A stretch of DNA of 64,000 nt from Ehretia macrophylla (lineage: Eukaryota; Streptophyta; Magnoliopsida; Boraginales; Ehretiaceae), in the NCBI GenBank assembly GCA_037974665.1, contig CM075771.1, forward strand, positions 15,783,425 through 15,847,424, written 5' to 3'. Below are positions 1 to 64,000 of this stretch, piece by piece. The position numbers and the translations under genes are program-made. Positions within the stretch are counted from its first letter, which is position 1, and every line of letters begins with the position of its first letter. The notes under the pieces are model-generated. The model was not told where the DNA came from. It did not search any database and was given only the letters and a program-made list of their open reading frames with translations.

Positions 1-355
1 CAGCATACTATAGGAAGCTCTCCGGGAGCTCTAGGACATGGGCAGAAAGCCTGCTCGGCTGCACCTATTTTCGGTACCCAAAATTGAATGTTTTCATCAG
101 TTTTGAGCTACTTTTCTTCTTTTTGCAAAATTTTTTAGGCCCGGGTCGTTCATCGTGAGCCACGAAAAGGACAAGAACTCAACTCGCGGAACACTAGAGG
201 GCTCTACAACGCTTCGATATCACATCTTGCAGAGAAGATACATTGTTGAGGCCTATGGGCTGTCGATAAGCCCAATGGGCCTTTTGAATGCTTCGTCTCT
301 ATTGGCTGGGGCTGTGAACCATCAACACATAAGGAATTTATACCATCAACATGAC

Positions 356-474
356 GGGTGTGATCATACCAGCACTAATGCACCGGATCTCATCAGAACT
401 CTAAAGTTAAGCGTGGTTGGGCGAGAGTAGTACTTGGATGGGTGACCCCCGGGAAAGACCAGGGGTTGTGCCCC
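356..474 (+). rRNA. 5S rRNA gene copy 1, degenerate
   Basis: This is the RNA of the large ribosomal subunit, made by RNA polymerase III. The copy aligns end to end with the plant 5S consensus derived from the 22 copies here. The internal promoter is damaged: the A-box segment reads GCGTGGTTGG instead of GCGTGCTTGG, and CCGAAG is TAAAG. The last 25 bp (GGGAAAGACCAGGGG) diverge strongly. Upstream of the gene lies an ATAA-like box, and a T-rich tract follows as the likely terminator. It is probably not functional. Confidence 0.9.
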
Positions 475-677
475 CCTTTTTGTTTTTTTTTTGCCCCATT
501 TAGCCTTCCAAGATTCTTTATCCACCACATTTATATTCTCGAGTCCTATGGCATCTTGGGCAGGACAACTTCACTTCGCGTAGAGGCTGGGCCCGCAAAC
601 CGAGGACGTCGGGCCTATGACCAGGTCTCCATCGCTCTAGTGCCCATAACTTTTGATCCGTAGGGAGTTATGCGACG

Positions 678-682
678 TATAG
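678..682. repeat. Target-site duplication of E1, left (TATAG)
   Basis: TATAG directly abuts the TG start of E1. The right partner at 808-812 is TACAG, one base different. Spacer sequence resumes immediately after it (TATACCGTTGGAAAGCTC). Confidence 0.8.
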
Positions 683-807
683 TGTAATACCCGAGTCCGA
701 CCATGCATTTACAAGTATTTATTTATATTTATTTCTTTTGTTTTTTTTGAAAAATGTGTCTTTGTGATTATTTGTCTGCATTTAATTTATAGTTAATTGT
801 CTACTAT

Positions 808-812
808 TTAAA
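808..812. other. No feature: ordinary E1 LTR sequence
   Basis: This stretch lies inside the 5' LTR of E1 and is AT-rich with nothing of note. The right target-site duplication of E1 is at 5808-5812. Confidence 0.3.
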
Positions 813-1226
813 AATCAATTGGTATTACTATTAATAGTAACCTATTATTAGTTGTTCTTATAACATTAATTAAAATAAAACTTAAGGTCATTACAGGGAT
901 GAAAAGCCCTATATCGGGACTAAATAAAACTTTTCAACTGTTTACAAGAGTATGAGTGGTTTCCTTTAACTTTTCGGGTCATTTTGACTATTTTTCCAAT
1001 TTTAGGGATTTTTGGTCCGGAAAAGGGGTCTCATTTCGGGGCCAATTATAGGAAAATCAAGACCTCGTCGTGTAAAATGGGTATACGCCATTGGGTTTTT
1101 TTTAACTTGTGCTACTTAATGAGGGAATTTGAGAAAATTGGATCCCGGCCCAAAAATACAAAAATTAGGACACCTGCACACAAAACGGGCAAAAAAAGAA
1201 ACGTTAGTGTCACTCTCAGAGAGTGA

Positions 1227-1399
1227 CACGTGTCTCAAGACACGTGTCACACATGCGTGAACGTGCCACGCATGTATGACACGTGGCAGGATACGTGTCA
1301 TGCATGCGTGGACATGCCACGCATGCGTGACACGTGGCAGGACACGTGTCACACATGCGTTGAATGTCCACGCATGTGAGACACGTGGAGGGACACGTG
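1227..1399 (+). promoter_or_regulatory. Cluster of seven CACGTG (G-box) motifs in the E1 5' LTR
   Basis: CACGTG occurs at 1227, 1241, 1280, 1331, 1343, 1382 and 1394, interleaved with CATGCGTG words that form overlapping inverted repeats. The last box lies about 25 bp upstream of the TATA box. In plants CACGTG is the core bound by bZIP and bHLH factors (ABA, light, stress). Use as an enhancer here is inferred from position. Confidence 0.7.
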
Positions 1400-1409
1400 T
1401 CCCACATGG

Positions 1410-1433
1410 ATTGGTTTTGAAAACCTATATAAA
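1410..1433 (+). promoter_or_regulatory. CCAAT-like box (ATTGG) and TATA box of the E1 5' LTR
   Basis: ATTGG at 1410-1414 is followed by CTATATAAA at 1425-1433, a good plant TATA box. The same layout is kept in the 3' LTR. Transcription, and so the U3/R boundary, would be expected about 30 bp further on, near GGGGTCATCTGACCCC, itself a perfect dyad. Confidence 0.7.
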
Positions 1434-1835
1434 GGGGTCATCTGACCCCCTGAAATCAAACAGGCAAACACTTTTCTCTGGCCCAATTTCACTAAATTAT
1501 ATCGATTCAGTTTAGTTAACGTTTCGAAAGTTTCAAAACGGGTCCAAATCTTTTCCAATTTTCGGCATTTTGAGGTGAGGAAATTTTATTAAAAACAGCA
1601 TCTTATATATTCATATGATTATTTATTTTTATATTCTAGCTTAAGATATCATGTCTTAAATTTTAATGTCTTATCATTATTATTCTTTAATTGTTAATTG
1701 TATCGTTAAAACTAAAGTTGGCTTTGATAATATATAAGTATTATTCTAAAGTTATTTTTAAAGCTAAAGTTAACTATTACTGTTACCTACTAGTTGATAT
1801 AAATTACCTTATGTTGTCTACTTGCAACTATACTT

Positions 1836-2168
1836 GTTCGGAGGCAACTTCTATTATTCTCCACCTACGTGTTTAATGAAGTGCGTGATTATAAATTGTA
1901 AAAATAATTGTTGATTGTGTGTCACATGGATACTTGTGCATACTTGTGTGTACTTGGGGGTTGCAACCTCAGGCACGATAGTATTCGAACGCTAGGCGGC
2001 GTAGGGCTTGCCAGTGCTCCCGTGACTATCGTTGTCCTATACCCTCTTCTCACTTGGGACCCCTACCGCCCTTGGAGAGTTTCTCTCGCTTGGGACTAGG
2101 TCCGCCCTCGGAAATGCTGCGTCGTAGATTTTGGATACAATCCGGAGTATCCTCTTGGGAGAGATAAG
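1836..2168 (+). promoter_or_regulatory. Shared LTR module, E1 5' copy (first part)
   Basis: In order it holds a GGAGGCAAC-type hairpin (about 1840), the palindrome GGTTGCAACC (1959-1968), GGCGGCGTAGGGCTTGCC, GTGACTATCGT, two CTCTC/GGAGAG hairpin units (2044-2079, 2080-2115), GTCGTAGATTTTGG and TCCGGAGTA. The same order occurs in the E2, E3, E4, S1, S2 and S3 LTRs, although the rest of those LTRs does not resemble E1. Confidence 0.65.
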
Positions 2169-2220
2169 AAGTTGGAATTGTAATTAAGGCTGGCCATCTC
2201 GTGAAATACTCGAATTGTTC

Positions 2221-2292
2221 CTACTCTCACTTGGTACCACCCTCGGAGAGTAGTGTCCTACTCTCACTTGGCATTCCACCCTCAGAGAGTAA
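2221..2292 (+). repeat. Two tandem CTACTCTC..GAGAGTAG hairpin units
   Basis: Units lie at 2221-2253 and 2258-2292. Each has a left arm CTACTCTC, a middle of CACTTGG plus C-rich sequence, and a right arm GAGAGTAG (second unit GAGAGTAA). They match the two looser units at 2044-2115, giving four copies of a roughly 35-bp hairpin motif in one LTR. Confidence 0.75.
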
Positions 2293-2521
2293 GCTGATAT
2301 ATGTTGTTGGTATATTCCACTAAATGTAATTATTATTGCAATATAAATAGATTATCTATCTAGATATTACTATTATTGTTATTTGATATGTGACTCGAAC
2401 GGGATAGTAATTTATACTTGTATATATCTCACATGGATAATGTGTTATACGTGAATTGCATCATGATTTGAAAAAGAGACCGATCAGAAATGTTTTCAAA
2501 ACTTTTCTATTTCATCCTCAT

Positions 2522-2540
2522 TGAGCTTCCCCAGAGCTCA
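2522..2540 (+). other. Hairpin TGAGCT / AGCTCA (E1 version of the distal module hairpin)
   Basis: Six-base stem with loop TCCCCAG. It occupies the same place as TGAGTTC-ATAA-GGACTCA in the E2 family, between a CCCTC or CATCCTC run and a C/T-rich tract. Confidence 0.6.
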
Positions 2541-2911
2541 CAGTTTTTTCTCCCCCCAGTGCAAGTGCAGCTTAGCTTGAAATGGAAATTGATTTTGAAT
2601 GTTTACATGCTCAAAGCCTTTTGCTGTCATAGATGGATCCAAGTTGTAAAAATTAGAGTTTGTTGTATTAATTTCAGGTGGAAGGGTAGTTGTGCTAAAA
2701 CCCTAGTTTGTAAATAGTCGGGTAGTTATCAAATCTCAAATATTGTAACACTCTTTTGTACTTAAATTATTATATAAAAGTTTATTATTGAATAGTTTTA
2801 TGCATTTTATTTCTCGTAAGGTTACCATTAATTATTTACTTGAGACCGCAACAATTGTAAACACAGACTTTGACCTGGTCTTGAGAGGGGCTGCGTTGGG
2901 GTCGTTACAGG

Positions 2912-2923
2912 TGGTATCAGAGC
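2912..2923 (+). other. E1 primer-binding site (initiator Met tRNA)
   Basis: TGGTATCAGAGC, complementary to the 3' end of plant initiator tRNA-Met, two bases after the LTR. This fixes the element's + orientation. Confidence 0.92.
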
Positions 2924-3324
2924 TTAGATAGCTCGTAAGCCAGGATAGGATCTTCAGACAGTGGGTAGACGTCTTTTAAGGATATGTGTCTGGCATAATC
3001 ATGTATGCTCAATGTGCTTATTTGCTAAGTGTGAATCTATTTTCTATAAGTTGCATGTTTAAGTTATTAATTGTATACATGCATTACTCGTAAAATGGTA
3101 AGTAATCCCATTCCTTAAAAGAATTGATCAGTAGCGGATCTCCTCGAATGCAAGACAACAAACAAAGGACCAGTTGATCGGTCGTTGTTCAATGCTCGGA
3201 GCTTGATCGACAGTTGGTATTTTCCTTGATCGGAATTCTTGAAGTTCTTCTTTGGTATCTTTGCTTGGACTTCTTAATCGGTATTTTCCCTGGATTTCTT
3301 ACTTATTGGATTTCTGAAGATGAG

Positions 3325-3385
3325 CCTTTATTTGGCATTCATATTGCCTTTATTTGGCATCTATATTGCCTTTATTTGGCATTCG
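3325..3385 (+). repeat. 22-bp tandem repeat, nearly three copies
   Basis: The unit CTTTATTTGGCATTCATATTGC is repeated with small changes starting near 3325, 3347 and 3369. It produces the repetitive short frames seen here and is not coding evidence. Confidence 0.75.
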
Positions 3386-3556
3386 GGATTTCTTGGTATT
3401 CTCACGTGGTATTTTTATATGGTGTCCTTTGATATTATTATCCGAGTATTACTATTCGAGGCTCATGTTTGGAATTCTTACTTGGCATCCGGTATTCAAT
3501 CTCGCGCAGTGGACCGGAGGTACTGGAGAAGTAAATTGCGAGGGCTCAATTTTTAT

Positions 3557-3569
3557 AAGGGGAGGAGGA
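3557..3569 (+). other. E1 polypurine tract
   Basis: AAGGGGAGGAGGA directly precedes the TGTAATAC start of the 3' LTR. It is the expected plus-strand primer. Confidence 0.9.
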
Positions 3570-4113
3570 TGTAATACTCGAGTCCAACCATGCATTTACA
3601 AGTATTTATTTATATTTATTTCTTTTGTTATTTTTGAAAAATGTGCCTTTGTGATTATTTGTCTGCATTTAATTTATAGTTAATTGTCTACTATTTAAAA
3701 ATTAATTAGTATTACGATTAATAATAACCTATTATTAGGTGTTCTTATAACATTAATTAACATAAAACTTAGGGTCATTACAGGGATGTAAAATCCCATA
3801 TCGTGACTAAGTAAAACTTTTCAGCTGCTTACAAGAGTATGGGTGGTTTCCTTTAACTTTTCGGGTCATTTTGACTATTTTTCCAATTATAAGGTTTTTT
3901 GGTCCGGAAAAGGGGTTTCATTTCGGGGCCAATTATAGGAAAATCAAGACCTCGTCGTGAAAAATAGGTATACGCAATTGGGTTTCTTTTAACTTGCACT
4001 ACTGAATAGTGAAATTTGGCAAAATTGCATCCCGGCCCGAAAATACAAAAATCAGGACACCTGCACACAAAACGGGCAAAAAACGAAACGTTAGTATCAC
4101 TCTCGGAGAGTGA

Positions 4114-4320
4114 CACGTGTCTCAAGACACGTGTCACACACGCGTGAACGTGCCACGCATGCATGACACGTGGCAGGACACGTGTCACACATGCGTGGAC
4201 ATGCCACGCATGCGTGACACGTGGCGGGACACGTGTCACACATGCGTGGAATGTCCACGCATGTGAGACACGTGGAGGGACATGTGTCCCACATGGATTG
4301 GTTTTGAAAACCTATATAAA
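4114..4320 (+). promoter_or_regulatory. CACGTG cluster and TATA box of the E1 3' LTR
   Basis: CACGTG starts at 4114, 4128, 4167, 4179, 4218, 4230 and 4269, and CTATATAAA lies at 4312-4320. One box of the 5' copy (at 1394) is changed to CATGTG here, while the TACGTG of the 5' copy is CACGTG here (4179), so the count stays at seven. Confidence 0.68.
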
Positions 4321-4737
4321 GGGGTCACCTGACCCCCTGAAATCAAACAGGCAACCACTTTTCTCTGGCCCAATTTCACTAAATTATATCGATTCAGTTT
4401 AGTTAACGTTCTAAAAGTTTCAAAACGGATCTGAATCTTTTCCAATTTTCGGCATTTTGAGGTGAGGAGATTTTATTAAAAACAGCATCTTATATGTTTA
4501 TATTATTATTATATATTTATTTTAATATTCTAGCTTAAGATATATATCATGTCTTGAATTTTAATGTCTTATCATTATTAATCTTTAATTGTTAATTGTA
4601 TTGTTAAAACTAAAGTTGGCTTTGATAATATATAAGGATTATTCTGAAGTTATTTTTAAAGCTAAAGTTAACCATTACTGTTACTTACTAGTTGATATAA
4701 ATTACCTTCAGTTGTCTACTTGCAACTATACTTGTTC

Positions 4738-5067
4738 GGAGGCAACTTCTTTTGTTCTCCACCTACGTGTTTAATGAAGTGTGTGATTATAAATTGTACA
4801 AATAATTGTCGATTGTGTGTCATGTGGATAGTTGTGCATGCTTGTGTGTATTTTGGGGTTGCAACCTCAGGCACGATAGCATTCGAACGCCGGGCGGTGT
4901 AGGGCTTGCCGGTGCTCCCGTGACTATCGTGGTCCAATTCCCTCTTCTCGCTTGGGACCCCTACCGCCCTTGGAGAGTTTCTCTCACTTGGGACTAGGTC
5001 TGCCCTCGAAGATGCTGGGTCGTAGATTTTGGATAAAATCCGGAGTATCCTCTTGGGAGAGATAAGA
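4738..5067 (+). promoter_or_regulatory. Shared LTR module, E1 3' copy
   Basis: Hairpin arm GGAG at 4738 pairs with CTCC ending at 4760. GGTTGCAACC is at 4857-4866, followed by GGGCGGTGTAGGGCTTGCC, the CTTGG/GGAGAG units, GTCGTAGATTTTGG and TCCGGAGTA. The order is as in the 5' LTR. Confidence 0.65.
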
Positions 5068-5807
5068 AGTTGGAATTGTAATTAAGGCTGGCCATCTCGT
5101 GAAATACTCGAATTGTTCCTACTCTCACTTGGTACCACCCTCGGAGAGTAGTGTCCTACTCTCGCTTGGCATTCCACCCTCGGAGAGTAAGCTGATATGT
5201 GTTGTGGGTGTATGCCACTAAATGTAATTATTATTGCAATATAAATAGATTATCTATCTAGATATTACTATTATTGTTATTTGATATGTGACTCGAACGG
5301 GATAGTAATTTATACTTGTATATATCTCACATGGATAATGTGTTATACGTGAATTGCATCATGATTTGAAAAAGAGACCGACCAGAAATGTTTTCAAAAC
5401 TTTTCTATTTCATCCTCACTGAGCTTCCCCAGAGCTCACGATTTTTTCTCCCCCTAGTGCAGGTGCAGCTTAGCTTGAAATGAAAATTGATTTTGAATGT
5501 TTACATGCTCGAAGCCTTTTGCTGTCATAGATGGATCCAAGTTGTAAAAATTAGAGTTTGTTGTATTAATTTCGGGTGGAAGGGTAGCTGTGCTGAAACC
5601 CTAGTTTGTAAATAGTCGGCTAGTTATCAGATCTCAAATATTGTAACACCTTTTTGTACTTAAATTATTATATAAAAGTTTATTATTGAATAGTTTTATG
5701 TATTTTCTTTCTCGTAAGGTTACCATTAATTATTTACTTGAGACCGCAGCAACAGTAAACACAGACTTTGACCTAGTCTTGAGAAGGGCTGGGTTGGGGT
5801 CGTTACA

Positions 5808-5812
5808 TACAG
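5808..5812. repeat. Target-site duplication of E1, right (TACAG)
   Basis: It follows the CGTTACA end of E1 and matches TATAG at 678-682 with one substitution. Deleting E1 and one copy restores a normal 5S spacer and a 680-bp interval between 5S copies 1 and 2. Confidence 0.8.
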
Positions 5813-6165
5813 TATACCGTTGGAAAGCTCTTCGAAAACTCTACAACGGGGGTAGCAAGACGCATCAGTTGCACCTGTTTCTGATACCCAAAATCGAACA
5901 TTTTCATATGTTTAAGGCCACTTTTCTTCTTTTTGCGCTATTTTTTAGGCTCGGGTCGTACGTCGTCAACCGCGAAAAGGACGAGAACCCAACTCGTAGA
6001 ACATTGGAGGGCAATACAACGCGTCAATATTATGTCTTGCAATGATACTGAGTTGTTGAAGCAGATGGTCTGTTGATAAGCCCAGTGGGCCTTTTGAATG
6101 GTTCGTCTCTCTTGGCTGGGACTATGAACCGTCAACACATAAGGGCTTTGCACCATCAACATGAC

Positions 6166-6284
6166 TGGTGCGATCATACCAGCATTAATGCATCGGATCC
6201 CATTAGAACTACGAAGTTAAGCATGCTTGGGTGAGAGTAGTACTAAGATGGGTGACCCCCTAGGAAGTCCTCGTGTTGCACCCT
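6166..6284 (+). rRNA. 5S rRNA gene copy 2, degenerate
   Basis: Full length. Differences from the window consensus include a first base G-to-T change, CACTAATGCACC read as CATTAATGCATC, GCGTGC as GCATGC in the A-box segment, and CTAGG as CTAAG. The 3' end TCGTGTTGCACCC is intact. Confidence 0.92.
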
Positions 6285-6843
6285 CTTTTCATTTTTTTTG
6301 CCCCGTTTAGCCTTGTCTATATGCTTTATCCATCACATTTATATTCTCATGTACCACGGCATCTTGGGCAGGTCAACTTCGCTTCACGTAGAGGCTAAGC
6401 CCGTAAACCGATGACGTGGGGCTTGTGACCAGGTCTTTGTCACTTCGGTGCCCATAACTTTTGATCCGTAAGGAGTTATGCGGCGCAAAGCATACCATTG
6501 GAAAGCTCTCTGGGAGCTCTACGACGAGGGCAGCAAGATTACTCAGCTACGCCAGTTTTTGGTACCCAAAATCAAATGTTCTCATCAGTTTTGAACCACT
6601 TTTCTTCTTTTTGCGCTGTTTTTTAGGCCCGAGTCGTTCTTCGTGAGCCACGAAAAGGACAAGAACCAAACTCGTGGAACATTACAGGGTTCTACAACAT
6701 GTTAATATTACATCTTGCGGTGATGCTGCGTTGTTGAAGAAGATGGGCGGTCGATAAGCCCAATGGGCCTTTTGAATGGTTCGTCTCTCTTGGCAGGGAT
6801 TGTGAACCGTCAACACATATGGGCTTTGTACCATCAACATGAT

Positions 6844-6962
6844 GGGTGTGATCATACCAGCACAAACACACCGTATCCCATCAGAACTCGGAAGTTAAGC
6901 GTGCTTGGGTGAGGGTAGTACTAGGATGGGTGACCCCTTAAGAAATCCTCGTGTTGCACCCC
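6844..6962 (+). rRNA. 5S rRNA gene copy 3, degenerate
   Basis: Full length. CACTAATGCACC is altered to CACAAACACACC and CCTGGGAAG to CTTAAGAAA. The A-box segment GAAGTTAAGCGTGCTTGG is unchanged. Confidence 0.92.
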
Positions 6963-7521
6963 ATTTTCATTTTTTTTGCCCTGTTTAGCCTTGCCAAGAT
7001 GTTTTATCTATCACATATATATTCTCATGTCCCACGGTATCTTGGGCAGGACAACTTCGCTTCGCGTAGAGGCTGCGCCGGCAAACCGAGGACGTGGGGC
7101 TGGTGACCAGGTCTCCGTCGCTTCGGTGCCCATAACTTTTGATCCGTAAAAAGTTATGCGGCGTACAGCATACCATTGGAAAGCTCTCTGGGAGCTCTAT
7201 CACGAGGGCAGCAATCCTAGTCGGCTGCACTTGTTTTTGTTACCCAAAATCGAACGTTTTCATTAATTTTGGGCCACTTTTTTACTTTTTGCGCTATTTT
7301 TCAGGCCCAGGTCGATCGTCATGAGCTACAAAAAGGACGAGAACCCAACTCGCAGAACATTGGAGGGCTCTACAACGTGTCGATATCATGTCTTGCTGTG
7401 ATGCTTTGTTGTTGAAGCAGATGGGCTGTCGGTAAGCCTGATGGGCGTTTTGAATGGTTCGTCCCTTTTGGCTGGGACTGTGACCCAGCACCACAATAGG
7501 GCTTTGCCCCATCAACATGAA

Positions 7522-7639
7522 GGGTGCGATCATAGCAGAACTAATGCACGAGATCCCATAAGAACTGCAAAGTTAAGCGTGCTTGGTGAGAGTAGTATTA
7601 GAATGGGTGACCCCCTGAAAAGTCCTCGTGTTGCACCCT
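7522..7639 (+). rRNA. 5S rRNA gene copy 4, degenerate
   Basis: Full length with a one-base deletion in the GGGCGAGAG segment (GGTGAGAG). CCAGCAC is read as GCAGAAC and GTACTAGG as GTATTAGA. A defect in the intermediate element and C-box makes transcription unlikely. Confidence 0.9.
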
Positions 7640-8201
7640 CCTTTTATTTTTTATTTTGCCCCGTTTGGCCTTGCCATGATGCTTTATCCATCACATTTAT
7701 ATTCTCGAGTCCCACGACATCTTGGGCAGGACAACCTCGCTTCGCGTAGAGCCTAGGCCCGTAAACCTAGGGCATGGGGCTTGTGACCTGATCTCCGTCG
7801 CTCTGGTGTCCATAACTTTTGATCCGTAAGGAGTTATGCGGCGTAAAGAGTACCGTTGGAAAGCACTCCGGGAGCTCTATGACGAGAGCAGTAAGCCTGT
7901 TTGGCTGCGCCTATTTTTGGTACCTAAAATCGAATGTTTTCATCCGTTTTGGGCTACTTTTCTTCTTTTTGCGCTATTTTTTAGGCTCGTGTCGTTCGTT
8001 GTGAGACGCAAAAAGGACTAGAACCCAACTCGTGGAACTTGGGAAGGCTCGACAATGCGTCGATATCACGTCTTGTAGTGATGCTGCGTTGTTGAAGTAG
8101 ATGGGCTGTCGATAAGCCCAATGGGCCTTTTGAATGGTTCATCTCTCTTGGCTGGGACTGTGAACCGTCAACACATAAAGGATTTGTACCATCAACATGA
8201 T

Positions 8202-8320
8202 GGGTGCGATCATACCAGCACCAATTCACCGAATCCTATCAGAACTCCGAAGTTAAGCGTGCTTGGGCGAAAGTAGTACTAGGGTGGGTAACCCCCTGGA
8301 AAGTCCTCTTGTTGTACCCC
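8202..8320 (+). rRNA. 5S rRNA gene copy 5, degenerate
   Basis: Full length. The A-box segment is intact, the C-box region reads AGGGTGGGTAACC rather than AGGATGGGTGACC, and the 3' end is TTGTTGTACCCC. Confidence 0.92.
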
Positions 8321-8444
8321 CCCTTTCCTTTTTTTTGCCCCGTTTAACCTTACCAAGATGCTTTATCCATCACATTTATATTCTCAAGTTCCACGGCATC
8401 TTGGGCAAGACAAATTCGCTTCACGTAGAGGCTGGGCCTGCAAA

Positions 8445-8449
8445 CCGAG
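8445..8449. repeat. Target-site duplication of E2, left (CCGAG)
   Basis: It matches CCGAG at 24020-24024 exactly. The flanks together rebuild the spacer words AAACCGAG and GACATGGGG. Confidence 0.9.
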
Positions 8450-9137
8450 TGTGAGGCCCGACCTCGATTTACGTGCGATACCTCGTTTCGTGTGCCATAG
8501 CCTAGATTTGCGTGCCTTGGCCTAGGTTTAAGAATCTTGTTTCGTTTTGTGTGCCTTGCATTGAATTACGTGCATTCATTTAGGATTTCGTGCATTTACT
8601 TGAAAAATGTGCATTCGTCTCGGAGTTCGTGCCCTACCTCATAATACGTGCCCTAGACCTAGGAAAACGTGCCCTCACGCTAATCAAGAAAGCATCTTAC
8701 ATGAAAAACTAGGTCATTAATTAATCCTACAAATCCCACTAACTAATATTAAATTACTAATTCAACCCACTAGAAGACGAAATTGCACCAAAAGCTAGAC
8801 ATTCTTTATTCTTTATTCCTTATTCTTTTGCACTTTCCAAACACACAATTAAATAATGCTCAAAAGATGACAAAGATTCAGCATTTTTCATGCCTTGGCC
8901 AACCACCTTGTGTGCTTTGTGCTTGCTTTGCATAATTCAAATTATTCCCCAAACATTCTATGACAATGTAATGACACAAAGCATAAAAAATTAGCTCAAA
9001 ACCCTCCTCAAAGCTCCCAATCTCGACATAAGCTCCTTGCCCATGCTAGGTGATTCAAAAATCATGCTTGTTGAAGACACAAATCTGAAATTGAAAAGCT
9101 CAAGGCCGACACATGCTTCAAAACTTGCAAAAGCTTT

Positions 9138-9205
9138 TATTTTTCTTTCATTTCTCTCATTTCCTCTCATTCTTCTCTCTCCCTCTCATCCTTCTCTCTC
9201 TCTCT
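9138..9205 (+). repeat. CT-rich microsatellite in the E2 5' LTR
   Basis: A run of TTTCTCTCATTTCCTCTC-type units ends before CTTGGCCTTGGCTGAG. Equivalent tracts of different length lie in the other LTRs (21117-21182, 33507-33545, 37395-37430, 43410-43450, and as GA on the + strand in E4 near 55490-55550). Confidence 0.7.
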
Positions 9206-10806
9206 TGGCCTTGGCTGAGGTTCTACACTCCCTAGCTTATCTTCATCACTCCATGGTTCATCAAGGCATGCAAGAAGCTAGGGAGCTCGACTAAGCAAGC
9301 TTGGTTGTAAGAAACACACATGCAAGCTCTTTGAATTTCTATTTCGGCTTAGGTGAGTTTGCTAGCTTCCATTTCTTTTCTTCTTATTCTAACCACATGC
9401 ACCTACTAAGAACTTGGTTACTAAGCTAGGAAATTTGAGAAAAATTGAGTGGTGTCTCGGCTAAGCAAGGAAAAAGGTCAACTTTGTGCTTCACCAAGAG
9501 TCTTGTGCATCTTCTTGTTGTTTTGCTAAGGTGAGGGCTAAAACTTCTTGAAAATCTTTCAAAAAAAACCACATGCATGCCCTTAAATGTCTATCTTTAC
9601 TTCTGTACTTGAGATATATGTGTGTTCATAAGCTTTTATAACCATGCATGGCAAGATTTTGGGCTAGAATATGATGATAGATGAAATCGTGCATGTGACG
9701 GCTTTCTGTCTTGTTGGTACGAGATGATTTTGGCTAGGTAAACGATGTTGAAAATGCATGATAATTGGTAGGTAACTAGTTTTTCCAGTTTTGAACACTT
9801 TTCACAGACATAGACCAAAGCTAATTTTGACTCTAAGTTCCTCAAAATGGCTAATTATTAGAATGTGTCCAAATCTGGAAAGTCTGGAAAAATGAAGCAG
9901 GTTTTGGCAGATTCACTGACCTTGTAGAACGAACCAGTTTGGACTTAGCAAATGATATCTAAAATGCATGAGATTTGGTGAGATCCTAGATTGTTCAGTT
10001 CTGGACATTTTTTTCAGAAATGGACTAAGGCTAAGTCTGACCCAAAGCCCTCAAAACGACAAGTATTGAAATGTGTGCAAATCTGGACAATTTTGTGCAG
10101 TCTCACTGTTTTGGCTATAACTATTGAACCCAAACTCCAAATGATGCGAGGTTTGTTTCTGAATTTAGTTCACTTCTTAAGCTTTAATTTGGCAACTTAT
10201 TCACTGGAATTGGAGATTGTTGCCTTGTCTTAATGATTGTGAGAAAATAGTCCATTGCAGTGAGGGTTTTACTTAGTGATATGCTTAGAAACATTATTGT
10301 AGCTTCTCTTGTTGTATTAAATGCTTGAGATTGTGGAATTTGGATGTTGTGGGGACTGTTTTGAATGCTTGAGGGTGTATGAACTAATCAATGCGTGGCT
10401 TGAGCTTAATTACGAGATGACTTGGGGCTTAATCGCACGGGTAAGCACGAATTGGAACCCTAGTATCTAGGTAAACTTGCTAAGTGTCGATCCTTTGGAT
10501 GTTGTGTTTGATCATGTGTTTAGTAGGCTGCCCGTAGTTGCCCTTGTAGCCCTAAATATGCTTTCGATGATTACATGTTGATAAGTAGGCTTTTCTTGTA
10601 CCCAGTCCCACGTAGATGTCGTTGCATGTTGAATAATCTTATTATTTGATTACGTGAACTTTGAAATGAGTTATATGACTTGATTTACATGCGTTACATG
10701 GCTTCCCGTTTAATGTTCATATAACTCCATGTACTTTTCAAGCGAATTTACTTGTCATATCGTGCCTCGCGTGTTTAACTGTCAATGTGCAATCTTATGA
10801 CTACTC

Positions 10807-11058
10807 GGAGGAAACCTGCTTTGTTGTCCTCCTAATGTGATATATATTACATGTCATAAATGTGCATTGCATACAAGGTTGCAACCTTTCATTCTGGCGT
10901 GGTAGCGTTCACGCACACCGGGCGGCATCGGGCTTGCCGGTGCAACCGTGACTACCATTGTCCAATTCCCTCTCTCGCTTGGGGGCTAGACTTCCTTGGA
11001 GAGTTGGGTCGTAGGATTTCGGGGTACATCCGGAGTACACCCATTTGCGTGATAAGGG
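10807..11058 (+). promoter_or_regulatory. Shared LTR module, E2 5' copy
   Basis: A GGAGG..CCTCC hairpin at about 10807-10832 is followed by GGTTGCAACC (10877-10886), GGGCGGCATCGGGCTTGCCGG, GTGACTACCATTG, a CTCTCGCTTGG..GGAGAG hairpin, GTCGTAGGATTTCGG and ACATCCGGAGTACACCC. A second CTCTCGCTTGG hairpin follows at about 11146-11180. Confidence 0.65.
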
Positions 11059-11314
11059 GATGATTTGAAGTCGGCCGCAACAACTGATACTGACATGAAC
11101 TGAGAGCAAAAGCTCACCGTATCCTTTTCACTATGTGTATAAGTACTCTCGCTTGGTTCCTAGAGGACCTTGGGGAGGAAAGACGGGTAATTGTGTTCTT
11201 TTACTTTTATATTATGTTATGTACTTACTTGTGATATGTTCATGCTTGGAAAAAGGGTTTTCATAAGTTGAACCAAAAAATGAGTTTCAAAACTTATTTC
11301 TCGTTCCCCCTCGC

Positions 11315-11332
11315 TGAGTTCATAAGGACTCA
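11315..11332 (+). other. Distal module hairpin TGAGTTC-ATAA-GGACTCA
   Basis: Seven-base stem (one T-G pair) closed by an ATAA loop, followed by CCCTCTTTTATCATCTCAG. The E1 and S3 LTRs have different stem bases at this place but still pair. Confidence 0.6.
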
Positions 11333-12037
11333 CCCTCTTTTATCATCTCAGGTGAAGAAGATCAAGAACAGGTACCCGAGGACGACGTGCCTAACGATGA
11401 TTCCTTGGAATGATTGCCTGTCCTATGTGTTTTGCTTGATTATGGCCATTGTGAACACTATATTGCTTGAAGACTATTTCTTTTCATGTTGCTTGATGTT
11501 TGTAATGTAAAAGACCCCCGTTGTAATTTGGGGTCTAATTTTGGCTTGTACTAATAATAACTAGACAGACACTACTATGGTCGTTTTGCTTTATGTTCTG
11601 ACTAGTATCTATCATAGGATTATGAAGTATTAGGTAAGGACTAAGTAAAATGAACCCATCCAATCTTAAGCAGGTACTCATTGTTAAGCTAAGATCAACA
11701 TATGCTTTTGTAACGAGGATTAACAAACGAGACATAGTATCATACTAGGTTATTAATCAAATGAGACTTCGAGATAACCAGTAGGCATTTCAATCGATGG
11801 TAAATAGTAATCTTAGTTGGAAATGAAATTGAGATTGGAAAATTTGAGGCGTTTAGAGAATTAGGTCAAACCAAAGAGCCCAATTACAGCCGTTATGCTG
11901 CCGGTTTTCTGGAAAATTATGGAGTTTAGGCTAAAACGTAAGTGTTAAACTTTCATGAACGATTAAGTACGAGATATGACTTGAATGTTTAGATCACACC
12001 CTAGTCTAACCTTTATAGGCCGGGTTGGGGCATGACA

Positions 12038-12307
12038 CCTTATAGGAAGAATGGTATCAGAGCTTACATTGCTTAAGTCGAGTTTAACTCTCGGACCATT
12101 GGTAGAGCCCTAAGATAATTAGGATGAGTTGTCTATATGTTATTGTGTGATAATGTTAAATGTGCCTTCTATGTTCTATGTGCTTAAGTGATTAACATGC
12201 CTTAATTGTTTCTAAAATTGTGTATCTATATTATGTTGCATATCTTATGCATTAAATTCTTGTTTGTCATATTTTAATAAATTGTGCATCGTAATCTGTG
12301 CCTATAG
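12038..12307 (+). other. E2 untranslated leader
   Basis: It lies between the 5' LTR and the gag ATG. From the primer-binding site to about 12160 it closely matches the leaders of the non-coding E3 copies (for example GGTTTAACTCTCGGACC.TTGGTAGA.GCCC). Such shared leaders usually hold dimerisation and packaging signals in retroelements; that role is inferred here. Confidence 0.75.
12052..12063 (+). other. E2 primer-binding site (initiator Met tRNA)
   Basis: TGGTATCAGAGC, 14 bp after the LTR end. The same LTR-to-primer-site gap, beginning CCTTATA, is seen in E3. Confidence 0.92.
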
Positions 12308-13563
12308 ATGGTTGGCCTTAGTACCCGTACTACTAATAGGAGCGGTGAGCCCCAAGAGACCGGAGATGCTTATCAAACTAATCCCAGCATAGCTATGTTT
12401 AACACGATGGCGAATTCCATGGATCGCATGTCACGAGTGATGGAACGTCAAGATGCACGTGAAGCCAACAACAACAACAACAACAACCGGAATGATGGTA
12501 ACCATGGGAAACATAGCAGAATGAGGGAGTTCTTTGACTTTTGCCCGTCCAAATTCCACGGGAAAGCTAATGATGAGAAAGCAGAGGCTTGGCTGTCTAA
12601 GATTGAGAGGATTTTCAGGCCACTTGATTATACTGATGAAGTAAAGGTAGAGTTTGCTGTGTTTCTGTTGCACGGGGATGCGGAGCATTGGTGGCACACT
12701 GTGGATGCACTGTGGGAAACTGATCATACCCCTCGCTTGTGGGGTAATTTCGTTAAGGCATTCAAGGAGAAATATGTACCTGCAGTTTCCAAGCAGAGGC
12801 GGATTGAGGAATTCATGCACTTGAACCAGGGTAACATGACGGTGGCCCAGTACGAGGCTCGTTTTGACCGACTGTCCCGCTATGCTCAATACATGGTCAG
12901 TACTCCGGAGGTAAAGATGTGGAAATTTACTACGGGATTGAGGCTAGAGATTCAGGACCAGTTGGCTTTGCATGACTTCGATACCTATTCTACTCTATTT
13001 GCTCCTGCTTCTCGAGTTGAGAAGAGAAAACTTGATAGAGCCGGTTCGAGTCAGCCGAATAAGAAACCATACCAGCCTTCAGGTCAACAGAGGAAATTCC
13101 AAAGCCAGAGTCGTAGTCAGGGCCAGAGCCAGAACAGACCAGTGAATAACCGTGGCCCGACTAAAGCGCCATCAACCTCTTCCACCCGCAGATCCACAGG
13201 TAGTTCACCTGCTACTCAGTCTATCAACTGTTCTTACTGTGACAAGAAGGGGCATACTGAAGCCCAGTACTGGAAGAAGTCAGGACGATATGTGCGGTGT
13301 GGCAGTGATCAGCATAAGATCAAGGATTGCCCTAAATGGCAAGCAGGACAAAATCAAGTTAAACTAGCTGGTAGAGGCAAGACTCCAGTTCCTAGAGTTC
13401 AGGCTCGAGCTTATGCTATTGAGTGCGAGGAGCTTCTAGAGGGGACTGCTGTTGTTGAAGGTACATTTTTCATACTGAATCAACCTATTAGGGTGCTAAT
13501 TGATCCGGGTGCTACTCATTCATTTATTACTCCCTTATATGTTCAACGTGTGAAACTACGAGT
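12308..13563 (+). pseudogene. gag: E2 gag plus start of protease, cut by S1
   Basis: This is the capsid/nucleocapsid part of a Ty3/gypsy polyprotein, which packages the element RNA in cytoplasmic particles. The frame opens at ATG 12308 and stays open for about 418 codons to the S1 insertion. Residues about 60-220 match the Retrotrans_gag fold (FHGKAN, AEAWLSKIERIF, AEHWWHT, WGNFVKAFKEKYVP). A basic, Q/S-rich linker precedes two zinc knuckles at about residues 305-345. In each knuckle one Cys is Tyr: CSYCDKKGHTEAQYW and YVRCGSDQHKIKDC, both explainable as G-to-A changes. The protease motif LIDPGATHSFI (about residues 396-406) is followed shortly by the insertion. The protein would be defective for nucleic-acid binding even without S1. 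Confidence 0.9.
13559..13563. repeat. Target-site duplication of S1, left (CGAGT)
   Basis: Perfect match to 17119-17123, inside the E2 protease coding sequence. Confidence 0.95.
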
Positions 13564-16500
13564 TGTGAGGCCCGACCCCGATTTGCGTACAAAACCTCGC
13601 TTCGTGTGCCCTAACCTAGATTTGCGTGCCATGACCTAGGTTTAAGAATTGTGTTCATTATATGTGCCATGCATTGAATTACGTGCATTCATTTAGGGTT
13701 GCGTGCATTTACTTGAAGAACGTGTGTTCGTCATGTAGTTTGTGTCCTACCTCGTAGTGCGTGCCCTAGACCTAGGAAAGCGTACCTTCACGCTAATCAA
13801 GAAAGCATCTTTCACGGAGCACTAGACTATTAAACAATCCTACAAAATCCACTATCAATATAATAATCCTAATTCAACTCACTAGAAGACAAAATAGCAC
13901 CAAAAGCTAGACATTCTCATTCTTTATTCCTTATTCTTTTTGTACTTTCAAGACACAATTAAATAATGATCAAAAGTTGACAAAAAATTCAGATTGGGAG
14001 CTAGCTTGGCCGACCATACCATGGTGTTTGCACAAGGTTTGAACAATTATACAATTAACTATGCATGCTTAGACAAACTATGACACAAATGCTTAAAAAA
14101 TTGCTCAAAAACCCTACCATTTGCACACCATTTTCGGCCACATCACTCTTGCCCATCCTAGGAATTTCAAATTGCACATTGAAGACACAAAATGCTGAAA
14201 TTGGACTGCCCAATGCCGACATGCTCCTCAAAGAAATTGCAAAGCCATCACTTTTGTCATATTCTCTCATTTCCTTCAACTTCTCTCACTTCTCTCTCAA
14301 TTTTCCTCTCTCATTCTCGGCCTTGGCTGAGTTCTCTACCTTCATAGCTTCTCTTCTTCACACCATAGCTAAACCAAGCAAGCCACAAGCAAAGAACCTC
14401 AACCGAGCTAGCTAGGAAGTGAAAATCACACATGCATGTGCATTGAAGACTCTATTCGGCCTAGGTAAGCTTCTTGGCATCCATTTCTTTTCTTCATGTT
14501 CTAACCTCATGCATGTGCTAAGAGATTGATCACTAAGCTAGGAAAAATAGAGAAAAGCTAGTTGGGATTTCGGCTAGGCAAAGGAAAAGAGAAGATTTGA
14601 GCTTCAACAAGGTTTTCGAGCATCTTTTGGTTGATTGCTAAGGTGAGGGCTAAAACCTTTTGAAAACTCTTCAAAAACTCACATGCATGCTCATAAATGT
14701 ATGTATTTGCTTCTGTACTTGAGTTATATGGTCGTTCATGAGCTTAAACAACCATGCATGACAAGATCTTGGCTTGAAAATGATGCTAGATGAAGTCGAA
14801 TTGTTGATAGCTCTCTGACCAGTCTGTTTCGAGGTAAGTTTAGCTAGGCAAATGATGTTGAAAATGCATGAAAATTGGTAGGCTAGTTTGGACAGTTTTG
14901 AACATTTTTCCCAGAAATAGGCCGAAGCTAATTTTGACTCTAAGGTCCTCAAAATGGAAAATCTTTAAAATGTGATCAAATCTGGAAATTTGGAAAAATG
15001 AAGCAGGTTTTGGCAGATGCACTGACCTTATGGAACGAACCATATTTGACTTAGTAAATAATGTCTAAAATGCATGAAATTTGGTGTACTACTATATTTT
15101 TCAGTTATAGACAATTTTGTCAGAAATGGACCAAGGCTAAAACTGACCCTAAGGACCTCAAAAACGTCAATTTCTGAAACGTATGTAAATCTGGACAGTT
15201 TTGTGCTACTTCACTGTTTCGGCTATAACTAATGATTCCGAACTCCAATTGATGCAAGGTTTGTTTCTGATTTTAGTTAACTTATTAAGCTTTAATTTGA
15301 CATCTTATTCACTGGATTTGGAGATTGTTTATTATCCTATTGATTGTGAGAAAACAGCCTATTGCAGTAAGGGTTTCACTTAACGTTGTACTTAGAAAAA
15401 TTGTTGTCACTCCTCTTGTTGAATTAAACACTTGGAATTGTAGCTTCGGGATGTTGTGTGGACTGTTTTGAATGTTTGAAGATGTTGAATTAAATGATGC
15501 ACGGTTTGAGATTGACTTTGAGTTGGGTTGAGGCTCAAATTGCACGAATATACATGAAATGGAAACCCTAATGACTAGGTAGTTTTGCTAAGTATTGATC
15601 ATTTGGATATTGTGTGGAAATTATATGCTTAGTGGGCTGCCCGTAAATGTCTTATAACTTCAAATGTGATTTTGACCATTGCATGTTGTCAAATAAGCTT
15701 TTCTTGCAACCAGACCCACGTAGATGTTGTTGCATGTTGAATAATCGTATCACTTGATTACGTGGACTTCGAAATGAGTTATATGACTTGACTTGCATGT
15801 GTTACATGGCTGCCCGTTTAATGTTCATATGGCTCTATATGCCTTTCACGTGAAATTACTTGTCTTATCGTGCCTTGTTTGACTACTTGACAACGTGCGA
15901 TCTTATAACTGCTCGGAGGTGACCTACTTTGTTGTCCTCCTAATGTGATATGTCAAATGTTATAAATGTGCATTGCATACGAGGTTGCAACCTTTCAGTG
16001 TGGCATGGTAGTGTTTCACGCACACCGGGCGGCATAGGGCTTGCCGGTGCTACCGTGACTACCATGGTCCAATTCCCTCTCACCGTTGGCATTCCACCCT
16101 CGGAGAGTTGGGTCGTAGGTTTCGGGGTACATCCGGAGTACAACCAATTGGGAGCGATAAGTGGATTATTGAAGTCGGCCGCAACAATTGTATCGAAATT
16201 GAAATTGAGAGCAACTGCTCACCGTATCCTTGAAATGATTGGTAAATGTATTTGTTACTCGATTTGTTTCATATATTTGCGTACCTTATTATTTGTAATA
16301 CGTGACATGTTTTCAAAAAGAGTTTTCATAATTGAACCAGAAAATGAGTTTCAAAACGTATTTCTCATTTTCCCCCTCGCTGAGTTCATAAGGACTCACC
16401 CTCTTTTTCATCACAGGTGAAGAAGAACAGGTACAGGTACCCGAGGACAATGTGCCTAACGATGAACCCCTGGAGTGATTGCATGTCATTGTTTGCTTTG

Positions 16501-17118
16501 CTTGAATGTGGCTACTTGTGAACTTTGTGCTACTTGAAGACTATTTATTTTATGTTGCTTGTTGTTGCTAATGTAAAAGACCCCCGTTGTAATTTGGGGT
16601 CTAATTTTGGTTTGTACTTATATTAAGTAGACTGATGCTAGACATGACACTACTATGATCGTTTTGCTTTTATTATCCGCTAGTATCTATCATAGGTAAT
16701 GATGCTCTAGTTAAGGACTAAGTAAATAAACTTATCCAATCTTCACAGGTACTCGCTATTAAGCTAAGATCAAAGGTACTTTCGTAACGAGGATAAATAA
16801 ACCAACGAGACATAGTATCGTGCTAGGTTATAAATCAAACGGGATATCGAATTAACCAATAGGCAATTCAATTGATGGTAAAATAGTAATCTTAGTTGGA
16901 AATGAAATTGAGATGGTAAAATTTTGAGGCGTTTAGAGAACTAGGTCAAACCAAAGATCCCAATTACAGCCATTATACTGCTGGTTTTTTGGAAAATTTT
17001 GGAGTCTAGGATAAAACGTTAAGTGCTAAACCTCCTGGAACGATTAAGTACGTGAAAGGACTTGAATGTTTAGATCACACCCTAGTCTAACCTTTATAGG
17101 CCGAGTTGGGGCGTGACA
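13564..17118 (+). mobile_element. S1: solo LTR nested in the E2 protease region
   Basis: It starts TGTGAGGCCCGACCCCG and ends GGGCGTGACA. The 3.56 kb is flanked by CGAGT on both sides and holds no primer site, interior or purine tract, so it is a solo LTR left by recombination between the two LTRs of an inserted element. It belongs to the E2/E4 LTR group; its middle part (GAGAGCT..TTGTTGA region near 14800) is closer to E4 than to E2. The E2 frame continues after it. Short frames inside, such as 15950-16420, are LTR sequence. Confidence 0.94.
15915..16164 (+). promoter_or_regulatory. Shared LTR module, S1 copy
   Basis: Hairpin arm GGAGGTGAC at 15915 pairs with CCTCC ending at 15940. GGTTGCAACC is at 15983-15992, with a CTCTCACCGTTGG..CCCTCGGAGAG hairpin at about 16076-16108 and ACATCCGGAGTAC before 16142. 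Confidence 0.65.
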
Positions 17119-17123
17119 CGAGT
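17119..17123. repeat. Target-site duplication of S1, right (CGAGT)
   Basis: It joins directly to the continuing E2 protease reading frame (GTATGTTTGCCATAC). Confidence 0.95.
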
Positions 17124-20100
17124 TGTATGTTTGCCATACAAAGTAGAAGTTGGTACTCCGATGGGTTCTAAACTTGTTACTAGCTCAGCTTGTAAAGCAT
17201 GTAAAATCCAAATTAAGGATAGGGAATTATCGACCAATCTTATTGTATTACCTTTTCTAGTCTATGAAGTCATCTTAGGGATGGACTGGTTGGCAAAGCA
17301 TCACGCCCAACTAGATTGCCGGACGAAGATTGTAACGTTCCAGGTACCTGGTCAACCAATACTGGAAGTAATGGGTCGAAGAGATTTCACCGGGAGTTCC
17401 AGCATTTCATCTACGAAAGCAGTGAAGTCCTTGAGAAAAGGGTGTAGTAGATACTTAGCTTACCTCATCAACAAGCCGTCGGATAAAGCTAAGTTGGAGG
17501 AGATGCCAGTGATTAAAGACTATACAGATGTATTTCCAGAAGAATTGCCCGGTTTACCCCCAAATCGGGAGATCGAGTTCATTATAGAATTATTGCCTGG
17601 CACCTAGCCGATATCTAAAGCTCCCTATCGTATGGCACCGGCCGAGCTACAAGAATTGAAGGACCAATTGCAAGGATTGTTGAAGAAGGGGTTTGTTCAA
17701 CCGAGCTCTTCTCCATGGGGTGCACCAGTTTTATTTGTAAATAAGAAAGGCGGAACGCTGAGGCTATGCATCGACTACTGAGGATTGAACCAAGTGACTG
17801 TCAAGAATAAATACCCACTTCCACTGATCGACGAGTTGTTTGATCAACTTCAAGGAGCCAAAGTGTATTCGAAACTCGACTTGAGGCAAGGGTACTATCA
17901 GTTGCGGATCAAAAAGGAGGATGTGCCTAAAACGGCTTTCAGGACAGGATATAGGCATTATGAATATGTGGTGATACCATTTGGACTAACCAATGCCCCT
18001 GCAGGTTTTATGGACTTGATGCACAGGGTGTTTCAACCCTACTTGGACCAATTTGTGGTGATCTTCATTAATGATATTTTGGTATACTCGAAATCCGAGG
18101 CTGAGCATGAACAACATCTGCGGTTGGTACTGCAGAAACTTCGAGAGCATCAATTGTATGCAAAGTTTAGCAAATGCGAATTTTGGTTGCAGCAAATTGC
18201 ATTTTTGGGGCATATCATATCCCAAGAGGGAATAGCAGTGGATCCAGCAAATATAGAAGCGGTGATGTCTTGGAAGAAGCCAGAAAACGTTACGGAGGTT
18301 CGGAGTTTTCTTGGTCTAGCCAGCTATTATCGGAGGTTCGTGAAGGATTTCTCAAAGATCGCAGGACCGCTTACAAAGCTCACTCAAAAGAAAAAAAGTT
18401 CGTGTGGGATGATAAGTAAGAGAGAAGCTTCCAAGAATTGAAGAAAAGATTGACTACCGCACCTATTCTTGCATTGCCTGAAGGGAGTCAAAGTTTTGTA
18501 ATCTATAGCGATGCTTTGAAGGAATGATTGGGTTGTATGCTGACGCAAAATGGTAGAGTGATTGTGTATGCTTCTAGGAAACAGAAGTCTTATGAATTGA
18601 ACTACCCAATGCATGATTTGGAGTTAGCGGCTATTGTGTTTGCACTAAAGAAATGGAGGCACTATCTATGGGGTAACAATTTCGAGGTGTTTACTGATCA
18701 CAAGAGCTTGAAATAATTATTCTCACAAAAAGAGTTGAATATGAGGCAAAGGCGGTGGATGGTGCTTTTGGATGATTATAACTGCACAATCAATTATGTG
18801 CCCGGTAAAGCAAATGTAGTTGCAGATGCCTTAAGTAGGAAAGCGAGCACGGCAAAACTGGAAGTCAAGGTGCAGGAGTTGTTGGAGGAAGCATTTTTGT
18901 GGAAACCACAATTGACTCGAAAAGGGTTACTTTTTGCCACTACACAGGTTCAATCGACCTTGTTGTCTGAATTACGAGAGGCTCAACAGAAGGACCAACA
19001 ATTTTAGAAGATTAAAGAAAGCAACACAGATTTCAAGTTTCATGATGATGGTGTTTGGAGGTTTAGGAATCGGATTTGTGTTCCTAATGAGCCAGAGCTG
19101 AAAAAGAAGATTCTTGAAGAAGCCCATAATTCAAGATACACTATTCACCCCGGCGGAACAAAGATATACTGGGATTTGAAGCAACACTATTGGTGGAATA
19201 ACATGAAGAGAGAGATTACGGAGTTTGTGGCACGTGTTTGACTTGCCAGAGAGTCAAAGCAGAACATCAACGACTAGCAGGTTTACTTCAGCCGTTGGAG
19301 ATTCCTCAATGGAAATGGGAACACATAACTATGGACTTTGTTATGGACCTGCCCAGGTCACAAAAGGGTCATGACGCCGTTTGGGTCATAATGGATAGAT
19401 TGACCAAGTCAGCGCACTTCTTGCCGATGAACAAGGAGGATAGTCCTGAGAAATTGGGAGATATGTATGTGGCAGAGATTGTAAGATTGCATGGGATGCC
19501 TGTGAGTATTGTATCGGATAGGGATCCTCGTTTTACTTCCCAATTTTGGAAGAGATTGCAAGAAGCTTTGGGAACGAAGTTGAGTTTCAGCACAGCTTAT
19601 CACCCTCAGACTGATGGACAATTGGAGAGAACTATTCAGATTCTGGAGGATATGCTGAGGGCGTATGTTTTAGACTTCGGGAAATGTTGGGAGAAATATC
19701 TGTCTCTAGCGAAGTTCGCTTATAATAACAGTTATTAGGCCACTATCGGGATGGCCCCATTTGAGGTGTTGTATGGACGTAAGTGTCGATCCCCAATTTA
19801 CTGGGATGAAGTAGGTGAAAAAAAGACTTTTGACCCTACCCTTTTACTTGAACTTATGAAGACTGTTGATAATATCCACCTCATCTAGAAAAGGATGCTT
19901 ACCACCCAAAGCAGGCAGAAGAGTTTTGCAGATCGACGGAGACGGAGCCTAGAGTTTGAGGTCAGCGACAAGGTGTTCTTGAAGACAGCACCCCGGAGGG
20001 GACTGATTAAACACGGCAAAGGTGGAAAGGTGAGCCCGAGGTTTGTAGGACAATTTGAGATAATTGAGAAGGTTGGCAAGTTGGCGTATGGCCTGGAACT

Positions 20101-20383
20101 ACCCCAAAACCTCTCCAATATTCATGACATCTTTCATGTTTCTATGCTACGGAAGTATCACCCCGATCCATCACATATCTTGGAGCCAGAGCCGTTGCAG
20201 CTTCGGGAGAACTTGTCTTATGAGGAGAAGCCCATTCGGATCCTAGACCAGCAAGATTGGGAGTTGCGCAACAAATCTATACCGATGGTGAAAGTGTTGT
20301 AGGATCATCATGGAGTTGAAGAAGTAACGTGGGAAAGGCGAGACCAGATGGAGCAATAGTATCCAGCTTTATTTCAAAGGTAA
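17124..20383 (+). pseudogene. pol: E2 pol remnant: protease end, RT, RNase H, integrase, chromodomain-like tail
   Basis: This is the replication polyprotein of a Ty3/gypsy element. It continues the protease (VILGMDWLAKHHAQLDC, 17270-17320). RT spans about 17600-18400 ([28 protein letters not shown]), and the catalytic FIDD is FIND, with Asn at 18070-18072. RNase H spans about 18430-18850 (YSDA, DLELAA, TDHKSL). Integrase spans about 19090-20140: the H-C zinc part, then DDE residues in [14 protein letters not shown] and [13 protein letters not shown], and a GPF-like FVGQFEI. The tail RILDQQDWELRNK..VKVL resembles a type-II chromodomain. Stops lie at 17605, 17779, 18417, 18525, 18714, 19005, 19736, 19886, 20300 and 20357, with frameshifts near 18395 and 19230. 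Most TAG stops sit where relatives have Gln (CAG) and the TGA at 17779 where they have Arg, as cytosine deamination would give. It is dead. Confidence 0.93.
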
Positions 20384-20410
20384 TATTGAATTTCGGGACG
20401 AAATTCTTTT

Positions 20411-20423
20411 AAGGAGGGGAGGA
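20411..20423 (+). other. E2 polypurine tract
   Basis: AAGGAGGGGAGGA immediately before the 3' LTR, following the family sequence AATTTCGGGACGAAATTC. Confidence 0.9.
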
Positions 20424-23400
20424 TGTGAGGCCCGACCTCAATTTGCATGCGATACCTCATTTCGTGTGCCCTAGCCTAGATTTGCGTGCCTTGGCCTAGG
20501 TTTAAGAATCGTGTTTCGTTTTGTGTGCCTTGCGTTGAATTACGTGCATTTATTTAGGGTTGCGTACATTTACTTGGAAAACGTGCATTCGTCTCGTAGT
20601 TCTTGCGCTACCTCGTAATGCGTGCCCTAGACCTAGGAAAACGTGCCCTCACGCTAATCAAGAAAGCATCTTACATGAAGCACTAAGTCATTAATTAATC
20701 CTACAAATCCCACTAACTAATATTAAATTACTAATTCAACCCACTAGAAGACGAAATTGCACCAAAAGCTAGACATTCTTTATTCTTTATTCCTTATTCT
20801 TTTGCACTTTCCAAACACACAATTAAATAATGCTCAAAAGATGACAAAGATTCAGCATTTTTCATGCCTTGGCTGACCACCTTGTGTGCTTTGTGCTTAC
20901 TTTGCATAATTCAAATTATTCCCCAAACATTCTATGACAATGTAATAACACAAAGCATAAAAAATTAGCTCAAAACCCTCCTCAAAGCTCCCAATCTCGA
21001 CATAAGCTCCTTGCCCATGCTAGGTGATTCAAAAATCATGCTTCTTGAAGACACAAAATCTGAAATTACAAAGCTCAAGGCCGACACATGCTTCAAACCT
21101 TGCAAAAGCTTTTATTTTTCTTTCATTTCTCTCATTTCCTCTCATTCTTCTCTCTCCCTCTCATCCTTCTCACTCTCTCTCGGCCTTGGCTGAGTTTCTA
21201 CACTCCATAGCTTATCTTCATCACTCCGTGGTTCATCAAGGCATGCAAGAAGCTAGGGAGCTCGACTAAGCAAGCTAGGTTGCAAGAAACACACATGCAA
21301 GCTCTTTGAATCTCCATTTCGGCTTAGGTGAGTTTGCTAGCTTCCATTTCTTTTCTTCTTGTTCTAACCACATGCACCTACTAAGAACTTGGTTACTAAG
21401 CTAGGAAATTTGAGAAAAATCGAGTGGTGTCTCGGCTAAGCAAGGAAAAAGGTCAACTTTGTGCTTCACCAAGAGTCTTGTGCATCTTCTTGTTGTTTTG
21501 CTAAGGTGAGGGCTAAAACTTCTTGAAAATCTTTCAAAAAAAACCACATGCATGCCCTTAAATGTCTATCTTTACTTCTGTACTTGAGATATATGTGTGT
21601 TCATAAGCTTTTATAACCATGCATGGCAAGATTTTGGGCTAGAATGTGATGATAGATGAAATCGTGCATGTGACAGCTTTCTGTCTTGTTGATGCGAGGT
21701 GATTTTGGCTAGGTAAACGATGTTTAAAATGTGTGAAAATTGGTATATAACTAGTTTTGCCAGTTCTGAACACTGTTTGCTGAAATAGACCAAAGCTAAT
21801 TTTGAATCTAAGTTCCTCAAAATGGCTAATTATTAAAATGTGTCCAAATCTGGAAAGTCTGGAAAAATGAAGCAGGTTTTGGCAGATTCACTGGCCTTGT
21901 AGAACGAACCAGTTTTGACTTAGCAAATGATATCAAAAATGCATGAAATTTGGTGGTTTACTTTATTTTTCAATTCTAGACATTTGTGTCAGGAATGGAC
22001 TAAGGCTAAATCTGACCCTAAGGCCCTAAAAAACGACAAGTATTGAAATGTGTGCAAATCTGGACAGTTTTGTGCAGTCTCACTGTTTTGGCTATAACTA
22101 TTGAACCTGAACTCCAAATTATGCGAGGTTTGTTTCTGAATTTAGTTCACTTCTTAATATTTAATTAGACATCTTATTCACTAGAATTGGAGATTGTTTC
22201 CTTGTCTTAATGATTGTGAGAAAACAGTCCATTGCAGTGAGGGTTTTACTTAGTGATATGCTTAGAAAAATTATTGTAGTTTCTCTTGTTGTATTAAATG
22301 CTTGAGATTGTGGCATTTGGATGTTGTGGGGACTGTTTTGAATGCTTGAGGGTGTATGAACTAATCAATGCATGGCTTGAGCTTAATTACGAGATGACTT
22401 GGGGCTTAATCGCACGGGTAAGCACGAATTGGAACCCTAGTATCTAGGTAAACTTGCTAAGTGTCGATCCTTTGGATGTTGTGTTTGATCATGTGTTTAG
22501 TAGGCTGCCCGTAGTTGCCCTTGTAGCCCTAAATATGCTTTCGATGATTACATGTTGATAAGTAGGCTTTTCTTGCACCCGGTCCCACGTAGATGCCGTT
22601 GCATGTTGAATAATCTTATTATTTGATTACGTGAACTTTGAAATGAGTTATATGACTTGATTTACATGCGTTACATGGCTGCCCGTTTAATGTTCATATA
22701 ACTCCATGTGCATTTCGAGCGAATTTACTTGTCATATCGTGCCTCGCGTGTTTAACTGTCAATGTGCAATCTTATGACTGCTCGGAGGCAACCTACTTTG
22801 TTGTCCTCCTAATGTGATATATATTACATGTCATAAATGTGCATTGCATACAAGGTTGCAACCTTTCATTCTGGCGTGGTAGCATTCATGCACATCGGGC
22901 GGCATCGGGCTTGCCGGTGCAACCGTGACTACCATTGTCCAATTCCCTCTCTCGCTTGGGGGCTAGACTTCCTCGGAGAGTTGGGTCATAGGATTTCGGG
23001 GTACATCCGGAGTACACCCATTTGGCGTGATAAGGGGATAATTTGAAGTCGGCCGCAACAACTTATACTGACATGAATTGAGAGCAAAAGCTCACCGTAT
23101 CCTTTTCACTATGTGTATAAGGACTCTCGTTTGGTTCCTAGAGGGCCTCGGGGAGGAAGGACGGGTAATTGTGTTCCTTTATTTTTATATTATGTTATGT
23201 ACTTACTTGTGATATGTTCATGCTTGGAAAAAGGGTTTTCATAAGTTGAAACGGAAAATGAGTTTCAAAACTTATTTCTCGTTCCCCCTCGTTGAGTTCA
23301 TAAGGACTCACCCTCTTTTATCATCTCAGGTGAAGAAGATCAAGAACAGATACCCGAGGACGATGTGCCTAACGATGATTCCTTGGAATGATTGCCTGTC

Positions 23401-24019
23401 CTATGTGTTTTGCTTGATTATGGCCATTGTGAACACTATGCTGCTTGAAGACTATTTCTTTTCATGTTGCTTGATGTTTGTAATGTAAAAGACCCCCGTT
23501 GTAATTTGGGGTCTAATTTTGGCTTGTACTAATAATAACTAGACAGACACTACTATGGTCGTTTTGCTTTCGGTTCTGGCTAATATCTATCATAGGATTA
23601 TGAAGTATCAGCTAAGGACTAAGTAAAATGAACCTATTCAATCGTAAGCAGGTACTCATTCTTAAGCTAAGATCAACAGGTACTTTTGTAACGAGGATTA
23701 ACAAACAAACGAGACATAGTATCATGCTATGTTATTAATCAAACGAGACTTCGAGATAACTAGTAGGCATTTCAATTGATGGTAAATAGTAATCTTAGTT
23801 GGAAATGAAATTGAGATTGGAAAATTTGAGGCGTTTAGAGAATTAGGTCAAACCAAAGATCCCAATTACAATCGTTATGCTTCCGGTTTTCCAAAAAATT
23901 ATGGAGTTTAGGCTAAAACGTAAGTGTTAAACTTTCATGAACGATTAAGTATGAGATATGACTTGAATATTTAGATCACACCCTAGTCTAACATTTATAG
24001 GCTGGGTTGGGGCGTGACG
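20424..24019 (+). repeat. E2 3' LTR
   Basis: A close copy of 8450-12037 by eye, about 3.60 kb, with a CT tract (21117-21182) and the module. The last base is G instead of A (GTGACG). Short frames inside parallel those of the 5' LTR and are not genes. Confidence 0.92.
22784..23039 (+). promoter_or_regulatory. Shared LTR module, E2 3' copy
   Basis: The clearest hairpin of this type: arm GGAGGCAAC at 22784, loop CTACTTT, arm GTTGTCCTCC ending 22809. GGTTGCAACC is at 22854-22863, CTCTCGCTTGG..CTCGGAGAG at about 22951-22980, and ACATCCGGAGTACACCC at about 23004. Confidence 0.68.
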
Positions 24020-24446
24020 CCGAGGACATGGGGCCTATGGCCAGGTCTCCGTCGCTTCGGTGCATATAACTTTTGATCCGTATGGAGTTATGCGGTGCAC
24101 AGCATACTGTTGGAAAGCTCTCCGAGAGCTCTACGATAGGGGCAGCAAGCTTGCTATGCTGCGCCTAATTTTGGTACCCAAAATCAAACATTTTCAACAG
24201 TTTCGGACCATTTTTACGATGTTTTTTAGGCCCAGGTCGTTCATCGTGAGCCACGAAAAGAACGAGAACCCAACTCGTGGAACATTAGAGGGCTCTACAA
24301 TGCGTCGATATCACATCTTGCGGTAAAGCTGCGTTGTTGAAGCAGATGGGCTGTCGATAAACCCAATGGGCCTTTTGAATGGTTCGTCTCTCTTGGCTGG
24401 GACTGTGAACCGTCAACACATAAGGGCTTTGTACCATTAACGTCAC

Positions 24447-24565
24447 GGGTATGATCAACGTAGCACTAATGCTCCGGATCCCATCAGAACTCCGAAGTTA
24501 AGCGTGTTTGGGGGAGAGTAGTACTAGGATGGTTGACCCCCTGGGAAATCCTCGTGTTCTACCCC
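24447..24565 (+). rRNA. 5S rRNA gene copy 6, degenerate
   Basis: Full length. ATCATACCAGC is altered to ATCAACGTAGC, GGCGAG to GGGGAG and TGTTGCACC to TGTTCTACC. Confidence 0.9.
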
Positions 24566-25124
24566 CTTTCCATTTTTTTTTGCCCCGTTTAGCCTTGCCA
24601 ATATGGTTTATCCATCACATTTATATTCTCGAGTCCCATGGCATCTTGGGCAGGAGAACTTCGCTTTGCGTAGAGGTTGGGCTCGCAAACCGAGGACGTG
24701 GGGCTTTTGACCAGGTCTCCGTCGCTCCAGTGCCCATAAATTTTGATCCGTAGGTAGTTATGTGATGTACAGCATACTGTTGGAAAGCTCTCTGGGAGCT
24801 TTACGACAGGGGTAGCAAGTTTACTCAGCTGCGCTAGTATTTGGTACCCAAAATTGAACGTTTTCATCAGTTTAGGGGCACTTTCTTCTTTTTGCGCTAT
24901 TGTTTAGGCCTGGGTCATCCGTCGTCAGCCGCGAAAAGGACAAGAACCTAACTCTCAGAACATTGGAGAGCTTTACAATGCATCGATATCACGTCTTGCG
25001 GTGATGTTGCGTTGTTGAAACAGATGGGCTATTGATAAGCCCAATGGGCCTTTTGAATAGTTCGTCTCTGTTGGCTGGGACTGTGAACCGTCAACACATA
25101 AGGGCTTTGCACCATCAACATGAT

Positions 25125-25243
25125 TGGTGCGATCATATTAGCACTAATGCACCGGATCCCATCAGAGCTCTGAAGTTAAGCGTGCTTGGGCAAGAGTAGT
25201 ACTAGGATGGGTGACCCCTTGGGAAGTCCTCGTGTTGCACCCC
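25125..25243 (+). rRNA. 5S rRNA gene copy 7, degenerate
   Basis: Full length. The first base is T, ATACCAGC reads ATATTAGC, GAACTCCGAAG reads GAGCTCTGAAG and GGCGAG reads GGCAAG. The 3' half is otherwise canonical. Confidence 0.92.
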
Positions 25244-25805
25244 CTTTTTCAAATTTTTTTTGCCTCGTTTAGCCTTGCCAAGATGCTTTGTCCATCACAG
25301 TTATGTTCTCGAGTCCCACGGCATCGTGGGCAAGACAATTTCGCTTCGCGTCGAGGCTGGGCCCGGAAACCGAGGATGTGGGGCCTTTGGCCAGGTTTCT
25401 ATCGCTCAGATGCCCATAACTTTTGATCCGTAAGGATTTTTGCATTGCAAAGCATACCGTTGGAAAGCTCTCCGGGAGGTCTACGACGGGGGCAGCAAGC
25501 TTGCTCAGCTGCGCCAGTTTTTGGTACCCAAAATCAAATGTTTTCATCAGTTTTTGACTATTTTTCTTCTTTTTGCGCTATTTTTTTGGCTCAGGTCGTT
25601 CGTCGTGAGCCTCAAAAAGGACAAGAACCTGACTCGCGGAACATTAGAGGGCTCTACAATGCGTCGATATCACGTCTTGCTGTGATGCTGCGTTGTTGAA
25701 GCAGATGGGTTGTTGATAAGCCCAATGGGCCTTTTGAATGGTTCGTCTCTCTTGGTTGGGACTGTGAACCGTCAACACATATGGGCTTTGCCCCATCAAC
25801 GTGAT

Positions 25806-25924
25806 GGGTGCGATCATACCAGTACTAATGTACTGGATCCCAACAGAACTCTGAAGTTAAGCGTGCTTGGGCGAGAGTAGTACTAGGATGGGTGGCCGCC
25901 TGGGAAGTTCCTCGTGTTGCCTCC
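25806..25924 (+). rRNA. 5S rRNA gene copy 8, degenerate
   Basis: Full length. ATGCACCGG reads ATGTACTGG, GGTGACCCCC reads GGTGGCCGCC, and one base is inserted in AAGTTCCTCG. The A-box segment is intact. Confidence 0.92.
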
Positions 25925-26066
25925 CTCTTTTCATTTTTTTTTGCCCCGTTTAGCCTTGCCAAGATGTTTTATCCAGCACATTTATATTGTCGAGTCCCAC
26001 GGCATCTTGGGCAGGACAACTTCGCTTCACGTTGAGGCTAAGCCCGCAAACCGAAAACGTGGGGCC

Positions 26067-26071
26067 TGTGA
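26067..26071. repeat. Target-site duplication of S2, left (TGTGA)
   Basis: A perfect partner of TGTGA at 29959-29963. Joined flanks rebuild the spacer GGGGCCTGTGA plus ACAGGTCTC. Confidence 0.92.
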
Positions 26072-27167
26072 TGTCATGCCCCAACCCGACCTATGGAGAC
26101 TAGACTAGGGTATGACCTAAATCATTATCGTTATTTTACGACTATAACCGATTCATGAAGATTAATGCTTATTCGTTACCCTAAAACTCCAAAAGTTTTT
26201 CCGGAAAACCGGCAGCATAACGGTTGAATTTAGGACTTTTGGTTTGGCCTAATTTCTAGAACACCTCAAAAATTCCAAATCTTTAATTTGATGCCAACTA
26301 TCATTCCTATCAACCGATATGCCTACTAATTTATCTTGAAGGTCCCATTTGGTTAATAAGCCTAGCATGATAACTATGTCTCGTTTATTTGTCAATTTAC
26401 CCCTATCATGTACGTAACTATTATCCTTTAGCTTACGAATGAGTACCTAAGTGGAATTAGATAGAGTTAACTTAGTTATTTATTCACCTAGTGGTTTAAA
26501 CGCCTATGATAACTACTAACCAAGATAATGAAAGCAAACAACCAAATAAAGAGTTCGTCCGGTTATGGATAGTACAATCCAAAATTAGACCCAAATTACA
26601 ACGAGGTCATTTACATCAACGAAATAAAGAGTCCGCAAACAAACACAACATCCCTAATAGCATCCATGTTCACGAAAAGCATGCAATGCACATAGTCGTT
26701 CCAAAGGTTGATCAACTAGCACATTTTCTTCGGGTACCTATTCCAAATCTGTTTCATCTGTGACAAAAAATAGGGTGAGTCCTTATGAACTCAACGAGAG
26801 GGGAACAAGTGACAAGGTTTTGAAATCCTTTTCCGGTTAATCTTATGAAAACTCTTTTGGAAACATGTTATATAAAATAAGTAAGTTCATAACATAACAT
26901 AAATATAAATGAACACATTTACCCGTCTTTCCACCCCGAGGTCCTCTAGAAACCAAGTGGGAGTACTTAAATACATAGTAAAAAGGATACGTTTTGATAC
27001 GTACAGGGCTCTAGAGGTGGCTCCTACGGGCTCAAGAGGTAGCTCCCACCACTTTTAGGTGTAGCACTTTGCCCCACATAGCACTTAGTTCCTGCCGTTC
27101 AAGGGATACATTATGCTTTTGCCTTCAAGTTCATTTCCAATAACCATTGTTGTAGCCGGCATCGATC

Positions 27168-27420
27168 ATCCACTTATCACTCCAAATGGGTGTACTCCGG
27201 ATGTACACCAAATCCTACGACCCAACTCTCCGAGGAAGTCTAGCCCCCAAGCGAGAGAAGGAATTGGACCATGGTAGTCACCGTAGCACTGGCAAGCCCG
27301 ATGCCACTTGGCGTGCGTGAAACTCTACCATGCCAAAATGAAAGTTTGCAACCTTGTATGCAATGCAAATTTATGCCTTTTAACAATTCACATTAGGAGG
27401 TCAACAAAGTAGGTTGCCTC
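27168..27420 (-). promoter_or_regulatory. Shared LTR module, S2 copy
   Basis: Read on the minus strand, the hairpin arm GGAGGCAAC, loop CTACTTT and arm GTTGACCTCC occupy 27395-27420. The palindrome is mutated to GGTTGCAAAC (27344-27353). The TCCGGAGTACACCC box and CTCGGAGAG arm follow toward 27180. Confidence 0.62.
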
Positions 27421-27741
27421 TGAGCAAGTATATGATCACATTTTGACATATTGGCATCTAAGGCATTGTAAAACATATAATCATTTCATATATCAATTTG
27501 AAAGAAATTAAGCTTTCACGGGCAGCCAAGTAATCATGTTTAAAATAAGCCATAGAATATCAATTCACATTAGGAGGTCAACAAAGTAGGTTGCCTCCGG
27601 ATACATGTATGATCACATATCGACAAGTAAACATACGAGGTATGCTTTGACATGTAATTTCACTTTGTAAAACACTTAGGAGCATGTGAACATTTAACGA
27701 ACAGCCAAGTAACACCATATAAAACAAGTCATATAGCTCAT
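27384..27741 (-). repeat. Direct duplication of about 178 bp inside S2
   Basis: CACATTAGGAGGTCAACAAA occurs at about 27389 and again at about 27567. Both are followed by GTAGGTTGCCTC, a CAT-rich stretch, then CAGCCAAGTAA and an AA.AAGCCATA-type end. The other LTRs of the group have this segment once, so S2 has two copies of the GGAGG..CCTCC hairpin. Confidence 0.75.
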
Positions 27742-30378
27742 TTTAGTTCACATATCAAGTGTTGAGATCATACAAGCATGCTACTACACTTACACAAAGC
27801 CGGGTGAAGAATAGTTCACTTATCAACATGCAATTATCGAGAATCATGTTTAGAGCTACAAAGACAATTACAGGCAGCCTATTAACACTCCTCCACATAA
27901 ATTATAAGTCACACGAGAGTGGTTTATGACTTGGGAGTCTACATGGTCATTAGGGTTTATAAGGGCCATGCTCAGGTGTTGATTTTGTTCGCTAAGGATC
28001 ACAAGAAACACTTAAACCATTTCAAGCATACTTAGCAATTATTGGACAGCCTACTAACCACTCAATTGAACACATTTGACCATAGAATCATCACTTAGCA
28101 AGTATTCATAAGCAATAGGGGCTCAATTTCGTGTTTACACATGCGATTAAGCAACAGCTCATCATGTAATAATCCCAAGTCATGCATCAATTAATTAAGC
28201 ATCCTCAACCAACCAAAACAGCCCACACAACTTCTAATTTCCACAATTCCAAGCATTCAACACCTCAAGTAAAGTTACAACATGATTTAAAGCACAGTAC
28301 CAAAAAAAATTCTACTGCAATGATCTATTTTTCCTCATTCATTTAGCCAAGTAAATAACCTCAAAAATCAATGAACCAAATTTCAAATCGAAGCTTAATG
28401 AGTGCTTTAAATCCAGGAACAAACCTCGCTGCATTCCGAGTTCGGACTTAGGAGTTATGACCAAAAGCGTGAGAATACGCAAAACTGTCCAGTTTCATAC
28501 ACATTTCGATATTTGCCATTGTTGGGGGCGTTGAACGCGAAATTAGCCTTAGCCTATTTCTGCATAATATGTTCAGAACTGACAAATATAGTGATATACC
28601 AAATTTAATACATTTTTAACATCTTTTGCTATCTTAAAAATGCTCCGAACAGAAGGATCAGTAAACTCGGCAGATTAGTAATACTTACTTGCATGGCTTG
28701 AAAACCACTTTAAACTTCAAAATCCAAAGGTGCTATCAACATGAAAGTTGTTATTTTTCCTCTTTACTACAACATATCCAGAAATCATGCATATCTAAGC
28801 ATGTTTACTATATTAAATCGTCCATGCAAGAACAGTGCACAACATAGACTTCAATGAAGTTATACTAGCAAGTTTTACATATATCTTCACATGCATGGCT
28901 TTATAATCACATATCATGCTTATGAACCTTTGAAAATACATTAAAAACAGTTTAGAACCCTCACCTTGATGAAGATTAAGCAAGAATTGAAGCAAGCAAA
29001 TGCCAAGATTGAAACTAGCTAGCCAAAGCCTTTCTTTTCTTCTCCTTCTTTCTTTCTTTCTCTTTCTCTCCCTCTTCTTCTTTCTCTTCCTCTCTTGCAC
29101 GACCCTTACCCTCTCTAAATCTGATTTTTCTTGTTTTGAATTAGTGTATGGGTGATAAGAACTAAGCAATGGAATATAATAAGCTTTTGTTGAACTCTAG
29201 GCATGAAAATGTGCATAAAGCTCTTACAAAGTGTATTTTTATGAGTCTTGTGTTTAGTGTTGTCATAGGAATTTTTTTTTTTGTTTCTTGTGTGACTTTA
29301 AATTATAATTGTGTGTAAGAGAATGTTGGGTTGTTTGTCTTCTAGTGGGTTGAATTAGGATTAAAGTATAGTATTAATAGGTAGTGCGTTTTGTAGGAAA
29401 AGGTGATTAGGTATATTATATTGGGGATGGTTTGGGTTATGATAGGATTTTGTCTTACAGTGAATTTGAATTAGGATTAAAATAATGTTAGTGGATGTTT
29501 AGGACTAATTTAATGTTATTTTATAGTTAGTGAAATTTGTAGGATTTGAATTAAGAATATAATAGTAGTTAGTGGATTGTGTAGGATTATTTTATTGTCT
29601 AGTGCTTTGTGTAGGAATCTTTATTGATTAGCTGCCAGGCACGCATTCCTAGGTGAAGGTACGTAAACCAATGAAAGACACGCATTTCAATGCAACACAC
29701 ATAAATCAAGGTATGTCACTTAAATCTAGATTACGACGCGCAATTCAAGGTTAATGCACACAAATCGAGGTATTGCACGTAAATCGATGATTTAGGGCAC
29801 ACAATTCTATGTATCGTACGTAAATCAAGGTCAGGGCATGTATAACAAGGCATGCACAGAAACCAAGACAGGGCACATAATCCAAGGTTGGTCATATAAT
29901 CCTGGGTCTAAGGCAAGCAAATCGAGGTAATACATATTATTCAGGGTCAGGCCTCACATGTGAACAGGTCTCTATCGCTCTAGTGCCCATAATTTTTGAT
30001 CCATAAGGAGTTATGTAGTGCACAACATACTTTTGGAAAGCTCTCTGGCAGCTCTACGACGAGGGCAACAAACCTGCTTGGATGTGCCTGTTTTCGGTAC
30101 CCAAAATCGAACATTTTCTTCAGTTTTGGTCCACTTTTCTTCTTTTTGCACTATTTTTTAGGCCCGGGTCGTTCGTCGCGAGCCACGAAAAGGATGAGAA
30201 CCCAACACGCGGAATACTAGAGGGCTCTACAACGCGTAGATATCACGTGTTGCGGTGAAGCTGCGTTGTTGAAACAGATGGGGTATCGATACGCTCAATG
30301 GGCCTTTTGAATGGTTCGTCTCTCTTGGCTGGGACTTTGAACTGCCAAAACATAAGGGTTTTGCACCATCAATATGAC

Positions 30379-30497
30379 CGGTGCGATCATACCAGTACTA
30401 ATGCACCGGATCCCATCAGAACTATGAAGTTAAGCGTGCTTGGACGAGAGTAATACTAGGATGGGTGACCACTTGGGAAGTCCTCTTGTTGCACCCC
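30379..30497 (+). rRNA. 5S rRNA gene copy 9, degenerate
   Basis: Full length. First base C, CTCCGAAG read as CTATGAAG, GGGCGAGAGTAGT as GGACGAGAGTAAT and GACCCCCT as GACCACTT. Confidence 0.92.
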
Positions 30498-31059
30498 CAT
30501 TTTCCTTCTTTTTTTGCCCCGTTTAGCCTTGCCAAGATGCTTTATCCATCAAATTTATATTCTCGAGTCCCATGGCATCTTGGGCAGGACAACTTCGCTT
30601 TGCGTAGAGGTTGGGCTCGCAAACCGAGGACATGGGGCCTATGACCAGGTCTCCGTCGCTCCGGTAACCATAACTTTTGATCCGTAAGGAGTTATACGGT
30701 GCAAAGCATACCGTTGGAAAGCTCTCCGGGAGGTCTACGACGAGGGTAGCAAGCTTGCTCGGCTACGCCTATTTTTAGTACCAAAAATTGAACGTTTTCA
30801 TCAATTTTGGGTTACTTTTCTTCTTTTTGTGCTATTTTTTAGGCCCAAGTCATTCGTCGTGAGTCGCGAAAAGGATGAGAACCCAACTCGCAGAACATTG
30901 GAGGGCTCTACAGTGCGTCAATATCATATCTTGCTATGATGCTGCGCTGTTCAAGCAAATGGGTTGTTGATAAGCCCAATGGTCCTTTTGAATGGTTCGT
31001 CTCTCTTGGCTGGGACTGTGAACCAACAACACATAAGGGCTTTGCACCATCAACATGAT

Positions 31060-31178
31060 GGGTGCGATCATATCAGCACTAATGCACAGGATCCTATCAG
31101 GACTCCGAAGTTAAGCGTGCTTGGGCGAGAGTAGTACATGGATGGGTGACCCCCTGGCAAGTCCTCTTGTTGCACCCC
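31060..31178 (+). rRNA. 5S rRNA gene copy 10, degenerate
   Basis: Full length. ACCAGC reads ATCAGC, CCGGATCCC reads CAGGATCCT and GTACTAGG reads GTACATGG. The GTACATGG change is shared with copy 11, evidence that the two come from a local duplication or conversion. Confidence 0.93.
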
Positions 31179-31738
31179 CCATTTTCCTTTTTTTGCCCCG
31201 TTTAGCCTTGCCAAGATGCTTTATCCAACAAATTTATATTCTCGAGTCCCACAGCATCTTGGGCAGAACAACTTCGCTTCATGTAGAGGTTGGGCCCGCA
31301 AACCGAGGCTGTAGGGCTTGTGACCAGGTCTCCGTCGCTCCGGTGCCCTTAACTTTTGATCCGTAAGGAGTTATACGGTGCAAAGCATACCATTAGAAAG
31401 CTCTCCAAGAGTTCTACGACGGGGGGAGCAAGCCTGCTCGGCTGCGCCTATTTTCGGTGCCAAAAATCGAATGTTTTCATTAGTTTTGGCCTACTTTCCT
31501 TCTTTTTGTGCTACTTTTTAGGCCCAAGTCGTTCGTCTTAAGCCGCGAAAAAGACGAGAACCCAACTCGCAGAACATTGAAGGGTTCTACAGCGCGTTGA
31601 TATCACGTCTTGCTGTGATGTTGCATTGTTGAAGCAGATAGGTTCTTGCCAACCCAAATGGGCCTTTTCAATGGTTCGTCTTTCTTGGCTGGGACTGTGA
31701 ACCCTCAACACATAAGCGCTTTGCACCATCAACAAGAC

Positions 31739-31857
31739 GGGTGCGATCATACCAGTATTAATGCACAGGATCCAATCAAAACTCCGAAGTTAAGCGTGCT
31801 TGGGCGAGAGTAGTACATGGATGGGTGACCCCCTGGCATGTCCTCTTGTTGTACCCC
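31739..31857 (+). rRNA. 5S rRNA gene copy 11, degenerate
   Basis: Full length. It shares GTACATGG, CAGGATCC and CTGGCA with copy 10. Additional changes are CCCATCAG to CCAATCAA and a TTGTACCCC end. Confidence 0.93.
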
Positions 31858-32418
31858 CCTTTTCCTTTTTTTTTGCCCCGTTTAGCCTTGCCAAGATGCT
31901 TTATCCATCAAATTTATATTCTCGAGTCCTATGGCATCTTGGGAAAGACAACTTCGCTTCGCGTAGAGGCAGGGCCTGCAAACCGAGGACGTGGGGCATG
32001 TGACCAAGTCTCCGTCGAACAAGTGCCCATAACTTTTGATCCGTAAGGAGTTATCCGGCGCACATCATACTATTGGAAAGCTCTCAAGGAGCTCTACGAC
32101 AGGGGCAGCAAGCCTACTCGGCTGAGCTAGTTTTCGGTACCCAAAATTGAACAATTTCATTAGTTTTGGCCGACTTTTCTTCTTTTTGCGCTGTTTTTTA
32201 AGCCCGAGTCGTTCATCGTGAGCCGCGAAATGGATGAGAACCCAACTCGTGGAACATTAGAGGGCTCTACAACTTGTTGATATCACGTCTTGCGGTGATG
32301 CTACGTTGTTGAAGCAGATAGGCTGTCGATAAGCCCAATGGGCCTTTTGAATGGTTCGTCTCTCTTGGTTGGGACTGTAAACCGTCAACACATAAAGGCT
32401 TTGCATTATCAACATGAC

Positions 32419-32537
32419 AGGTGCGATCATACCAGCACTAATGCGCCGAATCCCATCAGAATTCGAAAGTTAAGCGTGCTTGGGCGAGAGTAGTACTAGG
32501 ATGGGTGACGCCATGGGAAGTCCTCGTGTTGTACCCC
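32419..32537 (+). rRNA. 5S rRNA gene copy 12, degenerate
   Basis: Full length. First base A, ATGCACCGG read as ATGCGCCGA (also in copy 16), ACTCCGAAG as ATTCGAAAG and GACCCCCT as GACGCCAT. Confidence 0.92.
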
Positions 32538-32707
32538 TCTTTTCATTTTTTTTTGCCCCATTTAGCCTTGCCAAGATGATTTATCCATCACATTTATATT
32601 CTTGAGTCCTACAGCATCTTGGGCAGGACAACTTCGCTTCGCGTAGAGGTTGGGCCAGCAAACCGAGGACGTGGGGCCTATGACGAGGTCTCCGTCGCTC
32701 CGGTGCC

Positions 32708-32735
32708 CATAACTTTTGATCCGTAAGGAGTTATG
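32708..32735 (+). other. Spacer dyad CATAACT / AGTTATG (example copy)
   Basis: The spacer box CATAACT pairs with AGTTATG 14 bases later. The pair recurs in most units at the same place, next to CCGTTGGAAAGCTCTCC. It resembles a motif common in plant LTR and satellite DNA; its function is unknown. Confidence 0.5.
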
Positions 32736-32783
32736 CGCCGCAAAGCATACCGTTTAAAAGCTCTCCGGGAGCTCTACGACGGG

Positions 32784-32788
32784 GGAAA
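32784..32788. repeat. Target-site duplication of E3, left (GGAAA)
   Basis: The partner at 46076-46080 is GGAAG, one base different. In other units the site reads GGCAGCAAGC. Confidence 0.75.
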
Positions 32789-33959
32789 TATGAGGGCCGA
32801 CCTCGATTTAAGTACAATACCTCGTTTCGTGTACCCTAACCTTGAACTGCGTGCCTTAACCTAGGTTTAAGAGTTGTATCTTAATTTACGTGCCTTGCAT
32901 TGAATTACGTGCATTCTTTTAGGGTTACGTGCATTTAATTGGAATACGTGCATTCGTCTCGTTATTCATGCTTTACCTCGTAGTGCGTGCCCTAGACCTA
33001 GGAAAACGTGCCTACATGCTAATCAAGAAAAGCATCCTACACAAAACACTAGACTATTAAATAATTCTACAAACTCCACTAACTAATATTATAATCCTAA
33101 GTCAACGCACTAGAAGACAAAATTTCACTAAGCACTAAACATTCTTATTCTTTATTCTTTATTCCTTTTGTAAAACCCATGCACCTAAAATACCACATCA
33201 ACCTACAATAAATTATTCCTAAAACAAGACAAAAATTCAGAATTTAACATCACTTGGCCGACCATACCTTGTCCTTGAGCAAAAATTTGAACAATATAAC
33301 TCATTCATGCATGCTAATACACAATCTTACACATTGTCATATCTTTTCCATACACCAAAGCATTATATTATTAACCACCATGCTCCACATTCTCGGCCAC
33401 ATCACCAAGCATGCCAAACAATTCAAACATGCTCCAAAAGATGACACAAATTCAGTTTTTGCAAGCCTAGGGCCGACCACAAGCACAAACATGTCATTTC
33501 TTTTTCTCAAACTCTCATTCTCTCATTTTATCTCTCTCTCTCGGCCTTGGCTGCATCCTTAAGATCCATAGTTCAAGCTCATCTTCTCAAGCTCTCCTAA
33601 GCTCTCAAAGACTCTAAGGAACTCGACCATAGTAAGCAAAGCAAGAAAAACACATGCAAGCTCACAAAAACTCTTCATTCTCGGCTTTAGGTATGTTGTG
33701 ATAGCTTTCTTTCAATTGGTGATAAATAGTAACCTTAGTTGGAATCGAATTTGAGATTGAAGGTTTTGAGGCGTTTAAAAAATTAGGTTAAACTAAAGAG
33801 CCTGATTACAACAGTTACGCTGTCGATTTTCCAAAAAATTTTGGAGTTCTAGTTTAATAGATAAGCTTAACCTTAGTCAACCGGTTATAGTCGTGAAAGA
33901 TCATGAATGATTAGATCACACCCTAGTCTAACCTCTATAGGTCGGGTTGGGGCGTGATA
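32789..33959 (+). repeat. E3 LTR-A, internally deleted
   Basis: It starts TATGAGGGCCGACC (first dinucleotide TA instead of TG) and ends GGCGTGATA. Only 1.17 kb remain because about 2.2 kb, including the shared module and hairpins, is missing at 33712-33714, where CTTTCTTTCA is joined to ATTGGTGATAAATAG. Confidence 0.9.
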
Positions 33960-33970
33960 CCTTATATTAA

Positions 33971-33982
33971 TGGTATCAGAGC
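33971..33982 (+). other. E3 first primer-binding site
   Basis: TGGTATCAGAGC, initiator-Met type, 11 bases after LTR-A. Confidence 0.9.
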
Positions 33983-36659
33983 TTGGATTGCTTAAACCGG
34001 GTTTAACTCTCAGACCTTGGGTAGATGCCCTTAGATAATTATGATGTCTTGTTTATATGTGTTAATGTGTACTAATATTCTTTAGTTGCTTTGAGAATTG
34101 AATATTATGTGCCTTTGTTGACTATATGTATTGTGTGTCATGCACACCGACACGTCAGTGCCCTCAATATTGCATACATACTTTTATACTCCTTCTTTGA
34201 TACATGTACATGTTACATAACCATGACTGACTGTTTATATACATAGATAGTTAGGATTAGGACCTTCAGGGAATTGAATTTATGCAGGGAGAACGAAAAG
34301 GCTCAGTTAGAGGTTTCTCGCATCTTCACAGGTACTTGATGGATCGTATGTATTATTGGATATGCGTATATAAAATGCGTAGCATAGATATAATTGTTGA
34401 GGTAAAGTTATCTCCTTATCTTGGAATACCCATACCTGTGATTAAGTTGTCAATTTTATAGCTATGAAGTTTTTGATTCCGTTAAACCGTTCTTCTAATT
34501 GTGGTTCAAGTATAAAGGTTAATGACATACAAATTTCCTTAAGATATAAGAGTATACTATTGGACAAGTGGAGTAGAATATGTATATTCATATGCTTATA
34601 ATGAAAGTTTGACTTAGGGGTTGCTTTTGAATCAAATTCTTATATCTTAAATTGGTGTAATAGACTATTTAAATGATTGATTCCTTACATGGTTGGAATT
34701 AACCATTGATGATTCTTTAGTATAACAAGATATAAGGATGTTGGAATCAAGGAATTCACACAGCTAGAACTTGTGTTCAAAAGACTATACCTAAAATGTT
34801 AGGTCGAATAGAATTGTAAGGTATTGAATTATGCATTAGATGACTAACGTTGCTAAAGGTCCTAAGTTGGATATTGGTAATATTAAGAATCATGGTATTA
34901 ATTTGCTGCCCCCTCGGATTTAGTTGAGATTATGCAAAGTAAGTCATTCTATACACTCGTTATTTGGATACCATAGAAGATGTTAGGAAGCATATAACCC
35001 TAAGTACTACCAATGGACCTAGTATATAGACAACGGATATGAGATTAAAGCATCTGGCTGCAAAGTGGAGTCGTTAGGGTATGATTAGTAATCCTAATAG
35101 CTAATAGTGAGTATGCATAATGATTCGTGGTAAACCCTAGGACCTCAGGTCGATGAGTCTTGATGCTCTTGGCTAGTTGAACATATAAATGATGAGAGTC
35201 AGATTTCATATAGTTAAGATAGAGATGAATTAGATTCATGATGACCCAAGAAACTGCTGTTAGACAACCGTATTTATGTGCACCGTTTCACTTCTAGAAA
35301 TTAGCGGCTAGTAGACTTCGAATCGTGTTTGATTGAATAGAGGGTGAATCTTGTAATGATAGTTAAATGAGTGGTTGATTACTTTTGAAGTTCTATTAGA
35401 TTATATTGTAGGATGACTTGTGGCTATAATTCTTATGATGACATAGCCTTGAAGTTATTTCATAAGCTACTTGGATTAGTATGGTAAGTATCTTGTGAGC
35501 TAGATCATTTCGGTACCCATTTATAGTCCTAAGACTGTTGTTGTACGGTCAGTAACCTAGTGGAGCATTGATATCACTTACATGGCTATGAACCTAGCTT
35601 AGTAACACTAATGTTGAAGATATATTGGCAGGCATTGATTGTTCGAAGGAATGACTAGGTCGCTAAGTGAGTAGGACCATTGTTTTCTTAAGTATGACGT
35701 AACCTTGGATTGAGGTGAGTGAAATTTATTTGAGATTGAAACTATTTGCTTTAGGAGTCTTGATTAAGATTAAAAGAAATTCTGAAGCCTCATGACTTGA
35801 AGATAAAGATTTGAATAAGGAAATAAATTATGGATCACAAGCTGATGAAGTTTACTTGTAAGAGTTGAACGAGTGGAACATGATTAGTTTACCCATGCAA
35901 TTTCGATGGCAATTTGTTGGTGGTACTTAATAAACCTTAGAATTCGAGTTTAATGAATCTCAACGGTCTTCCTCCTTGATTACGAGCGTGAAGGTTAACG
36001 AAGTTGGGAAAGAGTGTTAGCGAATAGGAGCTTGTATTCAGGAGACTAGTCATTAGAGGATTTGCTAACTTAAGGTACCTACGAGATAAGGACTATGATA
36101 CTATCGATAGACGATGACTTGAGATGGATTAGTTAGTTCGGTGAGTTCTTCTTGAAGATAATGTTTTATTGTGGAAATTATCCATAACTTGTATATGTCC
36201 TATGTGTTAACAATTTTGAAGCTAGTTAATAGGATATGTAAATCTGATATAGACCTATCATCTTGAAATTAGTGTATGTCACTATAAGATCGCGGTATTA
36301 TTGTGATATTCCTTTTGAGGTATGAATGCAAGATCGACACGACATAAGTCATGATTTTGGAGTTATAGTTATATTGTTAGAATACCGATGCAGCTTTGAT
36401 TACCATGTTTGGAGATTCTAACCTTAATTAATGAACTTGATCTTAAGATCAAAAGGAGGGAATAGACTCGTTCAAAGGAACGAACTGTAAATGTAGGGGT
36501 CACACCGAATTAAATGATTGGAGGAAGCTAGGAAGTGAATTCGTTGTGGTAAGAGATATCACAGAGCAAAGGACGACCCGAAGTTGGAAAATAACAATGG
36601 TCGGAATCCGTCTAAATGACCTCAATATGCAAGAATAAATTTTGAGACGAAATTCCTAT

Positions 36660-36672
36660 AAGGTGGGGAGGA
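36660..36672 (+). other. E3 first polypurine tract
   Basis: AAGGTGGGGAGGA, with one T interrupting the purines, directly before LTR-B. Confidence 0.85.
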
Positions 36673-39600
36673 TGTGAGGCCCGACCTAGATTTGCATGCG
36701 ATACCTTGTTTCGTTTGCCCTAACCTTGAACTGCGTGCCTTAACCTAGGTTTAAGAGTCGTATCTTGATTTACGTGCCTTGCATTGAATTATGTGCATTC
36801 TTTTAGGGTTGCGTGCATTTACTTAGAATACGTGCATTTGTCTTGTAGTTCATGATTTATCTCGTAGTGCGTGCCCTAGACCTAGGAAAACGTTCCTACA
36901 CACTAATCAAGAAAGCATCCTACACAAAGCACTAGACTATTAAATAATCCTACAAATTCCACTAACTAATATTCTAATCCTAAGTCAATGCACTAGAAGA
37001 CAAAATTTCACTAAGCACTAAACACTCTTATTCTTTATTGTTTATTCCATTTGCAAAACCCATGCACCTAAAATACCACATCAACCTACAATAAATTATT
37101 CCTAAAACAACACAAAAATTCAGAATTTAACATCACTTGGCCGACCATACCTTGTGCTTGAGCAAAAATTTGAACAATATAACTCATTCATGCATGCTAA
37201 TACACAATCTTACACATTGTCATATCTTTTTCATACACCAAAGCATTATTTTATTAACCACCATGCTCCACATTCTTGGCCACATCACCAAGCATTCCAA
37301 ACAAATCAAACATGCTCCAAAAGATGACACAAATTCAGTTCTTGCAAGCCTAGGGCCGACCACATGCACAAACATGTCATTTCTTTTTCTCAAACTCTCA
37401 TTCTCTCATTTTCTCTCTCTCTCTCGGCCTTGGCTGCATCCTTAAGCTCCATAGCTCAAGCTCATCTTCTGAAGCTCACCTAAGCTCTCAAAGACTCTAA
37501 GGAACTCGACCATAGCAAGCAAAGCATGAAAAACACATGCAAGCTCACAAAAATTCTTCATTCTCGGCTTTAGGTATGTTGTGATAGCTTTCTTTCATTT
37601 CCTTTTGTTCTAATCACATGCACACACTAAGAAGATGCTAACTAAGCTAGGAAATTAAAGAACAACAAGCTATCTCTCGGCCAAGCAAGGAAAGAAGATC
37701 CTTTTGTGTATTTTGAAGACCATTTGTGCATCTTCATCTATTAACTTGCTAAGGTGAGGGTTAAACTCATTTAAAAGCATTCAAAAATCACATGCATGCA
37801 TTCTTATGACTATATTTACCTCTGTAGTTGTTGTATATGTGTGTATATGAGCTTATATGACCATGCTTGGCTAGATTTTTGGCTAGAACTTGAAGATAGG
37901 TAATAATCGAGTAGTTGGCAGATTTCTGACTTGGTAGAGCGAAGTGCATTTGGCCTAGTAAATGATGTTGAAAATGCATGACAATTCGTAGGTTACTAGT
38001 TTTTGCAGCTCTGGACATTGTTGTCAGAAATAGACCAAAGCCAATTATGACTCTAAGGCCCTCAAAAATAGCAAAAATCGTGATGTGTCTAAAACTGGAC
38101 AGTTTTGCGTAGTCTAACGGTTTTGGCCATAACTCCTAAGTCTGAACTTCAAATGATGCGAGGTTTGTTCCTAGATTTAAATCACTCATTAAGATTTAAT
38201 TTGAAATTTTTTTCACCAAAATTGGAGATTGTTTGCTTGTCTAACCGAATGTAGGAAAACAGACCATTGCAGTGAGGGTTTTGTTTAGTGATGTGCTTAG
38301 AATCATGTTGAGACCTTGCTTGGGGTATTGAATGCTTGGAATTGTGGTACTTGGATGTTGTGTGGGCTGTTGTGGTTGGTTGAAGTTGCTTAATGTGATT
38401 GACGTATGGTTTGGGATCATTAATCGATGAATGGTATGCTTAATTGCACGTTTAAGCACGGAATTGAGACCCTAACGCTTATGACTTTTATTAAGAGATG
38501 GCCTATTGGTTAAATGTGACAATTTGTGTGGTTAATAGGCTGCCCGTAGTTGTCCTTATAGCTCTAAATATGATTTCCGATGATTGCATGTTGCTAAGTG
38601 AGCTATTCTTGCATCCAGTCTTGTATAAATGTTGTTGCATGCTTGTATAATGTTAATACTTGATACGTGAACCCCAAAATGAGTTATATGACTTGATTTA
38701 TATGTGTCACTTGGCTGCCCATTTAATGTTCATATGACTCCACATGTTTTACAAAGTGAAAATTCATGTTAAGCATGCCTCATTCGTTTACTTGGCAATA
38801 TGTGATCTTGAAATTGCTCGGAGGCAACCTACTTTGTTGTCTTCCTAATGTGAATCGTTAAATGGTATAAATTTTCATTGTATACAAGGTTGCAACCTTT
38901 CATTGTGGCATGGTAGTGTTTTACGAATGCCTGGCGGCATAGGGCTTGCCGGTGCTCCCGTGACTTCCATGGTTCAATTCCCTTTCATGCTTGGTATTCC
39001 ATCCTCGGAGAGTTGGGTCGTAGGATTTCGGGGTACATCCGAAGTACATCCAATTGGGAGCAATAAGTTGATAATTGAAGTCTGCCGCACAATTGCTATC
39101 GAAAATGAATTGAGAGGAAAAGCTCACCGTATCATTTTCACTATGTGTTTAAGTACTCTCGCTTGGTTCCTAGAGGACCTCGGGGAGGAAAGACGGGTAA
39201 ATGTGTTCTTTTACACTCATATTATGCTATAAATTTACTTGTGTTATACTTCATGCTTTCAAAAAGGGGGTTTTATAAAGTTTAACTGGAAAAGAGTTTC
39301 AAAACATATTTCTCGTTCCCACTCGTTGAGTTCATAAGGATTCACCCTCTTTTGTCATCACAGGTGAAGAAGATCAGGAACAGGTACCCGAGGATAACGT
39401 GCCTATTGAGGACTCCTTGGAGTGATTGCCTGCTCTACGTGCCTTACTTGACTGTGGCTATTTTGTGAATGATATGTTTGTTTTGAAGACTATCTCTTAT
39501 GTTGTTTGTCGTTGTTATTGTAAATGACCCCCGTTGTAATTTGCGGTCTAATTTTGGTTTGTACTGATCATAACTAGACAGACACTCTTTTGGTTGTTTT

Positions 39601-40057
39601 GCTATCACCACTTTGATTAGTAGCTACTACAGGCTTATGAAGTATTAGGCAAAAAGCCAAGTAAAATGAATCTATCCAATCTCAAGTAGGTACTCATTTG
39701 TAGGCCAAGGGATAACAGACACTTGTATAACATGAATTAACAAACAAATGGGACATAGTTATCATGCTAGGTGTTAATCTAACGAGACTTTGAGATAAAT
39801 AGTAGGCATATCAATTGGTGATAAATAGTAACCTTAGTTGGAATTGAATTTGAGATTGAAGGTTTTGAGGCGTTTAGAAATTAGGTTAAACTAAAGAGCC
39901 TAATTACAGCCGTTACGCTGCCGGTTTTCTGGAAAATTTTGGAGTTCTAGTTTAATCGATAAGCTTAACCTTAGTCAACCGGTTATAGTCATAAAAGAAG
40001 ATGAACGGTTAGATCATACCCTAGTCTAACCTCTATAGGTCGGGTTGGGACGTGACA
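36673..40057 (+). repeat. E3 LTR-B (middle LTR)
   Basis: TGTGAGGCCCGACC to GACGTGACA, 3.39 kb, complete. It serves as 3' LTR of interior 1 and 5' LTR of interior 2. A CT tract lies at 37395-37430. Confidence 0.92.
38820..39067 (+). promoter_or_regulatory. Shared LTR module, E3 LTR-B copy
   Basis: The hairpin begins at 38820 (right arm weakened to GTTGTCTTCC). GGTTGCAACC is at 38888-38897, followed by CTGGCGGCATAGGGCTTGCCGG, CCTCGGAGAG, GTCGTAGGATTTCGG and ACATCCGAAGTACA. Confidence 0.65.
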
Positions 40058-40068
40058 CCTTATATTAA

Positions 40069-40080
40069 TGGTATCAGAAC
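40069..40080 (+). other. E3 second primer-binding site, mutated
   Basis: TGGTATCAGAAC: one G-to-A change from the initiator-Met complement. Confidence 0.85.
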
Positions 40081-42703
40081 TTAGATTGCTTAAGCCGGGT
40101 TTAACTCTCGGACCTTGGGTAGAAGCCCTAAGATAATTATGATGACTTGTTTATATGTGTTAATGTGTACTAATATGCTTTAATTGCTTTGAGAATTGAA
40201 TATTATGTGCCTTTGTGGACTATATGTATTATGTCTCATGCACATCGACACGTTAGTGCCCTCAATAATGCATACATGCTTTTATACTCCTTCTTTGATA
40301 CATATGCATGTTACATAACCATGACTGACTGTTTATATACATAGATAGTTAGGATTAGGACCTTCAGGGAATTGAATTTATGCAGGGAGAACGAAAAGGC
40401 TCGGTTAGAGGTTTCTCGCATCTTCATAGGTACTCGATGGATCGTATGTATTATTGGATATGCGTATATAAAATGCGTAGCACGGGTATAATTGTTGAGG
40501 TAAAGTTATCTCCTTATCTTGGAATACCCATACCTGTGATTAAGTTGTCAATTTTATAGCTATGAAGTTTTTGATTCCGTTAAACCGTTCTTCTAATTGT
40601 GGTTCAAGTATAAAGGTTAATGGCATACAACTTTCCTTAAGATATAAGAGTACACTATTGGACAAGTGGAGTAGAATATGTATATTCATATGCTTATAAT
40701 GGAAGTTTGACTTAGGGGTTGCTTTTGAATCAAATTCTTATATCTTAAATTGGTGTAATAGACTATTTAAATGATCGAATCCTTACTTGATTGGAATTAA
40801 CCATTGATGATTCTTTAGTATAACAAGATATAGAGATGTTGGAATCAAGGAATTCACGTAGCTAGAACTTGTGTTCGGAAGACTACACCTAAAATGTTAG
40901 GTCGAATAGAAGTGTAAGGTATTGAATTATGCATTACATGACTAACGTTGCTAAAGGTCCTAAGTTGGATATTGGAAATATTAAGAATCATGGTATTAAT
41001 TTGGTGCCCCCTCGGATTTAGTTGAGATCATGCAAAGTAATTATTCTATACACTCGTTATTTGGATACCATAGAAGATGTTAGGAAGCATATATCCCTAA
41101 GTACTACCAATGGACCTAGTATATAGACCATGGCAATGAGATTAAAGTATCTGGCTACCAAGTGGAGTCGTTAGGGTATGATTAGTAATCCTAATAGCTA
41201 ATAGTGAGTATATATAATAATTCATGGTAAACCCTATGACCTAAGGTCGATGAGTCTTGATGCTCTTGGCTAGTTCCACATATAAATGATGAGAGTCAGA
41301 TTTCATATAGTTAAGATAGAGATGAATTAGAGTCATGATGACCCAAGAGACTGTTGTTAGCCAACCGTATTTATGTCCACCGCTTCACTTCTAGACACTA
41401 GCGGCTAGTAGACTTCAAATCGTGTTTGATTGAATAGAGGGTGAATCTTGTAATGATAGTTAAATGAGTGGTTGATTACTTTTGAAGTTCTATTAGATTA
41501 TATTGTAGGATGACTTGTGGTTATAATTCTTATGATGACATAGCCTTAAAGTTATTTCATAAGCTACTTAGATTAGTATGGTAAGTATCTTATGAGCTAG
41601 ATCATTTCGGTACCCATTTATAGTCCTAAGACTGTTGTTGTACGGTCGGTAACCTAGTGGAGCATTGATATCACTTACATGGCTATGAACCTAGCTTAGT
41701 AACACTAATGTTGAAGATATATTGGCAGGCATTAAGTGTTCGAAGGAATGACTAGGTCGCTAAGTGAGTAGGACCATTGTTTTCTTAAGTATGACGTAAC
41801 CTTGGATTGAGGTGAGTGAAATTTATTTTAGATTGAAACTATTCGCTTTAGGAGTCTTGATTAAGATTAAAAGAAATTCTGAAGCCTCATGACTTGAAGA
41901 TAAAGATTTGAATAAGGAAATAAATTATGGATCACAAGCTGATGAAGTTTACTTGTAAAAGTTGAACTAGTGTAACATGATTAGTTTACCCATGCAATTT
42001 CGATGGCAATTTGTTGGTGGTACTTAATAAACCTTAGAATTCGAGTTTAATAAATCTCAACGGTCTTCCTCCTTGATTACGAGCGTGAAGGTTAACAAAG
42101 CTGGGAAAGAGTGTTAGTGAATAGGAGCCTGTAACCAGGAGACTAGCCATTAGAAGATTTGCTAACCTAAGGTACCTACGAGATAAGGACTATGATACTA
42201 TCGATAGACAACGACTTGAGATGATCCATAACTTGTGTATGTCCTACGTGTTAACAATTTTGAAGCTAGTTGATAGGATATGTAATTCTAATATAGACCT
42301 ATCATCTTGAAATTAGTGTATGTCACCATAAGATCGCGGTATTATTGTGATATTACTTTCGAGGTTTGAATGCAAGATCGACACGACATAAGTCAAGATT
42401 TTGGAGTTATAGTTATATTGTTAGAATACAGATGTAGCTTTGATTACCATGTTTGGAGATTCTAACCTTAATTAATGAACTTGATCTTAAGATCAAATGG
42501 AGGGAATAGACTCGTTCAAAGGAACGAACTGTAAATGTAGCGGTCACACCGAATTAAATGATTGGAGGAAGCTAGGAAGTGAATTCGTTGTGGTAAGAGA
42601 GGTCACAGAGCAAATGACGACCCGGAGTTGGAAAATAACAATGGTTGGAATCCGTCTAAATGACCTCAATAAGCAAAAATGAATTTCGAGATGAAATTCC
42701 TTT

Positions 42704-42716
42704 AAGGAGGGAAGAA
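42704..42716 (+). other. E3 second polypurine tract
   Basis: AAGGAGGGAAGAA directly before LTR-C. It has two G-to-A changes relative to E2. Confidence 0.85.
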
Positions 42717-45700
42717 TGTGAGGCCCGACCTCGATTTGTTTGCGATACCTCATTTCGTGTGCCCTAACCTTGAACTGCGTGCCTTAACCTAGGTTTAAGA
42801 GTCGTATCTTGATTTACGTGCCTTGCATTGAATTACGTTCATTCTTTTAGGGTTGCGTGCATTTACTTAAAATATGTGCATTCGTCTCGCAGTTCGTGCT
42901 TTATCTCATAGTGTGTGCCCTAGACCTAGGAAAATGTGCCTACACGCTAATCAAGAAAGCATCCTACACGAAGCACTAGACTATTAAATAATCCTACAAA
43001 CTCCACTAACTAATATTCTAATCCTAAGTCAATGCACTAGAAGACAAAATTTCACTAAGCACTAAACATTCTTATTCTTTATTCCTTATTCCTTTTGCAA
43101 AACCCATGCACCTAAAATACCACATCAACCTACAATAAATTATTCCTAAAACAAGACAAAAATTCAGAATTTATCATCACTTGGCCGACCATACCTATGT
43201 GCTTGAGCAAAAATTTGAACAAAATAAATTATTCATGCATGCTAATACACAATATTACATATTGTCATATCTTTTCCATACACCAAAGCATTATTTTATT
43301 AACCTCCACGCTCCACATTCTCGGCCACATCACCAAGCATGCCAAACAATTCATACATGCTTCAAAAGATGACACAAATTCAGTTTTTGCAAGCCTAGCA
43401 TCATTTCTTTTTCTCAAACTCTCATTCTCTCATTTTCTCTCTCTCTCTCGGCCTTGGCTGCATCCTTAAGATCCATAGCTCAAGCTCATCTTCTAAAGCT
43501 CACCTAAGCTCTCAAAGACTCTAAGGAACTCGACCATAGCAAGCAAAGCAAGAAAAACACATGCAAGCTCACAAAAACTCTTCATTCTCGGCTTTAGGTA
43601 TGTTGTGATAGCTTTCTTTCATTTCCTTTTGTTCTAATCACATGCACACACTAAGAAGATGCTAACTAAGCTAGGAAATTAAAGAACAACAAGCTATCTT
43701 TCTGCCAAGCAAGGAAAGAAGATCCTTTTGTGCATTTTGAAGACCATTTGTGCATCTTCATCTATTAACTTGCTAAGGTGAGGGTTAAACTCTTTTAAAA
43801 GCTTTCAAAAATCACATGCATGCATTCTTATGACTATATTTACCTCTGTAGTTGTTGTATATGAGCTTATATGACCATGCATGGCTAGAGTTTTGGCTAG
43901 ACCTTGAAGATAGGTAATAATCGAGTACCCGGCAGATTTCTGACTTGGTAGATCGAAGTGCATTTGGCCTAGTAAATGATGTTTAAAATGTGTGAAAATT
44001 TGTAGGTTGATAGATTTTGCAGCTCTGGACATTTTTGTCAGAAATAGACCAAATTCAATTATGACTCTAAGACCCTAAAAAATAATAAAAATCGTAATGT
44101 GTCTAAAACTGGACAGTTTTGCGTAGTCTCACGGTTTTGGCCAAAACTCCTAAGTACGAACTCCAAATGATGCTAGGTTTGTTCCTAGATTTAAATCAAT
44201 CATTAAGCTTTAATTTTAAATTTGTTTCACTGAAATAGGAGATTGTTTTCTTGTCTAATCGAATGTGGGAAAACAGACCATTGCAGTTAGGGTTTTGTTT
44301 AGTGATGTGCTTAGAATCATGTTGAGACCTTGCTTGGGGTATTGAATGCTTGGAATTGTGGTACTTGGATGTTGTGTGGTCTGTTTTGGTTGGTTGAAGT
44401 TGCTTAATGTGATTGATGTATGGTTTGGGATCATTAATCGATGAATGGTATGCTTAATCGCACGTTTAAGCATGGAATTGAGACCCTAACGCTTATAACT
44501 TTTGTTAAGAGATGGCCTATTGGTTAAATGTGTCAATTTGTGTGGTTAATAGGCTGCCTGTAGTTGTCCTTATAGCTCTAAATATGATTTTCGATGATTG
44601 CATGGTGCTAAGTGAGCTATTCTTGCATCCGGTCTCATATAAATGTCGTTGCATGCTTGTATAATGTTAATACTTGATACGTGAACCCAGAAATGAGTTA
44701 TATGAGTTGATTTATATGTGTCACTCGGCTGCCCGTTTAATGTCCATATGACTCCACATGTTTTACAAAGTGAAAATTCTTGTTAAGCATGCCTCATTCG
44801 TTTACTTGGCAATATGTGATCTTGAAATTGCTCGGAGGCAACCTACTTTGTTGTCCTCCTAATGTGAATCGTTAAATGGTATAAATGTTCATTGTATACA
44901 AGGTTGCAACCTTTCATTGTGGCATGGTAGCGTTTCACGAACGCCGGGCGGCATAGGGCTTGCCGGTGCTCCTGTGACTACCATGGTCCATTTCCGTCTC
45001 TCGCCTGGGAATCCACCCTCGAAGAGTTGGGTCATAGGATTTTGGGGTACATCCGGAGTACACCGAATTGGGAGCGATAAGTGGATAATTGAAGTCGGCC
45101 GCACAATTGCTATCGAAAATGACTTGAGAGCAAAACCTCACCGTATCCTTTTCACTATCTGTTTAAGTCCTCTCGCTTGGTTCCTAGAAGACCTCAGGGA
45201 GGAAAGACGGGTAAATGTGTTCTTTTGCACTCATATTATGCTATAAATTTACTTGTGTTATGCGTCATGCTTTCAAAAAGGGGTTTTTATAAAGTTTAAC
45301 TGGAAAAGAGTTTCAAAACGTATTTCTCGTTCCCCATCGCTGAGTTCATAAGGACTCACCATCTTTTATCATCACAAGTGAAGAAGATCAGGAACAGGTA
45401 CCCGAGGATAACGTGCCTATTGAGGACTCCTTGGAGTGATTGCCTACCCTATGTGCCTTACTTGACTGTGGCTATTTTGTGAACGATATGTTTGTTTTGA
45501 AGACTATCTCTTATGTTGTTTGTCGTTGTTATTGTAAATGAGCCCCATTGTAATTTGGGGTCTAATTTTGGTTTCTACTGAATATAACTAGACAGACACT
45601 CTTTTGGCCATTTTGCTATCACCACTTTGATTAGTAGCTACTACAGGCTTATGAAGTATTAGGAAAAAAAAAGCCAAGTAAAATGAATCTATCCAATCTT

Positions 45701-46075
45701 AAGCAGGTACTCATTTGTAGGCTAAAGGATAACAGACACTTGTATAATAGGAATTAACAAATAAACAGGACATAGTTACCATGCTAGGTGTTAGTCAAAT
45801 GAGACTTCGAGATAAATAGTAGGCATATCAATTGGTGATAAATAGTAACCTTAGTTGGAATCGAATTTGAGATTGAAGGTTTTGAGGTGTTTAGAAAATT
45901 AGGTTAAACTAAAGAGCCTAATTACAACCGTTACGCTGGCGGTTTTCCAGAAAATTTAGGAGTTCTAGTTTAACAGATAAGTTTAACCTTAGTCAACCGG
46001 TTATAGTCGTGAAAGAACATGAATAATTAGATCACACCCTAGTCTAACCTCTATAGGTCGGGTTAGGGCATGACA
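42717..46075 (+). repeat. E3 LTR-C (3' LTR)
   Basis: TGTGAGGCCCGACC to GGGCATGACA, 3.36 kb. The end abuts the GGAAG duplication and 5S spacer. It has a CT tract at 43410-43450 and the full module. Confidence 0.92.
44834..45083 (+). promoter_or_regulatory. Shared LTR module, E3 LTR-C copy
   Basis: Arm GGAGGCAAC at 44834, loop CTACTTT, arm GTTGTCCTCC ending 44859. GGTTGCAACC is at 44902-44911. CGGGCGGCATAGGGCTTGCC, the CTCTCGCCTGGG..CTCGAAGAG hairpin and ACATCCGGAGTACACC follow. Confidence 0.67.
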
Positions 46076-46377
46076 GGAAGCAAGCTTGCTTGGCTGCACC
46101 TATTTTCGGTACCCAAAATCGAATGTTTTTATCAATTTTGGGCCACTTTATTTTTTTTTTGTGCTGTTTTTTAGGACTGGATCGTTTGTTGTGAGCCGCG
46201 AAAAGGATGAGAACATTGGAGGGCTCTACAATGCGTCGATATCATGTCTTGTGATGATGCAACTTTATCGAAGAAGATGGGCTGTCGATAAACCCATTGG
46301 GCCTTTTGAAAGGGTCGTCTCTCTTGGCTGGGAATGTGAATCATCAATACATAAGTGCTTTGCACCATCAATATGAT

Positions 46378-46480
46378 GGGTGTGATCATACTAGCACTAA
46401 TGCACCAGATCCCATCAGAATTTTGAAGTTAAGCGTGCTTGGGTGAGAGTAGTACTAGGATGGGTGACCCCTTGGGAAGT
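46378..46480 (+). pseudogene. 5S rRNA copy 13, 3' end deleted
   Basis: The copy follows the consensus to TTGGGAAGT, then runs straight into the ATTTTCC spacer. The last 16 or so bases, including the strand that pairs with the 5' end (helix I), are gone, so it cannot make a normal 5S RNA. Confidence 0.9.
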
Positions 46481-47026
46481 ATTTTCCTTTTTTTTTTGTG
46501 CCTCGTTTAGCCTTGCCAAGATGCATTATCCATCACATTTATATTCTCGAGTCCCACGGCATCTTGGGTAAGACAACTTCACTCGCATAGAGGTTGGGCC
46601 AGCAAACTGAGGACGTGAGGCCGATGACTAGGTCTCCATCGGTCCGGTGCCCATAACTTTAGATCCGTAAGAAGTTATGCGGCACAAAGTATACGGTTGG
46701 AAAGCTCACACTATGACGGGGGCAGCAAGCCTGCTTGGCTGCGCCTGTTTTTGGTACCCAAATTGATTGTGTTTTCGGGCCATTTTCTTCCTTTTGTGCT
46801 ATTTTATAGGCCCGGGTCATTCGTCGTGAGCCGCGAAAAGGAAGAGAACCCAACTCGCGGAACATTGTAGGGCTCCACAATGCATCAAAATCACCTCTTG
46901 ATGTGACGTTGCATTTTTGAAGCAGATGGGCTATTGATAAGCCTAATGGGCCTTTTGAATGGTTCGTCTCTCTTGGCTGGATCTGTGAACCGTCAACACA
47001 TAAGGGCTTTGCACCATCAACATGAC

Positions 47027-47145
47027 AGGTGCGACCATACCAGCATTAATTCACCGGATCCCATCAGAACTACGAAGTTAAGCGTGCTTGGGCGAAAGTA
47101 GGACTAGGATGGGTAACCCCCTGGAAAGTCCTCTTGTTGCACCCC
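47027..47145 (+). rRNA. 5S rRNA gene copy 14, degenerate
   Basis: Full length. First base A, GATCATACC read as GACCATACC, TAGTACTAGG as TAGGACTAGG and GGTGACC as GGTAACC. An unusual C-run (about 47147-47158) and T-run follow. Confidence 0.92.
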
Positions 47146-47177
47146 TCCCCCCCCCCCCTTTTCCTTTTTTTTTTTTT
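47145..47177 (+). terminator. Expanded C/T homopolymer after 5S copy 14
   Basis: A stretch of about a dozen C, then TTTTCC and about 14 T replaces the usual CCCTTTTCATTTTTTT. T-runs end RNA polymerase III transcripts. The C-run is expanded relative to other units, and a shorter version follows copy 18. Confidence 0.6.
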
Positions 47178-47721
47178 GCCCCATTTAGCCTTGCCAAGAT
47201 GCTTTATCCATCACATTTATATTCTCGAGTCCCACGGCATCTTGGGCAAGACAACTTCGCTTCGTGTAGAGGCTGGGCCTGCAAACCGAGGACGTGGGGC
47301 TTGTGACTAGGTCTCTATCGCTCTGGTGCCCATAACTTTTGATCCGTAAGGAGTTATACGGTGCACAACATACTGTTGGAAAGCTCTCTGGGAGCTCTAC
47401 GACAAGGGCAGCAAGCTTGCTTGGCTGCGCTTGTTTTCGGTACCCAAAATTGAACATTTACATTAGTTTCAGGTCACATTTCTTCTTTTTTACGCTGTGT
47501 TTTAGGCCCGGGTCATTTGTTGTGAGCCACGAAAGGACGAGAACCCAACTCGCGGAACATTAAAGGGCTCTACAATGCGTCGATATCACGTCTTGTGGTG
47601 AAGCTACGTTGTTGAAGCAAATAGGCTGTCGATAAGCCCAATGGGCCTTTTGAATGGTTCGTCTCTCTTGGTTGGGACAGTGAACCGTCAACACATAAGG
47701 GCTTTGTACCATCAACATGAC

Positions 47722-47840
47722 CGATGCGATCATACTAGCACTAATGCACCGAATCTTGTCAGAACTCTAAAGTTAAGCGTGCTTGGACAAGAGTAGTACT
47801 AGGATAGGTGACCCCCTGGGAAGTCCTCTTGTTGCACTCC
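47722..47840 (+). rRNA. 5S rRNA gene copy 15, degenerate
   Basis: Full length. The start reads CGATGCG, GGATCCCATC reads GAATCTTGTC, CCGAAG reads TAAAG and GGGCGAG reads GGACAAG. It is one of the most diverged copies. Confidence 0.9.
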
Positions 47841-48402
47841 CCTTCTTCTTTTTTTTTTGCCCCGTTTAGCCTTGCCAAGATGCTTTATCCATCAAATTTA
47901 TATTCTCGAGTCCCACGGCATCTTGGGCAAGACAACTGCGCTTCGCATAGAGGTAGGACCCGCAAATCGAGGACGTGGGGCCTGTGAGCAAGTCTCTGTC
48001 GAACAGGTGCCCATAACTTTTGATCCGTAAGGAGTTATGCGGCACACATCATACTGTTGGAAAGCTCTCCGGGAGCTCTGCGACAGGGGCAGCAAACCTA
48101 CTCGTCTGCGCTAGTTTTTAGGACCCAAAGTCGAATATTTTCTTCAATTTTGGGGGACTTTTCTTCTTTTTGTACTATTTTTTAGGCCCGAGTCATTCGT
48201 CGTGAGCCGCAAAAATAACGAGAACCCAACTCGTGGAACATTATAGGGCTCTACAACGCGTCGATATCACGTCTTGCGGTGATGCTGTATTGTTGAAGCA
48301 GATAGGCTATCGATAAGCCCAATGGGACTTTTGAATGGTTCGTCTATCTTGGCTGGGACTGTGAACCATCAACACATAAGGGCTTTGCACCATCAACATG
48401 AC

Positions 48403-48521
48403 GGGTGCGATCATACCAGCACTAATGCGCCGAATCCCATCAGAACTCCAAAGTTAAGCTTGCTTGGGCGAGAGTAGTACTAGGATAGGTGATGCCCTGG
48501 GAAGTCCTCGTGTTGCACCCC
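48403..48521 (+). rRNA. 5S rRNA gene copy 16, degenerate
   Basis: Full length. ATGCGCCGA is shared with copy 12. GAAGTTAAGCGTGC reads AAAGTTAAGCTTGC, and GATGGGTGACC reads GATAGGTGATG. The 3' end is canonical. Confidence 0.93.
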
Positions 48522-49082
48522 CCATTTTCATTTTTTTTGCCCCATTTATCCTTGCCAAGATGCTTTATCCATCACATTTATATTCGCAAGCACCACGGCA
48601 TCTTGGGCAGGACAACTTCGCTTCACGTAGAGGCTGGGCCAGTAAACCGAGGACGTGGGGCCTGTGACTAGGTCTCTATCGCTCTAGTGCCCATAACTTT
48701 TGATACGTAAGGAGTTATGCGACGCAATGCATACCGTTTGGAAGCTTTCCAAGAGCTCTACGACGGGGGCAACAAGCCTGCTTAGCTATACCTATTTTCT
48801 ATACAGAAAATCGAATGTTTTCATCAATTTTGAGCCACTTTTCTTCTTTTTGTGCTATTTTTTAGGCCCGGGTCGTTTGTTGTGAACCATGAAAAGGATG
48901 AGAACCCATCTCGCGGAACATTGGAGGGCTTCATAACGCGTCGATATCACGTCTTGCTATGATGCTGCGTTGTTGATGCAGATGGGCTGTCGATAAACCC
49001 AATGGGCTTTTTGAATGGTTCGCCTCTCTTGGCTGGGACTGTGAACCGTCAATACATAAGGGCTTTGCACCATCAACATGAC

Positions 49083-49201
49083 GGGTGTGATCATACCAGC
49101 ACTAATACACCAAATCCCATCAGAACTCCGATGTTAAGCATGCTTGGGTGAAAGTAGTACTAGGATGGGTGACCCCTTGGGAAGTCGTCTTGTTGCACCC
49201 C
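49083..49201 (+). rRNA. 5S rRNA gene copy 17, degenerate
   Basis: Full length. GGGTGCG reads GGGTGTG, CACCGGAT reads CACCAAAT, GAAGTTAAGCGTGC reads GATGTTAAGCATGC and AAGTCCTCG reads AAGTCGTCT. Confidence 0.92.
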
Positions 49202-49761
49202 ACTTTCCTTTTTTTTTTTTTGCCCCGTTTAGCCATGCCAAGATGCCTTATCCATCACAATTATATTCTCGAGTCCCACGGAATCTTGGCCATGACAACT
49301 TCGCTTCGTGTAGAGGCTGGGCTCGCAAATCGATGACATAGGGCCTATGACCAGGTCTCCATTAGTCCGGTGCCCATAACTTTTTATTTGTAAGGAGTTA
49401 TGTGGCGCAAAGTATACCGTTGGAAAGCTCTTCGGGAGCTCTACGACGAGGGTAGCAAGCCTGCTTGGCTGTGCCTATTTTCGGTACCCAAAATCGAATG
49501 TGTTCATCAGTTTTGAGCCATTTTTTACCTTTTGCGTGGTTTTATAGGCCCGGGTAGTTGGTGAGCCGTGAAAAGGAAGAGAACCCAACTCGCAGAACAT
49601 TGGAGGGCTCCATAATGCGTCGATATCACATCTTGTGATGATGCTACATTGTTGAAGCAGATGGGCTGTCGATAAGCCCAATGGGCCTTTTGAATGGTTC
49701 GTCTCTCTTGGTTGGGACTGTGAACCGTGAACACATAAGGGCTTTGCACCATCAGTATGAC

Positions 49762-49881
49762 GGGTGTGATCATACCAGCGCTAATGCACTGGATCCCATC
49801 AGAACTCCGAAGTTAAGCGTGCTTGGGCGAAAGTAGTACTAGGATGGGTAACCCCCCTGGAAAGTCCTTTTGTTCCACCCC
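49762..49881 (+). rRNA. 5S rRNA gene copy 18, degenerate
   Basis: Full length with one extra C in GGGTAACCCCCC. The A-box segment is intact, and the 3' end reads TCCTTTTGTTCCACCCC. Confidence 0.92.
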
Positions 49882-50442
49882 TCCCCCCCTTTTTTTTTTC
49901 CCCGTTTAGCCTTGCCAAGATGCTTTGTCCATCACATTTATATGCTCGAGTCCCACGGTATCTTGGGCAAGACAACTTCGCTTCGCGTAGAGGCTGGTCC
50001 CACAAACCGAGGACGTGGGGCTTGTGACTAGGTATCCATTGCTCCGGTGCCCATAACTTTTGATCCTTAAGGCATTATGCAGCGCACAGCATACTTTTGG
50101 AAAGCTCTCCGGGAGCTCTACGATGGGGACAACAAGCTTGCTCGGCTGTGCCTATTTTTGGTACCAAAAATCAAACATTTTTATCAGTTTCAGGCCACTT
50201 TTCTACTTTTTACGTTGTTTTTTATGCCCGAGTCGTTTGTCATGAGCCACGAAAAGGATGAGAACCCAACTCGCGAAACATTAGAGGGCTTTACAACGCG
50301 TCGATATCACGTCTTGCGGTGAAGCTGCGTTGTTGAATCAGATGGGCTGTCGATAAGCCCAATGGGCCTTTTGAATGGTTCGTCTCTCTTGGCTGGGACT
50401 GTGAGACGTCAACACATAAGGTCTTTGCACCATCAACATGAT

Positions 50443-50537
50443 GGGTGTGATCATACCATCAATAATGCATCGGATCCCATCAGAACTCCGAAGTTAAGTG
50501 TGTTTGGGCAAGAGTAGTACTAGGATGTGTGCCCCCC
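50443..50537 (+). pseudogene. 5S rRNA copy 19, internal 3' deletion
   Basis: Consensus is followed as far as TACTAGGATG, then TGTGCCCCCC and the spacer. About 27 bp spanning the end of the C-box and most of the 3' stem are missing. GCGTGCTTGG also reads GTGTGTTTGG. Confidence 0.9.
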
Positions 50538-51094
50538 TTTTCATTTTTTTTGCCCCGTTTAGCCTTGCCAAGATAGTTTATCCACCACATTCATATTCTT
50601 GAGTCCCATGGCATCCTGGGCAGGACAACTTCGCATCACGTAGAGGCTGGGCCTGCAAACCGAGGACGTGGGACCTGTGACCAGGTCTCCGTTGCTCCGA
50701 TGCCCATAACATTTGATCTGGAGGGAGTTATGCGGTGGACAACATACCGATGGTAAGCTCTTCGGGAGATCTACGACAGGGCCCAAAAGCCTGCTCAGTT
50801 GCGCCTATTTTTGGTACCCAAAATCGAATGTTTTCATCAGTTTAGGGTAACTTTCTTATTTTTGCGCAATTTTTTAGGCCTGGGTCATTCATCGTGACCC
50901 GCGAAAAGGACGAGAACCCAACTCGTGGAACATTGGAGGGCACTACAACGTGTCGATATCACGTTTTGCTGTGATGCTGCGTTGTTGAAGTAGATGGGTT
51001 GTTGATAAGCCCATTGGACCATTTGAATGGGCCGTCTCTCTTGGTTGGGACTGTGAACCGTCAACACATATGGGCTTTGCACTATCAACATGAC

Positions 51095-51212
51095 GGGTGC
51101 GATCATACCAGCACTAATGCACCGGATCCCATCAGAACTCTAAAGTTAAGCGTGCTTGGACGAGAGTAGTACGAGGATGGGTGACCCCTTGGGAAGTCCT
51201 CGTGTTGCACCC
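51095..51212 (+). rRNA. 5S rRNA gene copy 20, least diverged
   Basis: Full length and nearest to the window consensus: the first 45 bases are unchanged. Differences are CCGAAG to TAAAG, GGGCGAG to GGACGAG, TACTAGG to TACGAGG and CCCCT to CCCTT. It would be the best candidate if any copy were still transcribed. Confidence 0.93.
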
Positions 51213-51720
51213 ATTTTCATTTTTTCCCCGTTTAGCCTTGCCAAGATGCTTTATCTATCACATTTCTATTCTCGAGTCCCACGACATCTTGGGCAAGACA
51301 ACTTCGCTTCACGTAAAGGCTGGGCCCACAAACCGAGGGCGTGGGGCTTGTGACCAGGTCTCCGTCGCTCTGGTGCCCATATTTTTTGATCCGTAAGGAG
51401 TTATGCAATGCACAACATACCGTTGGAAAGTTCTTCGGGAGCTCTACAACGGGGGCAACAAGCCTGCTTAGGTGTGCCTATTTTCTGTACGAAAAATCAA
51501 ATATTTTCATTAATTTCGGGCCACTTTTCTTCTGTTTTGCGCTGTTTTTTAGGCCCGGGTCTTTCGTCGGGAGCCACAAAAAGGACGAGAACCCAACTCA
51601 CGGAACATTAAAGGGCTATACAACACATCGATAAGCCCAATGGGCCTTTTGAATGGTTCGTCTCTCTTGGCTGGGACTGTGAACTGTCAACACATAAGGG
51701 CTTTGCACCATCAACATGAC

Positions 51721-51839
51721 CGGTGCGATCATACCAGCACTAATGTCCCGGATCCTATCAGATCTCCAAATTTAAGCGTGCTTGGACGAGAGTAGTACTA
51801 GGATGGGTGACCCCTAGGGAAATCCTTGTGTTGAACCTC
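51721..51839 (+). rRNA. 5S rRNA gene copy 21, degenerate
   Basis: Full length. First base C, ATGCACC reads ATGTCCC, GAACTCCGAAGTTAAG reads GATCTCCAAATTTAAG and TTGCACC reads TTGAACC. The A-box segment is damaged. Confidence 0.91.
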
Positions 51840-52401
51840 CCTTTTCAATTTTTTTTTGCCCCGTTTAGCCTTGCCAAGATGCTTTATCCATCCAATTTAT
51901 ATTCTCGAGTCCCATGGCATCTTGGGCAAGACAACTTCACTTCGCGTAGAGGCAGGGCCCGCAAACCGAGGACGTGGGGCTTGTGACCAGGTCTTTGTCG
52001 AACAGGTGCCTATAACTTTTGATCTGTAAGAAGTTATATGGCGCACATCATACTGTTGGAAAGCTCTTAGGGAGCTCTACGATGGGGGCAACAAGCCTGC
52101 TCGGCTGCGCCAGTTTTTGGTACCCAAAATTGAACATTTTCATCCGTTTCTGGCCACTTTTCTTCTTTTTGCGCTATTTTTTAGGCCTGGGTCGTTCGTC
52201 GTGAGCGGCAAAAAGGACGAGAACCCAACTCGCGGAACATTAGAGGACTCTACAATGCGTAGATATCGCGTCTTATGGTGATGCTGCGTTGTTGAAGCAG
52301 ATGGGCTATCGATAAGTCCAATAGGCCTTTTGAATGGTTCGTCTCTCTTGGGTGGGACTGTGAACCGTCAACACATAAGGGCTTTGCACCATCAACATGA
52401 T

Positions 52402-52520
52402 GGGTGCGATCATACTAGCACTAATGCACTAGATCCCATCAAAACTCCGAAGTTAAGCGTGCTTAGGCGAGAGTAGAACTAGGATAGATGACCCCTTGGG
52501 AAGTCCATGTGTTGTACCCC
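52402..52520 (+). rRNA. 5S rRNA gene copy 22, degenerate, last before E4
   Basis: Full length. CACCGGAT reads CACTAGAT, GGGCGAG reads AGGCGAG, GGATGGGTGACC reads GGATAGATGACC and CCTCGTG reads CCATGTG. The spacer after it runs to the E4 insertion at 52949. Confidence 0.92.
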
Positions 52521-52948
52521 CTTTTTCATTTTTTTTTTGCGCCGTTTAGCCATGCCAAGATGCTCCATCTATCACATTTCTTTTCTCGAGTCCCATGGCA
52601 TCTTGGGTAAGACAACTTTGCTTTGCGGAGAGGTTGGGCCCGCAAACCGAAGTCGTACGGCCTCTGACCCAGTCTCCGTCGCTCCGGTGCCCATAACTTT
52701 TTTATCCGTAAGGAGTTATGCGGCCTATAGCATATTGTTAGAAAGCTCTACAGGAGCTCTACGATGGGGGAAGCCAGCCTACTCGGCTGCGCCTATTTTC
52801 GAAACCCAAAATTGAACATTTTCATCAGTTTCGGGCCACTTTTCTTCTTTTTGTGCTATTTTTTCATCCCCAGTCGTTCGTTGTGAGCCTCGAAAAGGCC
52901 GATAACCTAACTCATGGGACATTAAAGGGCCCCATTTTGCATCGATAT

Positions 52949-55900
52949 TGTCACGCCCCAACACAGCCTATAAAGGTTAGACTAGGGTGTGATCTAATCA
53001 TTCAAGTCATGTTTCGTACTTAACCGTTCATGAAGATTTAACACTTAACGTTTCGGCCTAAACTCCAAAATTTTCCGGAAAACCGGCAGCATAACGGTTG
53101 TAATTGGGCTCTTTGGTTTGACCAAATTCTCTAAACGCCTCAAAATTTACCATTCCAGATTCATTTCCCACTAAGATTACTATTTATCATCAGTTGATAT
53201 ACCTATTGGTTGTCTTGATGACTCGCTTGATTAATAACCTAGCATGATACTATGTGTCGTTCGTTTGTTAATCCTCATTACAAAAGTACCTGTTGATCTT
53301 AGCTTAATAACGTGTACCTGCTTAAGATTTGGTTGGTTCATTTTACTTAGCCTTTACCTAATGCTTCATATTCCTATTACAGATACTAGCAGTAATAATA
53401 GCAAAATGACCATAGTAATGTCTAGTGTCTGTCTAGCAATATCAGTACAAACCAAAATTAGACCCCAAATTACAACGGGGGTCTTTTACATTACAAATAA
53501 CAAGCAACATAAAGGAAATAGTCTTCAAGTAGCATAAAGTTCACAAGTAGCCACAATCACGCAAAGCACACATGACAGGCAATCACTCCAAGGATTCATC
53601 GTTAGGCACATCGTCCTCGGGTACCTGTTCTGGATCTTCTTCACCTGAGATGATAAAAGAGGGTGAGTCCTTATGAACTCAGCGAGGGGAAACGAGAAAT
53701 AGGTTTTGAAACTCATTTTCCGGTTCAACTTATGAAATCCTTTTGCAAGCATGAATATAACAATAATATAAGTACAGGAACAGAAATACCAGTCTTTCCT
53801 CCCCGAGGTTCTCTAGGAACCAAGCGAGAGTATTTATACACATAGTAAAGGATACAGTGAGCTTTTGCTCTCAGATCAGTTCCAGAATCAGTTGTTGTGG
53901 CCGACTTCAAATCATTCCCCAAACACGCCAGGTGGGTGTACTCCAGATGTACCCCGAAATCCTACGACCCAACTCTCCGAGGAAGTCTAGCCCCCAAGCG
54001 AGAGAGGGAATGGGACCATGGTAGTCACAGGTGCACCGGCAAGCCCGATGTCGCCCGGTGTGCGTGATCGCTACCATGCTGACAGGAAAGGTTGCAACCT
54101 TGTATGCAATGCACATTTATGGCATTTAATATATCACATTAGGAGGACAACAAAGTAGGTTACCTCCGGACAGTCATAAGATTGCACATTGACAAGTAAA
54201 CAGGCAGGGCACGATAAGACAAGTAATTTCACTTGAAAGGCATATAGAGTTATATGGACATTAAACGGGCAGCCATGTAACACATGTAAATCAAGCCATA
54301 TAACTCAATTCAAAGTCCACGTAATCATATAATAAGATTATATAACTTGCAACAACATCTACGTGGGCTCGGATGCAAGAAAAGCCTATTTGTCAACATG
54401 CAATGATCAAAACCACATTTAAGGCTATAAGGAAACTACGGGCAGCCTACTAAACATATAATTACACTCAATATTCAAAGGATCAACACTTAGCAAGTTC
54501 GCCTAGTCACTAGGGTTTCCATTTCATGCATATCCGTGCAATTTGAGCCCCAAACCAACTCAAAGTCAATCTCAAGCCATGCATCATTTAATTCAACATC
54601 CTCAAACATTCAAAACAGTCCACACAACATCCCAAAGCTACAATCCCAAGCATTTAATTCAACAAGAGAAGTTACAACAATTTTTCTAAGCATAACACAA
54701 AGTGAAACCCTTACTGCAATAGGCTGTTTTCTCACAATCATTATGATAAGCAAAAAATATCCAAATCCAGTGAATAAGATGTCAAATTAAAGCTTAAGAA
54801 GTTAACTAAAATCAGAAACAAACCTTGCATCATTTGGAGTTCGGGATCATTAGTTATAGCCGAAACAGTGAGATAGCACAAAACTGTCCAGATTTGCACA
54901 CATTTCGATAATTGACGTTTTTGAGGTCCTTATGGTCAGTTTTAGCCTTAGTCCATTTCTGACAAAAATGTACAGAACTGAAAAATGTAGCAGTACTAGT
55001 CAGAGAGCTGTCAACAATCCTACTTCACCTATCATTACTTTCAAGCCAAGATCTTGCCATGCATGGTTGCAAAAGCTTATGAACGAACATATAACTCAAG
55101 TACATAAGCAAAGACATACTTTTATGAGCATGCATGGGGATTTTGAAGGATTTTCAAAAGGTTTTAGCCCTCACCTTAGCAATCAACCAAGAAGATGCAC
55201 AAAACTTGTTGAAGCACAATTTTCTTCTCCTCCTTTGCCTAGTCGAGATTCCAACTAGATTTTCTCTATTTTTCCTAGCTTAGTGACCAAGCTCTTAGTA
55301 CATGCATGAGGTTAGAACAAATAGAAAAGAAATGGAAGCTTAAAAACTCACCTAGGGCCGAAATGAAGACTCTATGTGCTTGTATGCATCTTTTGAGCTA
55401 ACTACTTTCTTTCCTTTGCTTGGGCTTGCCTTGAATGGCCTTAGGATGATGAAGATGAGTTGTGAAGTGAAGAGAATCAGCCAAAACCGAGATTGAGAGA
55501 GAAGAATGAGAGGGAGAGAGAGAAATGTGAGGAGAGTGAGAGAAATGAGAGAAAATAGAAGCTTTTGCAATTGTTGATGCAAATGTTGGCCTTGGGCATG
55601 CAAAAATCTGATTTTGTGTCATCTTTTGAATTGTTTTAGCATGTGTGTAAGAGAATGTTGGGTATTTAGGGATTTTAGGTAGAATAGAATATAGGATATG
55701 TTTAGAGGTTTGTGAGATTTTGTCTTGTAGTGAGTTTAAAATATAATATTTAGGTGTTAGTGGATTTTGTAGAGATTTGAATTAGGATTATAATAATAGT
55801 TAGTGATGTTTGTAAGATTATTTTATAGTCTAGTGCTTTGTGTAGGATTCTTTCTTGATTAACGTGGTGGCACGGATTCCTAGGTCTAGAGCGCGAATTA

Positions 55901-56307
55901 CGAGGTAGACACGAACTACGAGGTAAGACACGAACTTCAAGACTAATGCACGTACTTCAAGATAATTACACGGATTCCAATGCAAATGAACGCAACCCTA
56001 GGTAAATCTACGTAAACCAATACAAGGCACGTAATTCAATGCAATGCACGTAAATCGAGGTACGACTCTTAAACCTAGGTTAGGACATGCAATTCAAGGT
56101 CAGGGCACACAAAACGAGACAACGCACGCAATTCGAAGTCGGGGCACGTAAGTCGAGGATTAGGACACATAATTCTAGGTCAAGGCACGAATGACGAGGC
56201 ATGCACGAAAATCAAGACAGGGCACGTAATCCAAGGTCAGTCATATCATTCTTGGTCTATGGCACGCAAATCAAGGTAACATACGTTATTCGGGGTCGGG
56301 CCTCACA
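52949..56307 (-). repeat. E4 3' LTR
   Basis: It reads TGTCACGCCCCAAC at the left and GGGCCTCACA at the right. Compared with the 5' LTR it lacks about 270 bp at about 54995, where GAAAAATGTAGCAG jumps to ACTAGTCAGAGAGCTG. A GA-rich tract lies at about 55490-55550. Short frames in it are shadows. Confidence 0.92.
53916..54167 (-). promoter_or_regulatory. Shared LTR module, E4 3' LTR copy
   Basis: On the minus strand: hairpin at 54142-54167 (arm GGAGGTAAC, arm GTTGTCCTCC), GGTTGCAACC at 54090-54099, GCCGGTGCACC, CTCTCGCTTGG..CTCGGAGAG near 53971-54005, and ACATCTGGAGTACACCC. Confidence 0.65.
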
Positions 56308-56320
56308 TCCTCCCCTCCTT
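56308..56320 (-). other. E4 polypurine tract
   Basis: TCCTCCCCTCCTT on the + strand is the reverse complement of the E2 tract AAGGAGGGGAGGA. It sets the minus orientation. Confidence 0.9.
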
Positions 56321-59116
56321 AAAAGAATTTCGTCCCGAAATTCATTCTTGCCTATTGAGGTCATTTAGACGGATTCCGACCATTGTTATTTTCCAACTCC
56401 GGATCGTCCTTTGCTCTGTGATCTCTCTTTCCACAACGAATTCACTTCCTAGCTTTCTCCAATCATTTTATTCGATGTGACCCCTACATTTACAGTTCGT
56501 TCCTTTGAACAACTCTATTTTCTCCAATTGATCTTAAGGTCGAGTTCATTAACTAAGGTTAGAATCTTCAAACATAGTCATCAAAGCTGCAACAATATAA
56601 CTATAACTCCAAAATCATGACTCATGTTGTATCAATCTTGCATTCATACCTCAAAAGGAATATCACAATAATTCCATGATCCTAGGGTGACATACGCTAA
56701 TTTCAAGATGATAGGTCTATATCCGATTTACATACCCTACCTACTAGCTTCAAAATTGTTAGCACGTAGGACATATACATGTCATGGATTATTCCCATGA
56801 TACGACCCTATTTTCAGGTTGAACTCACCAAACAAACTAATTCATCTCAAGTCGTCATCTATCGGTAGGATCATAGTTCTTATCTTGAAGGTACATTGGA
56901 TTAGTAAATCTTCTAATGACTAGTCTTCCAGTTATAAGCTCCTATTCACTAACATCATTTCCTAGCTTCATTAACCTTCACGCTCGTAATCAAGGAGAAA
57001 GACCGTTGAGATTCATTAAACGCGAATTCTAAGGTTTATTAAGTATCACCAACAAATGCCATTGAAATTGCATGGGTAAACTGATCATGTCGCACTAGTG
57101 CAACTCTTATAAGTAAATTCATCAACTCGTAATCCACAATTTATTTCCTTATTCAAATCCCTATCTTCAAGTCACGAGGCTTCAGAATTTCTTTAATCTT
57201 AACCAAGACTCCTAAGGCGAATAGTTTCAATCTCAAATAAATTTCACTCACCTCAATCCAAGGTTACGTCATACTTAAGAAGATAATGGTCCTACTCACT
57301 TAGCGACCTAGTCATTCCTTCGAACACTTAATGCCCGCCAATATATCTTCAACATTAATGTTACTAAGCTAAGGCCATAGCCATGTAAATGATATCAATG
57401 CTCCACTAGGTTATCGGCCAAACAACAACAATCCTAGGACTATAAATGGGTACCGAAATGACCGAGCTCATAAAATACTTACCATACTAATCCAAGTAGC
57501 TTGTTACACAAAATAACTTCAAGGCCGTGTCAACATAAGAATTATAACCACAATATAATCTAATAGAACTTCAAAAGTAGTCAACGACTCATTTAAATAT
57601 CACTACAAGATCCGCCCTCCATTTAACGACCACGATTCGAAGTCTACCAACGGCTAGTTTCTAGACGTGAAACGGTGCACATAATACGGTTGTCTAACAG
57701 CAGTCTCTTGGGTCATCATGACTCTAATTCATCTCTATCTTAACTATATGGAATCTTACTCTCTTCATTTACATGTTCAACTAGCTAAGAGCATCAAGTC
57801 TCAATGACCTTAGGTCCTAGGGTTCACCATGAATCATCATGCATACTTACTATTAGCTATTTAAGATTACTAATCATATCCTAACGACTCCACTTTGCAA
57901 CCAGATGCTTTAATCTCATTTCCATGGTTTATATATTAGGTCCATCGTCTTACTTCGCATAATCACAACTAAATCCGAGGGGCAACAATTAGATACCATG
58001 ATTCTTAATATCACCAATATCCAACTTAGGACCTTAGCAACATTAGTCATCTAATGCATAATTCAATACCTTACACTTCTATTCGATCTAACATTTAGGT
58101 GTAGTCTTCCGAACATGAGTTCTAGTTACATGAATTCCTCGATTCCAACATCCCTACATCTTGTTATACTAAAGATTCATCAACCTTGTTAAACTTAGTC
58201 TCCAGAGTTGCCTACATGTCTTGAGGTTATCCATTGTTAAGTTACTTAAACACACTATTCACGCCTTAATAATCTAACCCCTATCGTCAATTTTCACGAG
58301 TTCATCTCTTAATTTCTAGGTCACAATCTTACCATTGAGTGAACTTGAAACTCGTTAATATACACCTTATTAGGTTCAACGATGCTTAATTCCAATCAAG
58401 TAAGGATTCAATCATATAAATAGTCTATTATACCATTTCAAGATATAAGAATTTAATTCAAAAGTAACTCCTAAGTCAAACTTCCATTATAAGCATATGA
58501 ACATATATATACTACTCCACATGTCCAATAGTATATTATTATATCTAAGGAAAGTTGTATGTACTTAACATTTATTCTTGAACCACAATTAGAAGAACGG
58601 TTTAACAGAATCAAGAACTTTATAGCTATAAAATTGATAACTTAATCACAGGCATATGTATTCCAAGGATAAGGAGATAATTTTACCTCAACAATTAAAC
58701 CTGTGCTACGCATTTTATATATATGCATATCCAATAATACATACGATCCATCGAGTACTTGTGAAGATGCGAGAAATCTCTAACCGAGCCTTTTCGTTCA
58801 TCCTGCACAAATTCACTTCCCTGAAAGTCCTAATCCTAACTATCTATGTGTATAAACAGTCATTCACGATTATATAACATGCACATGTATCAAGGAAGGA
58901 GTATAAAAGCATGCATGCATTATCGAGGTCACTAACGTGTCGGTGTGCATGACACATAATACATATGGTCCTCAAAAGCACATAATATTCAATGCTCAAA
59001 TCAATTAAACCACATTAGCACACATTAACACATATAAACAAGATATCATAATTACCTTAGGGCTTCTACCCATGGTCCGAGAGTTGAACCCAACTAACGC
59101 CTAGTTAGTAAACTAA

Positions 59117-59128
59117 GCTCTGATACCA
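59117..59128 (-). other. E4 primer-binding site
   Basis: GCTCTGATACCA on the + strand is the exact reverse complement of the initiator-Met primer site, 14 bp inside the 5' LTR boundary. Confidence 0.9.
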
Positions 59129-59142
59129 TTCTAATTATAAGG

Positions 59143-59289
59143 TGTCACGCCCCAACCCGGCCTATAAAGGTTAGACTAGGGTGTGATCTAATCATTCAAG
59201 TCACGTCTCGTACTTAACCGTTCATGAAGATTTAACACTTAACGTTTTGGCCTAAACTCAAAAATTTTTTGGAAAACCAACAGCATAAC
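59143..59289 (-). repeat. E4 5' LTR, segment 1
   Basis: TGTCACGCCCCAACCCGG up to the ATAAC target site of S3. It continues at 61785. Confidence 0.9.
59285..59289. repeat. Target-site duplication of S3, left (ATAAC)
   Basis: Perfect match to 61780-61784. The host LTR reads CAGCATAACGGTTGTAATT in the sister LTR. Confidence 0.92.
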
Positions 59290-59894
59290 TGTAACGCCCC
59301 GATCCCTCACGAGACCGGAGGCTCTAATGACCATGCTATTCTCAACCCAATACCAAGCCCGGTCACAAAATTTTAGAGAAAAATGGACAGAGTTTCCTCT
59401 GTACCGCGGATATTTTTCAAACCTGTAAATGCTCAATAAAGCCACAACATAACAAGACATTCATTTATAACTAAAGATCTTAGCTTTAAGGCCATCCGAG
59501 CCTTAAGACATACAAACAGTTTAGATACAGACAAGCATGCATTCATAACTTAACTTCTTTACAAAACCGCTTATCATGCCACTCCATGATAGCTTTTAAG
59601 TATTCTTAGAAATTGAAAACAACCAGTCATTCACTCCCAAGCATGCGAAGCAGCTAATAGCAGAAATATAAGTTATTACATGTCATGGTTCTAAATCTAC
59701 CACTACAACATCTATCCCTCAATTTGCAAACTATATAATATACACATATCACTTAGGTTACAAAATAGAACATAAAGTAAAGAAAACAAGTCCTACTCTC
59801 ATCAACAAGAACATAGTCCACCTCAAGCAACTAGACACAGCAACTAATGCAACTCCTCCAACTGCGCCACCTAAAACATGTTAGCGAGGTATGA

Positions 59895-59908
59895 GCAACC
59901 ACTGTTGC
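59895..59908 (-). other. Distal module hairpin, S3 version (GCAAC / GTTGC)
   Basis: Five-base stem with a four-base loop, located after CCTCACTG on the minus strand, as the TGAGTTC hairpin of the E2 family follows CCTCGC. The bases differ but pairing is kept. Confidence 0.5.
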
Positions 59909-60099
59909 CCAGTGAGGGATAAGGTCCCGGGGCGTGCAATGCGACAAGTAATACAGTTAACAACAATAACAATTGAGCAAATCAAGAAACAATGATAGCT
60001 TAAATAACCACATATTTGAAAGGATACATTTCTCATAACCCCTATACACCAATCTTCACTGGTCTTCATTCACGATCCATGAACCACGATCACGATCAC

Positions 60100-60385
60100 G
60101 ATAAGCCGGCATAACCCCAAACACTCCAGTGGGTGTACTCCGGATGTACCCCGATAATCCTACGACCCAACATTCCCTGGCAATCTCCAGACCAGGCGAA
60201 TGAGGGACTAGGGCACGGAGTTTGAATATCCACCGGCAAGCCCTCTGCCGCCCAGCCGATATTCAACACATCTGCCCCTGACACTATGGTTGCGCAACCA
60301 CTATGCAATGCACTTAACAATGGCAAGTTAATAGCAATAATATAAGCATTAACACATAGGAGGATCAACAAAGTAGGTTGACCTC
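60100..60385 (-). promoter_or_regulatory. Shared LTR module, S3 copy
   Basis: Hairpin at 60360-60385 (minus strand arm GAGGTCAAC, loop CTACTTT, arm GTTGATCCTC). A 12-bp perfect palindrome GGTTGCGCAACC is at 60288-60299, then GGGCGGCAGAGGGCTTGCCGGTG, a CGCCTGG..AGG arm, GTCGTAGGAT, CGGGGTACATCCGGAGTACACCC and a GGCTTATCG end. Confidence 0.68.
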
Positions 60386-61779
60386 GAGGCAGTTAGAATA
60401 GAAGCAATTATATAAGCTAATAAGCAGTTTTACAAAGGGACATTTACAAAATAAGCATATAATCATACCAAAAGCTCCAAATCAACTTGAAACCACATAT
60501 AAACACTCAAGAAGTCATGCCATGGGTTTAGAAGTGTGAGTCAACCGAAATTGCACCTAAACTCCTTTATTTTTCAAACTATTTCTCTTCCAAACCAAGG
60601 TTAATGATTCCATTTTCAAGGAAAACTCTCACAACCTTCTAACTAACCCTCAAGGTACCCTCTCAACCCTCTAACTCATTCAAACGCCCGCGATTACCCC
60701 GAAAACCCCAAATTCCCTCTTATGGCTTTAAACTACACATACCTTATCCGGGCTTCAAACAAGGGTTATCAAAGCTTCTATAGCACCTAGGTAGCCTAAG
60801 AATACTAGAAGTGAAGCCCGAATCCACCCGGATTCGCATGAACCCCGAAACCCCTTTGTTAAAGTCGGCTATTTCACGTTTTATGCGATTCTAGAGCAAT
60901 TCAAGTGCACGGGGCTATTAGACTACCTTCATTAGCACCTAAGGCATCTATTAGGAGTGTTGAATCAAGCTAATATGTGCAATTACACAAAACCCTAGAA
61001 AAACGTCACTATTCACCTCATAAATTCAAATGACGATTCCAACCGTTTAAAATGCTAACTAATAGCTCAAATATGTTCTCTAGCACTTATATACAAGGTA
61101 TAATAACATAGATAAGCTTTGCAATAGCATTTGATAACATTTTCAACAAATCAAGAAAAATGTAACATTTTAAATATGCATAAAAAGTCATGAAAACCCT
61201 CACCAATTGCCCGTAAGAACTCTCGGAAGGCTAGCAAACACCCTAAACTACTTGCTCCTAGCTTGGCTTGGCTTGGCTTGAAGATTTGATGAGCAAAATC
61301 CTCTCATTCTCCTCCTACACTATTCTCGGATTTGCTACAGTGATTTTTCAGCATTTTTTTGTTTTGTTCTTTGCTAGTTATGAGCTAAGGTGGGTAATAT
61401 AGGGTGCATAGTTGGGTGGGGTCAAGTTTGGGTATTTAAAAGGTCACTTATAATGCGCGTAGTAAGCTTAAAACGAGCCTAAAGTGAAGCATGTGTGCTA
61501 GTTAATTAAAACTCTAAGTTAGTTACGTAACACTATTCATTGAACTACTAAAATCATTTTCTAAACGAGTGCTCCTATCGCTCCTAGCTCAATTGCACAA
61601 TTTTCACATTCCTTTAACAATTAATATGATTTAATAAAAATGCTAATTCACTAATATAATGCAGTTTAAAAATTGAATGAATAGTGACCAAGAAAGACAA
61701 CAGGTAAAGCACATAATTTAATGCACAATTAATGGATGCAACATTTAAAAATGTGTACGGTAGAATCTCGGGCGTCACA

Positions 61780-61784
61780 ATAAC
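61780..61784. repeat. Target-site duplication of S3, right (ATAAC)
   Basis: The E4 LTR resumes directly after it (GGCTGTAATTTGGCTC). Confidence 0.92.
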
Positions 61785-64000
61785 GGCTGTAATTTGGCTC
61801 TTTGGTTTGACCTAATTCTCTAACGCCTCAAAATTTACCATTCCAGATTCATTTGCCACTAAGATTACTATTTATCATCAGTTGATATGCCTATTGGTTG
61901 TCTTGATGACTCGCTTGATTAATAACCTAGCGTGATACTATGTCTCGTTCGTTTGTTAATCCTCGTTCCAAAAGTACCTATTGATCTTAGCTTAATAACG
62001 TGTACCTGCTTCAGATTTGGTTGGTTCATTTTACTTAGCCTTTACCTAATGCTTCATATTCCTATTACAGATACTAGCAGTAATAATAGTAAAATGACCA
62101 TAGTAGTGTCTAGTGTATGTCTAGCAATATCAGTACAAACCAAAATTAGACCCCAAATTACAACGGGGGTCTTTTACATTACAAATAACAAGCAACATAA
62201 AGGAAATAGACTTCAAGTAGCACAGAGTTCACAAGTAGCCACAATCACGCAAATCAACTAGACAGGCAATCACTCCAAGGATTCATCGTTAGGCACACTG
62301 TCCTCGGGTACCTATTCTGGATCTTCTTCACCTGAGATGATAAAAGAGGGTGAGTCCTTATGAACTTAAAGAGGGGGAACGAGAAATAGGTTTTGAAACT
62401 CATTTTCCAGTTCAACTTATGAAAATCCTTTTGCAAGCATGAAATAACAATAATATAAGTACAGGAACAGAAATACCAGTCTTTCCTCCCCGAGGCACTC
62501 TAGGAACCAAGTGAGAGTACTTATACACATAGTAAAGGATACAGTGAGCTTTTGCTCTCAGATCAATCCCAGAATCAGTTGTTGTGGCCGACTTCAAATC
62601 ATTCCCCAAACACGCCAGGTGGGTGTACTCCGGATGTACCCCGAAATCCTTCGACCCAACTCTCCGAGGAAGTCTAGCCCCCAAGCGAGAGAGGGAATGG
62701 GACCATGGTAGTCACGGGTGCACCGGCAAGCCCGATGCCGCCCGGTGTGCGTGATCGCTACCATGCCGACAAGAAAGGTTGCAACCTTGTATGCAGTGCA
62801 CATTTATGGCATTTAATATATCACATTAGGAGGACAACAAAGTAGGTTGCCTCCGGACAGTCATAAGATTGCACATTGACAAGTAAACAGGCAGGGCACG
62901 ATAAGACAAGTAATTTCACTTGAAAGGCATATAGAGTTATATGGACATTAAACGGGCAGCCATGTAACACATGTAAATCAAGCCATATAACTCAATTCAA
63001 AGTCCACGTAATCATATAATAAGATTATATAACATGCAACAACATCTATGTGGGCTCGGATGCAAGAAAAGCCTATTTGTCAACATGCAATGATCAAAAC
63101 CACATTTAAGGCTATAAGGCAACTACGGGCAGCCTACTATACATATAATTACACTCAATATTCAAAGGATCAACACTTAGCAAGTTCGCCTAGTCACTAG
63201 GGTTTCCATTTCGTGCATATCCGTTCAATTTGAGCCCCAAACCAACTCAAACTCAATCTCAAGCCATGCATCATTTAATTCAACATCCTCAAACATTCAA
63301 AACAGTCCACACAACATCCCAAAGCTACAATCCCAAGCATTTAATTCAACAAGAGAAGTTACAACAATTTTTCTAAGCATAACACTAAGTGAAACCCTTA
63401 CTGTAATAGGCTGTTTTCTCACAATCATTAGGATAAGCAAACAATCTCCAATTCCAGTGAATAAGATGTCAAATTAAAGCTTACGAAGTGATCTAAAATC
63501 ATAAACAAACCTTGCATCATTTGGAGTTCGGGATCATTAGTTATAGCCGAAACAGTGAGATAGCACAAAACTGTCCAGATTTGCACACATTTCTATAATT
63601 GACGTTTTTGAGGTCCTTAGGGTCAGTTTTAGTCTTAGTCCATTTCTGACAAAAATGTCCAGAACTGAAAAATATATCAGAAAACCAAATTTAAAGGATT
63701 TTGGACATCATTTACTAAGTCAAATATGGTTCGTTCTACAAGGTCAGTGCATCTGCTAAAACCTGCTTCATTTTTTCCAGATTTCCAGATTTGGACACAT
63801 TTTAAAGATTTGCTATTTTGAGGACTTTAGAGTCAAAATTAGCTTTGGCCTATTTCTACGAAAAATGTTGAAAACTGGCAAAAATAGTGACCCACCAATT
63901 TTCATGCATTTTCAACATCATTTGCCTAGCTAAACTTACCTCTAAATAAACTAGTCAGAGAGCTGTCAACAATCCTACTTCACCTATCATTACTTTCAAG
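61785..64000 (-). repeat. E4 5' LTR, segment 2 (cut by window end)
   Basis: It parallels 53100-55040 of the 3' LTR closely, and at 63676-63950 includes the approximately 270 bp that the 3' LTR has lost. The window ends inside it, so the true end and the second host duplication are not visible. Confidence 0.92.
62604..62854 (-). promoter_or_regulatory. Shared LTR module, E4 5' LTR copy
   Basis: Hairpin at 62829-62854 (arm GGAGGCAAC, loop CTACTTT, arm GTTGTCCTCC), GGTTGCAACC at 62777-62786, CGGGCGGCATCGGGCTTGCCGG, CTCTCGCTTGG..CTCGGAGAG and ACATCCGGAGTACACCC. Confidence 0.66.

Follow-up and report, generated by a model that had tools for sequence, protein, structure and literature searches.

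A conserved hairpin-and-palindrome module in the long terminal repeats of diverse retrotransposons of Ehretia macrophylla, a candidate signal for RNA dimerization or packaging

The locus and its LTR retrotransposons

The window, that is, the whole stretch of 64,000 nucleotides analysed here, is located on contig 8 of the 1.58-Gb genome of Ehretia macrophylla. It represents a 5S rDNA array, recognized by 22 Rfam matches to 5S, and is interrupted by LTR retrotransposons, named E1, E2, S1, S2, E3, E4, and S3. E1, on the plus strand, consists of LTRs at 683-2909 and 3570-5807 around an internal region of 660 bp; with only this much between two 2.2-kb LTRs the element is non-autonomous, and no Pfam match was found in the one ORF tested from its internal region. 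A 51-bp tandem repeat containing CACGTG is also present in each E1 LTR (1223-1408, 4126-4295), and windows in this region are much more stable than shuffles when folded (z about -9; 5' LTR, sense). E2, also on the plus strand, has LTRs at 8450-12038 and 20424-24021, the ends of the 3' LTR being deduced from those of the 5' LTR. Its coding region (12308-20299, plus strand), which S1 interrupts, carries gag, protease, RT, integrase, and SH3_Tf2-1, assigned by the Pfam domains Retrotrans_gag, RVP_2, RVT_1, rve, and SH3_Tf2-1. S3 is a solo LTR of 2490 bp on the minus strand (59290-61779; TGTGACGCCC...GGGGCGTTACA), inserted in an E4 LTR, with the TSD GTTAT read from the sequence at 59285-59289 and 61780-61784.

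Similar surroundings were seen on contig 1, where three of the sampled loci (L019, L020, and L025) contain extended arrays whose period is close to 678 bp and ten 5S rRNA matches were obtained in L020; contig 1 thus also has 5S rDNA-type arrays, and the same LTRs are inserted there.

Architecture of the module

The LTRs in the window share a module of about 235-320 nt, consisting of four hairpins (HP-A to HP-D) and a palindrome. A previous sequence-only reading of this DNA gave 60100-60385 as the module; this interval is the S3 copy only, lying on the minus strand. In S3, HP-A (60360-60385) is GAGGTCAAC-CTACTTT-GTTGATCCTC, with CTACTTT as the loop, and it is followed by the palindrome GGTTGCGCAACC (60289-60300) in its 12-base form, which the previous reading had described as an enlarged dyad. 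Next come the long hairpin HP-B (60210-60278), with the apex GCGGCAGAGGGCTTG at 60237-60251, and HP-C (60171-60202), arranged as CATTC-G(bulge)-CCTGG...CCAGG-GAATG. The link GGGTCGTAGG (60159-60168), conserved in the alignment of copies, leads to HP-D (60131-60152), GGGGTAC-ATCCGGA-GTACACCC, whose loop holds the self-complementary TCCGGA. HP-B, which has 23 pairs in S3 and approximately 25 in E2, is the largest structure of the module; the previous reading saw its apex, GGGCGGCATAGGGCTTGCC, but overlooked the hairpin.

On the plus strand, the module occupies 1840-2156 in the E1 5' LTR, with additional tandem HP-C-like hairpins at 2219-2291, and 4738-5054 in the E1 3' LTR, with additional HP-C-like hairpins at 5117-5189. 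It lies at 10807-11044 and 22784-23021 in the 5' and 3' LTRs of E2, at 15915-16147 in S1 (LTR at about 13559-17119, within E2), at 38820-39053 in E3 LTR-B (36672-40058, ends approximate), and at 44834-45067 in E3 LTR-C (42715-46075). The minus-strand copies are those of S2 (27186-27421 in the LTR at 26072-29959), the E4 3' LTR (53932-54167 in 52949-56203, ends approximate), and the E4 5' LTR (62619-62854, the LTR running from 61780 to beyond 64000), besides that of S3.

An ordered module had been claimed for 11 LTRs of the window, and all of them carry it: the landmarks occur far above shuffles, and their order is identical in the 11 LTRs aligned. GGTTGCAACC has nine matches in the window, each inside one of the LTRs (shuffle mean 0.05). 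When up to three mismatches are permitted, GGGCGGCATAGGGCTTGCC has ten matches (shuffle mean 0.02) and ACATCCGGAGTACACC nine (0.24), while the pattern CTCTCRCTTGGN{8,30}GGAGAG has eight (0.00). Some landmarks differ from their first description. The palindrome is exact in nine of the ten copies for which this was stated and is broken in S2 (GGTTGCAAAC); ACATCCGGAGTACACC is replaced in E1 by GGATA..AATCCGGA..TATCC; and the CTCTC..GGAGAG hairpin is absent from S3, which has at that place CATTC..GAATG, the same stem in compensated form.

In the LTRs measured (E1, the E2 group, S3, T, and U), 0.85-1.28 kb separate the palindrome from the LTR 3' end, with the PBS just beyond this end, while the 5' side varies from 1.3 to 2.6 kb among the LTRs available whole. 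Exact patterns searched through the 1.58 Gb of the genome gave at least 16,574 matches for the 10-mer form and at least 12,283 for the 12-mer form (together at least 28,857), and a second-half pattern gave at least 14,799, with none for the reversed control. The copies used below were collected by regular expression (59 matches, including a chance match in a 5S unit at position 7629 of the window and one locus counted twice, as L001 and L017); 28 representatives were picked by hand for folding and 26 for alignment. At one locus, L021, three short-S3 modules follow each other at a spacing of 3.53 kb and with 99.8% identity, in the order LTR-internal-LTR-internal-LTR, a layout that unequal recombination would leave.

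Fixed loops and covarying stems

The hairpins are conserved in an uneven way, with variable stems and constant loops. The stem of HP-B is CATGGTAG/CTACCATG in the E2 group, CACGATAG/CTATCGTG in E1, and TTGAATATC/GATATTCAA in S3, and family T has TCGAG/CTCGA at the position of TCACG/CGTGA of the E2 group, whereas the apex is nearly fixed (GCGGCAUCGGGCUUG as RNA); column identity in 26 copies is 93% in the apex versus 64% and 72% in the arms. The stem of HP-C is CTCTC/GAGAG in U, CATTC/GAATG in S3, and TTTCTC/GAGAAA in T, and a G that is bulged in the fold is kept in most copies between two co-changing stem parts. In HP-D the loop ATCCGGA is kept (column identity 97% in 26 copies) on stems such as GGGTAC/GTACCC (S3b) and GGGATAC/GTATCCC (T). 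The hexamer TCCGGA is present in 45 of the 57 copies with the site located, 11 of the 12 misses being one transition off, and structure prediction places this self-complementary sequence exposed in the HP-D loop. HP-A has CTACTTT in most copies, on CAAC/GTTG or CGGC/GTCG. In the X10 copy (L010), two successive HP-A-like hairpins, GGTGACCTACTTTGTCACC and GGGGCGACCTATCTTGTCATCCTC, were observed some 140 and 73 nt upstream of the palindrome. By the patterns used, HP-A and HP-D were not found in X34, and HP-A, HP-C, and HP-D were not found in the two F8 copies (L009 and L012), which have the palindrome and a weak HP-B; either the remaining module is dispensable in some families or the F8 copies have decayed.

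Covariation was analysed with an alignment-free arm-swap test, in which the 5' arm of one family is folded with the 3' arm of another, with only arm-to-arm pairs allowed; the null is a permutation at the level of families, which were grouped by hand within one genome. For HP-B, the native arms reach -23.7 kcal/mol versus -17.9 kcal/mol for the swapped ones (z -4.9; 0 of 2000 permutations; 28 copies of 14 families), and for HP-C -13.5 versus -9.4 kcal/mol (z -4.2; 0 of 5000; 24 copies, 12 families). Smaller differences were obtained for HP-D (-8.0 versus -6.6 kcal/mol; 25 of 5000) and HP-A (-8.7 versus -7.2 kcal/mol; 126 of 5000), each with 25 copies of 12 families. L034, L009, and L012 were left out by pattern for HP-A and HP-D, and L011, L037, L009, and L012 for HP-C; for L010, the upstream one of its two HP-A-like hairpins was used. 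In five of the 28 HP-B copies (L013, L042, L041, L009, and L012) the native pairing was better than only about half of the swaps or fewer. When swapped arms were folded without the constraint, the separation was weak (-31.7 versus -29.4) and many single copies failed.

Column counts agree in part with these results. In HP-C, 216 of 250 cells are paired and six of ten pairs have double changes (permutation 1 of 5000; 25 copies, E1 excluded), while the counts for HP-D are weak (187 of 5000). In the outer and middle stem of HP-B, two or three Watson-Crick types occur at four of 13 columns (16 copies; 15 for the middle block, from which E1 was excluded). Gaps were shifted by hand for T, U, and X10 in the HP-B columns and for T in those of HP-C and HP-D. 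The RNAalifold check suggested by the sequence-only reading counts against covariation: on an alignment made by sequence it gave 13 pairs, two with double changes, and a covariation term of -0.04, a weakness that we read as a consequence of stems too different in sequence to be aligned between the two large groups.

The antisense arms also pass the arm-swap test (z -3.6 for HP-B, -3.2 for HP-C, -2.7 for HP-A, and -2.3 for HP-D), so the test alone does not pick the strand. In the stem columns, cells with G-U outnumber those with A-C, 41 versus 19 (18 and 8 for HP-B in 16 copies, 19 and 8 for HP-C, 4 and 3 for HP-D), which leans toward the sense strand of RNA but does not prove it, because the copies are related. 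Minimum free energy was also considered as evidence for structure and rejected, as 160-nt windows of the module are ordinary (z from -0.1 to -1.9 in sense orientation in five LTRs; antisense from +1.0 to -3.3). On the basis of the arm swaps, which exceed their permutation null, and the HP-C columns, the structure of the module is very probably real, and a cis-acting RNA structure, as had been proposed before, is well supported: stems covary between families and loops stay fixed.

Relatedness of the carrier LTRs

The previous reading described E1 and S3 as otherwise looking unrelated to the E2 group. This holds for the LTRs compared by BLASTN with a word size of 7, though not for the tips, PBS, PPT, and coding regions. 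E1 and E2 LTRs match over 131 nt only (72%), at the module, and E2 matches the S3, T, and U LTRs over only 168-278 nt (67-75%), again at the module, T having a second stretch of 78 nt. E1 matches the long S3 form over 53 nt and gave no match at E 0.001 with the T, U, and other S3 LTRs. The LTRs of S3, T, and U are homologous wherever sequence is available (58-80%; the 5' end of T lay outside the comparison), and that of U is a mosaic, its 5' part being common to S3 (about 80%). The U internal region of L030 was seen to be 98% identical to the short S3 internal region, which indicates mosaic families.

Divergence along the LTRs is not the even one that would speak for homology throughout; similarity peaks at the module. 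In a five-family profile, aligned from 420 nt upstream of the palindrome to the LTR end, the four windows at 20-179 after the palindrome start have an identity of 0.61-0.71, the 99th percentile of the shuffled null being 0.42. Seven profile windows outside the module also pass this line weakly (0.44-0.53), so faint homology persists elsewhere in the LTR. E2 and S3 have a nucleotide identity of 66% across the module, compared with 55% in gag and 74% in RT.

The elements have the PBS TGGTATCAGAGC in common, their LTR tips are alike, and their PPTs are of the type TTTAAGGGGGAGAGGA. Ty3-type gag, protease, RT, and integrase were found in E2 (Pfam), and the S3-type element L022 encodes related proteins (tblastn; amino-acid identity to E2 of 36% in gag, 85% in RT, and 72% in IN). 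E1, T, and U are non-coding and are placed by tips, PBS, and PPT only. Together, these common parts and the related E2 and S3 proteins point to distant families of one Ty3 lineage, probably a chromovirus lineage, which we take to be Tekay/Del-like. A Chromo domain at the integrase C terminus of L022 scores 17.8 bits (E 0.0033), below the cut-off of 25.1; Pfam gave no Chromo match in the E2 coding piece, and a chromodomain search among solved structures returned nothing useful. Given the relatedness of E2 and S3 proteins and the distance of 0.85-1.28 kb from the LTR 3' end, transfer of the module between families by recombination, which had been suggested, is unnecessary, yet mosaic LTRs exist.

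Among the sampled elements, the non-coding carriers, which include E1, T, U, and short S3, have interiors of 0.57-1.05 kb. Further cis parts seen to be common to the elements are the tips, the PBS and the 30-70 nt or so that follow it, and the PPT with some 35-40 nt in front of the LTR. Weaker similarity (58-64%) also runs along parts of the non-coding interiors, so the module is not the sole additional shared part. About 60 nt from the PBS onward were observed to be conserved in E1, T, U, and S3 (83% between E1 and U), and this stretch, judged by eye, may form a hairpin GCTTA..TAAGC.

Changes of the palindrome and rejected readings

Decayed copies of the palindrome were considered as a source of covariation and rejected as evidence, since the changes of the centre fit decay. 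Among copies of the 12-mer, 93 are changed at both centre bases and 67 of these have TA, which decay explains because the centre is CpG. For the 10-mer, both centre bases are changed in 38 copies, to AT in 21, CG in two, TA in one, and a non-palindromic pair in 14; the single centre changes (460 and 514 among at least 16,574) predict about 14 AT. Covariation of the palindrome is limited to its two lengths. Eight of the 21 AT-centre copies look like one F8-like family with the palindrome GGTTATAACC, and a family-level double change may have occurred there.

A protein-coding module was rejected, as the spacing of landmarks modulo 3 varies (10, 9, and 7 of 26) and none of the frames stays open in every one of the 26 copies. 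A TATA box marking the start of R was likewise rejected, with no consistent TATA upstream of the module, and so was a retrozyme or hammerhead, for which the window, L022, L029, and L030 gave no match at the Rfam gathering score. The module had no matches in a viral-contig and a genome-contig collection, both described as being without plant genomes, and no description of it was found in the open-licence literature.

Possible function of the module

A role in the retroelement cycle, as proposed by the sequence-only reading, is supported indirectly by the retention of the module in both autonomous and non-coding elements; which role it is, we infer from the following. The module lies about 1 kb upstream of the LTR 3' end and is for this reason probably part of the 5' leader (R-U5) of the genomic RNA. 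The tips, PBS, and PPT leave three kinds of function to be accounted for: transcription, the processing or export of RNA, and dimerization or packaging. The best mechanism appears to be the last, to which we assign a probability of roughly 0.4, with both the dimer and the binding of Gag being predictions. According to this model, the module would be the RNA recognition signal of the element. Two genome RNAs would pair via the palindrome and/or kissing UCCGGA loops, and the Gag of the lineage would bind the fixed loops (CUACUUU of HP-A, the HP-B apex, and AUCCGGA of HP-D) and package the dimer. Non-coding elements would retain the module because they depend on the Gag of another element. The self-complementary palindrome and UCCGGA loop, the predicted gain on homodimer formation, and the duplicated HP-C-like hairpins of E1 may point in this direction. 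In five of the eight copies tested, the homodimer prediction gives the whole module the same gain as the palindrome; in six of the eight, the whole-module gain is reached by at most five of 100 shuffles.

Such an arrangement has counterparts in known systems. The DIS of HIV-1 is a hairpin loop with a six-base palindrome among other hairpins. Yeast Ty3 RNA is described to dimerize in vitro via a palindrome in a hairpin apex, and its PAL6 (CUGCAG, nt 391-396 of Ty3 RNA) resembles the module, whose counterpart is UCCGGA, in that one of several hairpins holds a palindrome of six bases in its loop (PMC11381356). Unlike these sites, the module is placed inside the LTR, with about 1 kb between it and the PBS, and has a 10- or 12-base palindrome in addition, and its dimer is a predicted one. 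Retrozymes, as presented in PMC4918200, are likewise non-coding, have their LTR tips, PBS, and PPT in common with Ty3 elements, and retain an RNA motif within the LTR; they differ by being hammerhead-bearing and non-autonomous, whereas here the LTRs measure kilobases and the motif is present in autonomous elements as well. Profile HMMs have linked residual conservation in long R regions to stem-loops, and in the same work models of plant Metaviridae LTRs could not be built owing to length variation (Benachenhou 2013; PMC3601003).

The same RNA structure might do another job, namely in the stability, export, polyadenylation, or translation of the element RNA. This is a doubtful alternative, though one to be taken seriously, as covariation reveals a structure and not its partner, and as an RNA structure that stabilizes plant retrotransposon RNA has been described: the ENE of Evade/Copia93, which aids mobility (PMC12501189). 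The ENE is presented there as a U-rich triplex motif of the 3' UTR, and the module is set apart from it by this description and Rfam only. With the S3 module, the only match listed by Rfam has E 0.42 and 17.6 bits against a gathering score of 55, and the self-complementary loop and duplicated E1 hairpins would suit binding or dimerization better.

Explanations that dispense with a functional RNA fare worse. That the palindrome, CTACTTT, and TCCGGA form the site of a dimeric regulator, or that a cruciform forms in the LTR promoter, would agree with a perfect dyad kept at 10 and 12 bp and with antisense arms that match as well; however, long stems that change in sequence and remain paired, a bulged G, and the excess of G-U over A-C are marks of RNA, and a DNA element is therefore improbable. 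Arm matching could also arise from mutation, with the opposite arm serving as the template for copying errors during reverse transcription. Such quasipalindrome correction is a known kind of event, and hairpins in reverse-transcribed RNA are likely substrates for it, but conserved loops, the bulged G, the GGGTCGTAGG link, and the order and position would be left unexplained, and we regard it as very unlikely. Hardly more credible is a functionless, slowly changing remnant of one ancestral LTR, or its spread by recombination: the homology of the S3, T, and U LTRs, the mosaic U, and the outside profile windows weakly over the null would fit it, whereas the uneven divergence with its peak at the module, and the E2-S3 identity there compared with gag and RT, argue against it.

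Significance

Structures for dimerization and packaging are already known in retroelements; one placed within the LTR and common to distant plant Ty3 families would be new. The main text of a 2025 review of the plant LTR-element life cycle contains neither the term dimer nor hairpin. It is possible, and proposed here only tentatively, that the module is the first dimerization/packaging signal of plant Ty3 retrotransposons, an in-LTR code of four hairpins and a palindrome that would set which autonomous families mobilize which non-coding elements. Plant LTR elements fill large genomes, yet little seems to be known of how their RNA is selected for packaging. A short module in which loops are conserved and stems covary, common to coding and non-coding elements, would offer a direct handle on packaging, and it may serve as a probe to find and group elements once the rest of the LTR stops aligning.
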